Part shown: positions 1 through 63,610 of the stretch, piece by piece
How the letters are laid out: each line of letters opens with the position of its first letter
How positions within the stretch are numbered: the stretch's first letter is position 1
Origin: Lachnospiraceae bacterium NE2001
GTDB lineage: Bacteria > Bacillota > Clostridia > Lachnospirales > Lachnospiraceae
Length of the DNA: 63,610 nt
NCBI GenBank assembly: GCA_900110635.1
Contig: FOEK01000022.1
Coordinates: 1-63,610 of the forward strand
Direction: 5' to 3'
The notes under the pieces: model-generated
The model's database searches: none
Seen by the model: the letters and a program-made list of their open reading frames with translations, nothing else
Told to the model about the DNA's origin: nothing
Position numbers and translations under genes: made by a program

Positions 1-366
1 CAGATGCTCATTGCTCTTGGTCAACTGACAATCTTAAATATCCAGAACGGCGAAGCCGCTATCTATTCTTAGATTCAGAGCCTGAGGTATTAACCCAGCC
101 ACCGCGAAGCGGCTTGCCCTTTACAGCTATATAAAAAGAACTGCTACACTGCTGTCAACGACGGAGATAATCTATCTATTCTTGAGTTCTTCGCCGTCGG
201 TAATTACCTGACAGCAGCTCTTTTTATGCTGTCAAGGGTGGCGGAACCCATTCACCATTATAAATATTTGCAGTTTTCAAGGTTCATTCGAGTCTTTTTT
301 TCTTCGACCCTTTTTTTCATACGTCATTTGACACTATCCCAAGACAGGGGACGGTTCTCTGTCTTG
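1..366. other. Non-coding left edge with a duplicated element
   Basis: No convincing gene lies here. Two ungapped 37-nt stretches (59-95 and 172-208) match at 26 of 37 positions by eye. Read on the minus strand, each ends in codons for K-N-R and a TAG stop, with the shared pattern V-x-T-x-G-x-E-x-K-N-R-stop. The second copy lies inside a large inverted repeat at about 131-227, whose outer arms are ATAAAAAGA/TCTTTTTAT and inner arms CTGCTGTCA/TGACAGCAG. These could be relics of a duplicated gene end or a structured RNA; the sequence does not decide. The downstream end of the manA transcript enters this region. Confidence 0.5.
341..365. repeat. GGGGACGGTTCTC palindromic repeat, copy 1
   Basis: A 25-nt element with core GGGGACGGTTCTC flanked by complementary arms AAGACA/TGTCTT. 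It ends one base before the manA stop codon. The same element recurs at 50155-50179, 50213-50237, 55571-55596 and 55603-55627, and variants with the same core but other arms occur elsewhere. It resembles REP-type extragenic palindromes and may act as a weak terminator or an RNA 3'-end stabiliser. Confidence 0.85.
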
Positions 367-1326
367 TTAATTACGTATTTTCAGCAGGGTTGTGTTGCCC
401 AGCACGTGGCAGCGCCCGATAGCCGCTGGTAAAAAGATACAGTCACCCTTTGCAAATCTCAGAGGACGCCTTGAATATTCTGTTTCAATACCACCAAAGC
501 CCTCTGTACATAGAAGAACCTGATAAGAATCCTCCGTTACCGAAAAAGAAAAGCCCATCGAAACCTGTACTCGTTCCACTTCAAAATATTTGCATCGGCA
601 TAATATTTCCCTGGCACACCCCGGATAATACTTAATAAATTTAGGTGGTTGTTTAATCCCATTACTAGCCCTAAGATTCGCAACTTCTAATGCCTTTTCT
701 ATATGTAATGGACGTTTCTTACCATCTTTATCCAGTCGATCATAATCATAAACTCGGTAGGTAACATTTGAACTCTCTTGAATTTCAGCCACCATAATGC
801 CCGCACCAATAGCGTGAACAGTACCGGGTGTAATAAAAAAAGTATCGCCTCGTCTAACCTTTACTTTTTTTAAATGCTTTGATAATGTCCCAGAATTAAC
901 AGCATAACGTAATTTATCTGGTGTCACATCATGTTCAAACCCATAAATCAATTCAGCACCAGGCACAGCATCCAAAACATACCACATTTCAGTCTTTCCA
1001 TTTTGTCCTTCATTTTCTCTGGCATATTCATCATCAGGATGAACTTGAACAGACAAATCCTTTTCTGCATCAATAAACTTTATTAATATCGGAAGATCCT
1101 TTCCAACCTTGTTGCCAAGCCATCTCGGATTCCTATCTAATACTGACTTAAGTGTCTTCCCAGCAAAAGTTCCATTTACCACTATGCTTAAGCCATCCGG
1201 ATGAACTGAACATTCCCAAGTCTCAGCTAAAGGAACAAGCGGAATGTCTTTACCATATTCTTTTTTTAGTCTAGTCCCGCCCCAAAGATAATCCTTGCCA
1301 GCGGGATTAAGAAGTAGTGGTTCCAT
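367..1326 (-). CDS. manA: Mannose-6-phosphate isomerase, class I (copy 1)
   Basis: This enzyme interconverts fructose-6-phosphate and mannose-6-phosphate in the cytoplasm, the entry step to GDP-mannose. The 319-residue length is typical of the short bacterial class I cupin form. Family signatures are visible: NPAGKDYLWGG at the N-terminus, ETWECSVHPDG, the metal-binding segment LSVQVHPDDEYA, KTEMWYVLDA, and PGTVHAIGAGI. It lies 24 nt downstream of manC and ends the module 3 operon; its stop codon abuts a GGGGACGG repeat. A closely similar second copy is at 21336-22298, differing at roughly one residue in five by eye. I infer that this pair supplies GDP-mannose for the whole locus, because the other manC copy is broken. 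Confidence 0.93.
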   Translation of the reverse strand: MEPLLLNPAGKDYLWGGTRLKKEYGKDIPLVPLAETWECSVHPDGLSIVVNGTFAGKTLKSVLDRNPRWLGNKVGKDLPILIKFIDAEKDLSVQVHPDDEYARENEGQNGKTEMWYVLDAVPGAELIYGFEHDVTPDKLRYAVNSGTLSKHLKKVKVRRGDTFFITPGTVHAIGAGIMVAEIQESSNVTYRVYDYDRLDKDGKKRPLHIEKALEVANLRASNGIKQPPKFIKYYPGCAREILCRCKYFEVERVQVSMGFSFSVTEDSYQVLLCTEGFGGIETEYSRRPLRFAKGDCIFLPAAIGRCHVLGNTTLLKIRN

Positions 1327-1350
1327 ATATATATTGTCCTTATATTATTT

Positions 1351-2664
1351 CTACGGCATTGGAAAAACACGTTTGTCGTCGATGCTAATTTCTTCGCCAA
1401 CCTGTATCTCAATAATATCCATATCTGTATCGGCAAATATAGTGTGGATACAGCCTGCAGCGATTGTCACTGTATCCCCAGGACGAACCACCTGCTCCAT
1501 TCCATCAATAATTGTACGACCCTGCCCGGAGATAATGGTCCAAATCTCGTCACGAAGTTCGTGAACGTGATAGGTCATGGAACTTCCAGCCATCATCTTA
1601 ACTTTTACAGTCTGAGATCCAGGTTGCGCATCAATAACCGTGTATGTTCCCCAGGATTTTTCTACAAAATGCACCTCCGTACTGATTTTCTCAACATATG
1701 GTTTCATATAACCGCTTCGTTCCTTGTCCGAAACCAGGATACCATCGCCACTAACCGCGATTACCATATCCTTAAGGCCCATTCCCAGAACAGGGATATC
1801 CAGTTCATTTACGACCTGCGTGTTCTCGCAGGTATCATCAAGACAAACATTTCCCTTTGTCTTATCTGCCATAACTTCAGCCATCATATTCCAGGTTCCA
1901 ACATCCTTCCACTCACCGCTGTAACGGAGTACCTGTATTGACTGTTCCTTCTCAACAACAGCATAGTCGAAGCTGATTTTCTCGAGTGTCTCATATTTTT
2001 CAAAAAGATCACGATAGTCAGTAAACTCTATCATCTCATGAGCTTTATCTATTAAGTAAGAAAGCTTAAAAGCAAATACTCCTGCATTCCAGAGCGCCCC
2101 CTGTTCAAGGTATTTCTTCGCCTTCTCAACATCAGGTTTTTCCTTAAATTCCTTAACGATACTCACTTTATCTGCAGTCTCAGGGATTATATAACCATAC
2201 TTGTCGCTTGGATAGGTGGGCTCGATACCCATCAGTGTTATATTTGCTTTTCCCAAATTCACCTGTTCCTCAAGCGCTGCAACTGTCTCATAGTAGCTAT
2301 CCTCAACGTATGGATCCACAGGACAGACAACAACACACTCGTCACGACCAACGCCGATTTCATCAACTAAGTAAGTTACCGCAAGAGCTATTGCTGGAAA
2401 TGTATCACGACGGCAAGGCTCTGTACATATAGAAACCTTCTCTCCCAGCTGACTCATTATGGCACTGGCCTGGGAACTGCTGGTGGCGATTGTAATATTC
2501 GCACCCTTATCAACGGTACTGATCTGGCGAAATACACGCTGTACCATGGACTCATAGTTACCTTCTGAATCCTTAAACAGCTTGATAAACTGCTTACTTC
2601 TTATGTCATTTGACAGTGGCCAAAGCCTTTTGCCAGAGCCACCTGATAGTAGGATAATATTCAT
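1351..2664 (-). CDS. manC: Mannose-1-phosphate guanylyltransferase with C-terminal cupin domain
   Basis: This makes GDP-mannose from mannose-1-phosphate and GTP. The N-terminal nucleotidyltransferase domain (about residues 1-280) opens with the signature ILLSGGSGKRLWPLSN and contains KEFKEKPDVEKAKKYL, typical of the family. The C-terminal cupin domain (about 330-437) carries MTYHVHELRDEIWTIISGQG, as in type II phosphomannose isomerase/guanylyltransferase proteins. At 437 residues it is slightly shorter than the usual 460-480. The start is supported by AGGAGG five bases upstream. It is transcribed with manA. It is the only intact copy in the window; a decayed copy is at 22326-22913. Confidence 0.92.
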   Translation of the reverse strand: MNIILLSGGSGKRLWPLSNDIRSKQFIKLFKDSEGNYESMVQRVFRQISTVDKGANITIATSSSQASAIMSQLGEKVSICTEPCRRDTFPAIALAVTYLVDEIGVGRDECVVVCPVDPYVEDSYYETVAALEEQVNLGKANITLMGIEPTYPSDKYGYIIPETADKVSIVKEFKEKPDVEKAKKYLEQGALWNAGVFAFKLSYLIDKAHEMIEFTDYRDLFEKYETLEKISFDYAVVEKEQSIQVLRYSGEWKDVGTWNMMAEVMADKTKGNVCLDDTCENTQVVNELDIPVLGMGLKDMVIAVSGDGILVSDKERSGYMKPYVEKISTEVHFVEKSWGTYTVIDAQPGSQTVKVKMMAGSSMTYHVHELRDEIWTIISGQGRTIIDGMEQVVRPGDTVTIAAGCIHTIFADTDMDIIEIQVGEEISIDDKRVFPMP

Positions 2665-2720
2665 ATATGCCTCCTTAATATATTATTTGTACAAGACACG
2701 AGATAGTTCTTAGTCTTGAT

Positions 2721-3425
2721 TTATTTACTAGTTTTTATGCGAACGCCAATCAAGTAGACCAAAGTCTTCATATAGCTGATGATGAACTTGACAAGCTGAC
2801 GCTTGGAGTCACCATACATACGCTTGTAGAACTTTATCGGCACCTCACCAATCTTGAACTTCTTATTGCGAAGCTTCAACTTCAGTATAACCTCCTGAAG
2901 TACATCATAGTAGTTACACTTAAGCCTTACCTTCTTTAACTGTCTGGTATCGTACATACGATAGTCGGTTGAGATGTCCTTGGCTTTGATTCCCAGAACC
3001 AGACGATATGTCGTATTAAGTATCTTAGACATGATTCGGGATGAAATGCTATCGTTGGTCACACCACCCTTGCAATATCTGGAACCGATCACCAGGTCGT
3101 AATGTCCAGATACAAACTTCTTGTAAATACTAGGTATGTACTTCGGACTGTGAGAGCCATCGCTATCGAGAATGAGGAACTTATCCATTGAGGCATATTT
3201 GATACCAGTTCTAAATGCTCCGCCGAAGTATGGTTCCTCCTGATTGATGTACTTGGCACCAAACTCTTTGCAGACTGCTGGAGTTTCGTCCATTGTTTCC
3301 ATTGTATCTATAACCAGGATTTCATAATTCTCGCCGGTTTTCTCAACGTATTTCTTTATCTGTGGCAGAAGCACCTTTAGGTTTTCGGCCTCCTTATAGG
3401 CTAGAAGTACAACACTTATTCCCAT
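2721..3425 (-). CDS. GT2 glycosyltransferase, polyprenyl-phosphate mannose synthase-like
   Basis: The 234-residue protein is a single GT2 (GT-A fold) domain. It opens with ISVVLLAYKEAENL, and the metal-binding motif lies in LDSDGSHSPKYIP near residue 90, followed by VIGSRYCKGG. This layout is that of dolichyl/undecaprenyl-phosphate mannose synthases (DPM1-like) without a C-terminal membrane domain. The likely reaction is transfer of a sugar from a nucleotide donor, perhaps the GDP-mannose made by the adjacent manC-manA, to a polyprenyl phosphate at the inner membrane face. The next gene upstream (3445-4770) is polytopic and could use the product. Substrate and lipid are inference. Confidence 0.82.
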   Translation of the reverse strand: MGISVVLLAYKEAENLKVLLPQIKKYVEKTGENYEILVIDTMETMDETPAVCKEFGAKYINQEEPYFGGAFRTGIKYASMDKFLILDSDGSHSPKYIPSIYKKFVSGHYDLVIGSRYCKGGVTNDSISSRIMSKILNTTYRLVLGIKAKDISTDYRMYDTRQLKKVRLKCNYYDVLQEVILKLKLRNKKFKIGEVPIKFYKRMYGDSKRQLVKFIISYMKTLVYLIGVRIKTSK

Positions 3426-3444
3426 TTTACTTTCTCACTTTCTT

Positions 3445-4770
3445 TTATTCTTCAACTTCCTTAATACGGCTCATGGCATTTTTCTTTGGACGAACAGCCT
3501 GTTTTTCCTCTGCTGAAGGCTCATCCGATGAAATCGATGTTTTATTAGTCTTCTTTATACTGCATATATTTGCAACAGTGATAATTATACAGTAAACCGT
3601 CATTATGATTACCGATGTGTGATAGTCAAGAGTAGCACCATTCAGAGACTCAAAACGATATAAATGATTAAATGATATAAGCCCCACCAGTGCAATTATA
3701 TCGTATAGATGTTTTTCTTCCTCATTTAACAGCATCACTGTAGCTGGAACAAGATACAGCAGATTATAGTAGCCGGAATGATCTGGGAAGATAATCAGCG
3801 CAAGTCCCAGCACCATTATAACATCTGATTTTCTCCTAAACTTAAATGCAGCTATAAGCATAACTATGCATAGAAGCTTACTGAAGTACCCAGATATCTT
3901 AAACAGTATTTCTGATGCAGGAGCACCATACTGTATTAATGCACAGAAGAGTGTGAGTCCTCCCTCATTCTTATACCAGTCCATATTTAGTCCGATATTT
4001 CGAAACATCAGAGATACATTACTGAAACCACCCTTTAATAGCAGAAATGGTCCAAAAAACATCACAAGACCATAGATTACCGTTCGAACCACAGCCTTCC
4101 AATCGTTCTTGTATATCAGCAGGATTCCCAAAAGTGCTGGTGTCATCTTAAGAGCAGCTGCGATTGCCAGCGCTATAAGCGAAAGTTCTTTTAAAACTTT
4201 GTTTTCAGAATCATGGCCGAAGATGAAAGCCATCATTAGAGCAATGACAAATATAATCGAATTGCCTCTCTCTATGGAAAAAATAACAGGTGTGGTTAGT
4301 AGCATAGCAGAACTAACCAAAAGCTTCATCAGATAACTATCCTTCAGATTATGCCTGATTGATTCAAAAAATGCTATAAGTGTAGCACTTGTAGTCATAA
4401 TTATAAATATCATAATCTTGGGAACAGTATACATATCCTGAAAATAATCCGCTTCATAGTAATCCTCTATATCGACTATTCTGGAAATAAAATACATAAC
4501 TACGTAAGTGAGAGGCGGATAAGCCTTCTCCTGAAGATTTGTATAATATGTGGAATTGTAAGGATCTCGTAAGCCCGAGTAACCCACAACATTAGTGAAG
4601 TCCCCCTGAAAATCTTCCAGATTAAGAAAGAAAACCCTCCACTCAAAAGAGGGTTCTCCGTACCATAATATATGCGATACCCAGAAAATGAATGAAGTAA
4701 ATATCACCACTACAAAGGCAATCTCAAAAAACTTTTTACTTGTTAGAAACTTAACTGCTTTAGAGTTCAT
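3445..4770 (-). CDS. Polytopic membrane protein, GT-C / GT87 (DUF2029)-like
   Basis: A 441-residue protein with about ten hydrophobic segments. Residues 75-95 (TYYTNLQEKAYPPLTYVVMY) resemble the first loop of GT87 alpha-mannosyltransferases (DUF2029), which carries a Tyr-Pro-Pro motif after the first membrane segment. Such enzymes use polyprenyl-phosphate-mannose outside the membrane, which fits the polyprenyl-phosphate mannose synthase-like gene 20 nt downstream. The C-terminal 40 residues are cytoplasmic-looking and rich in Lys, Glu and Ser. Family assignment is by motif and context only, so it could be another GT-C enzyme or a polymerase. Confidence 0.6.
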   Translation of the reverse strand: MNSKAVKFLTSKKFFEIAFVVVIFTSFIFWVSHILWYGEPSFEWRVFFLNLEDFQGDFTNVVGYSGLRDPYNSTYYTNLQEKAYPPLTYVVMYFISRIVDIEDYYEADYFQDMYTVPKIMIFIIMTTSATLIAFFESIRHNLKDSYLMKLLVSSAMLLTTPVIFSIERGNSIIFVIALMMAFIFGHDSENKVLKELSLIALAIAAALKMTPALLGILLIYKNDWKAVVRTVIYGLVMFFGPFLLLKGGFSNVSLMFRNIGLNMDWYKNEGGLTLFCALIQYGAPASEILFKISGYFSKLLCIVMLIAAFKFRRKSDVIMVLGLALIIFPDHSGYYNLLYLVPATVMLLNEEEKHLYDIIALVGLISFNHLYRFESLNGATLDYHTSVIIMTVYCIIITVANICSIKKTNKTSISSDEPSAEEKQAVRPKKNAMSRIKEVEE

Positions 4771-4838
4771 TTATCCTGGTTCCCCATTTCAAAACATACA
4801 TAGTCATTCTACCAAAATCGTCCCCATTTCACAATAAA

Positions 4839-4871
4839 AATGTGCAAGAGGGACTGTCCCTCTTGCACATT
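4839..4871. terminator. Perfect 33-nt palindrome acting as a terminator
   Basis: Two 16-nt arms (AATGTGCAAGAGGGAC and its complement) flank a single central base. On the minus strand it follows the rubredoxin gene by a few bases and runs into TTTTTATTG, so it should work as an intrinsic terminator. The central GGGACTGTCCC recalls the core of the GGGGACGG repeats elsewhere in the window. Confidence 0.75.
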
Positions 4872-4878
4872 TTAGACT

Positions 4879-5523
4879 CTACTTTATTACTTTCTCAAAA
4901 TCGGAAGCTGGATGCTTGCACCAAGGACAAATAAAGTCCTCTGGAAGCTCTTCGCCTTCAAACTCATATCCACATATCTTGCATCTCCAGACTGTCTTGC
5001 CTGTCGGTGTTGTCCCCACAGCCTCTGGCTTAGGCTTAATGTTCTTCTGATAATATTCATAGGTTGCTGAGCTGGCATCGCTCAGAATCTCCATATCGGT
5101 TACATCACAGAGGAACAGCGTATGTGATCCAAGGTCAACGGTGTGGAACACAGTACCCGAAATATAGGCATTAGTGCCATCCTTGATATAATAGACACCA
5201 TTTGACGCTACACTGTACTTTGCCTCCGCCGAATCCGGTCCGGCATAATCAGCAAACTTGTCAACATCCTTACCTGACTGAAAACCAAATCTCTTAAATA
5301 CATCAAAGGTGGCATCCTCACTAAGAATCGATATATTGAACACCTTTGACTCCATCAGCATATCGTGTGTATAGTTTGCCTTGTTAACTGCAAATACGAT
5401 ACGATTGGGATCTGTTGTCACCTGAATTGCCGTATTGGTTATACAGCCATTCTGCTTATCCCCCAGTTTAGTTGTCAATACGAACAGACCATATGACAGC
5501 TTGTACATTGCTTTTTTATCCAT
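4879..5523 (-). CDS. hrb: Flavin reductase-rubredoxin fusion (high-molecular-weight rubredoxin type)
   Basis: The N-terminal 160 residues are a flavin-reductase-like FMN-binding domain (LSYGLFVLTTKLGDKQNGCITNTA..., then NPYTHDML-like and FNISILSED segments). The C-terminal 45 residues are a complete rubredoxin: CKICGYEFEGEELPEDFICPWCKHP carries both C-x2-C-G/P iron-binding knuckles (written here as positions, about residues 181-205). In clostridial anaerobes such fusions pass electrons from NAD(P)H to the flavodiiron protein FprA to remove oxygen or nitric oxide. No flavodiiron gene is in the window. Its place inside a glycan operon is unexpected: GtrA lies 34 nt upstream and a strong palindrome follows the stop. 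The start is supported by AGGGGG upstream. Confidence 0.85.
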   Translation of the reverse strand: MDKKAMYKLSYGLFVLTTKLGDKQNGCITNTAIQVTTDPNRIVFAVNKANYTHDMLMESKVFNISILSEDATFDVFKRFGFQSGKDVDKFADYAGPDSAEAKYSVASNGVYYIKDGTNAYISGTVFHTVDLGSHTLFLCDVTDMEILSDASSATYEYYQKNIKPKPEAVGTTPTGKTVWRCKICGYEFEGEELPEDFICPWCKHPASDFEKVIK

Positions 5524-5557
5524 AAGTATTTACCCCCTTCTCATAGATAATATCCTG

Positions 5558-5983
5558 TTAATCACGTTTTTCCAGAATAAGTTTCCTTGATACAAAATTA
5601 TAAATCATCACGAGACCTGTGGCAATTATCTTTGCAATAATCTCAGCTATTCTCTCACCATATAGCCCCATCAGAAAATCAGAGTGAACATATATAAGGT
5701 CAACACAGATATACAAAAAAAGCTCATTAAGTCCAAGTCCGATAGCACTTAGAACTACGTAAATGATAAATTCTTTCTTGCGGGACATATCATCTCGCCG
5801 CTCGAACACAAACTTCATTGATAGTAAGTAGTTCACTATGACGGATACTATGAATCCGATAAGGCCAGATATAAGATACGGACAGCCCAGAAAATTGCAG
5901 GTTGTATAGATGGTAAAATCCACTATAAAGCTGATAATTCCTACCACTCCGAATTTTAGAATCTGTGCAATTAATTTCTTCAC
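5558..5983 (-). CDS. GtrA-family membrane protein
   Basis: A 141-residue protein with four predicted membrane segments, beginning with FGVVGIISFIVDFTIYTTC, typical of the GtrA family. GtrA proteins are proposed to flip polyprenyl-phosphate-linked sugars across the membrane, working with a GtrB-type GT2 and a membrane glycosyltransferase. All three kinds of gene are present nearby (GT2 at 2721 and 10541, polytopic transferases at 3445 and 11254-18047). The gene lies 16 nt downstream of the flippase gene, in the same operon. The flippase role is from family knowledge and is not fully proven. Confidence 0.85.
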   Translation of the reverse strand: MKKLIAQILKFGVVGIISFIVDFTIYTTCNFLGCPYLISGLIGFIVSVIVNYLLSMKFVFERRDDMSRKKEFIIYVVLSAIGLGLNELFLYICVDLIYVHSDFLMGLYGERIAEIIAKIIATGLVMIYNFVSRKLILEKRD

Positions 5984-5999
5984 CCAAATTTCTCCTCAA

Positions 6000-7289
6000 T
6001 CATTCCGCCCATTTTTTGCCAGTAGTTTTTTTCTTCTTAATCATTTCAAAAATAAGAGCAATCATATAAAACAGTGCAAGACTTCCAACTATCACGCCAT
6101 ACGAATACCCTGCGCCATCTATTCCATAATTCCTAACAAGCCTTCTGGTTACAAACAGATTAATAACAAAAGAGCCACCATAACCTAAAACAATATAATA
6201 CTGTTTTCTAATAATTGTTATTAGTGTGTTAAAGTAAAATGCAATCGCAGCCAATCCGCCAAAAAGAAGCATCAAAGAAAAGATTATTTTATACTCAGCA
6301 AGATTCTCTCCATAAATAACTCCCAGAAGATATAGCCCTATAACATATCCTCCAATGATAACTACAACAGTCATACCTAATATCATAGCTACCATTTTAA
6401 TCATGGATTTAGCAAACTCTCTAACCTTTCCATCCTTCCACATCTCGCTAAGTCGAACAATAAGTGGCTTATAGATAAATGTACTAAGTATATTTACAAC
6501 AAAAATAGGCATAAACAGGATATTGTATATTGTCTGCGTATCGCTATCCATCAAATCATTTATCGCATACTTGGGTGCATTTATCAAATACGAATAGAGA
6601 AAAGCTCCAAGAAATATAGGGAATCCCGCAACTAGAAGACGGCCAATATTTTTAGTAGAAAATGATGGAGCAAGTGCAAACTCTTTCTTTAACACGGTAA
6701 TTGTAAAAAAATAAATAATAAGTGATGAAATAAAAAGCGATAATGACGCTACAACAGGACTGGCAGTTATAATATATACCACACAGAAAACTACACTAGA
6801 CAAAACTATCCTAATAGTCATACAGATAGATGTAACATCAAACCTACCTCGTCTCTGAATAAGTCCATGATATACATCCTCGATACATTCTACAAAACGA
6901 TATCCTACAAGAGAAGCTAGCACGATCCAGTCACTTGCCCCGCCCCCCTGAACTATCGCATATCCTACACCTACTAAGGCCATAAGAATACAGGTTAAAA
7001 GTCTGGTAGTATAAAATGTTGCAAATGAATACTCTTCCTTGATATCTGACACCTGGAAATCACGAAGATTGTAATTACCTATGGAATTAATTGTCTGCGC
7101 CAGAACATATAAGATAATAAAAACTCCCGCCTCACTCTTACCTCCAATACGATTTGCAACCAATAGAAATATTGCTGATTGAAGGCTGAAGGTTAGGCTT
7201 GAAGCCAGATTCCATATGTATGTTCGTCTTGATATATTTATGTTTCCTTCGAAAAGCAACTTACGAAGCATTTTATTTATACACCTCAT
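6000..7289 (-). CDS. Polysaccharide flippase, Wzx/MATE-like
   Basis: A 429-residue polytopic protein with about twelve hydrophobic helices. The N-terminal segment RTYIWNLASSLTFSLQSAIFLLVANR and the lipid-linked oligosaccharide flippase pattern (YNLRDFQVSD, then repeated pairs of helices) fit the MVF/PST superfamily that exports lipid-linked repeat units. It is the second flippase in the window (the other is at 35038-36483), so module 3 seems to have its own exporter. The upstream neighbour is 9 nt away, suggesting co-translation. No obvious defect is seen. Confidence 0.8.
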   Translation of the reverse strand: MRCINKMLRKLLFEGNINISRRTYIWNLASSLTFSLQSAIFLLVANRIGGKSEAGVFIILYVLAQTINSIGNYNLRDFQVSDIKEEYSFATFYTTRLLTCILMALVGVGYAIVQGGGASDWIVLASLVGYRFVECIEDVYHGLIQRRGRFDVTSICMTIRIVLSSVVFCVVYIITASPVVASLSLFISSLIIYFFTITVLKKEFALAPSFSTKNIGRLLVAGFPIFLGAFLYSYLINAPKYAINDLMDSDTQTIYNILFMPIFVVNILSTFIYKPLIVRLSEMWKDGKVREFAKSMIKMVAMILGMTVVVIIGGYVIGLYLLGVIYGENLAEYKIIFSLMLLFGGLAAIAFYFNTLITIIRKQYYIVLGYGGSFVINLFVTRRLVRNYGIDGAGYSYGVIVGSLALFYMIALIFEMIKKKKTTGKKWAE

Positions 7290-7298
7290 CCAACCTTG

Positions 7299-8282
7299 CT
7301 AAAGCTCGGCCACCTTCCCCTTGAATATCATTTTAACCCAGGTTGTGACACTATATTTATCCATTACTTCTTTTGGAATCTCGTGAAACTCCTCAGTAAA
7401 AAACGACCTAGGTACAATAGGATTATCCTTATCTATAACATAAATATTCCCATACTTATAGAATTCATGATCCTTTATATATTCATTTGTCGTAATCAGC
7501 TTCGTATGAGAAGCCATACTATCATAAGTTCTAAATGTCAGCCCCCTCTGAACTCCGTACTGAACATCCAGTGTCACGCGAGAACGTTTCATCACTTCAG
7601 CCATATCTGCTAGTGGAATAGGATTCACCTTGATATACTTCGGTGTCATCCATCTGTCTCCATTAGGAAGAAAAGCCTTCACAAAATCCATAATTCGATA
7701 CCCCAGCATATACAGATAGCATCGTTCTGGGCGAATCTTATTATCAGTAATAATCTTATCCCATACCTGAATACGACCCGAATGCAGCAAGCCACTCATA
7801 GCAAAAAGAATACTTTTCTTCTCCCCATTATAGAGATGGGCATCCGTATAGAAATTATGCAACGGTTCAAAACCGTACGTTTCAATATCATTTTCATCAA
7901 ATGAAAATATCTCGTCAAAATAAGGTCGAATGCTTTCAAAATTATCAAGTCTCTCTACATAATCCCAGAGATACAATATAAACTTAGCCTGAGGCTGCGA
8001 CTTACGATACTTTTCAAGAATATCAGCGTGAAGCTGAGTACCATTTATCACAAATATATAATCATACTTTGTATCATCCCCAAGCAGATACTTCTCCTCA
8101 CGGCGACGTACCTTAGTATCAAGAAGCTTACCTCGCAAAAAAAAGTTAAGAAGTTTCTGAATCGGGGTATATTTCCCCTTTGGCGTAAACCTCGTAACCT
8201 CAAATCCATAATCACTTATAGCATCTTCAATTATATTATCGTAATCATAAAAGCCAATTGGGATAAACTTAAGTTTTTTCAT
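7299..8282 (-). CDS. Probable GT-B-like glycosyltransferase, uncharacterised family (paralog A)
   Basis: I do not recognise a named family with certainty. The 327-residue soluble protein is clearly related to the product at 30533-31525. Shared blocks are YDYIFVINGTQL / YDFVFLISGQSL, FILYLWD / FLLYQWD, FDEIFSFDENDI / FDKCYSFDRDDV, and near the C-terminus GLTFRTYDSMASHTKLITTN / GLTIRVIEALGAKKKIITTN. That last block resembles the donor-binding end of GT-B glycosyltransferases. Similar proteins in other glycan loci are labelled lipopolysaccharide or capsule biosynthesis proteins. It sits between the flippase (9 nt downstream) and two GT2 genes. Confidence 0.55.
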   Translation of the reverse strand: MKKLKFIPIGFYDYDNIIEDAISDYGFEVTRFTPKGKYTPIQKLLNFFLRGKLLDTKVRRREEKYLLGDDTKYDYIFVINGTQLHADILEKYRKSQPQAKFILYLWDYVERLDNFESIRPYFDEIFSFDENDIETYGFEPLHNFYTDAHLYNGEKKSILFAMSGLLHSGRIQVWDKIITDNKIRPERCYLYMLGYRIMDFVKAFLPNGDRWMTPKYIKVNPIPLADMAEVMKRSRVTLDVQYGVQRGLTFRTYDSMASHTKLITTNEYIKDHEFYKYGNIYVIDKDNPIVPRSFFTEEFHEIPKEVMDKYSVTTWVKMIFKGKVAEL

Positions 8283-8314
8283 ATCTCCACCGATACAACC
8301 TTTCTCCCAAACAA

Positions 8315-9334
8315 TTATTTACCAAACATCTTAAGTACTGGTTTTAGTATGTGAATTCTTTCCAACAAATAAAAAACAAATACAAATGCATGGAACTTAG
8401 GATTTTCGCCCTTCGGCATCCTGGTTCCAATATACTTTGATTTTCTATAATCAGGAAAGTTTTTTCCTATCCATGCAAAACATTTGCTATATACTTTATC
8501 AATATCTAACTTCCTGCTTCCACGAGTTGAGAAAAGCATATACCAGCACACATAACGCAAAAAGAAATATTCGAGATATGGTGAATATGTATTATCTCCA
8601 ATGGCATCCACAATAGAATCCATCAGATATATAACATCCACATCATCCTTAAATGTATTCTGAACTGAATTAGATACAGATTCAGTATTGTAATACCATT
8701 TGTATCCCGAATCATTTATTACTTCAACGTTAGCACCACAATTCAGTGCAACAACATTAAAATATACATCCTCTCCGATTTTATTCTTCAAGAACTTTAA
8801 TTCATTATTCCTGATAAAATCTGTCTTAAAAAGATGTGCCCAAGGCGCCGTAACAATGTATCCCGCCCAGTCAGATGGCTTAGGAATAACTCTAGTTATA
8901 ATACGTCCATCAGAAGCAATTCTTTCATAACCTCCAACAACTATATCTGCGCCACTGTTGGGTTTTCTACAGCAAAACTTTTCAAGACTGGCTGCCCTAT
9001 AATATCTTTCCAGATAATCTCTCGCTATAAAATCATCCTGATCGATAAAGGCAAGATACTCACCCTCTGCCAGTGTTATTCCGTAATTCCTAGTATCAGC
9101 CACACCACTATTAGGCTTTGAAATCACTCTAGCACGCGTGTTTAGAATTTCATCTCTTGCAATATACTTCTCTGCTAAGCTAGCACTGGCGTCCTTCGAA
9201 CCATCATCAATTACTATAACCTCATAATCCTTGAAGGTCTGCCTTGATACACTGCACAGACACCTTAGTATGCTTCTGCCCGCATTATATACAGGAATAA
9301 TTATGGATATTTTCACTTTAGTATCACAGCTCAT
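8315..9334 (-). CDS. GT2 glycosyltransferase
   Basis: The 339-residue protein has an N-terminal GT2 domain: ISIIIPVYNAGRSILRCLCSV, then VIVIDDGSKDAS and the metal-binding FIDQDDF near residue 100. The C-terminal part (about 220-339) is hydrophobic-aromatic and membrane-associated in feel, as in many capsule GT2 enzymes. It would add one sugar to the growing repeat unit at the inner membrane face; the sugar cannot be read from sequence. Its first 11 bases overlap the end of the upstream GT2 gene, which suggests translational coupling. Confidence 0.85.
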   Translation of the reverse strand: MSCDTKVKISIIIPVYNAGRSILRCLCSVSRQTFKDYEVIVIDDGSKDASASLAEKYIARDEILNTRARVISKPNSGVADTRNYGITLAEGEYLAFIDQDDFIARDYLERYYRAASLEKFCCRKPNSGADIVVGGYERIASDGRIITRVIPKPSDWAGYIVTAPWAHLFKTDFIRNNELKFLKNKIGEDVYFNVVALNCGANVEVINDSGYKWYYNTESVSNSVQNTFKDDVDVIYLMDSIVDAIGDNTYSPYLEYFFLRYVCWYMLFSTRGSRKLDIDKVYSKCFAWIGKNFPDYRKSKYIGTRMPKGENPKFHAFVFVFYLLERIHILKPVLKMFGK

Positions 9335-10106
9335 TAGATTCCTCTGATTTTGTATAAAACTTGTTGATTAGTCTTGCAATTGGACTCGGCCAGAACTTAC
9401 AAAACATCTCGTAGTTTTCCTCTATTCTCCCACCAGCTTCAAGAGTTTTGGTAGTCGTTGATTCCTCGTGAATACGGTGATACATCAGAGGTTTCGCAAT
9501 ATAGATAAAATCTCCTCGTTCTCTGGACAGTTTTTCCCAAGCTTCCCAATCCTCACAACAGATAAAATGATTATTAAAAACGGGCTGTGAAACATTCCCC
9601 ATTGCAAACATAACTGACGGACAGCATATAGGGTCACCCATAGAAAGAACCCTTCTACGCACAAAACGCGACCCTTTTAAGAATCTAATTCTGAGTGGAA
9701 GCAGCATAATACGCTTAATTTTCAGCATCTGCACATCCACTGTCTTCTCACCATTTCGTATTTCACCATAATCAGAAAAAGCTATAATCGGCTTTTTCGT
9801 ATGTCGAATAGCTCTTACAAACTCCTCCGTATAAGCTGGTTCATAGATATCATCCTGATGAGCTATGGTGGCTAGTTTGGTCTTTACTTTACTAAGACCA
9901 AAATTCCAGTCCTGAGTAATACCCGACTCGCCATCATTCACATAAAGTGGAATATTATATATTTTTGCAAGGCCCGAGATATATTCATTCGGAGTCGAGG
10001 TCACCATAATGATGTTGGACATAATAGTCTGTGCCCTTAGTGACAGAATACATTCCTCAAGATATTCACTTTCTTTATATGCACAAATAACAAATGTATG
10101 TACCAT
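9324..10106 (-). CDS. GT2 glycosyltransferase
   Basis: A 260-residue GT2 enzyme with TFVICAYKESEYLEECILSLRAQT at the N-terminus and the motif AHQDDIYEP near residue 90, fitting a metal-dependent transferase of the repeat-unit assembly type. I chose the internal ATG at 10106 because GAGG lies eight bases upstream; an ATG seven codons earlier (10127) would start inside a GGGGACGG repeat and has no clear binding site. The 3' end overlaps the next GT2 gene by 11 nt. Acceptor and donor are unknown. Confidence 0.82.
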   Translation of the reverse strand: MVHTFVICAYKESEYLEECILSLRAQTIMSNIIMVTSTPNEYISGLAKIYNIPLYVNDGESGITQDWNFGLSKVKTKLATIAHQDDIYEPAYTEEFVRAIRHTKKPIIAFSDYGEIRNGEKTVDVQMLKIKRIMLLPLRIRFLKGSRFVRRRVLSMGDPICCPSVMFAMGNVSQPVFNNHFICCEDWEAWEKLSRERGDFIYIAKPLMYHRIHEESTTTKTLEAGGRIEENYEMFCKFWPSPIARLINKFYTKSEESNEL

Positions 10107-10121
10107 ATCTTTGCCCTCGAT

Positions 10122-10150
10122 AACCATTTGGGGACGGTTCTCATTTGGTT
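10122..10150. repeat. GGGGACGG-core repeat variant, AACCA arms
   Basis: The core GGGGACGGTTCTC is here flanked by AACCATTT and ATTTGGTT, giving imperfect arms different from the AAGACA/TGTCTT copies. The TGA stop of the DUF2304 gene (10141-10143) lies inside the element, and the element also covers the first possible start codon of the following GT2 gene. Confidence 0.75.
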
Positions 10151-10524
10151 ATTTCTTTTTTATCACTTTTCTGATTTTTTGATGATTTATCATAATCATC
10201 CTTTCTTAATATCGCTAGTTCCTGAGTTAGCCGCTTGATCTGCTCACTCTGCTTGCTCACCTCCATCATAAGCGAGAATATGGCAAATATTGCAAGGATT
10301 ATTCCAACAAATGCAAGCATATTAACAGGATCATATATTCCTAGCAAATGCGAAACCATAGCAAGTAATTTCGGAAAGATAGCAAATATCATTATCACCA
10401 CAACAACGAAACTCCAAGCAATCCCAAACTTAAAATCCAGTTTCTTTGTGGCAACACGTCTACCAATATAAACGAGTGCCAGGATCATACATAGTATAAT
10501 TATTATCTGTAATCTAAGTGACAT
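10141..10524 (-). CDS. DUF2304 small membrane protein
   Basis: A 127-residue protein with three hydrophobic segments (about residues 5-22, 33-50 and 70-88), followed by a charged, probably cytoplasmic helix rich in Glu, Gln and Lys. The length and layout match DUF2304. This family is regularly encoded next to DPM1-like GT2 genes, as here (the GT2 at 10541 is 16 nt upstream), and may anchor or support that enzyme. No catalytic role is known. The stop codon is supplied by an inserted GGGGACGG repeat, so the original C-terminus may have been changed. Confidence 0.75.
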   Translation of the reverse strand: MSLRLQIIIILCMILALVYIGRRVATKKLDFKFGIAWSFVVVVIMIFAIFPKLLAMVSHLLGIYDPVNMLAFVGIILAIFAIFSLMMEVSKQSEQIKRLTQELAILRKDDYDKSSKNQKSDKKEITK

Positions 10525-10540
10525 ACTGAGTACCTCTGTC

Positions 10541-11230
10541 TTATTTCATGATATTAGCGATAAATATGGCAAGCGATACCTTTATCATATAGTATACACT
10601 CTTACCCATAGAAATTGAGGATTCACCTTCTGCTCGGCTTCTCATTTGCACGGGAATCTCTTTTATCTTATAACCCCTTTTGAGAATCGTAACTGCACTT
10701 TCAGGCTCTGGATAATCCTTTGGATATGACTCTGTAAACTCCTTAAGAAGCTTTCTGTTCACCATTCTCATTCCTGAGGTTGGATCCGTGATTGTCTGTC
10801 CTGTTAGCAGCTTTATAAGTCTAGTGAAGTAACGAATGCCAACTCTACGCAATCCTGATGACTGGAAGCCTTCATTCTCAATGAATCGAGAACCAATGGC
10901 CATATCAGCCTCATCCTTTTCAATTACCTCCAGTAGCTTTGATAGGTACGCTGCATCATGCTGCCCATCACCATCAAACTGAACCGCCGTATCATAGTCA
11001 TGATAATATGCATATCTGTATCCCGCCTGAACAGCTCCTCCAATACCAAGATTAATTGGAAGATTAATATAGTTAAAATGATTCTTACGACATATCTCCA
11101 GTGTATTATCCTTGGAGCAGTCATTCACAATCAAATAGTCAAAGTTCCTAGCATTTTTCACTATATCATTAACTGTATTCTCAATATTTCCAGACTCATT
11201 ATATGCTGGGATAATTATTATATTCTTCAT
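10541..11230 (-). CDS. GT2 glycosyltransferase, polyprenyl-phosphate sugar synthase-like
   Basis: A 229-residue single-domain GT2 protein: IIIIPAYNESGNIENTV, then VNDCSKDNT, the metal site QFDGDGQHDAAYL near residue 95, and MAIGSRFIENEG. The segment TDPTSGMRMVNRKLL is typical of DPM1/DPMS-like synthases. It probably charges a polyprenyl phosphate with mannose or glucose. The following gene encodes DUF2304, its common partner. The upstream gene is a polytopic protein that might use the lipid-linked sugar. The sugar is not determined. Confidence 0.85.
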   Translation of the reverse strand: MKNIIIIPAYNESGNIENTVNDIVKNARNFDYLIVNDCSKDNTLEICRKNHFNYINLPINLGIGGAVQAGYRYAYYHDYDTAVQFDGDGQHDAAYLSKLLEVIEKDEADMAIGSRFIENEGFQSSGLRRVGIRYFTRLIKLLTGQTITDPTSGMRMVNRKLLKEFTESYPKDYPEPESAVTILKRGYKIKEIPVQMRSRAEGESSISMGKSVYYMIKVSLAIFIANIMK

Positions 11231-11253
11231 ACGTATATTATGCCTTTGTAATA

Positions 11254-12993
11254 TTACTTAACCTTTAATATCATCCCTTGGGGATTACTATATAATACTT
11301 CATAATCACTCAGATAGTCCATACATACTGCATACGGATCCGAGTACACAATGCACACATACCCCACAGATGAATCCTCAAGCCTTTTATAATCTTCCAC
11401 CCCACCATAACAGAAAGTCTTCTCATTTCCTGTAAGAGTCTTAAACCAACCATTTTCCATTTCATCATTGATACATATGGTTTCTGCATCTGTACAATTA
11501 TCGAAGACATACTGGTATAAATCTAGCTCTTGCAATGTAATCCACGTATGAGCAGTATAAAAAGCATCACTAAAATATAACGCATTGAAATAGCTTTGTG
11601 CATCAACTGCGATAAAGCGTGGATTCCTATCTTTTACCCAGCTATCCCCCCACATACCCATAAAAATGAGAAAGAAAAAGAAGAAAACAAAGAGGAAAGC
11701 CCCCTTAAAATGTTCCATCATAGCACATATAGCCATAGCAACCGTAAACATCACCATCAACCACAGGACACTGTTATTCTTCATATAGTAATATGCTGAC
11801 ACCTTGTTATTCATAGCGCCTACAAAAAGAATAGCCATAAAGATTAGTTGAACAACCATCATAGGAAGGGTGTACACACCATCTTTTTTCTTTATCATAA
11901 AATAAATGCCAATTATCGCAAATGGAATTAGTATTATAAAGTTTGAATAAAGATCCGAATAACATCCCCCATCAACCGTTATTCCACCCCCACTACTAGC
12001 AGAAAGTTCTTTTACATTCCCGAAAGAATGAAGCAGTCCTAGAATAGTTGGTATAAGGAACACCTCTAACATTTCCAGGATGTTCTTCTTGTTTATGAAC
12101 TTCTTTCTGTCTCTCCTTATCATAAAGATACCAAGTGCGATAAAAGTTCCGAAAAACGCTGTTGGTACAAACAACGTATAGCATACGAAGATTCCAAAAA
12201 GTGCAAGATTCAACGACACTATCATAAAGAGTCGGTCAAGATCATGTTGCAGATAATCATTTAACAAAATCAAAAGTAGTGTCAGAATATTTACTGACAT
12301 TCCAAAGTACGAGAACCCAAATATCATTGAATATGCTGGATAGATTATCCAATACAGAATCGTAAGTACAAGGGCTACCAACATATCCAGAATCTTGTCT
12401 TTACCATTTGTCCGGAGTAGTACCCAAAAAAGATATGCCGAAAATGCAGTATATATTATCTCAAATAACACAAATATCTTATGAAGTAAAAAAGGACTGC
12501 ACCCAGTAAGCCCTTTAAATGCGTCCATCATTACACCCGTATTAAAAGACGCAAAGTACATATTGTTAGGAAGCGTATGTTCCAAAGCAACTGTAAGTGC
12601 ACTCTTACAGTGAATAGACGCATCCACGCTTACAAAATTAATATACAGTTCCTTCCCATATCTTACGTGCGAGAATTCCAATAGAATAAGTAAGATTGCA
12701 ACAAAAGCCACTATATCGAATATCTTGATATAATAATGTTGAATGCCTTTTTTCCTAATCCATATACCCATCAGAGCAGCATAAATAGCATTTCCCAATC
12801 CAACAGTCAGTGCTGATATTGGGATTTTCACTATTCCCAGTAGTCCAGCAGTAAAACTCTGACAAGCAAAAACCAGGAATCCACTTGTGATTAGCCATAA
12901 TATCAGATTCTTTTTTTCCTCACTCTTCTTATAAAGAACAATCATAGTCCAAAGAGCGAGAAAAGATAAATAATAAAACATCGCCTGTATCAT
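11254..12993 (-). CDS. Polytopic membrane protein of unknown function (GT-C-like layout)
   Basis: No named family recognised. The 579-residue protein has about twelve hydrophobic segments in its first 465 residues, with a long non-hydrophobic loop near residues 120-165. It then has a hydrophilic C-terminal domain of about 115 residues (DAQSYFNALYFSDAF to NPQGMILKVK). A large membrane part followed by an outside domain is the layout of GT-C glycosyltransferases. The C-terminal domain resembles that of the product at 16086-16967, ending in the same small-beta-like pattern (I/V-L/Y-K-V-K). It lies 4 nt from the DUF2142 gene, so translation is probably coupled. Confidence 0.6.
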   Translation of the reverse strand: MIQAMFYYLSFLALWTMIVLYKKSEEKKNLILWLITSGFLVFACQSFTAGLLGIVKIPISALTVGLGNAIYAALMGIWIRKKGIQHYYIKIFDIVAFVAILLILLEFSHVRYGKELYINFVSVDASIHCKSALTVALEHTLPNNMYFASFNTGVMMDAFKGLTGCSPFLLHKIFVLFEIIYTAFSAYLFWVLLRTNGKDKILDMLVALVLTILYWIIYPAYSMIFGFSYFGMSVNILTLLLILLNDYLQHDLDRLFMIVSLNLALFGIFVCYTLFVPTAFFGTFIALGIFMIRRDRKKFINKKNILEMLEVFLIPTILGLLHSFGNVKELSASSGGGITVDGGCYSDLYSNFIILIPFAIIGIYFMIKKKDGVYTLPMMVVQLIFMAILFVGAMNNKVSAYYYMKNNSVLWLMVMFTVAMAICAMMEHFKGAFLFVFFFFFLIFMGMWGDSWVKDRNPRFIAVDAQSYFNALYFSDAFYTAHTWITLQELDLYQYVFDNCTDAETICINDEMENGWFKTLTGNEKTFCYGGVEDYKRLEDSSVGYVCIVYSDPYAVCMDYLSDYEVLYSNPQGMILKVK

Positions 12994-12996
12994 TCG

Positions 12997-14394
12997 TTAT
13001 CCCATCCAGTATCTGCTTAACAGTAGTGTAATCACGTTAAATAATGCAATTATATAATATGCAAACTGTATACCATAATAAACCTTTACTTTCTTTCTTT
13101 CAATGGTTCCTGAAAGAGATACCAAGATAAGCGGAAGACAAGGAATCCAGTATCTCCCCTGAACTCCAAGTATTTCTGTAAGATCCGTATTGTACTGTCT
13201 GAATACATCAATCCCTGCCATTGTATCCCATTCCAGATACTTATAGGTCCAAGTTTGAAGAGCTGCCTCAATAAGAACAACTATAGCAACAGCTACGATA
13301 AACAAAAGAAGTCTTCTTGGAAAATTAAGTTTCTTCTCGACTTTTTCTACTATACATACATTTAGATATACCATCATACCAAAGAAAAGAAGCAGAAACT
13401 GGCTTGTCACAACAGAATCAATCCATCCAAACATACCAACCATCTGCTGAAGATGGTAGTAACCCCAATGAGCATATGTCCTATAAAGAAGGCTTACAAA
13501 CGATGGAAAACTGAGAATATCTGCAACTAGGGTTTTTATCTCAGGACTCCGTCTCAATAGATACACACCAAGAACACCAACCACAATAATAAGTGCCAGG
13601 AAGATGTACCAAAACTTTCTAAAGAAAGAAGCTGCCTCGAACTTCTTTCCAATCTTCAGTTCAAATCTTGATATTGGAATAATAAAGATAGAGAGAAGAA
13701 TTAACACATAAGGAGCTTTGGTCACAAGAACAACCAGGGACACAACCGCAAGAATAGCCATCTGCTTCCACTTAATCTTCTCATCACTATAATATAGCTT
13801 CAAAATATAAGCAAAAAGAAATATGCTGGTAGGAATAACCACTGAATCATAATTAACAGATGTACACTGTTGGATACACTGAGGTATCAACAGACAGAAT
13901 GCAAATATCTCCTTTTTTATCGGAGTAGTCTTAAGCGTTAGTATACCCATAACCACAAAAAAGATAGTTGCAAATATCTCCGCCATATGCGCACACGCAA
14001 TTATTGGGCGATGCAGTGCAACACCTATATAAAATCCTGTAGCCGCCGGCAAATGACGTATCATATTTAGATGTGGACGAAATTCTAAGATGTCATACCC
14101 TTTCGAGAACTTTACATTCGATATACTATCTACAGCCGCATCATCCACCTTAGCTTCAGCATTTCCAGGCAGACTGGAATATCCACCACCTTGCCATACA
14201 ACTGCCACAATCTCATTATAATAACCGCTCTTGCCCCATTCCTCCTCGATAAGCTGATAATGAGTCATCTCATCAGGAACCTGGCCGAAAGGTACAATAA
14301 AAGAAAAAATCAGACCTTGCACCAGAATAAATACAGCAAAGACAAGATACAAGATATTCTCTTTATTTTTAAATATATCAATTAGTTTTTTCAT
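12997..14394 (-). CDS. DUF2142 polytopic membrane protein
   Basis: A 465-residue protein with about ten hydrophobic segments. The first loop reads PFGQVPDEMTHYQLIEE, the P-D-E-x2-H signature typical of DUF2142, a family found in cell-surface polysaccharide loci and suspected to be GT-C-type glycosyltransferases. The acidic residues in this loop sit where GT-C enzymes place their catalytic base, just outside the first membrane helix. It is flanked on both sides by other polytopic proteins in the same operon. Reaction and sugar are unknown. Confidence 0.75.
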   Translation of the reverse strand: MKKLIDIFKNKENILYLVFAVFILVQGLIFSFIVPFGQVPDEMTHYQLIEEEWGKSGYYNEIVAVVWQGGGYSSLPGNAEAKVDDAAVDSISNVKFSKGYDILEFRPHLNMIRHLPAATGFYIGVALHRPIIACAHMAEIFATIFFVVMGILTLKTTPIKKEIFAFCLLIPQCIQQCTSVNYDSVVIPTSIFLFAYILKLYYSDEKIKWKQMAILAVVSLVVLVTKAPYVLILLSIFIIPISRFELKIGKKFEAASFFRKFWYIFLALIIVVGVLGVYLLRRSPEIKTLVADILSFPSFVSLLYRTYAHWGYYHLQQMVGMFGWIDSVVTSQFLLLFFGMMVYLNVCIVEKVEKKLNFPRRLLLFIVAVAIVVLIEAALQTWTYKYLEWDTMAGIDVFRQYNTDLTEILGVQGRYWIPCLPLILVSLSGTIERKKVKVYYGIQFAYYIIALFNVITLLLSRYWMG

Positions 14395-14433
14395 AATGTC
14401 ACATCATTAACAATTCATCAATTTAATTTTCTA

Positions 14434-16068
14434 TTAGTCTTCTACCAAGGCGCCATCTGGCCCAAGGGTGTATTCCGCTTCAGTTACGTCGTGACGCATA
14501 GCTCCGTCCGGACCAAAGAAATACCATTTATCCTCTATTTCCTGCCAGTACATAGCCATCTTACCATCTTCATTCAGATAGTAATACTCACCTTCCCATT
14601 CAAGCCATCCAGTATAAGCCTTTCCATCTGATCCAAAGAAATACAGATTATTATTTATCTTATACCAACCATCCTTCAGGTAATCGCCACTCGGCCCCTT
14701 ATGAGCCCAAGCCCCCTCAATCTGTTCCCAGAAAGATCTAGCATAGATGTTGTAATCACCTATCATAGTCTCAAAAACATACTCATCATTTATAAGGAGA
14801 TTATCTGTCGGCTCGATATCCTTACGTATTATAACATAATCTCCACTCTTTAGTCCCACATCAAATACAAAAGCAGAATTCTCAGACGATACATCATCCA
14901 CAATCACACACTCAACATCCTGAGAGTACTGTGACAAGGACACCCCCATTTCATTATCTGTTACTACACTTACCTCATCTTTATCTCTAAGAAGATACTC
15001 AACCAGATTTGGAACCTCTCCACTGATCCTATATTTATTCTCAACTGGTTCAAAAGAGGTAAAATAACGAGCGCAGGTTCCGCTAACAATAGCAAGAACA
15101 TATATACATATTCCTACAACCAGATATGATATAGGCTGCCACAAACTGATAGACTCTGGATTAACCACAAGCGCAGCTATTCCAAATGAAATAATGAGCG
15201 CAAGCGGTAGTTGCGCACCAGACAGAACAGCTAATAATGAGATAATTATTATAGGTATTACACCCTTCATCTTAAGGAGAACTAAAATTACTATAAAAGC
15301 AGGTGTCATAAAGAACGCCCAGTTGGTCTCCCACAGATTCTTCAGAATATATGAAGCACCTTGATTCTCTAACTTAAAAACTTTATAAAGACATTGATAA
15401 CCATATACAAAAATAAATATACCCGCTTCAACAACAAGTATTAAGATATCTCTAATCCATCTAAACACTTGTCTTTTCTTGCTGACATCCGAAGAATATG
15501 TATACATCATTCTGAGTAGAGTCGCAATAATAAGTGGTATAACTGCTATAACCGCAATTACATGCTCTCTCCAGGGATTAATATATACGCTTAGGTGTAC
15601 CGATGGATTTATATATCTAATAAGATACTGAAGAAAAAAGAAGGCAGTTGTAAATAGAACAGTTCCAATAACCGTGTAGTATCTACCCTTCTTCTCTATC
15701 ACAAATAATCTATAACCTAGATACAGATATTCAACAAACAGAAAAACAACTAGAGCATCTGGGATGAATCTATGGCATAACTCAAGCGGATGAACACCAG
15801 TTTTGAAACTAACGTATGTTATAAAGACAGCCCATACATTATAATCCGACTCCTTAAGCAAAGTCTTAACTCCATCTCCATATGTTAGAAATTCTCGAAG
15901 AGTCCATATCAGGCCAAAAAAATCCCCATCACTTTCAGAGTAATGCTGAAGAAAAACCATATAATAAGTCATATAACCAAAGCACGCAAAAAGAATAGCA
16001 GCAGAAACTATTGCCACTACTATCTTCATAGCTCCAAGTTTTTTAATTGTGCCAACCAGCTTGGTCAT
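14434..16068 (-). CDS. Polytopic membrane protein with C-terminal cell-wall-binding repeats
   Basis: The 544-residue protein has about ten hydrophobic segments up to residue 350, then a soluble domain, and finally three cell-wall/choline-binding-type repeats (about 465-530). The repeats read GWYKINNNLYFFGSDGKAYT, GWLEWEGEYYYLNEDGKMAM and YWQEIEDKWYFFGPDGAMRH. These G-W-x-aromatic and F-G/N-x-D-G-K/A units are those of the CW_binding (PF01473) family, which bind choline or glucan chains outside the cell. Such repeats normally sit on secreted enzymes, not on multi-helix membrane proteins, so the fusion is unusual. The membrane part is unassigned but lies among GT-C-like genes. Confidence 0.75.
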   Translation of the reverse strand: MTKLVGTIKKLGAMKIVVAIVSAAILFACFGYMTYYMVFLQHYSESDGDFFGLIWTLREFLTYGDGVKTLLKESDYNVWAVFITYVSFKTGVHPLELCHRFIPDALVVFLFVEYLYLGYRLFVIEKKGRYYTVIGTVLFTTAFFFLQYLIRYINPSVHLSVYINPWREHVIAVIAVIPLIIATLLRMMYTYSSDVSKKRQVFRWIRDILILVVEAGIFIFVYGYQCLYKVFKLENQGASYILKNLWETNWAFFMTPAFIVILVLLKMKGVIPIIIISLLAVLSGAQLPLALIISFGIAALVVNPESISLWQPISYLVVGICIYVLAIVSGTCARYFTSFEPVENKYRISGEVPNLVEYLLRDKDEVSVVTDNEMGVSLSQYSQDVECVIVDDVSSENSAFVFDVGLKSGDYVIIRKDIEPTDNLLINDEYVFETMIGDYNIYARSFWEQIEGAWAHKGPSGDYLKDGWYKINNNLYFFGSDGKAYTGWLEWEGEYYYLNEDGKMAMYWQEIEDKWYFFGPDGAMRHDVTEAEYTLGPDGALVED

Positions 16069-16085
16069 ATGCTTAACACCTATAT

Positions 16086-16967
16086 TTATTTTACTTTATA
16101 GACGGTATATCTTCCCGCAACTCCTAAACTTGTAAAAGCTTCATTCCATATATCAATGTAAGGATTATCATTTGGAAGGATTACATACTCGCAATCCGTG
16201 TTGTCCATTGCAGTCTTAAGACTCTCACTTGAGAGATTACTATCAGTCACCCCATTTGTTCCTCCAGAGAAATAAGTGGATATTATCGCAAACCAGTCAT
16301 TATTCGCTATAGCATCTTCCAAGTTATAATCCGATGAAACGTTACCAAAGTTAATGAATGGAATAATGGCTGCATCATATGTTCTCATCTCGATAAAAAC
16401 ATCATGGTTATATAAAGTCTTCTTAACCGTGTTTGGATCCCCCGAATCCTTCTCTATAATATCCGACACCTCCAGGATATCATCTTCCACCTTATAGATA
16501 TTGGAAACAGGTATCATACCTGTATTAGGAACAGCACCAGTATACAAGTCACCAAAGCCTGTCATTATAACAGTCTGCCAACTCGCCAATATAAAAAGCA
16601 CACCAACCGCTACACCAAGAAGAATCCGTCCTTTCTTCCCAGCCTTTTCATATAATTGAATACCCAAATAGGTATAACCCAAGGAAACAGGAATTAACCA
16701 GAAAAATCTAAAATATCTAGCAAAAAAGCCCCATTTATCAACCAGGTATCTGCACATCCAAGGATTTAAACATACTAAAATCAACACCAACAGGCTTATA
16801 CCAAAAAAGAATTTGGCCTTTTTCTCGCCTCTGGCCATTATATATAGCACCACTATTAGATAACCTCCTAACAATACCTTTACAGATAATGTAAAATTCA
16901 TCCAATATGTATATAACATCTGCCAAAACAATGAAGTTCCTGAAAATCCACTCGGATCAAAATGCAT
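16086..16967 (-). CDS. C-terminal part of a polytopic membrane protein split by an amber codon
   Basis: The 293-residue reading frame has four or five hydrophobic segments followed by a hydrophilic C-terminal domain (about residues 145-293) ending YTVYKVK. It is in exactly the same frame as the upstream ORF: the upstream TAG (16971-16973) is followed by one ACT codon and this ATG. Without the TAG the two would make one protein of about 653 residues, similar in size and layout to the 579-residue neighbour at 11254-12993. A possible ribosome site, GGAG six bases before the ATG, would allow re-initiation. It may be a nonsense-split gene or a coupled two-subunit protein. Confidence 0.65.
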   Translation of the reverse strand: MHFDPSGFSGTSLFWQMLYTYWMNFTLSVKVLLGGYLIVVLYIMARGEKKAKFFFGISLLVLILVCLNPWMCRYLVDKWGFFARYFRFFWLIPVSLGYTYLGIQLYEKAGKKGRILLGVAVGVLFILASWQTVIMTGFGDLYTGAVPNTGMIPVSNIYKVEDDILEVSDIIEKDSGDPNTVKKTLYNHDVFIEMRTYDAAIIPFINFGNVSSDYNLEDAIANNDWFAIISTYFSGGTNGVTDSNLSSESLKTAMDNTDCEYVILPNDNPYIDIWNEAFTSLGVAGRYTVYKVK

Positions 16968-16970
16968 AGT

Positions 16971-18047
16971 CTACTCCGTTCTTTGTATCGTAAGATCAAT
17001 TATTCCCTTTTGTCCTAGATAATAAATAATAACGTATATGCCACTAACAAAAAGAAGAACCATCATATTCCTAATCAATTTCATATCCTTCTTTGCGATA
17101 ACAAAGGGAATATAAGAAACTAATAAAAATGGCGTTGAAAACATCATCGATAAAGAATAGGTCATAGCTCCAGCTATCACAAGACAAGATTTCCATAAAT
17201 ATCCAATATCTTCTGGATTGTCATACATCTTCCAAAGTAGAAGAACTAGAAGAGGAATCGGAACATTCATTACAAACCCTTTACCTTCATAAGTCCTAAA
17301 AACTGTATAATAGCTTGGAAGAAGTTGCGAACCAACCAAAAGATTCCTAATGGACCAATATACAAAAAAAGCAAACAAAGATTTCTTATTACTATCCTTG
17401 CCAAAATATGATGCAACCTTCCAAACAACAATAACTTGTAATAATATAAATACTGCCGTAAGTACAGTTCTCACCTCCACCATTACATGCAATCCCGTCA
17501 ATTTACATACAATAGCACTATGATCAAGAAATGTACTTAGATACCTTTCATTTAAAAACTTCTCTAATGGAAGGCCTGTCTCTGTATCATATGTCATTAA
17601 CTCATTATGAAGCACCGCATTACTTGGCCAACCCAAAAACCAAACTTGATTATGGCCATGGGGAAGTCGCCCAAAAAACTCAATAAAGAATAAAAAAATA
17701 ATAAAGTATAGACTTACAAGCATAAAACATATTTTTCTATTCTTTAATCCATTTATCCACCCCATCAATCCAATGGCAATATATTTATGAAGTACAACAA
17801 TAATTGCCACACACATTACGCCAACAAAAATAGCCCAAATAACGCCAATCGTTGTTACTGGGACTATTTTAAACTTTAGAGGCAACACATATACAAAAAA
17901 TAATAGTTCATATACAAATGAACCATACAATAATTCCTCAAGCGGATCATTATTCAGTTTTAATATTTTTGATAACGCCACTCCCACTAAGTAATATATA
18001 ATTAAATATATAACAAAACAAAAAACAGCCATTAAAATCTGCGACAT
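16971..18047 (-). CDS. N-terminal part of a polytopic membrane protein split by an amber codon
   Basis: A 358-residue ORF with about nine hydrophobic segments and a loop with charged and aromatic residues (GRLPHGHNQVWFLGWPSN, about residues 126-143) after the fourth or fifth helix. It ends at TAG in the middle of what looks like an outside loop, directly followed in frame by 16086-16967. Its downstream half supplies the missing helices and soluble domain, so I read the two as halves of one GT-C-like membrane protein. It is preceded by a hairpin (18133-18170) after the initiating transferase gene. Confidence 0.65.
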   Translation of the reverse strand: MSQILMAVFCFVIYLIIYYLVGVALSKILKLNNDPLEELLYGSFVYELLFFVYVLPLKFKIVPVTTIGVIWAIFVGVMCVAIIVVLHKYIAIGLMGWINGLKNRKICFMLVSLYFIIFLFFIEFFGRLPHGHNQVWFLGWPSNAVLHNELMTYDTETGLPLEKFLNERYLSTFLDHSAIVCKLTGLHVMVEVRTVLTAVFILLQVIVVWKVASYFGKDSNKKSLFAFFVYWSIRNLLVGSQLLPSYYTVFRTYEGKGFVMNVPIPLLVLLLWKMYDNPEDIGYLWKSCLVIAGAMTYSLSMMFSTPFLLVSYIPFVIAKKDMKLIRNMMVLLFVSGIYVIIYYLGQKGIIDLTIQRTE

Positions 18048-18132
18048 AAAAAAACCACCATTTTTTTATTATTTCAAAGCAAATTAAAACTCGTCAACAT
18101 ATCATCTTGTTTTCTTCAAATTTTAATTAACA

Positions 18133-18170
18133 AACTAAAAAGAGCCTCAAAAAGATGACTCATTTTAGTT
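18133..18170 (-). terminator. AT-rich hairpin after the initiating transferase gene
   Basis: Arms AACTAAAAAGAG and CTCATTTTAGTT pair around a 14-nt loop. On the minus strand it lies just after the stop of the phosphoglycosyltransferase gene. The stem is AT-rich and the following T tract is poor, so it may only reduce read-through into the rest of the operon. Confidence 0.4.
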
Positions 18171-18177
18171 AATAAAC

Positions 18178-19602
18178 TTATACGGAACCCTTTTGACGAA
18201 GAACGGTACCAAAAGTTTTTACTATAATTTTTATATCAAGCCATAATGAAAAATTGCGAATATACTCATTATCAAGACGTACAACCTCCTCAAAATCAGT
18301 TATTTCGGAGCGACCTGATACCTGCCACATACCAGTAAGTCCCGGTTTTATTGCAAGACGACTCAAATGATGCATATCATATTGCATATATTCATCTAAT
18401 GTTGGAGGACGCGTTCCCACAAAAGACATATCACCTTTCAAAATATTCCAAAATTGAGGGAATTCATCAATACTTGTTTTGCGAATAAAATGACCTATTG
18501 GCATAATTCGAGGATCATTTTCCATCTTAAACATAAGCCCTTGCATTTGATTCTGTTCCATAAGGTCTTTCTTTCGTTCTTCAGCATTCATATACATCGA
18601 ACGGAATTTGTACATTTTAAAGGTCTTTCCATTTTTTCCCACACGTTCCTGAGCAAAAAAAGCAGGGCCTGGTGATTGAAGCTTTATTATTGGTGCAAAA
18701 ATAATGTAAAACACCCCTGTAAAAAGGACACCAACTACAGAAACTATAACATCAAACACACGTTTAATAAAGAGTTCTCCTGGCGTGCCAGTACTAATAG
18801 AGGACGAAACCAACGTATAATCACCAACAGTTTCAACAGATACATTTGAAATATCCCCCATTTCCATATTTAAGCCAAAGAACACTGTTATCCCCATTGA
18901 TAAGAAAGTATCCACCATCTTCTTATTATAATAAGATCGCGCTAAAATAAATGCATTATTAATAGCATTTTCTTTTGCAAACTCAAGAATGTTATTCTTA
19001 TCAACCTCCTGTATATCTCTATCCTTCAGTATCCAATTGATTTCATCATTATTATCACTATTCTCATCTAATAATACAACACCAATATAGTTATAAAAGC
19101 CTGTATTATTCTTATCAATAGTTCGTAAAAAATCAGCAAAAGTCTCTCTATATGTTATTATCAATGTATTACTAACACCTTTGCCAACACGGTATCCTTC
19201 TTTAACTTGAAACTTTCTAAATGAACGAAGAAAGGTCATTAATACAACATCAATAACAAAAAATAAGCCAAACAAAATACGTGAATATTCACCACTAATC
19301 TTCAATGCAAAAAACAAGCCAAAAACAAAAAGAGCAATATATCCATTTACTATGATTACATGCCACAACTCACTAAGAAAACCCCTTTTTAATATATTAC
19401 TATGAATACCACTAAAAAGAAGAATCACAATATATACTGCTATTATTTCCAAGCCAATATTTCTATACTTTTCAAAATAATCCAATCTTAAATCAGAATC
19501 AATTCTAATCAAATAGGCTATCGCATACGAAACTACGATTGATAATATATCCAAAAAAATAAAATCAATATGTTTAGTACGAACACTTTTTCTATTCTGC
19601 AA
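18178..19602 (-). CDS. Initiating polyprenyl-phosphate glycosyl-1-phosphate transferase (polyPGT)
   Basis: The 474-residue protein starts repeat-unit synthesis by moving a sugar-1-phosphate from a nucleotide sugar to undecaprenyl phosphate. The N-terminal half has four or five membrane helices and a CoA-binding-like domain (about 140-260). The C-terminal catalytic domain (about 275-474) begins KRVFDVIVSVVGVLFTG and contains GKTFKMYKFRSMYMNAEERK, the Asp-Glu motif in KTSIDEFPQFWNILKGDMS and FVGTRPP, all conserved in WbaP/CpsE enzymes. The start is TTG, chosen because GGAGGG lies five bases upstream and the promoter at 19636-19664 fits. It is the first gene of the module 3 operon. The donor sugar is unknown. 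Confidence 0.9.
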   Translation of the reverse strand: MQNRKSVRTKHIDFIFLDILSIVVSYAIAYLIRIDSDLRLDYFEKYRNIGLEIIAVYIVILLFSGIHSNILKRGFLSELWHVIIVNGYIALFVFGLFFALKISGEYSRILFGLFFVIDVVLMTFLRSFRKFQVKEGYRVGKGVSNTLIITYRETFADFLRTIDKNNTGFYNYIGVVLLDENSDNNDEINWILKDRDIQEVDKNNILEFAKENAINNAFILARSYYNKKMVDTFLSMGITVFFGLNMEMGDISNVSVETVGDYTLVSSSISTGTPGELFIKRVFDVIVSVVGVLFTGVFYIIFAPIIKLQSPGPAFFAQERVGKNGKTFKMYKFRSMYMNAEERKKDLMEQNQMQGLMFKMENDPRIMPIGHFIRKTSIDEFPQFWNILKGDMSFVGTRPPTLDEYMQYDMHHLSRLAIKPGLTGMWQVSGRSEITDFEEVVRLDNEYIRNFSLWLDIKIIVKTFGTVLRQKGSV

Positions 19603-19635
19603 AATGTCCCTCCATACTCATTTGTACTCTAATTT

Positions 19636-19664
19636 ATTATAATCATAAACTACCAAATAAGCAA
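19636..19664 (-). promoter_or_regulatory. Sigma-A promoter for the minus-strand module 3 operon
   Basis: On the minus strand, TTGCTT (19659-19664) and TATAAT (19636-19641) are separated by exactly 17 bases, about 35 nt upstream of the TTG start of the initiating transferase. It is back to back with the plus-strand promoter, so both genes could share control. Confidence 0.7.
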
Positions 19665-19682
19665 TTATTCTTTTCTAAATTA

Positions 19683-19711
19683 TTGCAATTCGAATCATTA
19701 TAAGTTAAAAT
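19683..19711 (+). promoter_or_regulatory. Sigma-A promoter for the Wzz-like gene
   Basis: TTGCAA (19683-19688) and TAAAAT (19706-19711) are 17 bases apart, about 30 nt upstream of the plus-strand ATG at 19743, which has GGAGG (19732-19736) at good spacing. The two divergent promoters leave only about 18 nt between their -35 boxes. Confidence 0.65.
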
Positions 19712-19742
19712 ACCGAGGTATGGATATATACGGAGGTTCATC

Positions 19743-21290
19743 ATGGAAAACACCGAAGAAATGGAAGTAAATATAAACATTTTAAGTTTATTATATAGAG
19801 TATTAAAGCGTTGGAGATTACTTATCATTTGTATGATAATTGGCGGAGTCACCTTTAATACTCTATTTTATATTAAGAGTAAAAAAAGAGCCGATAATGT
19901 TCAGCATACCATTGAGGAATATAATGAAAAGCTAGAGTCTGGTGTATATGATGATAACGGCAACACTATTATGAGTCTTCCAGACTTTGAGAAAAACCTA
20001 ACGAATCGACAAATTAGCGAAGTAAATAACCTTGTAAGTACATATAAAATGTACCAGGGCCCTTATTCTAATACTGTTGAATATATTAACAGTTCAATAC
20101 TTATGCAAATTGATCCTAAAGCTGCCCCCACTTACATCATTCAATATTCTATAGATACTCATTACTCTGTAGAATACCCCGAAATAAACAAACGCGATTA
20201 TACACAAGATATACTTAACTCAATATCAAATTTTCTTCTCACTAGTGATACTTTCAAAGATATATCTGACAAACTAAGTAATGAAGAAACAACTGTTGAA
20301 TCGACTTATATTCAAGAATTGATATCTACTGGAATAAACAATGATATCTTTATCATCACTGTTCACGGTCGAACAAAACAAGAATGCGAAATAATAACAG
20401 ACACAATAAAAGATCAGATGCCGGATATCTTCAAAAAATTAAAGGGATTGTATGTTGACTTTGACTATACATTACTTAGTGAAAATTATTATGAAACATA
20501 TGATAGAGTCATTCAATCCGCACAACAATCTAAAGCTGACGAACTAAACAATATATATAAAACTACTCAGGGATTGATACAAAACCTCACTGATGATCAG
20601 AAATCCTACTTTTATGCGTTACTAAATAACGAAAATACAATCTCCGTTGAACTACCAGTAGAGGCAGATAGTAATGAAGAAGATATCGATCCCAGTACTC
20701 TTGAAATTCCTAGTGTTCGAAGATTCAGTTTGAAATATACCATAGTAGGTTTGTTTTTAGGTCTATTTGTTTCATTTGTTATGATAATTGTTATAACTCT
20801 TTTGAATGGTCGAATAATTGATCCTGATGTTATGGAAATATGTTTTGGCATCTCGCAACTAGGTGTTTGGAGAGTATCAAAACAACCCAAAGGGGTCTTT
20901 GCTTGGTTAGATAAACTTCTCATTAGATTGCTAGATAGCAGGGGGGAATACAACAACACTAATGATGGATTTAATCGAATCATTACAGACATTTCTCTAT
21001 CATCATCGCTCAATGAATGGAATACCATCTATGTTGCGACAACATCAAAAAAATCCCAGACTATCGATGTTATGTCGTTACTAGCCGATGAATTACAGAA
21101 AAAAAATATGTGTGTAAAGTTTGGAAATTCATTATACAGTGCTTCAAGCTCTCTAGAATTTTTAATAGAATCAGACGCTGTAGTTATAGTAGAACAGACT
21201 GATATTTCTAGGTTATCAGAAGTTAGAACCGAATATAATCTTTGTAACAGATATAATCTTCCAATCATAGGATATGTTACATTAAAATAA
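19743..21290 (+). CDS. Wzz/CpsC-like chain-length protein with a degenerate kinase-like tail
   Basis: The 515-residue protein controls polymer length in Wzy-type systems. One membrane helix is near residues 31-48 (LLIICMIIGGVTFNTLFYI) and a second near 335-358 (KYTIVGLFLGLFVSFVMIIV), with a long, partly coiled outside region between them: the Wzz layout. The C-terminal 90 residues (from WNTIYVATTSKK) resemble the bacterial tyrosine kinase domain usually fused to or paired with Wzz (ADxVVIV..., IGYVTLK at the end), but the P-loop Gly-Lys-Ser/Thr is replaced by TSKKSQT, so it should not bind ATP normally. No kinase or phosphatase gene is nearby. It is the only plus-strand gene and has its own promoter and terminator. 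Confidence 0.8.
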   Translation: MENTEEMEVNINILSLLYRVLKRWRLLIICMIIGGVTFNTLFYIKSKKRADNVQHTIEEYNEKLESGVYDDNGNTIMSLPDFEKNLTNRQISEVNNLVSTYKMYQGPYSNTVEYINSSILMQIDPKAAPTYIIQYSIDTHYSVEYPEINKRDYTQDILNSISNFLLTSDTFKDISDKLSNEETTVESTYIQELISTGINNDIFIITVHGRTKQECEIITDTIKDQMPDIFKKLKGLYVDFDYTLLSENYYETYDRVIQSAQQSKADELNNIYKTTQGLIQNLTDDQKSYFYALLNNENTISVELPVEADSNEEDIDPSTLEIPSVRRFSLKYTIVGLFLGLFVSFVMIIVITLLNGRIIDPDVMEICFGISQLGVWRVSKQPKGVFAWLDKLLIRLLDSRGEYNNTNDGFNRIITDISLSSSLNEWNTIYVATTSKKSQTIDVMSLLADELQKKNMCVKFGNSLYSASSSLEFLIESDAVVIVEQTDISRLSEVRTEYNLCNRYNLPIIGYVTLK

Positions 21291-21294
21291 AAAA

Positions 21295-21323
21295 GTATGC
21301 CCACCTATAATAGGTGGGTATAC
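21295..21323. terminator. Bidirectional intrinsic terminator
   Basis: Arms GTATGCCCACCTA and TAGGTGGGTATAC pair with one G-T wobble around a 3-nt loop, with A tract on the left and T tract on the right. It serves both the plus-strand Wzz-like gene ending at 21290 and the minus-strand module 2 operon ending at 21336. Confidence 0.88.
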
Positions 21324-21335
21324 TTTTTTAATTTC

Positions 21336-22298
21336 TTAATTTCTTACCTTTATTACAGTAGCATTTCCTAAAACATGACATCTTCCTAATGACGCTGGCA
21401 AAAAAACACAATCTCCTTTCGCAAACCTAAGTGGTCTCCTTGAAGAGTTTGTTTCTATACCCCCAAATCCGTCTATACAAAGCAAAACTTGATACGAATC
21501 ATCTGTTACAGAAAAAGAAAATCCCATTGAAACCTGGATTCTTTCAACTTCAAAATATTTACATCTGCAAAGGATTTCCCTTGAACATCCTGGATAATAG
21601 CGAATAAACTTAGGGGCTTGTTTAATATCATCGCTTGCTTTTAGATTAGCTACCTCTATAGCCTTCTCAATGTGTAATTCACGTTTTTTTCCATCTTTTC
21701 CAATTCTATCATAATCATAAACTCGATATGTTACATTTGAGTTTTCTTGAATTTCAGCAACAAGTATACCCGCCCCAATAGCATGAACAGTTCCAGGTGG
21801 AATAAAAAAAGTATCCCCTTTCTTAACCTTTACTTTTTGCAAATGCTTAGATAAATCTCCAGCTTGAACAGCACTTCTAAGTTGATAAGGTGTAATATCA
21901 TGAGCAAAACCATACACCAATTCAGCCCCCGGTTTTGCATCTAGAACATACCACATCTCCGTCTTTCCATTTTGCCTTTCATATTTCCGAGCATATTCAT
22001 CATTCGGATGCACTTGAACAGATAAATCCTTTTCAGCATCTATAAACTTTACAAGAATAGGAAGTTCCTTTCCAACCTTATTGCCCAACCATCTTGGATT
22101 TTTCTGCAATAACTCCATTAGCGTTTTTCCAGAATACTCTCCATTAGCCACTACACTAGGACCGTCAGGATGAATAGAACACTCCCATGTTTCTGCTAAT
22201 GGGGTTATATGTATATCCTTTCTATACTCTGTTTTTAAACGTTCGCCTCCCCAAAGATAATCCTTCCCAGTCGGGTTAAGAAGTAATGGTTCCATCAT
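21336..22298 (-). CDS. manA: Mannose-6-phosphate isomerase, class I (copy 2)
   Basis: The 320-residue protein is closely similar to the copy at 367-1326 along its whole length: NPTGKDYLWGG, ETWECSIHPDG, LSVQVHPNDEYA, PGTVHAIGAGI and the FAKGDCVFLPA cupin end are all kept, so it should be active. The start at 22298 is preferred over an in-frame TTG at 22310 because GGAG stands six bases before ATGATG. It is the last gene of the module 2 operon, followed by the bidirectional terminator. Its upstream neighbour is a broken manC, so this copy now depends on manC at 1351-2664. Confidence 0.92.
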   Translation of the reverse strand: MMEPLLLNPTGKDYLWGGERLKTEYRKDIHITPLAETWECSIHPDGPSVVANGEYSGKTLMELLQKNPRWLGNKVGKELPILVKFIDAEKDLSVQVHPNDEYARKYERQNGKTEMWYVLDAKPGAELVYGFAHDITPYQLRSAVQAGDLSKHLQKVKVKKGDTFFIPPGTVHAIGAGILVAEIQENSNVTYRVYDYDRIGKDGKKRELHIEKAIEVANLKASDDIKQAPKFIRYYPGCSREILCRCKYFEVERIQVSMGFSFSVTDDSYQVLLCIDGFGGIETNSSRRPLRFAKGDCVFLPASLGRCHVLGNATVIKVRN

Positions 22299-22325
22299 CA
22301 ACATCTCCAATTATTAATTTTTCTA

Positions 22326-22913
22326 TCACAACGGAAAAATCCGTTTATCTTCCAAGCTTATTTCCTCACCAATTTGAACGTCAATCACGTCCATATCTGT
22401 ATCTAATATCATAATATGAACACAACCAGCTGCTATTGTCACCATATTTTCTGATATTACAACCTGTTCCATACCATCAATTATAGTCCTTCCCTGACCT
22501 AAAATCACAAGCCAAACTTCATCACGAAGTTCAAGTGAGTGGTAGGATATAAAACTACCAGCCTTAATGTTTACCTTTGCTGTTCGCTATTCAGGTTAAT
22601 CATCAATAACAATATCCTTAAGCTCATCTACTAGGTAAGCTGCAGCAAGAACAATGGCAGGAAATGTATCTCATATAGATACCTTTTTTCTAAAACTGAT
22701 TAAACATTTCACTCGTTTGGAATTTACTCGTAGCTATAGTTATGTTTTCCCCCTATCAACAGTTCTTTTATTTGCCAAAGCACTCTTTTCACCATAAAAT
22801 CATAGCGCCCCCTCAGAATCCTTGAACAATTGAATAAAAATGCTTAATTCTTATGTCATTTGATAACGGCTATAATCTTTTTCAAAACCACCAGATAACA
22901 AAATAATAATCAT
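22326..22913 (-). pseudogene. manC: Decayed manC (mannose-1-phosphate guanylyltransferase) copy
   Basis: Pieces of the protein at 1351-2664 can be followed in changing frames: the start (IILLSGG from 22913), then FIQLFKDSEG, an ITIATS-like piece, DTFPAIVLAAAYLVDEL, and after a jump the cupin end (KAGSFISYHSLELRDEVW..., GQGRTIIDGMEQVV) to a normal stop at 22326. About 250 central residues are deleted, and frameshifts and stops break the rest. The P-loop-like nucleotide-binding motif is also damaged. A short intact ORF of 60 residues at 22326-22508 is only the relic of the cupin domain. Order and direction match the intact manC-manA pair. Confidence 0.9.
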
Positions 22914-23031
22914 ATATTTTTCATTCTTTCATTATCAATAATCTATAATTGCAGTACAAAGAATACACATTAACACTATTTGAATTCCAAGCAATTTAGT
23001 CAGCTCACTACTCCCCATTAATATAGCCATA

Positions 23032-24975
23032 TTAGTTGTTATTTTTATAAAAGTTCCACACAGTCTCTCTATACGCCTCTGGCAAACCTATATCGAACGA
23101 TTTTCCATCTGGAACAAATGCATACAATCCATGCTTTTCTCTAACAGCATCTAATGCAGAAGTTAAACCATATTCATTCCCTTCCGATGTTTTTTCTTCT
23201 TGCTTAATCTGTTTATCCAGTTCCAAATACACATCCGGTGTAAGAACATATTGACCAAAAGTTGCGTAATACCTGATACAATTCTTCTTATCACGAACGC
23301 CCAAAAAACTCTTGGCATAATCAGGCGTCGGTTTTTCAACAAATTTATCCACTTTCATCAGAGCTTCAACACTACCATCCCACACGCCATGTAAGATACC
23401 ATAATGTACCACATTATCCAAAGTTATTTCTTTTATTCCAACCAAAGTTTTTCCACAGGCTTTATAGGCATCAATAATCTGTGTGCAGCAATTATAAATT
23501 GAATTAGAAGAATAAACAAAGTCACCTAATAGCAAAAGAATCGGTTCGTTATCAGCAAACTGTCTTGTTAACCATACTGCATGTCCAAAGCCAAGTCTTT
23601 CCCTCTGTTTTACAAAAGAAATATTCCGACGCATTTTTAATATACGTTCTTCTAAACTAATCATATCTTCCGAAAGACTATCAAAATGTTCCCTAGATAA
23701 TGGACCGAAAAAACGTTCAAATTCCTCTTGTTCGTCTTCACCAATAACAAGACAAATATCCTCTATACCAGCATCCAACAACTGTTCCAGCATAATCATA
23801 AGCGCCGGTTTCAGCACTCCATCCTTATCCAATAAAGGCATAAAACATTTACGAACTATTTTTGTAGCTGGAAAAACGCGAGTGCCAAATCCAGCCAAAG
23901 GTATAATCGCTTTTTTAATAGATTGACTGGGTTTTAATGTAAGTGCGAAAGATTGCATTCCACGTTGTTTATATAGGTAATCCTGCAATAATTTCGCCTC
24001 ATTTTTTCCTTTAGCTAAAAACTGAACAGTTCCATCACCTTGCGATCCAACACCTTTTCCGCCATATATATAAGGTTTTACTAAGGGGTCATTTAAAACA
24101 GAATGAAGTATCGGCGCCTTAAGTTCAGAACATGCAGGAGCCACCTTTTCATCAAAAATCTTTTGAGCATAAATCATTAGTTTTCCAAGCCCCTCAGCAT
24201 CTCCACTTTCTAAAAAGGCAATTGCATTATTAATTATCCTTTGATTATCGATTCCCAAAGCTTCTTGTACGTTTTTATCCATTTTATTTCTTGCAAACGG
24301 ATATGCTTTGCTTAAATCTGATAATATCTTTATTGTATCCTTAGTAGCCATAAGATCAGCAATAACCCAATAGAATGTTGAACCAACCCTCAATTCTCTC
24401 GTTTTGATTTTATCTTCATCAAAGTACATTAATATAGGTTTATTTCCATATGCACAAGCCTGATCTAACCTCCCACATCTGGATGGAGTACACGATTCTC
24501 CTTGAAACGCTACGTTCATCTCCTCTTTAGTATTCATATTCAAATTGTATAACTGATTAAATGCTCTAGCTACTAGTACACAAATAGCTGCAGAAGATGC
24601 CAAACCTCTTTTTTGTGGTAAATCCCTTTTTAATATTGTGATTTTTGCACCACCCACATTATAATTATCACATATAAATGACACAACACCTGCAACATAA
24701 GAAAAATAATCTCCTTGCTCAGCAATACATAAGAGTTTTTCTGAATCCATATCACATTCCCAGTGTTCTTTAGGTAAATCTGGTGCAGTATTCATAATAA
24801 AACGCTCATTTTTTTCTGCAACCGCATATATTCCTTGTTCAGTTCCAGATACGATTGCCGCTCCTCTTGCAATATTTGAATTTACCGAACGATACATTCC
24901 CGCCCAATCAGAGTGTTCACCAAATAAGCATAGTCTTCCTCGTACAAATAAGTTAATCGGTCCATTATCTTTCAT
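23032..24975 (-). CDS. GHMP sugar kinase-nucleotidyltransferase fusion
   Basis: The 647-residue protein joins two enzymes. Residues 1-345 are a GHMP kinase: RGRLCLFGEHSDWAG resembles the galactokinase-type substrate motif, LPQKRGLASSAAICVL is the ATP loop, and GGKGVGSQGDGTVQFL near 310 is motif 3. Residues 350-647 are a GalU-like nucleotidyltransferase: KKAIIPLAGFGTRVFPATK, KCFMPLLDKDGVLKPAL, GDFVYSS, FVEKPTPDYAKS. Together they could turn a free sugar into sugar-1-phosphate and then a nucleotide sugar in one polypeptide, similar in idea to the Bacteroides fucokinase/GDP-fucose pyrophosphorylase Fkp but with the domains in the opposite order and different families. Sugar and nucleotide are unknown; GalU similarity suggests UTP. 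It is 6 nt from a GT2 gene. Confidence 0.82.
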   Translation of the reverse strand: MKDNGPINLFVRGRLCLFGEHSDWAGMYRSVNSNIARGAAIVSGTEQGIYAVAEKNERFIMNTAPDLPKEHWECDMDSEKLLCIAEQGDYFSYVAGVVSFICDNYNVGGAKITILKRDLPQKRGLASSAAICVLVARAFNQLYNLNMNTKEEMNVAFQGESCTPSRCGRLDQACAYGNKPILMYFDEDKIKTRELRVGSTFYWVIADLMATKDTIKILSDLSKAYPFARNKMDKNVQEALGIDNQRIINNAIAFLESGDAEGLGKLMIYAQKIFDEKVAPACSELKAPILHSVLNDPLVKPYIYGGKGVGSQGDGTVQFLAKGKNEAKLLQDYLYKQRGMQSFALTLKPSQSIKKAIIPLAGFGTRVFPATKIVRKCFMPLLDKDGVLKPALMIMLEQLLDAGIEDICLVIGEDEQEEFERFFGPLSREHFDSLSEDMISLEERILKMRRNISFVKQRERLGFGHAVWLTRQFADNEPILLLLGDFVYSSNSIYNCCTQIIDAYKACGKTLVGIKEITLDNVVHYGILHGVWDGSVEALMKVDKFVEKPTPDYAKSFLGVRDKKNCIRYYATFGQYVLTPDVYLELDKQIKQEEKTSEGNEYGLTSALDAVREKHGLYAFVPDGKSFDIGLPEAYRETVWNFYKNNN

Positions 24976-24981
24976 AAAATC

Positions 24982-25680
24982 CTATCCTCTTCTATATTTC
25001 CATATACAATATATTGCCCGAACCCCATCTTTAAAACCTATTTTTTTTCCTTCTTCATTAGTTCTTGGATAATATGAAATAGGAACCTCTTTTACTCTAA
25101 CACCATTCATTCTTGATATTTTAGCCGTTATCTCAGGTTCAAATCCAAATCTATTTTCTTTAATGTCCACAGCTTGAATAATTTCCCTTTTAAAACATTT
25201 ATAGCAAGTTTCCATATCCGTCAATTGAAGATGTGTAAACAGATTTGAAAACATTGTAAGCCCTTTATTTGCTAATCTATTTATTCTATATCCTTTTGCA
25301 GGTTGGTCAAGAAATCTAGATCCATAACACACTTCACACTTACCAGTAATTATCGGATCTACGACAAGTGAATACTCATTGGGATCATATTCCAAATCTG
25401 CATCTTGAATTATAACTATATCACCCGATGCGTATTTAATTCCAGTTCTAAGAGCGCCACCTTTTCCTGTATTCACCTTATGATGAATCACTTTACTAAC
25501 TAACGGAGCAATCTCTTTATCAAGTAACTCACTAGTTCCATCTGTACTTTTATCATCCACAATAATAACTTCTTTATTCTTAATCGGCGAAGAAATTACT
25601 CTTTCAACAATAGTTTTTATACTATCTATTTCATTGTAACAAGGGATAACAACAGATAATGTTATATTCTTATTTTTCAT
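24982..25680 (-). CDS. GT2 glycosyltransferase, polyprenyl-phosphate sugar synthase-like
   Basis: A 232-residue single GT2 domain: [30 protein letters not shown], the metal site [12 protein letters not shown] near residue 92, CYGSRFLD and [11 protein letters not shown]. These are DPM1-like features, with the [12 protein letters not shown] acceptor-side segment typical of polyprenyl-phosphate glucose or mannose synthases. The neighbours are a polytopic protein upstream (26 nt) that could use the lipid-linked sugar, and the sugar kinase/nucleotidyltransferase downstream (6 nt) that could make its donor. That pairing is inference from context. Confidence 0.83.
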
Positions 25681-25705
25681 TCTTTCACTCTAACACTTCA
25701 TTAAT

Positions 25706-27703
25706 TTACTGTACATCAATACTCTCAGAATATATAATTATTGAATCTCCAAAATAATCGACAGGATTTTCAATTAGTATTTCTAATTTTGATATGTTCA
25801 CATCTGTACCAAATGAAAAAACAACTTTATTGTTTGTGTATTCATCATACATCGGAGTTAATTCCAAGCCATCTAAAACACTGTATACACGTATTCTTGA
25901 TTGAGTTAATCCATAACCATCAATTGTCACTTTACAAACTGAATCAGCCGGAATACTCATATATGGTCCAAAGGATTTTCCACCATCCATTATTTCACGT
26001 TTATTATTCTCAGTCTTACATCCTATGCTCCATTCCTCACACATAAATAAATACGAAAATCCTTGTTCAAACAACACCTCTTCCCAATCTTCTATAGGAT
26101 AGGTGAGAATAACAAAATTTTTAACCTCATACTTATCCACGCATAACTCCAGCAAACGGCCATTCATTGAATTAACAATATCATTATATTGATCTTCTTG
26201 TAATAAAAGAAAAAAATAATCTATATCTAATCCATCCCTTTCAAACCAAGCAATTTCACTTTGGTAATATTGAGGAGTAATTGTACCATTCTGAATATCT
26301 ACTGATCTTATCTTTATATTATTCGATGATTCTACCGTATAGTAATTCGAATTCCAATATGTTGCAAATCCATAACATAAATCTTTTTCCATCAAAAAAT
26401 CTAATAAATAATTATCTCTGTCCCATTGGGCATTAGTATCAAGCAAACCAACAAAAAGACTTAGTATTATAGCACCTCCAGCAATAAACCTTAACCTATT
26501 TAGTTGATTTAATATACTACCAGAATACTTTATGAATAACATCGTTATTAACAAAAAATCAACTAAAACAGCATTGAATAATAATCTTTGTTCTATTTTT
26601 CCATCGAGAAACTCTTCTCCTCCACGAAAAAAAACAAATTGCAAGATACAAACAAGAAAAACAAAAAAACAAGAAATAAATACAATTATTTCAATGCTAT
26701 TCAATCGCCTATAAAGCATAAGTAAAAAACATACAATAGGAACACAAGCAGCTACTAATGCAATAAACACACACAACAACACTTCTATCCCCTGAATGCT
26801 TAATACATTTTTTCCCGTAGGATCATTCCTTACAAAAATCCAAAGCCAATCTCTTACAATATTTCTTACATTTTCAATCCACGAAGATATACTTTGAAAG
26901 GTAAAACTCCCACTTTTTTCTATATACCCCGATTCATTTATTCCTATCATAGAAATATAATTAATTAGCAAACCACAAACAGAAGAAAAACTCATAATCA
27001 CTATTATTTGTTTAATTATTCTTTTATTAGAGGAAAAAAAGAAGAATGCGATAAGTAAAGAACATATTATTGGTATCGAAGATAAAATCATCTGAATGAA
27101 TCCATTTGCCCCACTCCACAACGAATAAAAAATCAACAAAACCCAGTTTTTCTTTTCGTATCGTTCTAAAAGAAGCATTATTACCATTGATATTATACCA
27201 ACAAAGCATATATGTCCTAATTGATAGTATAATAAATGATGGAATTGATTATCGCCAACTTGCGATCTATAACCCAATAAAACAAGAATCATCGCCATGG
27301 ATAACTGAAAAATCAAAGAAAACCTATCGTTACCTTGGTTTTCATTTTGCGTATTAAACAGAATAATCAATGATTGAATAAAAAAGAAAAAAGTAATAAT
27401 TAGAAAAATATAGAACAGTAACATTCCAAATCCATTTGAAATCTGACTAACTCCAAAAACAGCCACAAAAGGAAGAATAAACAGATTGCCTCCAAACGGA
27501 ATAGCATACGGATAAACAAAATCCGGACTAAGTAATTTCCCAGACTTTATCGAAGAATCCGCCCAAAGGACTCCCTCAACTAAATCTGAATCACTTGCCG
27601 GAACAAAACAAAATATACCAAATAGAATAATAATTAATAATGAACAACATAAAACAATAACATAATATATGTTTTTATTATTTATCATCTTAAATATCTT
27701 CAT
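25706..27703 (-). CDS. Polytopic membrane protein, GT-C-like, unknown specificity
   Basis: A 665-residue protein with about eleven hydrophobic segments in the first 430 residues. The first loop contains VPASDSDLVEGVLWADSSIKSG, with paired acidic residues just after the first helix as in GT-C glycosyltransferases. The C-terminal 230 residues are hydrophilic and beta-rich (outside domain). No named family recognised. The base composition is strongly AT-rich compared with the polytopic genes of module 1. It is likely to work with the DPM1-like gene just downstream. A candidate promoter lies 220 nt upstream. Confidence 0.55.
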   Translation of the reverse strand: MKIFKMINNKNIYYVIVLCCSLLIIILFGIFCFVPASDSDLVEGVLWADSSIKSGKLLSPDFVYPYAIPFGGNLFILPFVAVFGVSQISNGFGMLLFYIFLIITFFFFIQSLIILFNTQNENQGNDRFSLIFQLSMAMILVLLGYRSQVGDNQFHHLLYYQLGHICFVGIISMVIMLLLERYEKKNWVLLIFYSLWSGANGFIQMILSSIPIICSLLIAFFFFSSNKRIIKQIIVIMSFSSVCGLLINYISMIGINESGYIEKSGSFTFQSISSWIENVRNIVRDWLWIFVRNDPTGKNVLSIQGIEVLLCVFIALVAACVPIVCFLLMLYRRLNSIEIIVFISCFFVFLVCILQFVFFRGGEEFLDGKIEQRLLFNAVLVDFLLITMLFIKYSGSILNQLNRLRFIAGGAIILSLFVGLLDTNAQWDRDNYLLDFLMEKDLCYGFATYWNSNYYTVESSNNIKIRSVDIQNGTITPQYYQSEIAWFERDGLDIDYFFLLLQEDQYNDIVNSMNGRLLELCVDKYEVKNFVILTYPIEDWEEVLFEQGFSYLFMCEEWSIGCKTENNKREIMDGGKSFGPYMSIPADSVCKVTIDGYGLTQSRIRVYSVLDGLELTPMYDEYTNNKVVFSFGTDVNISKLEILIENPVDYFGDSIIIYSESIDVQ

Positions 27704-27926
27704 TCACTACAAAAATCCAATTATTATTAACTAATTGGATCATTTTCCTTTCCCACAACTATCGTAAGATCACTTATTTTGACATCAACCAATATAGAAT
27801 CCATACTGTGGATATATATCTTTTTTCTGCTTTTCTAGTATGAAACAAATCAAACCACATCATTTTGTCAATTATTATGTGATCCCATTCTCAGATTTGG
27901 CTTATAAAAAATTGACTTTTTCTCGC

Positions 27927-27955
27927 TTATTACCCCAATTAGTAATCAATTTCAA
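27927..27955 (-). promoter_or_regulatory. Candidate promoter in the 27.7-28.0 kb gap
   Basis: On the minus strand TTGAAA (27950-27955) and TAATAA (27927-27932) are 17 bases apart, just after the epimerase gene and about 220 nt before the polytopic protein gene. The 268-nt gap (27704-27971) has no gene and no other clear signal. In AT-rich DNA such matches arise by chance, so this is tentative. Confidence 0.3.
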
Positions 27956-27971
27956 AAAAAACACTCTTCTA

Positions 27972-28802
27972 TCAATTTCCATTTGAGATAATAGCCTCAA
28001 GTTTTCTCGAATCACCCCATACCGCTTTTGAATCGTATGGACGATCTGGAAATTCTCCATACTTTAATCTAATACTATACCCATTTTCCTTAATAAATCT
28101 TTCTACCCTATCTGCAAGTTTCTCAGGATGGCCAGAACAAATATTAATAATTCCTTCGATTTCGTTTTGAACAACTACCTTTGCAACATAAAGACAAAAA
28201 ACATCATAATCCAAAAAATCAAATTGATTCTGTCCCATCGTAAACGGAAAAGATGTATCACCTCTTAATTCAGCAGCTGTTATCTTAGAAAAAATAGACG
28301 ACCCATACACGTTAGTTCCAACAATATAATATCCTCTTAACCACTGAAACATCTTTTTTTCTTTTTTACAAATCATTTCAGATAGTTGTCTTAATGCATT
28401 TTTACTTATTCCATAAGGTGTCACCGGATTACAAGGAGTATTTGAATTAATACTTCCCTCATAAAATCCTATTTCGTGCATCGACCCCATAATAGCTATT
28501 TTTTTAACATCTGTCTGAGCAAAGGTTCTAATAAACTCATAATGTTTATTAATATCTTCAATGTGAGCATTTGAATAGTGAACAAAGCCATCTCTCCAAG
28601 CTAGATGTAATAATACATCTGGCTTATTAAAATAATCATAAGGATTTTTAACATCAAATATATCACAGGAAACCTTTTGAGCTCTATCATCTATATTCTG
28701 AACACTGAAATCCGTTGCAACAACATCATGTCCTGCATCAAGAACACTCCTTACAATGCCCTGTCCTAAATATCCATTTGCACCTGTTATTAGTATTTTC
28801 AT
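27972..28802 (-). CDS. NAD-dependent epimerase/dehydratase (extended SDR)
   Basis: A 276-residue extended short-chain dehydrogenase. The Rossmann glycine motif is ITGANGYLGQGI at residues 4-15 and the catalytic Tyr-x3-Lys is in TPYGISKNALRQL near 130. MGSMHEIG carries the Ser of the triad. Such enzymes epimerise, reduce or dehydrate nucleotide sugars; which one cannot be told. At 276 residues it is on the short side, with a compact C-terminal substrate domain. It is part of the module 2 operon after a GT4 gene. Confidence 0.8.
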   Translation of the reverse strand: MKILITGANGYLGQGIVRSVLDAGHDVVATDFSVQNIDDRAQKVSCDIFDVKNPYDYFNKPDVLLHLAWRDGFVHYSNAHIEDINKHYEFIRTFAQTDVKKIAIMGSMHEIGFYEGSINSNTPCNPVTPYGISKNALRQLSEMICKKEKKMFQWLRGYYIVGTNVYGSSIFSKITAAELRGDTSFPFTMGQNQFDFLDYDVFCLYVAKVVVQNEIEGIINICSGHPEKLADRVERFIKENGYSIRLKYGEFPDRPYDSKAVWGDSRKLEAIISNGN

Positions 28803-28851
28803 AATACGTTATTCTCCTATACGGCAGCCTTACTATTAAAATATTATTGCA

Positions 28852-29979
28852 TTACTCATCTAATTCTATAAAAGAATTATAATAATCCTTAGCTATTTTT
28901 GTTCTTTGATACTCAGGAAAATCTTTTTCAGTTGCATAATTATCTTTAGTTTTCTTCATTATTTTTATCCATTCATCTATACTATATGGATCATTGACGT
29001 ACTCTGCCTCTCCGCGAGTAACCTCCTCAAGACAAGACTTTCTAGTTGTAATAACTGGTACACCAAGCATCATTGCCTCAATTGGAGGCATACCAAAACC
29101 TTCAAATACGCTTGGGAATAGAAAAGCTCTACAATTTTGATACAATGTGTTTCTTTCTTCATTACTAACAAATCCTGTTATTATTACATTATTTTCTATT
29201 CCATATCTTTCAAGTTTCTTTTCTAAATCCCCTTTTAAATCTCCTCCTATTCCAGAAATCAACAATTTTTGTGGTAAATCAATATGCCTCTTATTTATCT
29301 CATAAATAACTCTAACAATTGTATCTAAATTTTTATGAGGTTGCATTGAAGAAACAGTATAATAATAGTTCTTCTTTTCTATACCGTACTTTTTTAATAT
29401 TTCATCAGTATTTGCACAATCCTTATTAACATAAATTGGATCATATATTACTTTTATTTTCTTTGAAAAACCAGGAAAGCAATTATTTATATCCTCTTTT
29501 ACAAAATTTGAAATAGCAATTATCTTTTCAGCGTGTTTTAAAGTGTTTTTCCAATTTAACTTATACCATAAGACCTTTTTCTTTGAAAAATATTCTGGAT
29601 AATGCTCTGGTTGCAGATCGTGAATGGTAGTAATAAACTTTATATCATTAACCCCCAATAAAGGAATATAATTATGAGGCTCAAAACATATATCTACAGA
29701 ACACCTTTTTAACGTTTTTCCAAGATACATATTTTGCCAAATTATCCTTTTAGCAACTTTTTCAGATTGCACATTGCATCTAACAAGTTTAAACCTTCTA
29801 TCTCTTTCATATTCAGAAAATGAATCTGCGTTATCTCTTGATACAAGTAAATAAATATGGTATTCCTCATCTAATTCCATTAATCCATCTAAAATATTTC
29901 TAATACATGATTCAACGCCACCCACTTTATTATGTTTTACCCATAATAGATCTATAGCCATTTTAAATACTCGTTTCAT
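28852..29979 (-). CDS. GT4 glycosyltransferase
   Basis: A 375-residue GT-B fold glycosyltransferase. The N-terminal acceptor half contains FITTIHDLQPEHYPEYF, and the C-terminal donor half has YYYTVSSMQPHKNLDTIV, then FLFPSVFEGFGMPPIEAMMLGVPVITT, the E-x7-E motif of GT4 retaining enzymes. I start it at the ATG at 29979, which overlaps the TGA of the upstream acetyltransferase gene (ATGA) and has GGGAG at good spacing; an ATG five codons earlier is poorly placed. Similar HDLxPxxYPEYF acceptor segments occur in mannosyl- and rhamnosyltransferases. Confidence 0.87.
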   Translation of the reverse strand: MKRVFKMAIDLLWVKHNKVGGVESCIRNILDGLMELDEEYHIYLLVSRDNADSFSEYERDRRFKLVRCNVQSEKVAKRIIWQNMYLGKTLKRCSVDICFEPHNYIPLLGVNDIKFITTIHDLQPEHYPEYFSKKKVLWYKLNWKNTLKHAEKIIAISNFVKEDINNCFPGFSKKIKVIYDPIYVNKDCANTDEILKKYGIEKKNYYYTVSSMQPHKNLDTIVRVIYEINKRHIDLPQKLLISGIGGDLKGDLEKKLERYGIENNVIITGFVSNEERNTLYQNCRAFLFPSVFEGFGMPPIEAMMLGVPVITTRKSCLEEVTRGEAEYVNDPYSIDEWIKIMKKTKDNYATEKDFPEYQRTKIAKDYYNSFIELDE

Positions 29980-30536
29980 ACTATTTTCTCCCATTTTTCT
30001 CCATTTTTTGATCGTTTCTTTATAATTTTCGCAGGATTACCAGCTAGTACACAATAATCAGGGTATTCTCCACGAACAACAGAATTAGCACCAACAACAC
30101 AATGATTACCAAGTACAGTCCCCGCAAGAATTGCAACATTATTTCCTATAAAACAACCATTTCCAATTCTTGTGTCCCTACTTATTAAAGAATTATCAAG
30201 AACTGACTCAGATGATTCCTTGTAATTATGATCACAGTTAGTTATAAAAACATTTCCAGCAATTGTAACATCATTTCCGATATATAGAGTTTTATCATAT
30301 GAAACAACGTGAAAGTTTTGTCCAATCGAAACATTATTTCCAATTCTAATAAATGAATTGGAATCAATAATCTCAGCTCTTAACCCAGGATAAATTCTAA
30401 AACGCTTTCCAGCCTTTATGCCCCTATATCTCGAAACAAAAATTGGTTTTCCAATATAAGATGGCAAACTAACATTATTAAACAAAGCCTTGTATAGTAA
30501 TGCTCTGCCCCCCCATAATAATTTTATATTTATCAT
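29976..30536 (-). CDS. Left-handed beta-helix acyltransferase (sugar O-acetyltransferase)
   Basis: A 186-residue hexapeptide-repeat enzyme. Repeats of the [I/V]-G-x-x form run from about residue 65 to 165 (IRIGNNVSIGQNFHVV, LYIGNDVTIAGNVFIT, IGNGCFIGNNVAILAG, VLGNHCVVGANSVV), with catalytic-type His in TNCDHNY. The C-terminal LAGNPAKIIKKR is typical of CatB/NodL/maltose acetyltransferase-like proteins. It most likely O-acetylates a sugar of the module 2 repeat unit from acetyl-CoA. It overlaps both neighbours by ATGA, so it is translationally coupled. Confidence 0.87.
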   Translation of the reverse strand: MINIKLLWGGRALLYKALFNNVSLPSYIGKPIFVSRYRGIKAGKRFRIYPGLRAEIIDSNSFIRIGNNVSIGQNFHVVSYDKTLYIGNDVTIAGNVFITNCDHNYKESSESVLDNSLISRDTRIGNGCFIGNNVAILAGTVLGNHCVVGANSVVRGEYPDYCVLAGNPAKIIKKRSKNGEKWEKIV

Positions 30537-31525
30537 GATACATCCTCAAGAATAGTTTTCAGCCAATGTCGTATATGATACTTATCATACACGTTTTTTT
30601 CTATTTCTTTGTATTCAGACCTAAAGAAAACATCGTTATAGTCTATATTTCCTTTATATACATATATATTTTCTGGTTTATAAAAATCATAATTAATTAC
30701 ATCGCAATTCGTAGTAATTATTTTCTTCTTTGCGCCCAAGGCTTCAATCACGCGTATCGTGAGTCCAACCTGTCCATCTTGAGCCGAGTCAATAACACAT
30801 CTAGACTTCCTATAAATATCAAAAAAAGCCTTTCCTTTAAGTGGCGAATAATTAAACTCATTATAACGAGCTTTTCTCATTTCCCTATTTACCAGTTTTC
30901 TATAAAAAAATACAATAGGCGATTGAAAATAAAAATATATAAACTGATTCGGATAAACAGCCTTTAATTGCCTTGATATTTTATTAATATATACATACTT
31001 CTTAGGATGAGCGGTTCCAATAAAGCAAAAATCATATTGGTAATCAATTGATTTTCTATCACCAATTTTTCTATAGTTATTGCTATAGAATAAAGGTAAA
31101 AAATTAAGATTGGCATTATTTTTAACATCATCTCTGTCAAAAGAATAGCATTTATCAAATAATGGATACATATCTCTTATATAACCAAAATTTTTCAATG
31201 AATCCCATTGATATAATAAAAAAATCGCATTTTTTTGACTTTTTTTTATCTTCTCAATCATTTCTTTACTAAGCGACAATGACTGTCCAGATATCAAAAA
31301 AACAAAATCATATTTTTTACTTTGAACAGACTTCATTATTTTATTAAAATATCGTTTAATATACCCATTTACCATTTTTTTATTTAGACGAATCACCGCT
31401 TTTACAAAAGCGTTTGTACTAGGACGATCATCAAAAAAATCAACCTCATAACCCATTTGGGTTAATTCATTTTTTATAATGATATGATAATCAAAAAACT
31501 TTGGCATTATTAGCAATATTCTCAT
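30533..31525 (-). CDS. Probable GT-B-like glycosyltransferase, uncharacterised family (paralog B)
   Basis: A 330-residue soluble protein related to the one at 7299-8282; the shared blocks are YDFVFLISGQSL, FLLYQWDSLKNF, LFDKCYSFDRDDV and GLTIRVIEALGAKKKIITTN. The last block looks like the donor-binding end of a GT-B enzyme. I start it at 31525, where GGAG lies nine bases upstream, not at an earlier ATG at 31540. It overlaps the 3' end of the wzy-like gene by 35 nt and ends with ATGA into the acetyltransferase gene. Its function is not known; a transferase role is inferred from context. Confidence 0.55.
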   Translation of the reverse strand: MRILLIMPKFFDYHIIIKNELTQMGYEVDFFDDRPSTNAFVKAVIRLNKKMVNGYIKRYFNKIMKSVQSKKYDFVFLISGQSLSLSKEMIEKIKKSQKNAIFLLYQWDSLKNFGYIRDMYPLFDKCYSFDRDDVKNNANLNFLPLFYSNNYRKIGDRKSIDYQYDFCFIGTAHPKKYVYINKISRQLKAVYPNQFIYFYFQSPIVFFYRKLVNREMRKARYNEFNYSPLKGKAFFDIYRKSRCVIDSAQDGQVGLTIRVIEALGAKKKIITTNCDVINYDFYKPENIYVYKGNIDYNDVFFRSEYKEIEKNVYDKYHIRHWLKTILEDVS

Positions 31526-32765
31526 AAATGCAAACTCCATTATAAACTTTATTTAATTTTATCACTTTTTCCATTCGATAGTTATATCGAATCATCAAAA
31601 TCATAGCCAAATAAAATAAGTAAAAATCATAATTAAAATATGATTCAAACATCATCATTGTCCATAAACCACCAAGTCCACATATAAAGACATCAACAAC
31701 AGAGTTTCGAATTTTAGTTTTCTTTAAGGTATTTAAAATTATTAATGCATAAATAATTGCACCTACAATTCCATTTCTCACCAAAATATCAAGAATCTCA
31801 TTATGAGCAAATGTAATTTTTTGATTTCCTAATAGTGTCGAATCGTGTATTATTTCTCCAATCACTTCTGAATCATCTCCTATACCAAAAACCGGAGACT
31901 TCTTAAATAAATCTAATGAAATATCCCAAAGATATGTTCTACCTGAAAAAGTAATATCTTTTTTCGTCCAAGAAAGCAAAAGATCAAAAACTTGCTCATG
32001 AAGTCTGAAAAGGATTATACCAAAAAAAATGGTCAATACAAAACAACTTACTGTATATTTGTTAACTAACTTCTTTCCAACCCCTGGAAAAAATCTAACA
32101 AGTACCAATAGAACAAATGTCAACATTCCAATGATAGTTGTCAAAGAAAAACACTTAACAATAGAAACACCCCCAAATCCTATTGTAATCAAGGATAAAC
32201 ACATATTTTTTTTATTAATAAGATTAACCAAAGACAAACATATAGCTGGTAAAATAACTATTATATGTCCATTATCGTATCCCAAAAAATAATTACCCAC
32301 AACATCATTAGCCACATATAAACCTTGTGGAAAAAGAATGATTGATAAGGCATTAATCAGTGTAAGCACGGCCAATATATAGAATAATCTGTCAAATGTT
32401 TTATTTAGATTGATTTCTAATGAAACAGAAATAAAAAGAATAACAAAAAAATTCATTAATATATGTAATACATCTATCACTGATATCCGTCCAGACATAA
32501 CCAGACCACTAATCAAAATATGAATAAGGCGATACATAAAAAAAACTAGTAAATCTAAATGGATCAACCTCTTTTTACTAAATGAAAACAAATAAATAAC
32601 AAAAATAACAAAATAGCAAAAATACTTCCAATAATTCCATATGTGATTTAAACTTGGCATCAAATACCTAATACAATCTGGTTTACAAAACGACAAAAAT
32701 ATACTGTAAAAAAACAAATCACTATTCATTAATTGTCTAACAGTTATTTTCATTTGCTCCCCCAT
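31491..32765 (-). CDS. wzy: O-antigen polymerase/ligase-like protein (Wzy)
   Basis: A 424-residue protein with about eleven hydrophobic segments. The diagnostic segment is near residues 300-350: FGIGDDSEVIGEI, then FAHNEILDILVRNGIVGAIIYAL, matching the Wzy_C pattern P-x-x-GxG ... HN-x-x-L-x-x-L-x-x-x-G-x-x-G of O-antigen polymerases and ligases. In a Gram-positive locus with Wzx and Wzz a polymerase role is expected: joining lipid-linked repeat units outside the membrane. It lies 14 nt downstream of a GT4 gene. Confidence 0.8.
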   Translation of the reverse strand: MGEQMKITVRQLMNSDLFFYSIFLSFCKPDCIRYLMPSLNHIWNYWKYFCYFVIFVIYLFSFSKKRLIHLDLLVFFMYRLIHILISGLVMSGRISVIDVLHILMNFFVILFISVSLEINLNKTFDRLFYILAVLTLINALSIILFPQGLYVANDVVGNYFLGYDNGHIIVILPAICLSLVNLINKKNMCLSLITIGFGGVSIVKCFSLTTIIGMLTFVLLVLVRFFPGVGKKLVNKYTVSCFVLTIFFGIILFRLHEQVFDLLLSWTKKDITFSGRTYLWDISLDLFKKSPVFGIGDDSEVIGEIIHDSTLLGNQKITFAHNEILDILVRNGIVGAIIYALIILNTLKKTKIRNSVVDVFICGLGGLWTMMMFESYFNYDFYLFYLAMILMIRYNYRMEKVIKLNKVYNGVCIYENIANNAKVF

Positions 32766-32779
32766 AATGCAATAAAAAG

Positions 32780-33874
32780 CTATACTATATGTTTTACTAT
32801 ATCCTGAAAAACACGAGCACTATTATTCCAACTATACTGGTCAAGAACTATTTCATTACTCTCCTTATCCTGACTCATAATACGACTCATATTAATATTA
32901 TCATATTCATCAGGATTTATATACCAAACTGATTTTTTATATATTTCTGGTAATGCCGTTCTATTTGAAACTATACAATTTGCACCAACGCTCATAGCCT
33001 CCATAGGAGGAAGTCCAAACCCCTCATAAATAGACGGCTGTATAAATGCCAAACAATTCTTCATTAATGACTTAACTTCGCTATCTTCCAGGTATCCACA
33101 AAAAATCATATTACTTGGTATATCTCCCTCAAAACTAGTATCTTTAAATGAGCTTTTCTGCCCTGAAACAACAAAAATATAATCAGGATTTTGTTTAGCT
33201 GCACAAGTAACCCACTTAATATTTTTATGTGGAAATCTACTACCCAAAGAAAAGAAATATCTATGTGGAGCCAAATTTAACTTTTCAAGAATCTTTTCAT
33301 CTTCTTTGATACTATTAAAATGCTGCCAAGCACAATATAGCACTTTAATTTTATTTTGAGGCACTCCATAAAAATCTGAAATATCATTTTTAGCGTGATA
33401 ACTATCAGTTAATACAATCCGAGAACCCCTTAAAGCCCTCTTTTGGTGAGAAATAAGTTTCTTCCTTTTTTTCTTTTTTTCTTTTGAACTATAAAATTGA
33501 GGCAAACGTTCTGGAATGCAATCATAAACCATAACAATATCACTACATTTCAGTGGAAAAACCAATAACATATCTACAGAAACTGCTTTTTCTTTTTTTA
33601 TATAATGAAACAACGTTATATTTTTCCACAAAAACATTTGAATTCTAGATATATAATGCAATTTACCAGAATAATTTGATATGCTTCTACCTATTTTTTT
33701 TATTTTTATGTTCTTAAACTTATACTTGATTTCTTCAGACGGAGGAATAGCTATGACACAGTTAGTTGCTATTTCTGTGCTATCCAATTCCTTTAGTAAT
33801 TCTAATGTATTTCTATGTATCCCGGCAGGTTTATCCGTACCAAGTCCAACACCTATAAAGACAATCTTTTTCAA
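32780..33874 (-). CDS. GT4 glycosyltransferase
   Basis: A 364-residue GT-B enzyme. The N-terminal half has IVMVYDCIPERLPQFYSSKEK, the acceptor-side pattern of GT4 mannosyl/rhamnosyltransferases. The donor half has FFSLGSRFPHKNIKW and then FIQPSIYEGFGLPPMEAMSVGANCIVS, with the E-x7-E motif. Gene spacing to neighbours is 13-14 nt, inside the AT-rich module 2 operon. It is one of three GT4 genes in this module; the exact sugar cannot be read. Confidence 0.87.
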   Translation of the reverse strand: MKKIVFIGVGLGTDKPAGIHRNTLELLKELDSTEIATNCVIAIPPSEEIKYKFKNIKIKKIGRSISNYSGKLHYISRIQMFLWKNITLFHYIKKEKAVSVDMLLVFPLKCSDIVMVYDCIPERLPQFYSSKEKKKKRKKLISHQKRALRGSRIVLTDSYHAKNDISDFYGVPQNKIKVLYCAWQHFNSIKEDEKILEKLNLAPHRYFFSLGSRFPHKNIKWVTCAAKQNPDYIFVVSGQKSSFKDTSFEGDIPSNMIFCGYLEDSEVKSLMKNCLAFIQPSIYEGFGLPPMEAMSVGANCIVSNRTALPEIYKKSVWYINPDEYDNINMSRIMSQDKESNEIVLDQYSWNNSARVFQDIVKHIV

Positions 33875-33887
33875 GAAACTCCTCCTG

Positions 33888-35015
33888 TTATTCGTAGATA
33901 TATTTCATCATCTCTTCTGCATTTTTTTTCCAAGAAAACTTATTTCGCTGTTTTCTCATCTTATCTACTAAATCTTCATAATCCATTGAATTCAATGTCG
34001 AGACTTTACTCATAAGTCTCGAGAGTTCATCATAATCATAAACATTATTCAGGTAAAAAACTGCATTTCCTCCAACTTCTGGCATAGAAGAAATATTAGA
34101 CGTAATAATCGGGATCTCATATTCCATTGCTTCAAGAATAGGAATCCCAAACCCCTCATATAGCGATGTATATACAAATCCCTTTGTATTTTTTAATAAA
34201 TACTTTTTTTCAGCATCAGTAATATAGCCAAACATTTTTATTCTATCTGAATACTTACTTTTTTCAATTGTTTCATATATATCATCACATCTCCATCCCC
34301 TTTTACCACAAATCACAAGTTCAAAATCCTTTGTGGTATTATCACAAAACTTTTCAAACGCTTTTACAATTGTAATAATATTTTTCCTTGGTTCTATCGT
34401 ACCAATAAATAAAAAATAATCTCTACCTACTTTATGAGTATTTTTCAACTCATTTAATTCATCTGCTTTATCATCAGTACAGTTAATATCGTCAGAAATT
34501 CCTCCACAATAACTCACCACAATTTTGTCTTTATCAATATTCCAAAACTTTATAATATCCGCTTTTGTAGCCTCAGAAATTGCAATAATTTTATCTGCTT
34601 TCTTACAATTTGATTTTCCAAATAATTTAATACTAATTTCAGTTGCTATTCTCCCAATATTCTTAAACCGTAATATAGCAAGATCATAAATAGTAAGAAT
34701 CATTTTGACACCTTTAATCTTAGGTGGCAACGTATAATTAGTACCCCAATAAACGTCTAAGTCAAGTTTCTTTATTATCCCCGGCAGTGTAAGTCGAGAC
34801 CAAATAGCCCCAGTGTTAATTAATGATCTTTTCACTATAATATTCCAATTACTTGGAAAATCTGACATATCTATCTTTAGGCTTCTATAAGATATTAAAT
34901 AATATTCATTCTCCGGATATAAATCCTTCCAAAAATATAAAATATTATAAACACTTCTTGCAATACCTCCATATGAGCCATTTATAAAGGTTCTTGCGTC
35001 TATTCCTATTTTCAT
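33888..35015 (-). CDS. GT4 glycosyltransferase
   Basis: A 375-residue GT-B enzyme starting MKIGIDARTFINGSYGGIARSVYNIL, the usual N-terminus of GT4 mannosyltransferases such as WbdA/WbaZ relatives. LTIYDLAILRFKNIG is the acceptor-side motif. FLFIGTIEPRKNIITIV and FVYTSLYEGFGIPILEAMEYEIPIIT form the donor site with E-x7-E. It is probably GDP-mannose- or GDP-rhamnose-dependent, given the manA/gmd/rmd context, but this is inference. Confidence 0.88.
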   Translation of the reverse strand: MKIGIDARTFINGSYGGIARSVYNILYFWKDLYPENEYYLISYRSLKIDMSDFPSNWNIIVKRSLINTGAIWSRLTLPGIIKKLDLDVYWGTNYTLPPKIKGVKMILTIYDLAILRFKNIGRIATEISIKLFGKSNCKKADKIIAISEATKADIIKFWNIDKDKIVVSYCGGISDDINCTDDKADELNELKNTHKVGRDYFLFIGTIEPRKNIITIVKAFEKFCDNTTKDFELVICGKRGWRCDDIYETIEKSKYSDRIKMFGYITDAEKKYLLKNTKGFVYTSLYEGFGIPILEAMEYEIPIITSNISSMPEVGGNAVFYLNNVYDYDELSRLMSKVSTLNSMDYEDLVDKMRKQRNKFSWKKNAEEMMKYIYE

Positions 35016-35037
35016 TTTAAAACCTCAATTTAACAAA

Positions 35038-36483
35038 TCAATGAACAAGTTTCTTTTTAACAAACTCAAACAACTTCATTACCATTTCATCCTTGAATAA
35101 AGCTAATACGCAAAAATAAGCCACTGCTCCAAATATTATTTGCACAATAACCAACACAGTTAATGAAACTTTGCTATAAATCAACCATCTAGTCAGCATC
35201 GTAACAACAGCCATAATTATAGTGGCTATAAAGTAATTATGAGTTCCTTTCAACATATTAAACCTATATTCACTTTTCATAAATAGATACAACTGAGCCA
35301 TACAAGAAAACGCTTCTGCAATTATCGATGCTATCATAGCTCCAATTGACAATAAATTTCCAATCAAGAAAAAATTAAGTATTAAATTAATAACTGCCGA
35401 TGTTACATAAATAATAGACATTTTGTTTTGCTTTTCCATCGGTGTTAAATACTGAACGCCAACAAAATTACCTAAAGTCATAAATACTAAAAGTGGACAA
35501 GATAAACAAATAAGCTTTGAAACAAACTTATATTCCTCTCCAAAAAACCATACTGTAAAGTCGCTTGAAACAATAAACAATCCAAATACAACTGGTAATA
35601 GGATAATAATTAAAAATCTCATTGTAAATCTATAATAGTCCTTTATTTGCTCTTTATTTCCCTCTTTATAAAGATTTGCAATTCTAGGATACATAACTGC
35701 ATTTATCGAGGTAAGTACTAAAATGACTACATTTACTATTTTACGTGCCTGCTCATAGTACCCACTCTCATTCTTATCTACTATCATAAATCCCAGCATG
35801 ATTTTATCTAAATGTGAATACAATTGAGTTGCTATTACAGGAACAAAAAACTCCAAGCACCCCCTTAAATGTCTTATAAATGATAAATCCCGAAGGGGTA
35901 CAAATATAATGAACTCTTTAATTTTCACTATAAAAATCACGTATGAAACAACAGTAAATACAGAATTGATTAAAATATAAATCAATAAATCCTCTTGTTT
36001 TCGAACAAAGCAAAACACAGCCACAACTGTTACAACTTTTACGAAAATATTTCTTACCGCAATAGTCTTAAAATCTTCCATCCCCGCAAACAGCCACGAA
36101 GTATCTATTGCGATACCAATAATTAAAAATATCTGTCCCCAAAAATATACCGAATAATTTGGATATATTATAATAAAACCGATATAAACCGCTAAAGCTA
36201 TCAATGTTGTTATCGAGCGTAATAGTATTATTTCCCAAAATATTCGACTTCGTTTTTCTTTATCTGACTGATAAAATGCGATTTCTCTCTGACCATAATT
36301 GTTAGCCCCCAAAGAGGCAAATAGTGTAAATGCAACTGCAATACTATTTGTGAAACCATATATTCCCATTCCATCAGCATGCAATACCCTACCAACATAT
36401 GGAGTAGTAATCAATGGAGCTATAACCATCAATACCTGATATGTCAAATTATAAAAATAGTTTTTTATTATTTTTTTATTCAT
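35038..36483 (-). CDS. wzx: Repeat-unit flippase (Wzx)
   Basis: A 481-residue protein with twelve to fourteen membrane helices. The N-terminus (IIKNYFYNLTYQVLMVIAPLITTPYVGRVLHADGMGIYGF) is the classic start of Gram-positive oligosaccharide-repeat flippases, and YGQREIAFYQ follows. It moves undecaprenyl-diphosphate repeat units outwards for Wzy. I prefer the ATG at 36483 (GAG seven bases upstream) over a TTG at 36495 that overlaps the upstream Stealth gene. It is the module 2 exporter; module 3 has its own at 6000-7289. Confidence 0.9.
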   Translation of the reverse strand: MNKKIIKNYFYNLTYQVLMVIAPLITTPYVGRVLHADGMGIYGFTNSIAVAFTLFASLGANNYGQREIAFYQSDKEKRSRIFWEIILLRSITTLIALAVYIGFIIIYPNYSVYFWGQIFLIIGIAIDTSWLFAGMEDFKTIAVRNIFVKVVTVVAVFCFVRKQEDLLIYILINSVFTVVSYVIFIVKIKEFIIFVPLRDLSFIRHLRGCLEFFVPVIATQLYSHLDKIMLGFMIVDKNESGYYEQARKIVNVVILVLTSINAVMYPRIANLYKEGNKEQIKDYYRFTMRFLIIILLPVVFGLFIVSSDFTVWFFGEEYKFVSKLICLSCPLLVFMTLGNFVGVQYLTPMEKQNKMSIIYVTSAVINLILNFFLIGNLLSIGAMIASIIAEAFSCMAQLYLFMKSEYRFNMLKGTHNYFIATIIMAVVTMLTRWLIYSKVSLTVLVIVQIIFGAVAYFCVLALFKDEMVMKLFEFVKKKLVH

Positions 36484-36484
36484 A

Positions 36485-37498
36485 TCACAACTCAAACATG
36501 GATTTTTTAGGAAAACAATTATCTAAAGCTTTATTTATCTCATTACAAATGATAGGAAAATCCTCGTCATTTTCCACATTATCATTAATACAAATCATTT
36601 TATTCTTTTTCTTTCTGATACAATTAATAACATCCAACTGATCGCCTTTATAGTACATATCAAAAAATCTACTAAAATTTCTATTTCTAACCTCAAAATT
36701 CCCTTCACATATCTGCCAATATCTCATACACCAATGAGCTAAACTAAACTCTCCCCTAAACTTGTTACCACAAGTTTCTTTTAGTTCCTCTTCAGCTAAC
36801 ATCCATACATCATAAAAGGTCTTTTTATTATAGGAATACGCAGTATGCATTTCATTAAATCCTGTAATCCCCTTATATGGAATCATGCTTATTGTTTTGA
36901 TTATTTCTTTACCATTTTTTAGGTTAAAAAACTTTTTCTTACAATTACGCATAACCTCAGCTTTAGTAAATCTTTTAGCTACTAACCTCGTGTTCATTAC
37001 AGAAATCCCATAAACGCTTTTACCATCCTTAGAATATACAGCTTGAATAGGTGAAAATGCCACAGTATCACAAGGCTTATTACCAATAAAAAAATCTTCA
37101 GGTTCAGTATTTTTAATGATAAACATATCGTCATTAATATATACAAAATTTTCTGATAAACCCGGAATCTTATGAAGAACCAATTCGACAGCACAATTAT
37201 TAAATGTCGGCAGAAAACAATCATCCAGTAAATCATTTTGATTAATAATTGAGATTTTGTCACAACTCTCATCTAACCAGTCAGGGCATTGTCCGGGAGT
37301 CACAATATATACATGATTAAACCAAGGAGCATTTTCTTCTATACCTCTGAGAACATACTTTAAATTATTCCAATTTCTGTATCTTCTCTTTCTATTATCG
37401 TCACCATCTTTAGAAACCTTATATTTTTCTCGTAAATCAAGCCATTCCTTATCATCGCCATCAACCCATGTAATGACAAAATCTATGGGATTACTCAT
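36485..37498 (-). CDS. Stealth-family capsular polysaccharide phosphotransferase
   Basis: A 337-residue protein starting PIDFVITWVDGDDKEW, the Stealth CR1 signature. CR2 follows: RYRNWNNLKYVLRGIEENAPWFNHVYIVTPGQ, then FNNCAVELVLHKIPGLSENFVYINDDMFI. CR3 (NEMHTAYSYNKKTFYDVW) and a CR4-like end are present. Stealth proteins are hexose-1-phosphate transferases that make phosphodiester-linked capsules (as in Neisseria) and are related to eukaryotic GlcNAc-1-phosphotransferase. Its presence predicts a phosphodiester linkage in the module 2 polymer. The ribosome site GAGGT is seven bases from the ATG. Confidence 0.9.
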   Translation of the reverse strand: MSNPIDFVITWVDGDDKEWLDLREKYKVSKDGDDNRKRRYRNWNNLKYVLRGIEENAPWFNHVYIVTPGQCPDWLDESCDKISIINQNDLLDDCFLPTFNNCAVELVLHKIPGLSENFVYINDDMFIIKNTEPEDFFIGNKPCDTVAFSPIQAVYSKDGKSVYGISVMNTRLVAKRFTKAEVMRNCKKKFFNLKNGKEIIKTISMIPYKGITGFNEMHTAYSYNKKTFYDVWMLAEEELKETCGNKFRGEFSLAHWCMRYWQICEGNFEVRNRNFSRFFDMYYKGDQLDVINCIRKKKNKMICINDNVENDEDFPIICNEINKALDNCFPKKSMFEL

Positions 37499-37540
37499 AA
37501 ATCACACCTCTAATCACATGTCATAAAGCCATATAATAAA

Positions 37541-38467
37541 CTACTTATTAGCTGCCAGCTGTTTTCTCCAGTAATCAATCACCTCCACGAGGACATCATC
37601 TACAGATGTTTCAGGTATCCAACCAGTGTGAGCAGTTAGTTTGTCATGATTACCACATACAACAGGAGTATCACTTGGACGCATTTTTGATGAATCCTTT
37701 CGCACTTCAATTTTTTTTGTTGAAAGGCTTAATAGTTTATCTAATATATCTTGCGTTTTATATGTGATACCCGAACAAATATTATATATTTCCCCAGAAT
37801 GTCCTTTTTCTGCAATCAACCTAATAGCTTTTACTGCATCTTTGACATAAGTAAAATCTCTAGCACTTTCTAGATTTCCAACCAAAAGATTAGGTTTCTT
37901 TCCAATCTCCACTTCCACAATGCCTGATGCAAAATCCGGTACCATAAAGCCCTTTGCTTGTCCTGCACCAATCAAATTAAATTGGCGAATCATACAAATA
38001 TTCATATCAAAAGTTTTATTATATAATAAAGCTACTTTTTCTTGAGCAACTTTAGAAACAGCATATAGATTTATAGGATTAATCGGAGTATTCTCCTTAA
38101 CATCTACTCCTTTTTCTCTTAAAACTCCATACTCATCAGATGAGCCCATCCCTATTATACGAATCGAAGAATTAATTTTCTTAACTGCCTCCAAAATATT
38201 AATAAAACCTACAATATTTAATTCCATAGTGATCTGCGGTTTTTCCCACGATAATCCAACATTTGCCTGTCCTGCAAGATTAACAATTATATCAGGAGCA
38301 AACATTTTTATGGTATCAAACACCTGTTTAACGTTCATTATATCCAATTGTATGTAACCCTCTTCATCAAAAAAGCTACATCGAACTACATCATATCCTG
38401 ACCTTTCAAACTCTTCAGAAAGATACTTCCCTATAAACCCTTCACTTCCAGTAATAAGTACTCTCAC
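37541..38467 (-). CDS. rmd: GDP-4-keto-6-deoxy-D-mannose reductase
   Basis: A 308-residue extended [19 protein letters not shown] binds NADPH and [17 protein letters not shown] holds the Tyr-x3-Lys. [22 protein letters not shown] is the substrate-side segment of the RMD family. It directly follows gmd with a 4-nt overlap. Together they turn GDP-mannose into a GDP-6-deoxyhexose, most probably GDP-D-rhamnose; GDP-6-deoxy-talose is an alternative made by the sister enzyme. A GDP-fucose synthase (GMER) is less likely because its usual sequence signatures are not seen. Confidence 0.83.
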
Positions 38468-39498
38468 AGGATACCGGCCTCCTTTTTTGCCAAAACTAAA
38501 TCACTCTCCGCCATAATAGCACATAATTCCTCATAACTAGTCTTTTGTGGGTTCCATCCTAATTTAGTCTTAGCTTTTGTTGGATCCCCCCATAAATTAA
38601 CAACATCAGTTGGACGATACCACTTTGGATTAACGCAAACCAACATTTTTCCAGTTTTCTTATCATATCCCTTTTCTTCTAATCCTTCACCCTTCCATTC
38701 CAAATCAATACCATCATTAGCAAAAGCAAGCGTAGTAAACTCTCGAACTGTATGCTGAACCCCTGTTGCAATAACATAATCGTCAGGTTCATCTTGCTGT
38801 AAAATCAGCCACATACATTCAACATAATCTTTTGCATATCCCCAATCTCTTAAACTATCAAGATTTCCCAGTTCAAGATGATCTTGCAGACCACAAGCTA
38901 TTCTACCTGCAGCCAAAGTAATTTTTCTTGTAACAAAATTTTCTCCTCTTCTTTCAGATTCATGATTAAATAGAATTCCATTACAAGCATATATGCCATA
39001 TGCTTCACGATACTCCTTTATCATCCAGTAACCGTATTGCTTTGCCACAGCATACGGACTATATGGATGAAATGGAGTGTTTTCATTTTGAGGTACTTCT
39101 TCAACTTTTCCATATAACTCACTTGTACTAGCTTGATATACTCTACAGGTTTTATCTAATCCAGCAATATGAATCGCCTCTAGAATTCTTAGAACGCCCA
39201 ATGCATCTACATCACCCGTATATTCCGCCGCTTCAAACGAAACCTGAACGTGAGACTGTGCTGCCAGATTATATATTTCATCTGGTTTAACACTCAACAC
39301 AATTCTTATAATACTTGATGAATCAGAAAGATCACCTTCATGTATAATAAGCTTATCAATAATATGATCAATTCTAGATGTTGTTGATACAGATGCTCTC
39401 CTTATAATTCCGTGCACCTCATATCCTTTTTCAAGAAGAAATTCTGCCAAATATGAGCCATCCTGTCCTGTAATACCAGTAATTAACGCCTTTTTCAT
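38464..39498 (-). CDS. gmd: GDP-mannose 4,6-dehydratase
   Basis: A 344-residue enzyme making GDP-4-keto-6-deoxy-D-mannose. Signatures: [28 protein letters not shown] at the N-terminus, [30 protein letters not shown], the Tyr-x3-Lys in [15 protein letters not shown], and [17 protein letters not shown]. The length is typical. It is the first gene of the module 2 operon, after about 730 nt without genes, and has AGGAGA six bases before the ATG. Its substrate comes from manA/manC at the other end of the locus. Confidence 0.95.
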
Positions 39499-40229
39499 TT
39501 TTACTCTCCTTTATTCATTTGATTTTTTATATTGAAAATAAAACTCACCTTTACGTTAGTTCTATAATATATCATTCTGCGAGTTTATTATTCTGACGAT
39601 ACCTTTGAAAAATCATACTTAACCTAAGAAATCATAACAACATAATACTTTATATGTCATTATGATTTCTTTAGGTTTTCTATAATTACTTAAATAAAAA
39701 GCATCTTTGGGTTCTCCGCTTCAATAATACCAATATAACCTTTCACCTACCCTTTTATCCAATAATATCTTTACTTTTATTCGAGACAAAAAAAGCTAAA
39801 CTTTACTCAAAAAAATCAATACGTAATATACTATTCTTTATCATCAAATCAACAAACATTGCAAACAATCGACGATATTATATGATATATATACTATTTC
39901 GTCAAATTATCAAAAGTAGTCACTGATGTATAATCAAAAAAATAATATATCTATTTTGACCAAAGCAGGCATTTTCCAAACAGGCAGGAATCCAACTTCC
40001 AAAGAAGCCCTACTCAAAATCCTTATCAATACGAAAATTAAGAAAACAGAATTCTTATACGCCAACACTCTTCTGATAAAAATGATATCCATCGTAAGAT
40101 TTCTTCTGTTTATCAAGACTCTCATAACCCGATAATAAAAGGTCGCCACCAAACGCTCATCCCAGCATCAAATTTGCCTTCATTTCTTGTTCCGTTGTGA
40201 TACAAATACCAACCTTGTCCTTCATCTCC
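39499..40229. other. Gene-free 731-nt junction between modules 1 and 2
   Basis: AT-rich DNA with no convincing gene; short ORFs of about 70 codons at 39926-40152 lie on opposite strands and look like chance. It contains the inverted repeat at 39621-39677 and must hold the promoter for gmd, but I could not find boxes with good spacing. Right after the stop of the 1106-residue gene, 34 sense codons continue in frame (40229 down to about 40125) with a protein-like GWYLYHNGTRNEGKFDAG run. Confidence 0.5.
39621..39677. repeat. Long AT-rich inverted repeat, terminator-like
   Basis: Arms AACCTAAGAAATCATAA and TTATGATTTCTTTAGGTT pair with one bulged base around a 22-nt loop. It stands between the end of module 1 and the start of module 2, and might stop read-through from the former on the minus strand, though no strong T tract follows. 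Confidence 0.55.
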
Positions 40230-43200
40230 TTAGATAGTGATTATAACAGCTTCCTCAGGTTTTAATCTTGAAATATGATTATTGCATACAATACGCACCC
40301 GATAACTTCCTGAAGGCACCGCCTTACGTGGTAGTCTAGTCTTAAATCCCGCGTATTCAATATGCTCATCATTAGGAAATGTCTCAACTACATCCTTTCG
40401 CTCTACATGACGAGTTGTTAGTATATAAGCTTTCCTACTGTGATCAACTTCAACCTCTAAAACACTATCCTGATTTTCAACCTCCGTCTCAAAATTATCT
40501 TTCTTTGTTTCTACCACAGGTTCCAAGAGAATCTCTGGATCCAGATACTGGTTATCCTCCTGCCCGAACCTTATGGCCCAGCCCTCCATGTAAAGGCACC
40601 AATCATGAACCACATTATCAACGCCAAAACGAATGGTTTCATCCACCTCATACTCGGGGATCTTATCAAGAGCTTCGGCTTTATAGTTTGCATCATAATC
40701 AAGGTTGTATGAGAAGTCTGACGCCACCTGACTAAGATTTTGGCTATAAAACGGATCTTTCTTCTTGAACTTTGGATGTGAATCGTAGAGCTTATCTTGC
40801 TCGGACATAAGACGTTCAAACTTTGCATCATCCATAGTATCATCACCACGACTTATAGACTCGTGATGATAAAGGACTGCATCATTCCTGATGACATTAA
40901 ATAACTTCTGTTCAGTAAGTCTATAGCAAAGATCTATATCGTTATACGCTACCGCAAGGCTTTCATCAAAGCCATTTATACGTTCAAAACGTGTTTTCTT
41001 TACTAATAAGCAAGCAGCTGTGACAGCGGATACGTCAAAATCCAGACGATTACGGTTGAAATAGTAGCTAGCACTATCATCCTGCTTAGCAAGATAATGT
41101 ACAGGCCCGCTCTCAACGCTGATAACACCGTCGTGCTGAATCAGCGTGGTATCTGGATAGAGCAGCTTAGCGCCCACCGCTCCCACATGTGTGAGTTCTG
41201 CCTGGCCTAGCATACGTTCCAGCCATTCTGGCTCAATTATCTCGATATCGTCATTTAAGAAAAGAAGATATTCTCCCGATGATGACTTAGCACCGATGTT
41301 GCACATAAATGAGAAGTTAAAGTCTCGAGGTGCATAAAGATACTTAGTGTTAATCTCCTCTTTCTTGACAGTATTTAATAATTCCTGATATGTTGCACGA
41401 TTTTCTTCGTTACTACCGTTGTCGACAACGATAACCTCGTAATTTCTATAATTGGTCTTCTTCACAAGCGAATCAAGACACTGTTTTAATATCTCTGGGT
41501 TGTCCTTAGATGGAATGATAATAGACACAAGCGGATTATCTAGCGGACGATAGTTAATTCTATATTGGAATATATCGTCTATCCACTCAACATCAGCAGT
41601 AAGACCACGTCTCTCAAGAGCAGCCTGCTTACATTTAAGAGTTGCTTCCTTGACATAGTCCTTTGCCTCTGGATTAAGGGCAGTTGAGCCCTCCCTCTCA
41701 CGCCAGTGATATAGAATCTTCGGGATATGGGCTATCTTATCAGTTTTCTCAGCCACACGAAGAGTGAGGTCGTAATCCTGACATCCGTCATACTCAGACC
41801 TAAGTCCATCTAATTCCTTCACCAGTGAAGTTCTGTACACCCCAAGATGTGAAGTGTACATATATGACATCAGGGTATCAGGGGACCAGTCAGGCTTAAA
41901 GAATGCGCTATGTCTCTTGGTTCCATCATCGTCTATCTTATCTTCGTCACTATAAATGAAATCCAGATATATATCACGATTTAGTTCCTTCACAACCTCG
42001 TAAAGAGCAAATGGTGCAAGGGTATCATCACAATCCATAAATGCTATGTATTCACCTGTTGCAGCCTCAATACCAGTATTAGTACAAGCAGATATCCTGC
42101 CATTTTCTTCACGGTATATAACCTTGATATTTGTACCCTTTCGAGAATACTTCTTAAGGGTCTTCTGAACACTCTCCATATCAGATGCATCGTCAACAAG
42201 AATCAGTTCCCAGTTGGCGTAGCTCTGGTTACGTACTGATTCAATGGCTGGAATGAGGTACTTGTCTGGCATGTTATAAACAGGCATCACAACAGAAATA
42301 AGCGGAGTATAGTCGAACAAAGCATTATAATCATAGGTAGACTCCACCTTTTCAATCCACGCCTGGTAGTCTTTACCAGTCTGTGCAGCAAGTTCCTTCT
42401 CACGTGCGTTATCACGCGCCTCTTTCTCTGCTATACGTCTCGCTTCTTCTCTGGCTTCTTTTCTACGGATAAAGCTTCTCTTAATTGCTCCAGGTCCATA
42501 GCGGAACGCAGAATATATACCATACGCTGGATTTGTAAAGCATCGTCTTATATGAGCTATCTTCGCTTCAAGTGCCTGACTATGCTGCTCTAACCCAGCA
42601 ATGTACTCGTCCTTTTGAGATATTGCACTTTCCTGATAATACGTTATCTTGTTCAGTTCCTCTATCTCATCCTTCAAATCCTGTTCTCGTATATCGTGAG
42701 CTGCTATGATATTGGCAATATGAGTATCTTTTTCTTCAATTATCTTCTTATTGTAATCCTCATTTCTCTTTAGATTGCTTATTACATCGCTAACATTTTG
42801 AATTTTCTTCTCATAGCGGGACAGATAGCTATATCGCCGATTTTCTCCGTGCACTTTGTCCTGAAAAATATTATCCATTCTCTCATATATATCGAGATTA
42901 TCCCCAACCAGCCCGAACTTTGCAAGAAACTCTGTTATCTCAATTCTCGGGCTTAACTCAGCCGCCACATCATTATAAAGATAAACGAGAATTCTATATT
43001 TTAAGAAATTAATTGGAACAGGGAAGTCCAGCACCCACTCATAGTCAAGGCATACCCAGCCCATATTTGTAATGATAAAGTTGCTGAGAATAGAGTCAAG
43101 ATTGCACAGACTTACTGCAGAACCTCCAGAAGGATCACACTCGGGAAAATACTCCCTAAACTCATCTGTTATCTCAAAATCGCATAAATACTCTTCCTTT

Positions 43201-43550
43201 ACATCCAGCACTTTGTCCAGAAGCTTGTGTACCTTCTCAACGATAATGTCAATATCATCCCCAACAAAATCAATTCCATCAGTAACGGACTTTCCCTTTA
43301 GAAACACAAATGCCAGTCCATCACGAAAGCTGGATGAAGGAATAACTTTGATGCTCTTATAATAACCCTTCAGTTTGTCGAAGTTCTCCCGAATTGTCAA
43401 AATGTGTGTCTTCGCCTTATCACAAGAAGGCAGCTTGAGAACCATTTTCTCACTGCCATCTTTTTCAGTGTCCTTTAAGACAATCTTCGTCTCCACCTGA
43501 TATTCTGGTTTTCTTAAAGTATTGTACTTAACGTATAACAACTGGGACAT
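40230..43550 (-). CDS. Kinase-like domain, coiled coil and two GT2 domains in one protein
   Basis: The 1106-residue protein has four parts. Residues 1-245 resemble aminoglycoside/LPS-type kinases: VLK (Lys 39), a hinge-like FVFLKGKSVTDG, the catalytic loop N150-L-D152 with N157 (CNLDSILSNFII), and D169-Y-E171 as the metal Asp. Residues 250-335 are a charged coiled coil, followed by a basic segment (360-385). GT2 domain 1 starts near 417 (ISVVMPVYNMPDKYLI, DDASD, FMDCDDT) and GT2 domain 2 near 680 (VSIIIPSKDNPEIL, VVDNGS, FLNDDIE). The C-terminal 100 residues are beta-rich. With the methyltransferase and Wzt beside it, it may elongate and cap a glycan. Function is inferred. Confidence 0.78.
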   Translation of the reverse strand: MSQLLYVKYNTLRKPEYQVETKIVLKDTEKDGSEKMVLKLPSCDKAKTHILTIRENFDKLKGYYKSIKVIPSSSFRDGLAFVFLKGKSVTDGIDFVGDDIDIIVEKVHKLLDKVLDVKEEYLCDFEITDEFREYFPECDPSGGSAVSLCNLDSILSNFIITNMGWVCLDYEWVLDFPVPINFLKYRILVYLYNDVAAELSPRIEITEFLAKFGLVGDNLDIYERMDNIFQDKVHGENRRYSYLSRYEKKIQNVSDVISNLKRNEDYNKKIIEEKDTHIANIIAAHDIREQDLKDEIEELNKITYYQESAISQKDEYIAGLEQHSQALEAKIAHIRRCFTNPAYGIYSAFRYGPGAIKRSFIRRKEAREEARRIAEKEARDNAREKELAAQTGKDYQAWIEKVESTYDYNALFDYTPLISVVMPVYNMPDKYLIPAIESVRNQSYANWELILVDDASDMESVQKTLKKYSRKGTNIKVIYREENGRISACTNTGIEAATGEYIAFMDCDDTLAPFALYEVVKELNRDIYLDFIYSDEDKIDDDGTKRHSAFFKPDWSPDTLMSYMYTSHLGVYRTSLVKELDGLRSEYDGCQDYDLTLRVAEKTDKIAHIPKILYHWREREGSTALNPEAKDYVKEATLKCKQAALERRGLTADVEWIDDIFQYRINYRPLDNPLVSIIIPSKDNPEILKQCLDSLVKKTNYRNYEVIVVDNGSNEENRATYQELLNTVKKEEINTKYLYAPRDFNFSFMCNIGAKSSSGEYLLFLNDDIEIIEPEWLERMLGQAELTHVGAVGAKLLYPDTTLIQHDGVISVESGPVHYLAKQDDSASYYFNRNRLDFDVSAVTAACLLVKKTRFERINGFDESLAVAYNDIDLCYRLTEQKLFNVIRNDAVLYHHESISRGDDTMDDAKFERLMSEQDKLYDSHPKFKKKDPFYSQNLSQVASDFSYNLDYDANYKAEALDKIPEYEVDETIRFGVDNVVHDWCLYMEGWAIRFGQEDNQYLDPEILLEPVVETKKDNFETEVENQDSVLEVEVDHSRKAYILTTRHVERKDVVETFPNDEHIEYAGFKTRLPRKAVPSGSYRVRIVCNNHISRLKPEEAVIITI

Positions 43551-43609
43551 ACTTCATCTCCCTTACAAGATTCTTTGATTACACTTATAGTGAAACTAAC
43601 AATATTTCT

Positions 43610-44467
43610 TTATCTACGACTCCCCTTCTTTTCAAAGATTAGAATGTATGAATTGGCATACTCGTCAAAACGTCCATCACGTATCATTTCACTAAAAGTC
43701 TTAGGTTCATCAAAGAGAAGTGTCTTTTCCTTGTCAAATGTTGGTGCTGCCGTCCTGATAGCTCCAGCACTAGGCAGGTTCTGATCCGAATACACCTCCA
43801 ATGGGAAGATGTAGTCCGGAATCGGATAAAACGTTGCTATAAGCTTCAACTTCTTCTCCTGGGAAAGTTCAATAATCCGCTCCTTGGTGGCAATATCGGG
43901 CCTCGCGTCAGTGGTCCAGTTCTTAAGGCCGTATTTATTATCAGTAATGATTATTAGCTGCCCCTTGGATGCGAGGAACCCCGCTGCAAGTTCCAGTTTT
44001 TCAGGAGTAAACTCACCAACAATCGTAACATAATCGTACTTAGCGCCCTTTCTCATAAGAGCATTCTTCGTCTTCTTAATAGCAGACTTCAGAATATCCG
44101 TATTCTCTGAATTCACGTCAGGAGCCTGATCTGGCTTTGCGATATACTCTGGAGAGGACACAACCGTAAGGTTCTTCTCTGAGGCGTTTCTCGCACGATT
44201 AACAATGCATTTATCCTCATCTTGGTCAAATGCCACCACTTCCGCTACTTTTTCGCAAAAAAGCCCTGTAAGAGCTCCACACTCTGCTCCTATCTCCAAG
44301 AGCCTGGCTGACGGTTCGAACTCATACCAATCCAAAACATTTCGCCTGATTCGAGACAAATGATACAGTTCATCATACGCTCCCTCTTCATTGCCTCGTC
44401 CTGCCAGATACTCCTCCAGATCCGCCTCACTATTCACAATTTCCAATAACTTCTCGTAACTCTTCAT
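43610..44467 (-). CDS. SAM-dependent methyltransferase
   Basis: A 285-residue class I methyltransferase. The SAM-binding motif is LLEIGAECGALTGLFCEKVAEVVAFDQDEDKC (about residues 55-86), followed by a YDYVTIVGEF motif near 145 in the usual post-motif position. It lies between the ABC transporter ATPase gene and the kinase-like/GT2 gene. In ABC-exported O antigens a methyl or phospho-methyl cap at the non-reducing end stops elongation, and this gene is a candidate for that job. Its acceptor cannot be seen in sequence. Confidence 0.82.
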   Translation of the reverse strand: MKSYEKLLEIVNSEADLEEYLAGRGNEEGAYDELYHLSRIRRNVLDWYEFEPSARLLEIGAECGALTGLFCEKVAEVVAFDQDEDKCIVNRARNASEKNLTVVSSPEYIAKPDQAPDVNSENTDILKSAIKKTKNALMRKGAKYDYVTIVGEFTPEKLELAAGFLASKGQLIIITDNKYGLKNWTTDARPDIATKERIIELSQEKKLKLIATFYPIPDYIFPLEVYSDQNLPSAGAIRTAAPTFDKEKTLLFDEPKTFSEMIRDGRFDEYANSYILIFEKKGSRR

Positions 44468-44485
44468 AACAATTCTCTCAAATGG

Positions 44486-45910
44486 TTATAATACCTTCTC
44501 GATGGTTACCTTGGAGTTCATATCGTAATAACCAACGGTGTTCTTGTCGGACACAACAGATATATTCAGCACGTCATAAAGTCTGTCGTGAGCCACCAGT
44601 TCACCGTCTACAAAGCTGGTACAGCTCATAGATAGCAGGTACTCGCCGCCCTGAAGGTTCATCTCCTGAGTAAAGGACGCTATATAGGTCTCGCCCTTTT
44701 TTGCCAGCCCAACGCTGGCCTTTTCATACATAGTATTTGTACCTGTAATATCCTGACCTTTTATAGTTTTAAATGTATATGTAAAGATGGGATCATCCAC
44801 ATCTTCTTTAAACTCTACCTTGGATCTGATGGTAAATGTTGAACCCTTGATGATGGTTGTTGTGATGTTCCCATCCTCGTCGAAAATACCGAAATCAATG
44901 AGTTTTGCTGCGCCATCACCGTATTCGTCAAGATTAGGATTAATATCCAGGTGATCACTCCATCTTTTAGATGAGTCGTTACCAATGGTTCTCTGGTCAT
45001 TAAAAGTCTCTCTAGACTTATCATCGACCTTTCCTTCCGCTAATTCATCAGACTTCCCATCGTTCTGACCTTCCGCCATTTCTCCAGACTTGTCGTCACT
45101 CTGACTTTCAGATGCAAAGGCCTCCAGATGCTCCTTACGACGTTTCTCCTGTTCCTCCATTTCGGCAACAGTCATTCCCGTCATTATCTTCTTATATTTG
45201 TTGATAATATCTATTGGGACACCCTCAGCGACATTACGTCCGTGATCCATAAGAACTGCCCTGTCACAGTATCTTTCAATGCTGGAAAGGTCATGACTAA
45301 CGAACAGGATGGTCTTGCCCTGTTTCTTGAACTCCTCAAACTTCTTGAAGCATTTCAGCTGGAAGAATACATCACCTACTGAAAGCGCTTCGTCGACTAT
45401 TAGTATCTCTGGGTCGATATTAATTGCCACAGCAAATGCCAGTCTGACAAACATACCCGAGGAGTATGTCTTTACAGGCTGATGCACAAAGTCACCGATA
45501 TCCGCAAATTCCAATATATCCTGCAGCTTTGCGTCAATCTCCTCCTTAGTGAATCCGATCATCGTGCCGTTCAGGTACACATTTTCTATACCTGTGTACT
45601 CCATATTGAAGCCTGCACCCAACTCGAGAAGAGCAGAAATACGTCCATTTATCTCCACCTCGCCAGCTGTCGGATTCAGCACTCCCGTGATGATCTTCAG
45701 GATTGTTGATTTGCCTGCACCATTGGTACCAATGATCCCCACGCACTCGCCGCGCTTCACCTCAAAACTGACGTTATGAAGAGCATAATGCTCCTTATAC
45801 CTCTGTTTCTTTGAGAGACCCAACGACTCCTTCAACCGGTCCGTAGGCTTATCGTACAGCTTGTAGAGCTTCGTCACATCTTTAATTTTTATTGCTATTT
45901 CATCACTCAT
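44486..45910 (-). CDS. wzt: Polysaccharide ABC transporter ATP-binding protein with C-terminal Wzt domain
   Basis: The 474-residue protein has an ABC ATPase domain (1-245): Walker A GTNGAGKSTIL, signature YSSGMFVRLAFA, Walker B ILIVDEALSVGDV and the switch His in LFVSHD. A flexible acidic linker (about 258-315) holds three imperfect repeats of D/S-D-x-K-S-x-E-x. The last 145 residues form a Wzt_C-like beta domain (GSTFTIRSKVEF, AHDRLYDVLNISV). In O8/O9a-type export this domain recognises the finished, capped glycan. It pairs with the permease just upstream (17 nt). Confidence 0.9.
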   Translation of the reverse strand: MSDEIAIKIKDVTKLYKLYDKPTDRLKESLGLSKKQRYKEHYALHNVSFEVKRGECVGIIGTNGAGKSTILKIITGVLNPTAGEVEINGRISALLELGAGFNMEYTGIENVYLNGTMIGFTKEEIDAKLQDILEFADIGDFVHQPVKTYSSGMFVRLAFAVAINIDPEILIVDEALSVGDVFFQLKCFKKFEEFKKQGKTILFVSHDLSSIERYCDRAVLMDHGRNVAEGVPIDIINKYKKIMTGMTVAEMEEQEKRRKEHLEAFASESQSDDKSGEMAEGQNDGKSDELAEGKVDDKSRETFNDQRTIGNDSSKRWSDHLDINPNLDEYGDGAAKLIDFGIFDEDGNITTTIIKGSTFTIRSKVEFKEDVDDPIFTYTFKTIKGQDITGTNTMYEKASVGLAKKGETYIASFTQEMNLQGGEYLLSMSCTSFVDGELVAHDRLYDVLNISVVSDKNTVGYYDMNSKVTIEKVL

Positions 45911-45927
45911 TCACAGTCTCTCTTTTG

Positions 45928-46983
45928 TTACAGAACATCTGCAAAATGTATCTTCAAACGTCGGAAAATCTTGACCCCAAGGCCAAATGCCAGCAAAGTA
46001 ATAGTCCAGAAATAAAGTGTCCAGAGCAGTGTTTCACCTTTCCAAAACCAATGATGCACCAACACGCTGTCACGGAAGCCGCTCACTATGTAGTACATAG
46101 GATTCAGCTTGAATAGCTTATGCACTGTCGGGGACAACATGGCCTCAGCATTCCACATAATAGGTGTGAGCCACACGCCAACCTGAAGTATAAATATATT
46201 GATAAACTGTCCAAGATCTCGGAAGAACACAACTATTGCAGAAGTAAGATAAGAAAGACCAAGGACAAATGTCACGCTGCACACCACATAATAAAGCATT
46301 TGCAGTGTATACAAAGTTGGCGGATACCCAAGACAGGTAGCCAGTATCAGTGCAAATGCAATAAAGAAGCAGTGTACAAATAGTGCAGATACTACCTTTA
46401 CAAAAGGCAGGATATCTATGTTGAACACTACCTTCTTTACCAGGTAGTTGTAGTCAGTCATAGCATTTGTACCGCCATTCAGCGCGTCAGAGAAGAAAAA
46501 CCAAGGAATGATACCCACTACAATAAAAAGAACAAAGGGGTAATCGCCCACATCACCTGCCCTGAAACCAACAGAAAAAACGAACCAGTAAACTGCAATG
46601 GTCACGATTGGCTGTATAAATGCCCAGATCATTCCAAGATAGCTTCCTGCGTACTTTGTCTTGAAGTCATTTTTTGCAAGATTCAGTGCAAGACGCCTGT
46701 TCTGATATATTTCCACAGGAATATCAATAAGTGAAAAGAAATGTCTCAGCACGTATACCGCTATAACATCAATGATCACGCAGATCACTATATCCATGAT
46801 CAGCGTTCTCTTTACAAAATCCGGTCCTGCAAATGCCATTCCCATAATTTGTTCTGCATCAGGTGCCATCTGCTGTTCATTCGTTAACACCAGATCTGCA
46901 TAGTCTATCTTCCAGAACACTATTAAGTTAATTAGTATTACCAGCACCACAAATAGGGCGCGTAGTATTTTCTTTTTCTTCAT
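45928..46983 (-). CDS. wzm: Polysaccharide ABC transporter permease with N-terminal extension
   Basis: The 351-residue permease moves lipid-linked glycan across the membrane with Wzt. The ABC-2 core starts near residue 97 (RRLALNLAKNDFKTKYAGSYLGMIWAFIQP), the classic start of Wzm/TagG proteins, which are usually 260-280 residues. Ahead of it is an extra 90-residue part with two predicted helices (about 8-24 and 62-80) and a loop between them. Conserved WLTPIMWNAEAM and LNPMYYIVSGFRDSV lie near the C-terminus. A GGGGACGG repeat separates it from the rfbC gene upstream. Confidence 0.9.
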   Translation of the reverse strand: MKKKKILRALFVVLVILINLIVFWKIDYADLVLTNEQQMAPDAEQIMGMAFAGPDFVKRTLIMDIVICVIIDVIAVYVLRHFFSLIDIPVEIYQNRRLALNLAKNDFKTKYAGSYLGMIWAFIQPIVTIAVYWFVFSVGFRAGDVGDYPFVLFIVVGIIPWFFFSDALNGGTNAMTDYNYLVKKVVFNIDILPFVKVVSALFVHCFFIAFALILATCLGYPPTLYTLQMLYYVVCSVTFVLGLSYLTSAIVVFFRDLGQFINIFILQVGVWLTPIMWNAEAMLSPTVHKLFKLNPMYYIVSGFRDSVLVHHWFWKGETLLWTLYFWTITLLAFGLGVKIFRRLKIHFADVL

Positions 46984-47005
46984 AATATTTTATTAAGGTC
47001 TCAAA

Positions 47006-47038
47006 ATCACCATTTGAGAACCGTCCCCAATTGGTGGT
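47006..47038. repeat. GGGGACGG-core repeat variant, ATCACC arms
   Basis: The core (here GAGAACCGTCCCC) has arms ATCACCATTTG and CAATTGGTGGT. The same arms appear in the terminator hairpin at 61419-61449. It lies between wzm and rfbC and touches the rfbC stop codon at 47039. Confidence 0.75.
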
Positions 47039-47626
47039 TTATAGTCCGCGTTCTGCTTTGTAGGCAGCAATGCCGTCCCACTTCTGGTCTTTATCTGAGA
47101 GTGTGAGGTCTGCCTCGGTCATCCCCTCTGGCATTGGCCAGTCAACACCAATTTCTGGATCCTTCCAGAGAAGTCCACCCTCATCGTTTGGGTGATAGAA
47201 ATCGGTACATTTGTAGCAGAATTCAGCATAATCAGAAAGAACGATAAATCCGTGGGCAAAGTTCTTAGGAATCATAAACTGCTTCTTATTCTCGGCTGAG
47301 AGACGTACTCCATACCATTTGCCAAATGTTGCGCTGCCCTCACGAAGATCTACAGCAACATCAAACACCTCACCGCTGATTACACGTACAAGCTTGTCCT
47401 GTGGAAACTCCTTCTGGAAATGAAGTCCTCTAAGGACGCCCTTCTTGGATGCGCTCTGGTTGTCCTGCACAAAGGTGTAGTCCATACCTGCTGCCTTCAT
47501 ATCATTCTCATTATATGTCTCCACAAAGTAGCCTCTGTCATCACCGAATACTGTTGGTGTAATGACCTTCAGGCCCTCAATTACTACTCCATCTACAGTA
47601 CAATCTTCAACTGTTATCTTTCCCAT
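47039..47626 (-). CDS. rfbC: dTDP-4-dehydrorhamnose 3,5-epimerase
   Basis: A 195-residue cupin epimerase, third step of dTDP-L-rhamnose synthesis. Signatures: GVVIEGLKVITPTVFGDDRGYFVETYNE, GVLRGLHFQ, and FAHGFIVLSDYAEFCYKCTDFYHPNDEGG. The length matches the family (about 185-195). rfbA, rfbB and rfbD are not in the window, so they must be elsewhere, or this enzyme may work on the CDP-linked keto-sugar made by the nearby rfbF/G/H genes. The sequence itself favours the dTDP-rhamnose type. Confidence 0.9.
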   Translation of the reverse strand: MGKITVEDCTVDGVVIEGLKVITPTVFGDDRGYFVETYNENDMKAAGMDYTFVQDNQSASKKGVLRGLHFQKEFPQDKLVRVISGEVFDVAVDLREGSATFGKWYGVRLSAENKKQFMIPKNFAHGFIVLSDYAEFCYKCTDFYHPNDEGGLLWKDPEIGVDWPMPEGMTEADLTLSDKDQKWDGIAAYKAERGL

Positions 47627-47657
47627 TTTTCTCTCCTTATTTATTAAATTCTTATTT

Positions 47658-50138
47658 TTACTGGCCTGGACCGGTGCTGTCGTCAGGTACTACCCAGCTT
47701 CCGTCCGGTGCCTGTATAGCTCCTGGTGTATCGCTGGTTACCGACGAACTGGTTCCATTTTCATCAGCAGGACTCACTGTTACATCTCCAGGGCCATTGC
47801 CAGAACTACTGGAGCTAGGTCCCGTAGTGGATGTGCTGCTTCCAGTTGCAGAGGTTCCACCTGGGCCTGTGGAATTATCATCATCCATCGGGTTTGAGGT
47901 TTCATCTATAATTGGACCTGCCAGATCGTCGTCCTTTGTATCATTTGACTCCTCAGTAGTAACCTCTTCGGTTGTTGCCTCAGTTGTCTTCTCCTCGGTA
48001 GTCTGTTCTTCTTCCTCTGATTCCTTGGAATCATCTGAATCAGCATCCTCGGCATTTGTCCCTGCTTCAGCAGCCTTAGCCTGTTCCTCAAGATACTTTA
48101 CTCTATCCTCGTAAGTCTTGCCAGGGAACTCAGTCTCATCCGGGTTAAATGGCGTACAACTGTATCCGTAGTCATTTTCCATATCAGGATCAATTCCCAG
48201 CTTTGCACAGGCCTCTTCATAATAGTCAGATCTAACCCAGATCATTGTTGATGTAGGAATATACTTATAATTATTTATGATAAAATAGTATGCCTCCGGC
48301 GCATAATCTGCCATCTTATGCCCCCAAGACTCATAGCCGATCTGGAACATAATTACTCTGGCTGGATCATTCTTGAAATCCTCTATTTTATGTGAGCCGA
48401 TAGCGTCCCACATCCAAGGACAGCTTACCGTTGGACCAGTAGTTACACGACCCGAAGCCCAAGGCACGGAATTGCAGATGTTGGTCTGCCAGATACGCTC
48501 ATCCTCATCGGTGATGGCCATTACAATATCAGTATCAGTCTGATAGTAATTGCTCTCGCCCGCAACAAAAAGGAAATTCGGTATCATTTGAATATCGGTC
48601 GAGAAGTTTAATACTATGATAAATGACATAAAGGCCAGTGCCGCCTTCGTAAGAACTGGCTTGGCATCAAAGCTCTTCTTGTCTCCAACCATGTATGTGG
48701 TCATAACTATTGCCACAACCATGGACATAATGCCCACAAATGGTGTGCCGTGGAAGTTATAAAATCCTCTTACTCCGCAGAGGAATGTAAACATATATAC
48801 TGCAAATCCAGCAATTTTGCTCTCATCCTTTGCGATACGATATCCCAAATAGATACCGCAGATTACGAGAATTGTTCTTATCATGAATACAATTCCAACC
48901 TGGTCGAAGGCAAAGTCCTGATAATACTTTACAACCTCAGTTATAGGAACCAGGAAGTTGGAGAACGAACTGCCGCCAAGTCCTGCCATATAGTTAGGAT
49001 AATAGAGCACATTTATTGTATATGCACCAAAACCAAAGTCGTGGAAACTCTTTGTACACAGCATGGCGATAACCATAATCACCCAAGGAACTGCAACAAC
49101 ACCCACAAGACGACCATACTTCTTGCCAATCATGATCCACCAGTCCTTCATAGGTGTTCCTTCCTCGAGACCCCATTTAATCTCAAGTGCAACAACACCA
49201 AGGAACATAAAGAACAACGGATACACAGATAAGAAAGCAGTGCCAAATGTAAAGAGCACAGCGATACTCATTCGAATACAACTGCCCAGACTGAGGTCAC
49301 GCTTCTTCAGGAACATCAGAAACTCTAAAAGGAATATCTGGAAACCAATCACCTGAAGATGTTCTGACAGAATCTGTGTTGCAAAATCAATGTGCTGAAT
49401 TACGGCCAGATAAATAAAAGGATGAATTACAAGAGCCCATTTATTTACATATTTTTTATAAATAAAGATAAAGCTTGTCCAGAAACCTGCAAACAGAATA
49501 TAGAAATAAACTCTCTGGAGAAATGCCGAATGTGCACCCAGGATAAAGAATATCCAGCTTATTATATAAGTCCAAGGCATGTGCTGGGATGCGATATCAC
49601 GATAAAGAATCTTGCCCTTAAACATCTCATATGCAACGGTATAGATGTCCAGTTCATCAGGATCGAACCACACCTCGTATACATATTTCATCTGAACCAG
49701 TACGTAGATTAAGAAGATAGCAATTCCACAAATAATGGTCTTATACTTCCATATAAACTGGATAAATGCAGGATACTCGCTGATAGGTTTCTTAGAGGCT
49801 GATGCCTTAGAACTTGAAGTCGACTTAACTACATTAGTTGTCTTGGTACCCGAATTATCACCGGAAGCAGCCTTCCTTGCTTCAGCCGCTTTCTTAGCCT
49901 TGGCTGCCGCAAGCCTTGCCTCCTCAGCCTGTCTTGCTTCCTCAGCTTTTTTCGCTGCTGCAGCCTTTGCCTCCTCAGGCACATCATCCATAACGATTTC
50001 CTCAACATCAGATGCTTCATTTGCTGTCTTGCTAAGGACATCTGTTGTTTGATCGGCTTTTGCGTCTTTCAGATTATCTGTTTCCTCATCTGATTCTTTC
50101 AGGCGTGATAATCTGTTCTTCACTGTTTCTTCGCTCAT
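47658..50138 (-). CDS. Large polytopic GT-C-like protein with low-complexity ends
   Basis: The 826-residue protein has an N-terminal cytoplasmic region (1-115) with an Ala/Lys/Glu-rich helix (about 55-92), a polytopic part (about 130-540) and a C-terminal region. The first loop reads WFDPDELDIYTVAYEMFKG..RDIASQHMPW, with paired acidic residues as in GT-C/GT39-like enzymes. The C-terminal 150 residues are disordered-looking: Glu/Thr tracts, then Ser/Thr/Gly/Pro (about 680-826). Such ends suggest a flexible wall-spanning or glycosylated stalk. No close family name is recognised. It lies beside another large GT-C-like gene. Confidence 0.65.
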   Translation of the reverse strand: MSEETVKNRLSRLKESDEETDNLKDAKADQTTDVLSKTANEASDVEEIVMDDVPEEAKAAAAKKAEEARQAEEARLAAAKAKKAAEARKAASGDNSGTKTTNVVKSTSSSKASASKKPISEYPAFIQFIWKYKTIICGIAIFLIYVLVQMKYVYEVWFDPDELDIYTVAYEMFKGKILYRDIASQHMPWTYIISWIFFILGAHSAFLQRVYFYILFAGFWTSFIFIYKKYVNKWALVIHPFIYLAVIQHIDFATQILSEHLQVIGFQIFLLEFLMFLKKRDLSLGSCIRMSIAVLFTFGTAFLSVYPLFFMFLGVVALEIKWGLEEGTPMKDWWIMIGKKYGRLVGVVAVPWVIMVIAMLCTKSFHDFGFGAYTINVLYYPNYMAGLGGSSFSNFLVPITEVVKYYQDFAFDQVGIVFMIRTILVICGIYLGYRIAKDESKIAGFAVYMFTFLCGVRGFYNFHGTPFVGIMSMVVAIVMTTYMVGDKKSFDAKPVLTKAALAFMSFIIVLNFSTDIQMIPNFLFVAGESNYYQTDTDIVMAITDEDERIWQTNICNSVPWASGRVTTGPTVSCPWMWDAIGSHKIEDFKNDPARVIMFQIGYESWGHKMADYAPEAYYFIINNYKYIPTSTMIWVRSDYYEEACAKLGIDPDMENDYGYSCTPFNPDETEFPGKTYEDRVKYLEEQAKAAEAGTNAEDADSDDSKESEEEEQTTEEKTTEATTEEVTTEESNDTKDDDLAGPIIDETSNPMDDDNSTGPGGTSATGSSTSTTGPSSSSSGNGPGDVTVSPADENGTSSSVTSDTPGAIQAPDGSWVVPDDSTGPGQ

Positions 50139-50154
50139 TTTTTCCTCACTACAT

Positions 50155-50237
50155 AAGACAGGGGACGGTTCTCTGTCTTCGTTTTTTTATATCTATATGT
50201 TATTAATTATCCAAGACAGAGAACCGTCCCCTGTCTT
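50155..50237. repeat. Inverted pair of GGGGACGG repeats
   Basis: Two full 25-nt copies (50155-50179 and 50213-50237) face each other across a 33-nt AT-rich spacer, so the pair can form one long hairpin or two short ones. The TAA stop of the 1095-residue gene is made by the last bases of the second copy. This paired layout is that of bipartite REP elements. Confidence 0.85.
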
Positions 50238-53200
50238 AGTCAGCCATACCCGCTATGATTGCCATAGCCATCTCATATTCTTCAGGAGTTGCGCCTAATA
50301 CGTTCTCGGCGAATTCCTCTTTGGTCATGCTTATCTCTTCCAGATAATGATAGTAGTAATTCTGTACATCCAGAAGTGTTGCAGAGTTTACCTTCAACTG
50401 ACTTGCTGTGGCACTTGTCACTATACCGTAAGCATTTCCACCACTTGCAGAAGTAGTTACAGTACTGTTACTCTCATAGGATCCGGCTGATATATCACTC
50501 AGCTTTTCAGCATTTTCCTGAATATATGCACTCAGCTTCTGCTTTTCCAGCTCGCGACTAAAATTCTCAGTCACCTCTGCCACTGTATCGTCATATACCT
50601 GCTGTCTGGTCTCATCATCAATCACATATTCAAGGCTGCAGGCTATATAAAGAGGCTGAAGCTTAACTGTAACAGTCTGACCAGAATATATTTCAAGCTC
50701 AGGATAGCCATCAGGAACCGTTATCTCTATCTCACGGACCTCACCAGACTGCATTTCCAGAAGTGCCTCATCAACCTCAGGAAGCAGTTCGCCAACTCCC
50801 ACCTTTACGACAAACTCCTCTTCATCGTGCATGGTTCTGATCTGCTTTCCATTTGAATCATACAACTCTACAACCAGATGAACGCTGTCGAATGGTTCTA
50901 TATCAATACGTCCTTCCTCATTAATCTCTGAAACTCTGAGGAAATCTGCCATACGATAGTTATACAGCTTCTCGATTCGCGAGTTCAGCTCCGCCTCAGC
51001 TGTGGCATCATCTATCATAGTTGTCACCGTACTGCTGGCAGAACTAACCTGTGACTTAGCCTTATCGGAATCCTCGCTGGCATCTGTAGTACCTGCAGCT
51101 GCATCCTCAATCTCCTCGTCATTTGCCGTGAGCGATTTCATTTCACTGATCACGGTACCCATATCGAGTCCTTCAATGTAACCGTCACGCTGTACCATAG
51201 GATAGTAGTTGATAGTACCGCGGTAAGCCGATGCTTCCTGCTCCTCACCAAGATAGTAGTACTCGCTGATTGAAGCAAGATGCCGCTCCTCGCTGACACC
51301 CAGCTCCTCAAAATATGGAACAAAACACATATAAGCACGTGTTGTCATATACTGCTTGTTAAGACGCTTTGAGTAAGGAAGATAATCGTACGGGAACCAT
51401 GTGTTCGTCGCAGAAACCGCACAAATATTCATTTCCTCCCAGCCCGTCATATTATAGTCAAAATAGTCACGTTTCTTCTTCTCGTCGAACCAGCCAACGC
51501 GGAAATAAGCACCATTTCCATCAAACTGCACGCCTGACTCAACACCGGTTTCCTTAACAGGGAAATAAAGTGCTGTGTCGCCATTATAATCTATATCATC
51601 CAGAAGCTTATCAAATGCCTTATCCAGCCAGGCGTACTGGTAATTTGTAACCAGTCCATCACCAAAGTAGGCAATCTGTTCACTCTCAAAATTCATGGTC
51701 TTATCACCGATTGGAACCTGTTTGTAAAAACCCTTTGTCACAGGATCTATGGTGACAAAACTCTCAATAGCCAGCAGCACTGCCAGGATACCGCCAAAGA
51801 AAACATAGGACGAACGGCTCACGATATCGACGCCCATTACTATAGCTGTGATAAATGCCAGACCAACCGCAAAGAAGGTGTTGTACCTCTCCAGCGGAGA
51901 AACGTGGAAGAACAGACCAAAGGCCATAAAGAAGGTTAGTGCACCGCATATTCCTCCAAACACAAGCCATCCAGAACCCTTCAGGTTTTTCCATTTTCGT
52001 TCTATGATAATATTCTTAAATGCTACTAGAAAATATACGAATATGAGCCAGGCAAAGTTGCTACCCAGATACTGTTTGATCTTAAGATAAATATATGGCT
52101 TCTCAATGCTGAGAGTTACCGGAGCTGCTCCAGATGCCGATACCTTATCAGCCCAGTTAGCCCCCTTCAGTATCATAGCAACCACAAAGATAATACCAAC
52201 AGTAAGCGCAACCCAGAAATCTGAGGTATGAAGAGACAGTCTGATACGAGAACCAAAGGATACCCTGCTCTTTTTCATAGCACCATCCGCTGTCATATCC
52301 TGAGCTATCTCATCCACAGCAGCCTGAGCAGAAGTTCCTTCCTGGTTTTTTCTGATTCTTGCCTGTTCAAAGGCCTTTTCAGCCGCTTCTTCCCTTGCCT
52401 TAAGCTGTTCCGTGCCCTCATCAAGTATATCGAAATCCAGCATAGGGTCTCTGTATTTCTTATCAGCAAAGGTCTTAAGCTCTCTTGCTCTTGTGAGATT
52501 AACAAAGATAAATCTGCATAAAATCCTGATTCCGTAATATCCCAGCACAACCAGCGCAGCATTTTCCTTGGTAAAGCACATCATCACAAGGCAGAATACC
52601 TCCAGAATATGCCACTCTCTTGCCTGGAAATAAAGAGCAAAGATAAAGAACAGAACCAGATAATAGTCAGGTGTACAATAGGTTGTAAGTCCAAGGAATA
52701 TAGGAACATTTCCTATAACCATTGCTGCAACAGCAGATTTTGAACGAGTAAAATCAAACTCGATTCTAAAGATTCTGTACAGCGCCATAACAGCCAGCAC
52801 TGAAAAAAGTATTTGCCACAGTGTTATACCAATAACGCTTCTCGGGCTGAGAAACAGCGGAATTGCTATAAAGCTGGTGAAACCATAATTCAGGTGATAT
52901 GCTACCGCGAAGTTATACAAAAAATTAGGAAGTGTAAAGGTGTAGTCCTGCACTGAGGTTCCCACAGTATAGAAATACTCACCTGCATCCCATCTTTGAA
53001 ATGTACCAAGCATCGGCAGTCTTATAAGCAGACTCACTATCGTTAGCGTTGTGTACACAACCCAGTTCTTGGTCTTATTTCTCTTCTTCTGGAGCTTTTC
53101 TGCCTGACGGCGGTGTTTCTCCTGCTCTCTTTCAAAATTAAACTTTTCTTCTTTTTCCTGCTCCTCTACCAGATCCTGACCAGAGACAATCTTCTCAAGC

Positions 53201-53523
53201 TCTTCCTCATCAAGTTCGTCATCGTCTATATATTCATCTTCTTCATCATCATTTTCAGACTTATTCTTTACAATAGACATATTCTTTGAATCAGCTAATT
53301 GCTTGGAATGTCTCTTCATCAGCCACGTACAGATGGTAGCAATGAAAAGCCCCACCCATATCATAAGAGATATCAGTGGGAAAGCCATATCGACCAGTTT
53401 TTCTGGCTTATGCATATTAGCATTTCCTATAATAGCTGCCAGATGAAATACTACTGGGTATGCTGCAACGAACATCAGCTGAGCGACCACGCTATGAATT
53501 TTTTCAATTCTGCTTTTCTTCAT
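50236..53523 (-). CDS. Large GT-C-like membrane protein with a trigger-factor/FKBP-like C-terminal domain
   Basis: The 1095-residue protein has two helices at the N-terminus, an acidic then charged coiled region (about 80-150), and about ten further helices (150-600) with the loop RWDAGEYFYTVG, a GT-C-like acidic first loop. A long outside domain follows. Near residues 870-960 is a clear FKBP/trigger-factor PPIase-like segment: VGELLPEVDEALLEMQSGEVREIEITVPDGYPELEIYSGQTVTVKLQPLYI (motif order G-E-L-x-P-x-x-D-E-A-L, M-x-x-G-E, V-P-D-x-Y, G-x-x-V). Then comes a helical part resembling trigger factor's C-domain (DDETRQQVYDDTVAEVTENFSRELEKQKL). The fusion of a glycosyltransferase-like membrane protein to a folding-factor domain is unusual. 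Confidence 0.75.
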   Translation of the reverse strand: MKKSRIEKIHSVVAQLMFVAAYPVVFHLAAIIGNANMHKPEKLVDMAFPLISLMIWVGLFIATICTWLMKRHSKQLADSKNMSIVKNKSENDDEEDEYIDDDELDEEELEKIVSGQDLVEEQEKEEKFNFEREQEKHRRQAEKLQKKRNKTKNWVVYTTLTIVSLLIRLPMLGTFQRWDAGEYFYTVGTSVQDYTFTLPNFLYNFAVAYHLNYGFTSFIAIPLFLSPRSVIGITLWQILFSVLAVMALYRIFRIEFDFTRSKSAVAAMVIGNVPIFLGLTTYCTPDYYLVLFFIFALYFQAREWHILEVFCLVMMCFTKENAALVVLGYYGIRILCRFIFVNLTRARELKTFADKKYRDPMLDFDILDEGTEQLKAREEAAEKAFEQARIRKNQEGTSAQAAVDEIAQDMTADGAMKKSRVSFGSRIRLSLHTSDFWVALTVGIIFVVAMILKGANWADKVSASGAAPVTLSIEKPYIYLKIKQYLGSNFAWLIFVYFLVAFKNIIIERKWKNLKGSGWLVFGGICGALTFFMAFGLFFHVSPLERYNTFFAVGLAFITAIVMGVDIVSRSSYVFFGGILAVLLAIESFVTIDPVTKGFYKQVPIGDKTMNFESEQIAYFGDGLVTNYQYAWLDKAFDKLLDDIDYNGDTALYFPVKETGVESGVQFDGNGAYFRVGWFDEKKKRDYFDYNMTGWEEMNICAVSATNTWFPYDYLPYSKRLNKQYMTTRAYMCFVPYFEELGVSEERHLASISEYYYLGEEQEASAYRGTINYYPMVQRDGYIEGLDMGTVISEMKSLTANDEEIEDAAAGTTDASEDSDKAKSQVSSASSTVTTMIDDATAEAELNSRIEKLYNYRMADFLRVSEINEEGRIDIEPFDSVHLVVELYDSNGKQIRTMHDEEEFVVKVGVGELLPEVDEALLEMQSGEVREIEITVPDGYPELEIYSGQTVTVKLQPLYIACSLEYVIDDETRQQVYDDTVAEVTENFSRELEKQKLSAYIQENAEKLSDISAGSYESNSTVTTSASGGNAYGIVTSATASQLKVNSATLLDVQNYYYHYLEEISMTKEEFAENVLGATPEEYEMAMAIIAGMAD

Positions 53524-53547
53524 ATCAAATCGTTTAAAATCACCAAT

Positions 53548-54531
53548 CTATTTATCGAGGTTAATCCGGTTAGTCCTTGTGGTATCATCATCATTACCAA
53601 AATTGATCCGCTCCTCTTCAACTACCAGAGGCCTGTTCATTATCCTCTTATTCATGCTCATTATGTATTCACCCATAAAGCCGATGGAAAAGAGCTGCAC
53701 CGCGCCCATAAACGACATAATGATAATAAGCGGCGCCATACCAGCCTCAAAACCATACCAGTTAGTTAGCTTCAAGACCAGATACACGATACCTACAACG
53801 ATACTTGCAAAACCGATAAATGCACCAAGAAATGTGCATAATCTAAGACCAATCTTGGTATATGACGTAATAGAAAGCATTGCAGCATCATACAATGTAT
53901 AAAAGTTGTTATGAGTCTTTCCAGCCCTTCTTTTTGGCTGTTCATACTCAATCTCCTTACGCTGAAATCCCAGCTCTGCTACAATTCCACGAAGAAACGG
54001 AGTCGGATCATTTAGATTACGAAGAACCTCTATGAACTCTCTGTCATAAAGTCCTGAACCAGTAAAATGTTGAATCTGCTCAACATCTGAGAACTTCTTT
54101 ACAAAGCTGTAGTACATAGAACGAAGTGCGTACATCAGCTTGTTCTCCTTGCTGGCAGTCTTAATTCCGATAACTATCTTGTAGCCCTCCTCCCAGGCAG
54201 CAAGATACTTCGGTATCATTTCAACGGGATCCTGAAAATCACATACCATGGAGATTACACAGTCACCGCTTGTCTGGAGCATTCCATGATAAGGAGAATT
54301 AAACTGACCAAAATTCTTTGCGTTAAATATAGCCTTAACATGCTTATTTCTCGAGCATATCTCCCTGAGGAGTGGACGGGTGTTATCCGACGAATCATTG
54401 TCAATAAAGAGAAGCTCGTAGTCATACTGGGGAAGGTTCTTCTCGAACATCTCCTTTATGGCGTTGGACATGGGCACCACATTTTCCTCTTCGTTATAGC
54501 AAGGTATTAATACACTAACTTTCTTTTTCAT
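53548..54531 (-). CDS. GtrB-like polyprenyl-phosphate glycosyltransferase
   Basis: A 327-residue GT2 enzyme: VSVLIPCYNEEENVVPMSNAI, LLFIDNDSSDNT, the metal site VCDFQDPVEMIP near residue 100, and two C-terminal helices (about 235-258 and 270-292). The length and layout match GtrB/bactoprenol glucosyltransferases and PglF-like enzymes. It probably makes undecaprenyl-phosphate-glucose (or similar) for the GT-C-like neighbours. I start it at 54531, where GGAG stands six bases upstream, instead of the ATG at 54561. GtrA is far away (5558). Confidence 0.87.
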   Translation of the reverse strand: MKKKVSVLIPCYNEEENVVPMSNAIKEMFEKNLPQYDYELLFIDNDSSDNTRPLLREICSRNKHVKAIFNAKNFGQFNSPYHGMLQTSGDCVISMVCDFQDPVEMIPKYLAAWEEGYKIVIGIKTASKENKLMYALRSMYYSFVKKFSDVEQIQHFTGSGLYDREFIEVLRNLNDPTPFLRGIVAELGFQRKEIEYEQPKRRAGKTHNNFYTLYDAAMLSITSYTKIGLRLCTFLGAFIGFASIVVGIVYLVLKLTNWYGFEAGMAPLIIIMSFMGAVQLFSIGFMGEYIMSMNKRIMNRPLVVEEERINFGNDDDTTRTNRINLDK

Positions 54532-54580
54532 ATCATTCTCCATATTACAGGAATATATCATAGAGACTTAACATCCCTAT

Positions 54581-55552
54581 TTATTTATGGGTGCGAGCCC
54601 ATTCGATAGTACGACGGATACCATCCTCAAAGGTTGTTTCCGGCTTGTAGCCAGTATCTGCCACAAGCTCCGTTGTATCTGCCACAAGATACATTACCTG
54701 GTCAGGATTGTAATCTCTCTCACCAATTCCAACATCCAGACTAGGATCGATGGCGTCTCTTATAGCAAATATATAATCCTTAAGAAGTCTCTTCTCACCA
54801 GAACCTACGGTGTAAACCTTCTGGTCAATACCCTTCTCAACAATCTCCACAAATGCCTTGGCAGTATCCTCAGCATAGATATAATCCCACACCTGCTCAG
54901 CCGGGGTGAACTGCATCCTCTCGCCGCGAAGCATAGCACGGATTGCGGACATTACCATAGTATAATCATTGTCGCCCTCTCCATAGCAGCTTAGGATTCT
55001 GGCCCAGTTGAACTTCATTCCAAGATGTCTGCACTCGAGACCAGCAAGCCTGCAGGCAGCCAGCTTCGCAATACCATATCCCGTGATAGGATCCTTTGGA
55101 AGCTCGTCCGACAGACTACCTGTCACTATTCCAAACTCAGCCTGTGAGCCCGCTCCAATAAAGGATTTACATCCTGCCTCATAGGCAAGATGTACAGCGT
55201 CAAGTGTTGCCTTTATATTCTCAGCCTGCTTCGAAGCCTCATTTCTACCAGTACCAAATGTATAACCCCATCCAAAGTGGAAGAATGCGTCGTGCTCCCA
55301 TCCCAGTTTGTCTCTAAGACTTGGAAGCTCGTAGAGATTACACTCTACGATTCGCATTTTACCAACCTCCAAGGTCTTATCATCACCCAGGAGCACCTGA
55401 GCGCCGGCCTCTTCCTCGGCCCACTCCAGATTCCTCAGTTTTTCCGACATAGGACGGACAATAGCAGTTACATTTATTCCTCTCTGGAGCAGTTCCTTCG
55501 CAACATGGGAACCAATCATTCCACTTGCCCCAGTAATTATTGCATCTCTCAT
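54581..55552 (-). CDS. NAD(P)-dependent 4-reductase of the CDP-3,6-dideoxyhexose pathway (RfbJ-like)
   Basis: A 323-residue extended SDR: IITGASGMIGSHVAKELLQRG binds the cofactor, GYGIAKLAACRL holds the Tyr-x3-Lys and YAEDTAKAFVEIVEKG is the C-terminal side. It lies directly after rfbH, rfbG and rfbF, which make CDP-4-keto-3,6-dideoxy-D-glucose; a reductase such as RfbJ (abequose) or RfbS (paratose) would complete the sugar. Which stereoisomer is made cannot be read. It is one gene away from the GtrB-like gene. Confidence 0.75.
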   Translation of the reverse strand: MRDAIITGASGMIGSHVAKELLQRGINVTAIVRPMSEKLRNLEWAEEEAGAQVLLGDDKTLEVGKMRIVECNLYELPSLRDKLGWEHDAFFHFGWGYTFGTGRNEASKQAENIKATLDAVHLAYEAGCKSFIGAGSQAEFGIVTGSLSDELPKDPITGYGIAKLAACRLAGLECRHLGMKFNWARILSCYGEGDNDYTMVMSAIRAMLRGERMQFTPAEQVWDYIYAEDTAKAFVEIVEKGIDQKVYTVGSGEKRLLKDYIFAIRDAIDPSLDVGIGERDYNPDQVMYLVADTTELVADTGYKPETTFEDGIRRTIEWARTHK

Positions 55553-55570
55553 ATCTTTCCTCTCAAAGTT

Positions 55571-55627
55571 AAGGACAGGGGACGGTTCTCTGTCTTATTT
55601 TCAAGACAGAGAACCGTCCCCTGTCTT
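55571..55627. repeat. Inverted pair of GGGGACGG repeats
   Basis: Two copies (55571-55596 and 55603-55627) face each other with a 6-nt gap, making a near-perfect hairpin of about 57 nt between the RfbJ-like gene and rfbH. The copies differ at the outer edge (AGGACAG instead of AAGACAG). In the minus-strand transcript this is a strong stem inside the operon. Confidence 0.85.
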
Positions 55628-55631
55628 GTTA

Positions 55632-56978
55632 TTATTGTACTGCTTCATGGATTACGCGTGACATGTAGGCAAGCTTTTCTTCGGTCATACCAGGATATAC
55701 GCCAATCCAGAAGGAATTGTTCATGATATAGTTTGTAACATCGAGACTTCCTGGAACTCTGTATTTGTCAGTTCCGCGGATTGAATCAAAGCAAGGATGA
55801 AGTGTAAGGTTACCACTGAAAAGAAGTCTTGTCTGAACATTGTGATCCTCGATATAACGAGTTATATCATTTCTCTTAAGACCAGACTCTGGCTTTACGC
55901 TGATCAGGAAACCAAACCATGATGGTTCTGAATTCTCAGTAGGCTCAGGAAGAATCAGCTTATCCTCAAGATCTGAAAGAGCCTGACGGAGATATGCCCA
56001 GTTCTCTTTTCTTCTTTCAATAAATGTTGGGAACTTCTTCAGCTGCTCAACTCCAACTGCAGCCTGCATATCAGTCACCTTAAGGTTGTAGCCAAGATGG
56101 CTGTATACGTACTTGTGATCATAGCCAGCAGGAAGCTCTCCAAACTGACCATCAAATCTATGACCACAGAGATTGTCGTGTCCTGATGGACATACACAGT
56201 CACGTCCCCAGTCTCTAAGGCTCTTAACAATACGGTTCAGCAGCGGATCATCTGTGTAAACGCATCCGCCCTCACCCATGGTCATATGATGTGGTGGATA
56301 AAATGAGCTGGTTCCAATATCTCCCCAGGTACCAGAGAATTTTGTAACACCATCAATTGTGTACTTGGTTCCCAGAGCATCACAGTTATCCTCAACCAGC
56401 CAGAGATTATATTTATCACAAAATGCTTTAACAGCCTTTAGGTCAAATGGATTACCCAGCGTATGTGCTATCATTACGGCCTTGGTCTTATCAGACACAG
56501 CTGCCTCGAGAAGCGCTGGATCTATATTGTATTCAGGAAGCTTCACATCCACGAACACAGGAACAGCACCGTACTGAAGAATTGGTGCAACCGTTGTAGG
56601 GAAGCCTGCAGCAACTGTAATAACCTCATCACCAGGAAGCACCTGTCTCTCTCCAAGAAGTGGTGATGTGAGAGTCATAAATGCCAGAAGATTTGCTGAG
56701 GACCCACTGTTTACAAGATTCGCAAACTTTACTCCTATCCATTCTGCAAAGTTTCTCTCGAACTCATCAGAAAATCTTCCTGTTGTAAGCCAGAAATCCA
56801 GAGTAGCATCAGTGAGAGATAACATTTCCTTTTCATCATATACACGACTAGCGTATGAGATACGGTCTCCCTCCTTAAACTCCTTCACCTGCTCCGGCTT
56901 TTTAAACTGTTCATAATACTCAGCTACCAGCCCCTTAATCTCCTCACGGGCTTCAGCCTCGCTATTCCATTTTCCCAT
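55632..56978 (-). CDS. rfbH: CDP-4-keto-6-deoxy-D-glucose 3-dehydrase
   Basis: This 448-residue PMP and [2Fe-2S] enzyme removes the C3 hydroxyl (E1 of the 3,6-dideoxyhexose pathway). The Lys normal in aminotransferase-fold enzymes is replaced by His: GTSSFYPPHHMTMGEGGCV, the mark of this subfamily. Iron-sulfur ligands follow in RDWGRDCVCPSGHDNLCGHRFDG. The N-terminus has ISYASRVYDEKEMLSLTDATLDFWLTTG. Length is typical (about 435-450). It needs an electron donor such as RfbI (E3), which is not in the window. The stop codon abuts a repeat pair. Confidence 0.93.
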   Translation of the reverse strand: MGKWNSEAEAREEIKGLVAEYYEQFKKPEQVKEFKEGDRISYASRVYDEKEMLSLTDATLDFWLTTGRFSDEFERNFAEWIGVKFANLVNSGSSANLLAFMTLTSPLLGERQVLPGDEVITVAAGFPTTVAPILQYGAVPVFVDVKLPEYNIDPALLEAAVSDKTKAVMIAHTLGNPFDLKAVKAFCDKYNLWLVEDNCDALGTKYTIDGVTKFSGTWGDIGTSSFYPPHHMTMGEGGCVYTDDPLLNRIVKSLRDWGRDCVCPSGHDNLCGHRFDGQFGELPAGYDHKYVYSHLGYNLKVTDMQAAVGVEQLKKFPTFIERRKENWAYLRQALSDLEDKLILPEPTENSEPSWFGFLISVKPESGLKRNDITRYIEDHNVQTRLLFSGNLTLHPCFDSIRGTDKYRVPGSLDVTNYIMNNSFWIGVYPGMTEEKLAYMSRVIHEAVQ

Positions 56979-57003
56979 CTTATTCTCCTATAAATCTATA
57001 ATA

Positions 57004-58095
57004 TTATCCAAAGAATTCTGCTATCTCGGTGTCCATCTCTTCAGAAACTCCATCCGGATTCAGTATTCTGTTCTGTGAGAACTTCACCACCATCTCGATA
57101 GCCTTGTCTATGTTCCATACTGGTCTCCAGCCGAAAACCTGCTTGATCAGCGAACAGTCAAGTTTCAGGAAGTTTGCCTCGTGAGGACCACCATCATGGC
57201 GATTCTCCCAGGAAACCGTAGCAAATCTGTTTTCATCGCCCACCGAGTTCCATTTCTCGCAGAACTTAGTCACTATATCACCGGTTGTCACACAATCGGC
57301 ATCATCAGGTCCAACATTGTAGAAGCCAGCCTTAGACTTATCCTCATACTGTTCCTTAGCAATGGTAAGGTAGATATTCAGCGGCTCCAGAACGTGCTGA
57401 TATGGGCGTGTTGAATAAGGATTTCTAACGATGATAACACCATTTCCATCAGCCTTCTCAGCAGCCCTAACGCAGTCCGGGATGATCCTGTCTGGAGCAA
57501 AATCGCCACCACCTATAACATTTCCCGCACGAGCAGTGGAAACCGCAACATCCATATCACAATAAAATGAATTAATGTAACTATGTGTAACAAGCTCGGA
57601 GCAGGACTTTGAATTAGAATATGGATCATAGCCATCCAGCGGCTCATCCTCCCGATATCCCCAGCACCACTCGTTATTTTTATAAACCTTGTCAGTAGTA
57701 ACATTCAGGAAAGACTTAACTGAAGAGTTCTGGCGAACTGCTTCGCAGATATTTACGGTACCCATAACATTTGTCTCATAAGTTCCCACCGGATCCTTAT
57801 AGGACTCTCTTACTATAGGTTGAGCAGCAAGGTGAAATACTATCTCTGGCTGTACTTCTTCGAAAACCTGCATCAGCTTCTCACGGTCTCGAATATCTCC
57901 CACTATATGGTTGATCTTTCCGGCAATTCCTGCTTCATCAAAAAGACTTGGCACAGTTGGCGGTTCAAGCGAATAGCCTGTTACCTCAGCACCAGCTTTG
58001 ATTAGAATCTGACAGAGCCAGCTGCCTTTAAAGCCAGTGTGTCCTGTGATCAGTACTTTCTTACCTTTATAGAACTCTAAATCTTCCTTAGTCAT
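57004..58095 (-). CDS. rfbG: CDP-glucose 4,6-dehydratase
   Basis: A 363-residue extended SDR turning CDP-glucose into CDP-4-keto-6-deoxyglucose. Signatures: VLITGHTGFKGSWLCQIL, HLAAQPIVRESYKDPVGTYETNVMGTVN, VTTDKVYKNNEWCWGYREDEPLDGYDPYSNSK (with the Tyr-x3-Lys), GGGDFAPDRIIPDCVRA and YSTRPYQHVLEPL. All are characteristic of RfbG. It lies 25 nt upstream of rfbH and follows rfbF. Confidence 0.95.
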   Translation of the reverse strand: MTKEDLEFYKGKKVLITGHTGFKGSWLCQILIKAGAEVTGYSLEPPTVPSLFDEAGIAGKINHIVGDIRDREKLMQVFEEVQPEIVFHLAAQPIVRESYKDPVGTYETNVMGTVNICEAVRQNSSVKSFLNVTTDKVYKNNEWCWGYREDEPLDGYDPYSNSKSCSELVTHSYINSFYCDMDVAVSTARAGNVIGGGDFAPDRIIPDCVRAAEKADGNGVIIVRNPYSTRPYQHVLEPLNIYLTIAKEQYEDKSKAGFYNVGPDDADCVTTGDIVTKFCEKWNSVGDENRFATVSWENRHDGGPHEANFLKLDCSLIKQVFGWRPVWNIDKAIEMVVKFSQNRILNPDGVSEEMDTEIAEFFG

Positions 58096-58121
58096 TCTCT
58101 ATTCCTCATCTATCATAGATT

Positions 58122-58150
58122 GTTGTCAACTGTTACGTCCCCGTGACAAC
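58122..58150. repeat. GGGGACG-core repeat variant, GTTGTCA arms
   Basis: GTTGTCA and TGACAAC pair around CTGTTACGTCCCCG-like sequence (core GGGGACG on the minus strand). It lies two bases from the rfbF stop codon at 58153, again at a gene 3' end. Confidence 0.6.
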
Positions 58151-58152
58151 TT

Positions 58153-58932
58153 TTAGTGTTTCCAGGCCATCCAAGGAGCCTCATGTCTTTCGATCAGCTC
58201 GTTCAGCTTATCCATTTCACGCTTGGTATCCATGCACTGCCAGTAACCATCAAACTCATATGCCATAAGCTGTCCATCGGCTGCAAGACGCTTCATTGGG
58301 TCCTGCTCAAAGACTGTCTTGTCATCCTCAAGATAATCAAACACTCCCGGCTCAAGCACCATATAACCGCCATTGATTCGAGAGCTGTCCTCCTTATCCT
58401 TCTCACGGAAGCTGGTGATCACGCCCTCATCCGTAATATCGAGAATACCAAATCTCTGACTGATCTTTACAGCAGTGATGGTCGCCAGTCTGCCGTGCTC
58501 CTTATGGAACTCCAGGAGTCTCTGCAGATTGATATCGCACACGCCATCACCGTAGGTCAGCATAAATGTCTCGTCACCCACATAATCCTTTACACGAAGC
58601 AAACGACCTCCAGTCATAGTGTTCAGACCTGTGTCAACAATTGTAACCTTCCAAGGCTCAGCAACATTGTTGTGTATAGTCATTTTATTTTCGCTGGTAA
58701 AGTCAAATGTAATATCTGAGTTGTGAAGGTAATAATTTGCGAAATACTCCTTGATCACGTGCTGCTTGTAGCCTGCGCAAATAATAAACTCATTAAACCC
58801 GTAAAATGAGTATTCCTTCATTATGTGCCAGAGAATCGGCTTGCCACCAATCTCGATCATTGGCTTTGGCTTCAGGTGACTCTCTTCACTTATTCTTGTG
58901 CCGTATCCACCGGCCAGCATAACAACCTTCAT
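58153..58932 (-). CDS. rfbF: Glucose-1-phosphate cytidylyltransferase
   Basis: A 259-residue enzyme making CDP-glucose from CTP and glucose-1-phosphate, first step to 3,6-dideoxyhexoses. Signatures: VVMLAGGYGTRISEESHLKPKPMIEIGGKPILWHIMKEYS, FIICAGYKQHVIKEYF and GDGVCDINLQRLLEFH. The start at 58932 has GGAGG six bases upstream; a longer frame reaching 59151 overlaps dapL and lacks support. It is the first gene of the rfbFGH set, right after dapL, and its ribosome site looks like the left half of a GGGGACGG repeat. Confidence 0.95.
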   Translation of the reverse strand: MKVVMLAGGYGTRISEESHLKPKPMIEIGGKPILWHIMKEYSFYGFNEFIICAGYKQHVIKEYFANYYLHNSDITFDFTSENKMTIHNNVAEPWKVTIVDTGLNTMTGGRLLRVKDYVGDETFMLTYGDGVCDINLQRLLEFHKEHGRLATITAVKISQRFGILDITDEGVITSFREKDKEDSSRINGGYMVLEPGVFDYLEDDKTVFEQDPMKRLAADGQLMAYEFDGYWQCMDTKREMDKLNELIERHEAPWMAWKH

Positions 58933-58954
58933 TCCGTTCCTCCCCTGTCTTGAA

Positions 58955-60205
58955 TTATAATTTCTTGATACGGTCGATTGCCTCGACTGTGTTTTCATAG
59001 CTGCCAAAAGCAGTAAGTCTGAAATGTCCCTCACCGCTTGGTCCGAAGCCGCTTCCTGGTGTACCAACAACATTTGCCTCATTAAGCAGGAAATCAAAGA
59101 AATCCCAGCTGGACATATTGTCCGGAGTCTTAAGCCAGATATATGGTGCATTTACACCACCTGATACAGTGTATCCAGCCTCACGAAGACCCTCTAATAT
59201 ATATTTTGCATTCTTCATATAGTATGCAATCTGTTCATTAGTCTCACGCTGTCCCTCTTCCGAGAATACAGCCTCGCCAGCTCTCTGAATAATATATGGT
59301 GCGCCGTTAAACTTTGTTCCGTGACGTCTAGCCCAAAGGCTGTGAAGTGTATTACCATCAGAATCCTTGATATCCTTAGGAATTATGGTATAACCAAGAC
59401 GTGTTCCTGTGAATCCGGCATTCTTTGAGAATGAACGAATCTCTATAGCACAGCTTCTTGCGTCCTCGCACTCATAAATGCTGTGTGGCACATCTGCCTC
59501 CGAGATATAAGCCTCGTATGCAGCATCATAAATGATCACAGCACCCACACGGTTAGCGTAGTCAACCCATTTCTGTAGCTCAGGCTTTGTGATGGTCGCG
59601 CCTGTTGGATTATTAGGGAAGCAGAGATAGATCACATCTGGAACCACTTTCTCACCACTTGCACAAAGTATGCCATCATCACCCGGAATCTCAGGTGCAT
59701 AGCCATTTTCAGCTGTACAAGGCATATAGCACACATCACTCCAAAGACCTGTCTCAGCATCATAGGTGCCAGTTCTTCCAGCCATAACATTTGTATCAAC
59801 ATATACAGGATAAACAGGGTCGCAAACAGCTATTTTAACATCTCTGGCAAAAATCTCCTGGATGTTACCAGAGTCAGACTTTGCTCCATCGCTGACAAAT
59901 ACTTCATCAGCATAAACCTCAGCCCCTAGTGGTTTAAATGCCTTCTCAACGATAGTCTCACGAAGAAAGCTGTAACCAAGGTCAGGAGCATAACCCATAA
60001 ATGTTTCTGCTGACGCCATCTCATCAACCGCCTTATGCAGCGCATTTATAACAGTTGGACAAAGTGGCTGTGTTACGTCACCAATACCAAGACGTATAAT
60101 CTTCTTATCTGGGTTTGCATCTGCAAATGCAGCAACCTTCTTCGCAATAGTCGAGAAAAGGTAGCTTCCCGGCAGTTTCAAATAATCCTCATTAACCTTA
60201 ATCAT
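58955..60205 (-). CDS. dapL: LL-diaminopimelate aminotransferase
   Basis: A 416-residue class I/II aminotransferase converting tetrahydrodipicolinate directly to LL-diaminopimelate. The N-terminus MIKVNEDYLKLPGSYLFSTIAKKV and GIGDVTQPLCPTVINALHKAVDEMA are diagnostic of DapL. The PLP lysine is in RSFSKNAGFTGTRLGY, and FPNNPTGATITK is the substrate-side motif. Length is typical (about 400-415). With dapF just upstream this is the short DapL lysine/peptidoglycan pathway, common in Clostridia. Unlike the downstream genes it is housekeeping, so the glycan locus begins after it. Confidence 0.95.
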   Translation of the reverse strand: MIKVNEDYLKLPGSYLFSTIAKKVAAFADANPDKKIIRLGIGDVTQPLCPTVINALHKAVDEMASAETFMGYAPDLGYSFLRETIVEKAFKPLGAEVYADEVFVSDGAKSDSGNIQEIFARDVKIAVCDPVYPVYVDTNVMAGRTGTYDAETGLWSDVCYMPCTAENGYAPEIPGDDGILCASGEKVVPDVIYLCFPNNPTGATITKPELQKWVDYANRVGAVIIYDAAYEAYISEADVPHSIYECEDARSCAIEIRSFSKNAGFTGTRLGYTIIPKDIKDSDGNTLHSLWARRHGTKFNGAPYIIQRAGEAVFSEEGQRETNEQIAYYMKNAKYILEGLREAGYTVSGGVNAPYIWLKTPDNMSSWDFFDFLLNEANVVGTPGSGFGPSGEGHFRLTAFGSYENTVEAIDRIKKL

Positions 60206-60259
60206 ATTTTTCCTTTCTGTATAAACACCTCATCCCTCCACGAGAGGAAGGATATTTAA

Positions 60260-61306
60260 TTAATACTCACCTTCAAAGACGGTAGTTGCGGGGCCCGTCA
60301 TAAAAACGGTATTTTCTTCACGATCCCAGCGGATTTTCAGGTCGCCGCCCAGAAGAGAAACCGTAACCTCATCGTCAGTCTTGCCATTTAATATGCAGGC
60401 AACAGTTGTAGCGCAGGCTCCCGTTCCACAAGCCATGGTCTCGCCAGAGCCACGCTCCCACACTCGCATTTTCACATGGCTTCTATCTATCACCTCAACA
60501 AACTCAGTGTTGACCTGTTCAGGGAAATATCTAGACTTTTCTATCAGGCTTCCAACACCCTTAACATTGAAAACGTCGATTCCTAACTGGGAACCATCAT
60601 CATTGACATCCAGATCAAGAGCCCTGCGGCCCAGAGAATCCTCCTTGGCGTCGTTGATGAAAATAACGCAATGTGGATTCCCCATTGAAACACAGGTTCC
60701 ATAATAAAATGCGGTTTTCTCCCTTGACCCAGGATATTCATCTTTATATTCAAATGTCATCCCCATATTGGTGACAACCTTCTGGTCTGGATCCAGCCCA
60801 GGATTCTTCACTGGATTTACATCGATAAGACTGCCAAGTCTCGATGGTGAATATCCCTCAGCCAGCTTAACTGGTACCTCACTAGGCTCAAAAACTGGGG
60901 AACCCATATTTACAGTAACGTGAGACACCACCTTGCCATTGTTGGATACACCCTGATATCCTTCCACATCCTCCACACGTTTCACCGTGAGATTAAGTGT
61001 TTTAATACCTGAAAGAGTCTCAATTGTAATGATCTTCTTGTCTGTGAGACCGTGATCATACACATACTTTCCCACACACCGAATACCATTTCCACACATC
61101 TTTCCACGGGAACCATCCAGATTGTACATATCCATCATAAAATCCGCCTTTTCACTGGCACGTATCAAAATAAGCCCATCAGAGCCTATTCCGAAATGTC
61201 TGTCGCTTACGCGAACCGCCAGTTCAGACGGATTATCGATAGTTTCCTCTATTGCGTTTACATACACATAATCATTTCCAATGCCATGCATTTTTGTGAA
61301 TTTCAT
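60260..61306 (-). CDS. dapF: Diaminopimelate epimerase with an insert
   Basis: This enzyme turns LL- into meso-diaminopimelate. Both catalytic Cys motifs are present: GKMCGNGIRCVGKY and ETMACGTGACATTVA; the start FTKMHGIGNDYVYVNA is standard. At 348 residues it is longer than the usual 270-290, largely because of an insert of roughly 50 residues between the two halves (about 155-205). The ATG at 61306 is the natural start; an in-frame TTG at 61369 is not supported. The ribosome site is weak (GGA about eleven bases upstream). It is 54 nt from dapL. Confidence 0.93.
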   Translation of the reverse strand: MKFTKMHGIGNDYVYVNAIEETIDNPSELAVRVSDRHFGIGSDGLILIRASEKADFMMDMYNLDGSRGKMCGNGIRCVGKYVYDHGLTDKKIITIETLSGIKTLNLTVKRVEDVEGYQGVSNNGKVVSHVTVNMGSPVFEPSEVPVKLAEGYSPSRLGSLIDVNPVKNPGLDPDQKVVTNMGMTFEYKDEYPGSREKTAFYYGTCVSMGNPHCVIFINDAKEDSLGRRALDLDVNDDGSQLGIDVFNVKGVGSLIEKSRYFPEQVNTEFVEVIDRSHVKMRVWERGSGETMACGTGACATTVACILNGKTDDEVTVSLLGGDLKIRWDREENTVFMTGPATTVFEGEY

Positions 61307-61413
61307 AGCTTCAGGTCCAACCTTTTCATACAAAAATATGTGAGTAAATCTGCTTCCAAAATGACGCAAAAATACAACCTACATAATACCACAAAAACCG
61401 CAATAAATAAACA

Positions 61414-61449
61414 AAAAAATCACCAATTGAGAAGCTCCCAATTGGTGAT
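61414..61449 (-). terminator. Intrinsic terminator of the rpsF-ssb-rpsR operon
   Basis: Perfect 11-bp arms ATCACCAATTG and CAATTGGTGAT around a 9-nt loop, followed on the minus strand by a T tract (ATTTTTTTGT). It stands 10 nt after the rpsR stop. The loop carries GGGAGCTTCTC, close to the GGGGACGGTTCTC repeat core. Confidence 0.9.
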
Positions 61450-61458
61450 TTTGAATAA

Positions 61459-61722
61459 TTATTCGATTACGTATGGAATGAGTGCAACCTGTCTAGCTCT
61501 CTTGATAGCTGTTGTCAGCTCTCTCTGATGCTTAGCACAAGTTCCAGTAATACGACGTGGAAGAATCTTTCCTCTCTCAGAGATATATTTTCTAAGAAGG
61601 TTAGCATCCTTGTAATCAATTACCTGATTCTCATCTGAGCAGAATACGCAGACCTTTCTTCTTCTATGCATAGGTCTTCTTCTCATTGGCGCTGCTCCGC
61701 CATCTTTATTACCGTATGGCAT
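61459..61722 (-). CDS. rpsR: 30S ribosomal protein S18
   Basis: An 87-residue S18 with the typical [33 protein letters not shown] and [26 protein letters not shown]. The Cys-x2-Cys and a later Cys-x2-His suggest the zinc-binding form of S18. It ends the rpsF-ssb-rpsR operon, 16 nt after ssb. Confidence 0.97.
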
Positions 61723-61738
61723 TACAATTTACCTCCAA

Positions 61739-62197
61739 TTATCTTTTCTTAAATGGAAGATCATCTGTAGCTCCTTCTGGAATCGGCATAAATCCTTCAG
61801 CACTTGCATCGCTTGTTGATGGTGCAGCCTGTGGCTGATAGCCTCCCTGTGATCCGGAGTCCTCAGTCTTCTTGCTCTCAGCAAACTCCTGCTCCTCAAC
61901 AATTACATCAGTTGTATAAACCTTCTGGCCCTCTTTATTAGTGTAAGAGCCAGTCTGGATACGACCACAAACCACAATCTTCTTGCCCTGCTTGAGATAC
62001 TTCTCAGCAAATTCTCCCTGTTTGCCGAATGCAGTACAGGAAATAAAATCAGCAGTCTGGTCATCACCATTTCTAGTAAATCTTCTATCTACTGCAAGTG
62101 TATATTTTGCTATACACATCTGATCTCCGTTTTGTCCGTTAGAGTATCTAATATCTGGATCTCTAGTCAGACGTCCCATTAAAATTACCTTGTTCAT
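61739..62197 (-). CDS. ssb: Single-stranded DNA-binding protein
   Basis: A 152-residue OB-fold SSB (MNKVILMGRLTRDPDIRYSNG, then CTAFGKQGEFAEKYLKQGKKIVVCGRIQTGSYTNKEGQKVYTTDVIVEE). The C-terminal tail is GATDDLPFKKR: the usual acidic DDLPF tip that recruits partners is followed by three extra residues. The Gln/Gly-rich linker is normal. It is co-transcribed between rpsF and rpsR, as in most Firmicutes. Confidence 0.96.
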   Translation of the reverse strand: MNKVILMGRLTRDPDIRYSNGQNGDQMCIAKYTLAVDRRFTRNGDDQTADFISCTAFGKQGEFAEKYLKQGKKIVVCGRIQTGSYTNKEGQKVYTTDVIVEEQEFAESKKTEDSGSQGGYQPQAAPSTSDASAEGFMPIPEGATDDLPFKKR

Positions 62198-62215
62198 TAA
62201 ACCCCTCCTAAATAA

Positions 62216-62500
62216 CTAAGCGTCCTGCTTAACTATGAGGAATCTGAGGACATTATCATAGATACGCAGATGTCTCTCGATGAATGCAGGAGCATCTTCT
62301 GGGCCTTCAAAATGAAGGAAATAGTAATATCCCTCAAGCATGTCCTGAATCTCGTATGCGAGTCTCTGCTTACCCTTCTCATCGATGTCGGTGATTGTGC
62401 TGCCAGACTTTGTAACACGATTCTTTACTCTTTCAAGTGTAGCAGTTCTAACGTCATCATCAACCTTTGAGCTAAGTACTAACGCGATCTCATACTTCAT
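62216..62500 (-). CDS. rpsF: 30S ribosomal protein S6
   Basis: A 94-residue S6: MKYEIALVLSSKVDDDVRTATLERVKN, RLAYEIQDMLEGYYYFLHFEG, HLRIYDNVLRFLIV. The start at 62500 has AGGAGG eight bases upstream. A longer open frame to 62791 runs backwards through a tRNA and is not real. It is the first gene of the operon with ssb and rpsR. Confidence 0.96.
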   Translation of the reverse strand: MKYEIALVLSSKVDDDVRTATLERVKNRVTKSGSTITDIDEKGKQRLAYEIQDMLEGYYYFLHFEGPEDAPAFIERHLRIYDNVLRFLIVKQDA

Positions 62501-62532
62501 ATTTTGCACCTCCTTATGGTCTTTTCCGGCTT

Positions 62533-62565
62533 CCGTCCATATATCGTTTGCAGTGCGGACGGAAA
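62533..62565 (-). promoter_or_regulatory. Possible S6:S18 autoregulatory leader hairpin
   Basis: In the rpsF 5' leader, TCCGTCC and GGACGGA pair around an 18-nt loop, followed by AAGCCGGAAAAG. S6:S18 complexes bind a leader hairpin with a CCG element in many bacteria to repress this operon. The position and the CCG fit; the fold was not computed. Confidence 0.45.
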
Positions 62566-62591
62566 CAAGGATTCTTACATCACAGATTTTT

Positions 62592-62620
62592 AATATAACA
62601 CATAGAAAACCTAAATGCAA
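62592..62620 (-). promoter_or_regulatory. Sigma-A promoter of rpsF-ssb-rpsR
   Basis: TTGCAT (62615-62620) and TATATT (62592-62597) on the minus strand with a 17-nt spacer, about 90 nt upstream of rpsF. It stands just after the tRNA terminator. Confidence 0.7.
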
Positions 62621-62635
62621 GCAAAAATCAATAAA

Positions 62636-62660
62636 CAAAAAAAAGACAGCAAAAGCTGTC
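62636..62660 (-). terminator. Terminator of the rRNA-tRNA transcript
   Basis: GACAGC-TTTT-GCTGTC hairpin (62645-62660) followed on the minus strand by eight T residues, just after the last tRNA gene. Confidence 0.85.
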
Positions 62661-62673
62661 AGACAAAAAAAAG

Positions 62674-62746
<73 letters not shown>

Positions 62747-62814
62747 GTTAAGATTCATCAGAGTTAATTGCGTAGCGAAGCCGATGGGCAATTAACGATT
62801 GTACAAAGAACAAG

Positions 62815-62888
62815 TAGCGGGGATAGGATTTGAACCTATGACCTTCGGGTTATGAGCCCGACGAGCTTCCAGACTGCTCCACCCCGCG
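62815..62888 (-). tRNA. Initiator tRNA-fMet (CAT)
   Basis: A 74-nt cloverleaf starting CGCGGGG with an unpaired first base against T72, and three G-C pairs in the anticodon stem (TCGGGCTCATAACCCGA). These are initiator features. CCA is not encoded. Confidence 0.94.
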
Positions 62889-62904
62889 ATGTTAAAATAA
62901 AAAG

Positions 62905-62986
62905 TGGAAGGTGGTGGATTCGAACCACCGAAAGCGTCGCTAACAGATTTACAGTCTGCCCCCTTTGGCCACTCGGGAAACCTTCC
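62905..62986 (-). tRNA. tRNA-Tyr (GTA)
   Basis: An 82-nt tRNA with long variable arm, acceptor GGAAGGT/ACCTTCC, anticodon loop CTGTAAA and discriminator A. The long arm is normal for bacterial tRNA-Tyr. Confidence 0.95.
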
Positions 62987-62996
62987 AAATTAGAAA

Positions 62997-63069
62997 AGCC
63001 GATATTCGGACTCGAACCGAAAACCTGCTGATTACAAATCAGCTGCTCTGCCAATTGAGCCATATCGGC
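62997..63069 (-). tRNA. tRNA-Thr (TGT)
   Basis: A 73-nt cloverleaf with acceptor GCCGATA/TATCGGC, anticodon loop TTTGTAA and discriminator T. CCA is not encoded. Confidence 0.95.
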
Positions 63070-63077
63070 ATATTCTA

Positions 63078-63150
63078 TGGGGCCTACAGGGCTCGAACCT
63101 GTGACCCTCTGCTTGTAAGGCAGATGCTCTCCCAGCTGAGCTAAGACCCC
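63078..63150 (-). tRNA. tRNA-Val (TAC)
   Basis: A 73-nt cloverleaf with acceptor GGGGTCT/AGGCCCC (one G-T pair), anticodon loop CTTACAA and discriminator A. Confidence 0.95.
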
Positions 63151-63164
63151 AAATATTTAATTAT

Positions 63165-63238
63165 CGACCCAAACGGGACTCGAACCCGTGACCTCCGCCG
63201 TGACAGGGCGGCGCTCTAACCAACTGAGCCACTGGGCC
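63165..63238 (-). tRNA. tRNA-Asp (GTC)
   Basis: A 74-nt cloverleaf with acceptor GGCCCAG/TTGGGTC, anticodon loop CTGTCAC and the expected discriminator G. It is the first tRNA after the 23S gene. Confidence 0.95.
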
Positions 63239-63331
63239 AAACTCGTAATGTCGAGTGCAAGGTACATTGTACCTTCAAAACTTCATACAGTCAATACTTT
63301 TTTCAAGATATACGTATCTTCCCTAAAATCT
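63239..63331 (-). other. 23S-tRNA spacer with small palindromes, no 5S gene
   Basis: The 93-nt spacer holds ACTCG...CGAGT and AAGGTACA/TGTACCTT palindromes, likely RNA-processing stems, but no 5S rRNA sequence. Confidence 0.6.

Positions 63332-63610
<279 letters not shown>

Follow-up and report, generated by a model that had tools for sequence, protein, structure and literature searches.

Does the gene run at positions 40,230 to 46,983 of this window (the whole 63,610-nucleotide stretch of Lachnospiraceae bacterium NE2001 DNA that was analyzed) encode a chain terminator for an ABC-exported glycan? The sequence-only reading had proposed a Gram-positive counterpart of WbdD. As described in PMC3482155, WbdD of Escherichia coli O9a and O8 comprises a kinase, a methyltransferase (MT), and a coiled-coil ruler; the same source has O9a chains stopped by phosphorylation alone and mentions a comparable assembly of O-linked glycans in Gram-positive bacteria. 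With a probability of roughly three in four, we read the locus as an ABC-exporter glycan pathway in which polymerase, ruler, and terminator are united in one 1106-aa chain, a split form resembling ORF6 of Klebsiella pneumoniae O7.

Gene run and domains of the 1106-aa protein

47039..47626, minus strand: rfbC-type dTDP-sugar 3,5-epimerase gene, just upstream (dTDP_sugar_isom, 1.2e-71)
45928..46983, minus strand: wzm, permease of a glycan ABC exporter, 351 aa (ABC2_membrane, 1.5e-13)
44486..45910, minus strand: wzt, 474-aa exporter ATPase whose C-terminal domain would read the cap (ABC_tran, 1.6e-25; Wzt_C, 1.2e-41)
44519..44929, minus strand: Wzt_C domain within Wzt (match to 2r5o)
43610..44467, minus strand: MT gene, SAM-methyltransferase partner in a shortened, stand-alone form, 285 aa
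44264..44302, minus strand: MT motif I (LLEIGAECGALTG; MT alignment)
40230..43550, minus strand: 1106-aa protein with kinase, coiled coil, and two GT2 domains, putative terminator, ruler, and polymerase
42801..43550, minus strand: APH/protein-kinase-like domain, residues 1-250 (AlphaFold and Foldseek)
43434..43436, minus strand: K39, expected ATP-site lysine (K in 90/91)
43080..43103, minus strand: catalytic loop N150-x-D152-x4-N157 (kinase alignments)
43035..43046, minus strand: D169-Y-E-W172, expected DFG place (kinase alignments)
42534..42794, minus strand: helix 253-339, putative coiled-coil ruler (full-length model, hydrophobic period)
41823..42296, minus strand: first GT2 domain, residues 419-576 (Glycos_transf_2)
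40878..41528, minus strand: second GT2 domain, residues about 675-891 (Glyco_tranf_2_3)
40236..40688, minus strand: C-terminal beta-rich domain, residues 955-1105 (full-length model)

The run of wzm, wzt with a Wzt-type C-terminal domain, an MT gene, and the gene for an 1106-aa protein, as named in the sequence-only reading, was recovered as open reading frames at the expected places. The intergenic gaps are 17, 18, and 59 bp, and the same four-gene set recurs in the order wzm-wzt-MT-kinase in many relatives. A counterpart of the rfbC-type epimerase gene was present in 37 of the 75 loci compared.

Residues 1-250 of the 1106-aa protein were matched by no kinase model in Pfam or NCBIfam. They had been taken for a kinase from their letters, and the AlphaFold model of this part (pLDDT 94.2, pTM 0.89) bears this out: the top Foldseek matches were MphE, Rio2, MphH, MphB, and APH, with a probability of 1.00 against APH-type kinases, at low query-normalised TM-scores (0.33-0.51 among the best 50 of 1066 matches). 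An APH-type kinase fold is predicted here with high confidence. A viral fold search added general protein kinases only. MphE, MphB, and APH(3') have the fold in common with residues 1-250 at 10-15% identity. Such macrolide and aminoglycoside phosphotransferases modify drugs and are not known to have MT, coil, or GT2 partners.

K39, N150-x-D152, N157, and D169-Y-E171, already proposed as kinase residues, proved nearly invariant in the family. In a 33-sequence alignment, K39, N150, D152, N157, D169, and E171 were invariant and Y170 nearly so. Retention over 91 distinct domains was 90 for K39, 86 for N150, 90 for D152, 91 for N157, 90 for D169, 87 for Y170, and 91 for E171, and K39, D152, N157, and D169 were kept jointly in 88. 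Kinase alignment A1 omits L059 and L064. The kinase domain of Lachnospiraceae bacterium AC2031 (locus L066) shows 81% identity to that of the window. A pseudokinase, or a protein kinase with a regulatory role, could be suspected from the N-x-D loop, since the usual kinase catalytic loop is H-x-D, and from a glycine-rich loop that was not identified in the domain. Retention of the lysine, the catalytic Asp, the Asn, and the Mg-binding Asp in 88/91 domains, together with MT fusion and exporter linkage (see below), makes this very unlikely.

The coiled coil, previously placed at residues 250-335, corresponds in the full-length model to a single helix spanning residues 253-339, at moderate confidence (block pLDDT just 49-68). 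Residues 250-340 have a hydrophobic period of 3.5 residues, which was reached by 0 of 2000 shuffles; the period was absent in 2 of the 21 relatives tested (L044 and L046). Both GT2 domains of the 1106-aa protein were likewise found, as Pfam matches at residues 419-576 and about 675-891.

Comparison with known terminators

WbdD and the window have kinase, methyltransferase, coiled-coil ruler, and Wzt_C exporter in common. The parts are divided differently, as had been supposed: in the window, the kinase and coil are fused to the GT2 domains and the MT is a separate gene, whereas the polymerase WbdA is separate from WbdD. Kinship was sought at the sequence level. Neither an HMM search (filters off, up to E 100) nor hhalign (probability 0.5%) gave a match between our kinase profile and the WbdD of E. 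coli HS, a search of PDB sequences up to E 5 returned no WbdD match, and WbdD was absent among the best 50 of the 1066 Foldseek matches of residues 1-250. The likeness between the WbdD MT and the family MT is confined to the stretch around SAM motif I. A true WbdD relative with a kinase of the same family, a reading favored by the same list of functional parts (PMC3482155), is extremely unlikely given these searches, and kinship of the kinase was rejected on the HMM, hhalign, and PDB sequence results. Judged from sequence, WbdD is a functional parallel only. The counterpart claim thus stands for the set of parts and falls for the kinase, which has no detectable sequence link to WbdD.

A Gram-positive methyl terminator is described in PMC2943079: WsaE of the Geobacillus stearothermophilus S-layer glycan, which methylates rhamnose at O-2. 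As described there, WsaE is similar to the window system in its Gram-positive host, in an MT tied to two glycosyltransferases, and in its wzm/wzt cluster. WsaE has MT and both GT domains in one chain and its description mentions no kinase, in contrast to the kinase fold and separate MT of the window. From what these two sources describe, Gram-positive systems of this general kind had been envisaged before the present finding (PMC3482155; PMC2943079).

The closest parallel is K. pneumoniae O7 ORF6, a 1414-aa protein with methyltransferase, kinase, CBM, coiled coil, GT2, and GT2, proven in 2024 to be a methyl-phosphate terminator with an APH-like kinase; its D441A exchange abolished phosphorylation and left exported polymer undetectable (PMC11231755). 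Our comparison was indirect, by way of two Gram-negative plasmid proteins (from Pseudomonas and Citrobacter) and the published residue numbers. The kinase profile matched the Pseudomonas MT-kinase in hhalign with a probability of 91% (E 9.9e-7) and the Citrobacter MT-kinase more weakly (41%, E 2.8e-4). All six SAM residues of O7 ORF6 are present at the same numbers in the Pseudomonas protein, which also has an Asp (D443) two positions from O7 D441; D152 of the window aligns with D443. In the Citrobacter protein, 5 of the 6 SAM residues are missing at one common offset, and four match at offset 1. Each plasmid protein deviates at one kinase position (His for K39 in Pseudomonas, Glu for D169 in Citrobacter), and both are preceded by a Wzt that matches Wzt_C.

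O7 ORF6 and the window share an APH-like kinase without database annotation, an MT of the same family (by profile against both plasmid proteins), a coiled coil between the kinase and two C-terminal GT2 modules, and ABC export. They differ in that MT and kinase form one polypeptide in O7 ORF6 and are encoded by two genes in the window, where the MT is shortened and the host is Gram-positive. In addition, an Ig-like CBM lies between kinase and coil in O7 ORF6, whereas in the window model the helix from residue 253 appears to follow the kinase directly. The window locus is best described as a probable O7 ORF6-type terminator in a split version from a Gram-positive host.

Methyltransferase and Wzt_C across the family

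Of the 91 distinct kinase domains, 51 share a polypeptide with the MT; the MT is separate in the same fetched locus for 34, and none was seen for 6. The 57 named loci that extend 2.6 kb or more upstream include 55 with an MT, either fused or upstream, and 49 with Wzt_C upstream. For the 29 loci of the related-genome set, the numbers were 24 and 25. The upstream MT, Wzt_C, and wzm counts were made on six-frame segments, which score L046, L048, and L087 as lacking an MT, although other locus analyses see an MT part there. Of the loci with at least 4.5 kb, no more than 35/53 and 23/27 had an upstream match to the wzm profile. Upstream Wzt_C was not found in 8 of the 57 named loci (L078, L118, and six others); for 5 of these six it is located elsewhere in the genome. 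No Wzt_C was seen in the genomes of L096 and L131 (Methanosphaera). The last 159 aa of the window Wzt match solved entry 2r5o, which we take to be the O9a Wzt domain, at 8.2e-8. In L093-type loci, ORFs of about 240 aa that are matched by the Wzt ATPase profile resemble another kind of ABC transporter, a call based on L093 sequences inspected by eye.

Of 99 genomes, 34 had both kinase and Wzt_C, 1 the kinase alone, 2 Wzt_C alone, and 62 neither (Fisher 5.6e-23, uncorrected for kinship of the genomes). Regions from the 35 matched genomes exclude G000, which is the window itself, and G004 and G056, which gave short matches. Many relatives carry MT and kinase as a single protein, and 34 of the 35 kinase-bearing genomes have Wzt_C as well; on these grounds, the MT, kinase, coil, polymerase, and Wzt_C appear to function together as a set. 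The co-occurrence with Wzt_C argues against a kinase that phosphorylates sugars within the chain, decorating repeat units while the chain is stopped by other means. Kinases of the APH-type fold do act on many different acceptors. Nevertheless, the coiled coil, which lies between the kinase and the polymerase part, and the probable sequence kinship of the kinase to proteins of the proven end-capping type make in-chain decoration improbable.

The chain-terminator idea stands because of the kinase fold, the kept residues, the MT-kinase fusion (51/91), and the Wzt_C co-occurrence (34 genomes versus 1 and 2); what did not hold was kinship to WbdD, and the methyl part is weak. The window MT belongs to the O7-type family by the family profile, which matches the two plasmid MT-kinases (7.5e-44 and 3.9e-43) and solved SAM methyltransferases (best 4.3e-10); in Pfam it has only weak methyltransferase matches (best RrnaAD, 0.0074). 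Of the O7 SAM contacts Y28, Y66, G91, G93, E112, and Y158, it retains three, E112 being replaced by Asp; it has Glu for G93, and Y28 and Y158 lack a counterpart in the alignment. Because three of the six SAM-contact residues are missing, the methyl half of the putative cap is uncertain in the window. The MT residue table omitted three short MT pieces (two from L100 and one from L132), and in MT alignment A5 the L043 row also included the kinase part of that locus.

One tentative alternative, which overlaps the split-terminator reading, is that the window's clade caps its chains with phosphate alone or with another group, the short MT serving as a scaffold or catalyzing a changed reaction. It is favored by the missing SAM contacts and by four relatives (L051, L054, L055, and L056) that have lost MT motif I with kinase residues intact; phosphorylation alone stops O9a chains, as PMC3482155 describes it. 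Furthermore, the identity of Wzt_C to that of the window is 68-85% in 14 short-MT loci (duplicates of these included) but 45-58% in the other compared loci, with ATPase identities that overlap between the two classes. Against it, the window MT retains Y35, E58, G60, G64, and the Asp at O7 position 112. It is also under constraint, as seen from the comparison with the 68% identical MT of L031 (pN 0.21, pS 0.84), which was restricted to pN because synonymous sites are saturated and give no usable dN/dS. Moreover, Wzt_C falls into the low class in other short-MT loci (the Enterocloster group, L053, L058, L099, and L102), and the Wzt_C, ATPase, and kinase trees each need 7 MT-state changes (63 rows: 38 short, 21 full, and 4 without motif I). 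Tracking of MT type by Wzt_C type beyond common descent, suggested by the identities, was not borne out by these trees. Thus, the Wzt_C-MT link is inseparable from descent.

Proposed mechanism and its meaning

In the O7 ORF6-like split pathway, the two GT2 domains would extend a lipid-linked glycan. The coiled coil, by analogy with WbdD and O7, would space the kinase from the polymerase, and the non-reducing end would be reached on long-enough chains only. The kinase, with its predicted fold and its catalytic residues present, would phosphorylate the terminal sugar and thereby stop growth. The separate MT may act with the kinase on the phosphorylated end, most simply by adding a methyl group, a step perhaps altered or lost in the window's clade. 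Finally, Wzt_C would read the capped end and Wzm/Wzt would export the glycan; the domains for this are present.

New here are a large Gram-positive branch, the way its modules have repeatedly been split and fused, and the shortened MT in the window. It is possible, but doubtful, that the window's clade makes a phosphate end that is unmethylated or modified in some other way, with its own Wzt_C subtype as reader and the MT as scaffold or with a changed reaction. If true, these Gram-positive surface glycans would be measured by a kinase-only molecular ruler, in which cap chemistry and reader domain changed together. More broadly, the measure-cap-export logic of O antigens would extend to Gram-positive gut and rumen bacteria, named clostridia included (Enterocloster and Roseburia bins), and an unannotated kinase domain would gain a testable function. 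The natural variants, in which MT and kinase are joined or separate and coil lengths vary, are a ready experiment on modules, ruler, and chain length, and the same set bears on whether phosphate alone suffices for the reader domain.

The gene run in the window and its kinase domain

The window carries a run of four genes, transcribed from high to low coordinates.

Genes of the exporter run and the second cluster in the window
46983-45928, minus strand: wzm, ABC2_membrane (Pfam)
45910-44486, minus strand: wzt with Wzt_C; ABC_tran, Wzt_C 1.2e-41 (Pfam)
44467-43610, minus strand: SAM-methyltransferase (MT) ORF, 285 aa
43550-40230, minus strand: 1106-aa protein with two GT2 domains (Pfam)
Second cluster: wzx (35038), Wzy_C protein (31491), gmd and Stealth protein

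The intergenic gaps are 17 bp (wzm/wzt), 18 bp (wzt/MT) and 59 bp (MT/1106-aa gene). A 731-bp stretch (39499-40229) without a listed ORF of at least 90 aa divides the exporter run from the second cluster, where the Stealth protein (36485-37498, minus strand; CR1, CR2 and CR4 over cut-off) lies with wzx and the Wzy_C gene. Upstream of the run are rfbF/rfbG/rfbH-type genes over NCBIfam cut-offs. Such genes belong to the CDP-3,6-dideoxyhexose pathway, and their type therefore suggests a CDP-3,6-dideoxyhexose branch. At 53548-58929 (minus strand), a likely CDP-3,6-dideoxyhexose set comprises three genes over NCBIfam cut-offs, for glucose-1-phosphate cytidylyltransferase, CDP-glucose 4,6-dehydratase and RfbH, and two under cut-off, one of the epimerase family and one for a PgfS/ArnC-like GT2. 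The 1095-aa product of 50236-53523 (minus strand) resembles membrane glycosyltransferases (PMT_2 8.8e-6) and, unusually, carries close to its C-terminus a stretch like FKBP/trigger factor.

Residues 1-250 of the 1106-aa protein, called kinase-like in the sequence-only reading, matched no kinase model in Pfam or NCBIfam. The AlphaFold model of this domain (alignment of 33 sequences) reached pLDDT 94.2 and pTM 0.89. Foldseek against the PDB placed macrolide phosphotransferases, Rio2 and aminoglycoside phosphotransferases on top (MphE, E 2.8e-5, probability 1.00), with 55 matches at E <=0.001; TM-scores by query length were low, at 0.33-0.51 among the best 50 matches. A viral fold library searched with the model returned protein kinases and one choline kinase. 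By predicted fold, the first domain is a kinase, as had been proposed. Twelve positions were invariant in all 33 sequences (R13, T21, K39, G86, N150, D152, N157, D169, E171, W172, R186 and F229), among them the six residues picked earlier (K39, N150, D152, N157, D169 and E171). K39, D152, N157 and D169 were all present in 88 of 91 distinct kinase domains, the exceptions being the relative L059 and both Gram-negative rows included in the alignment.

Relatives, module fusion and linkage to the exporter

A search with just the kinase domain hit 35 of the 99 related genomes, including that of the window; 32 of these supplied 35 regions. A second, overlapping set consisted of 68 named loci from a single scan of species genomes, which does not bound the family because a single short pattern around DYEW was used. 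The named loci belong to Lachnospiraceae and other Clostridia, including Enterocloster, Clostridium porci and Roseburia bins, and three belong to the archaeon Methanosphaera. The archaeal MT-kinase of L131 and L133 (Methanosphaera) has 588 aa. The gene order wzm-wzt-MT-kinase recurs in many relatives.

The relatives differ in architecture: some have separate MT and kinase genes, others an MT-kinase (~500-680 aa), a kinase-coil-GT2-GT2, an MT-kinase-GT2 (~1200-1400 aa) or a GT2-less kinase (~310 aa). Of the 91 distinct kinase domains, 51 are fused to the MT; for 34 the MT is its own gene within the fetched locus, and for 6 none was seen. A quick tree built from these domains required at least 8 changes between fused and split MT, 5 of them forced by well-supported branches (fused group), and 8 for GT2 fusion. 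This repeated fusion is good evidence that MT and kinase act jointly.

Linkage was counted on six-frame segments. Where at least 2.6 kb lay upstream (57/68 named loci), the MT was fused or upstream in 55/57 named loci and 24/29 of the related-genome set, and Wzt_C was upstream in 49/57 and 25/29, respectively. A Wzm profile matched upstream in 35/53 named and 23/27 related-set loci, those with at least 4.5 kb upstream. No Wzt_C was upstream in 8/57 named loci. In six of these eight (L086, L088, L091, L093, L096 and L097), the MT-kinase gene is next to, and follows, a GT2-GT2 gene, with no wzm/wzt nearby. Wzt_C was present elsewhere in the genome for five of the six (in one of the five only in pieces), and it was found nowhere in the genome of L096 nor in the Methanosphaera genome of L131. 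Separate searches of the 99 genomes found the kinase in 35, Wzt_C in 36 and both in 34 (Fisher 5.6e-23, kinship not corrected for); G077 has the kinase without Wzt_C, and G022 and G073 have Wzt_C without the kinase. The window's genome has one kinase, a second match (E 0.56) having four stops, and one Wzt_C over cut-off.

Comparison with WbdD and Klebsiella pneumoniae O7 ORF6

The run had been likened to the WbdD system. As yardstick we used a gene of E. coli HS, titled "SAM methyltransferase" in its record and taken as WbdD from its position, with wzt on one side and wbdA on the other. The kinase profile gave no kinase match in WbdD by filters-off search or profile comparison, and no WbdD match among PDB sequences up to E 5. 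The MT profile matched WbdD weakly, around motif I only (0.093; profile comparison probability 57%), and the sequence likeness is limited to this stretch. Exporter linkage, MT, predicted kinase fold and coil of the proposed counterpart stood, whereas a kinase sequence match to WbdD did not emerge.

A tblastn search of plasmids with a fused relative gave 60 records, of which two proteins were followed up; among the rest, those listed were mostly NodS. One of the two is a 649-aa protein of Citrobacter braakii, the other a 1457-aa protein of Pseudomonas asturiensis; both are encoded directly 3' of ABC permease and ATPase genes, and the ATPases match Wzt_C (7.9e-20 and 6.1e-16). E-values scaled to 1000 sequences were 7.5e-44 and 3.9e-43 for the MT profile against these two proteins. 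For the Pseudomonas protein, the GT2 profiles reached 9.9e-95 and 3e-85. The kinase profile scored 2.1e-6 with Pseudomonas and 0.013 with Citrobacter (hhalign probabilities 91% and 41%).

According to PMC11231755, the terminator O7 ORF6 is built of an MT, an unannotated 223-aa domain whose nearest match is AmiN (a kinase), a CBM, a coiled coil and two GT2 domains. The same paper reports that the protein adds phosphate at position 3 of the terminal rhamnose and a methyl group to that phosphate; D441A abolished phosphorylation, and exported polymer was undetected (PMC11231755). Set against the published O7 numbering, the Pseudomonas protein has all six SAM-contact residues (Y28, Y66, G91, G93, E112 and Y158) at identical numbers, and the Citrobacter protein has 4/6 at offset 1. 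Pseudomonas D443, two positions off O7 D441, aligns with D152 of the window. The likeness of O7 ORF6 to the window's protein is drawn via the Pseudomonas protein and these published residue numbers. O7 ORF6 has a CBM and carries its MT in the same chain, whereas in the window the MT is a separate gene.

Against solved SAM methyltransferases, the MT family profile scored 4.3e-10 at best, and RsmA also matched. Y28, Y66, G91, acidic 112 and Y158 were all kept in 36 of 84 distinct MT segments (Y or F accepted). In the window MT, Y66, G91 and an acidic 112 (Asp) are kept, Y28 and Y158 are missing, and Glu replaces G93; the protein is under constraint (68% identity to the relative L031, pN 0.21 versus saturated pS). 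In L051, L054, L055 and L056, SAM motif I was lost from the MT part and the kinase catalytic residues were retained. PMC3482155 states that phosphorylation is enough to end chains in O9a. Because of this and of the losses at Y28, G93 and Y158 in the window MT, the phosphate half of the putative cap is the firmer one.

Wzt_C identity to the window was 68-85% in the nearest loci with a similarly shortened MT and 45-58% elsewhere, even at like ATPase identity; other short-MT loci, including the Enterocloster group, fell in the low class. The idea that Wzt_C type tracks MT type beyond descent was dropped; trees do not separate this pattern from descent.

The coiled coil and the proposed mechanism

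The long coil placed at 250-335 by the first reading was borne out. Proline is absent from residues 250-340 and glycine occurs once; their hydrophobic period of 3.5 residues was reached by 0/2000 shuffles. The full-length model (pLDDT 83.8) shows 253-339 as a single helix, modeled with block pLDDT of only 49-68 and ~13 nm long at 0.15 nm per residue. Among the relatives listed, the stretch from kinase to first GT2 spans 75 to 310 residues. Its longest proline-free part had the hydrophobic period at p <=0.019 in 19 of 21 relatives tested, the period being absent in L044 and L046. The motif K/R-D/E-x-H/Y-I-x-N/G occurred 37 times in 103 kinase ORFs (zero in 74/103) and 2 times per 344,433 residues in other ORFs of the kinase loci. 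By eye, coils of L069 (6989-10234) and L105 (7001-10435) contain near repeats of the KxxHIxNL type, which could allow ruler-length change via unequal crossing-over. A beta-rich C-terminal domain (residues 955-1105; 40236-40688, minus strand) has no Pfam match of its own; judged by eye, the GT2-GT2 protein of L093 (3960-6068) ends similarly.

In the mechanism that we propose, the GT2 domains would polymerise the glycan, the coil would set the reach of the kinase, and the kinase would cap the chain end. The MT may then modify the cap, which Wzt_C would read, with Wzm/Wzt exporting the glycan. Orthologs of O7 ORF6 are reported in alpha- and gammaproteobacteria and cyanobacteria, with Methanoculleus named; the words Gram-positive, Firmicutes and Clostridi are absent from the main text (PMC11231755). 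Our literature search, which covered few subscription papers, turned up no account of this kinase from Gram-positive bacteria. We regard the Gram-positive kinase as a probable variant of an already known kind of terminator, the O7 ORF6 type.
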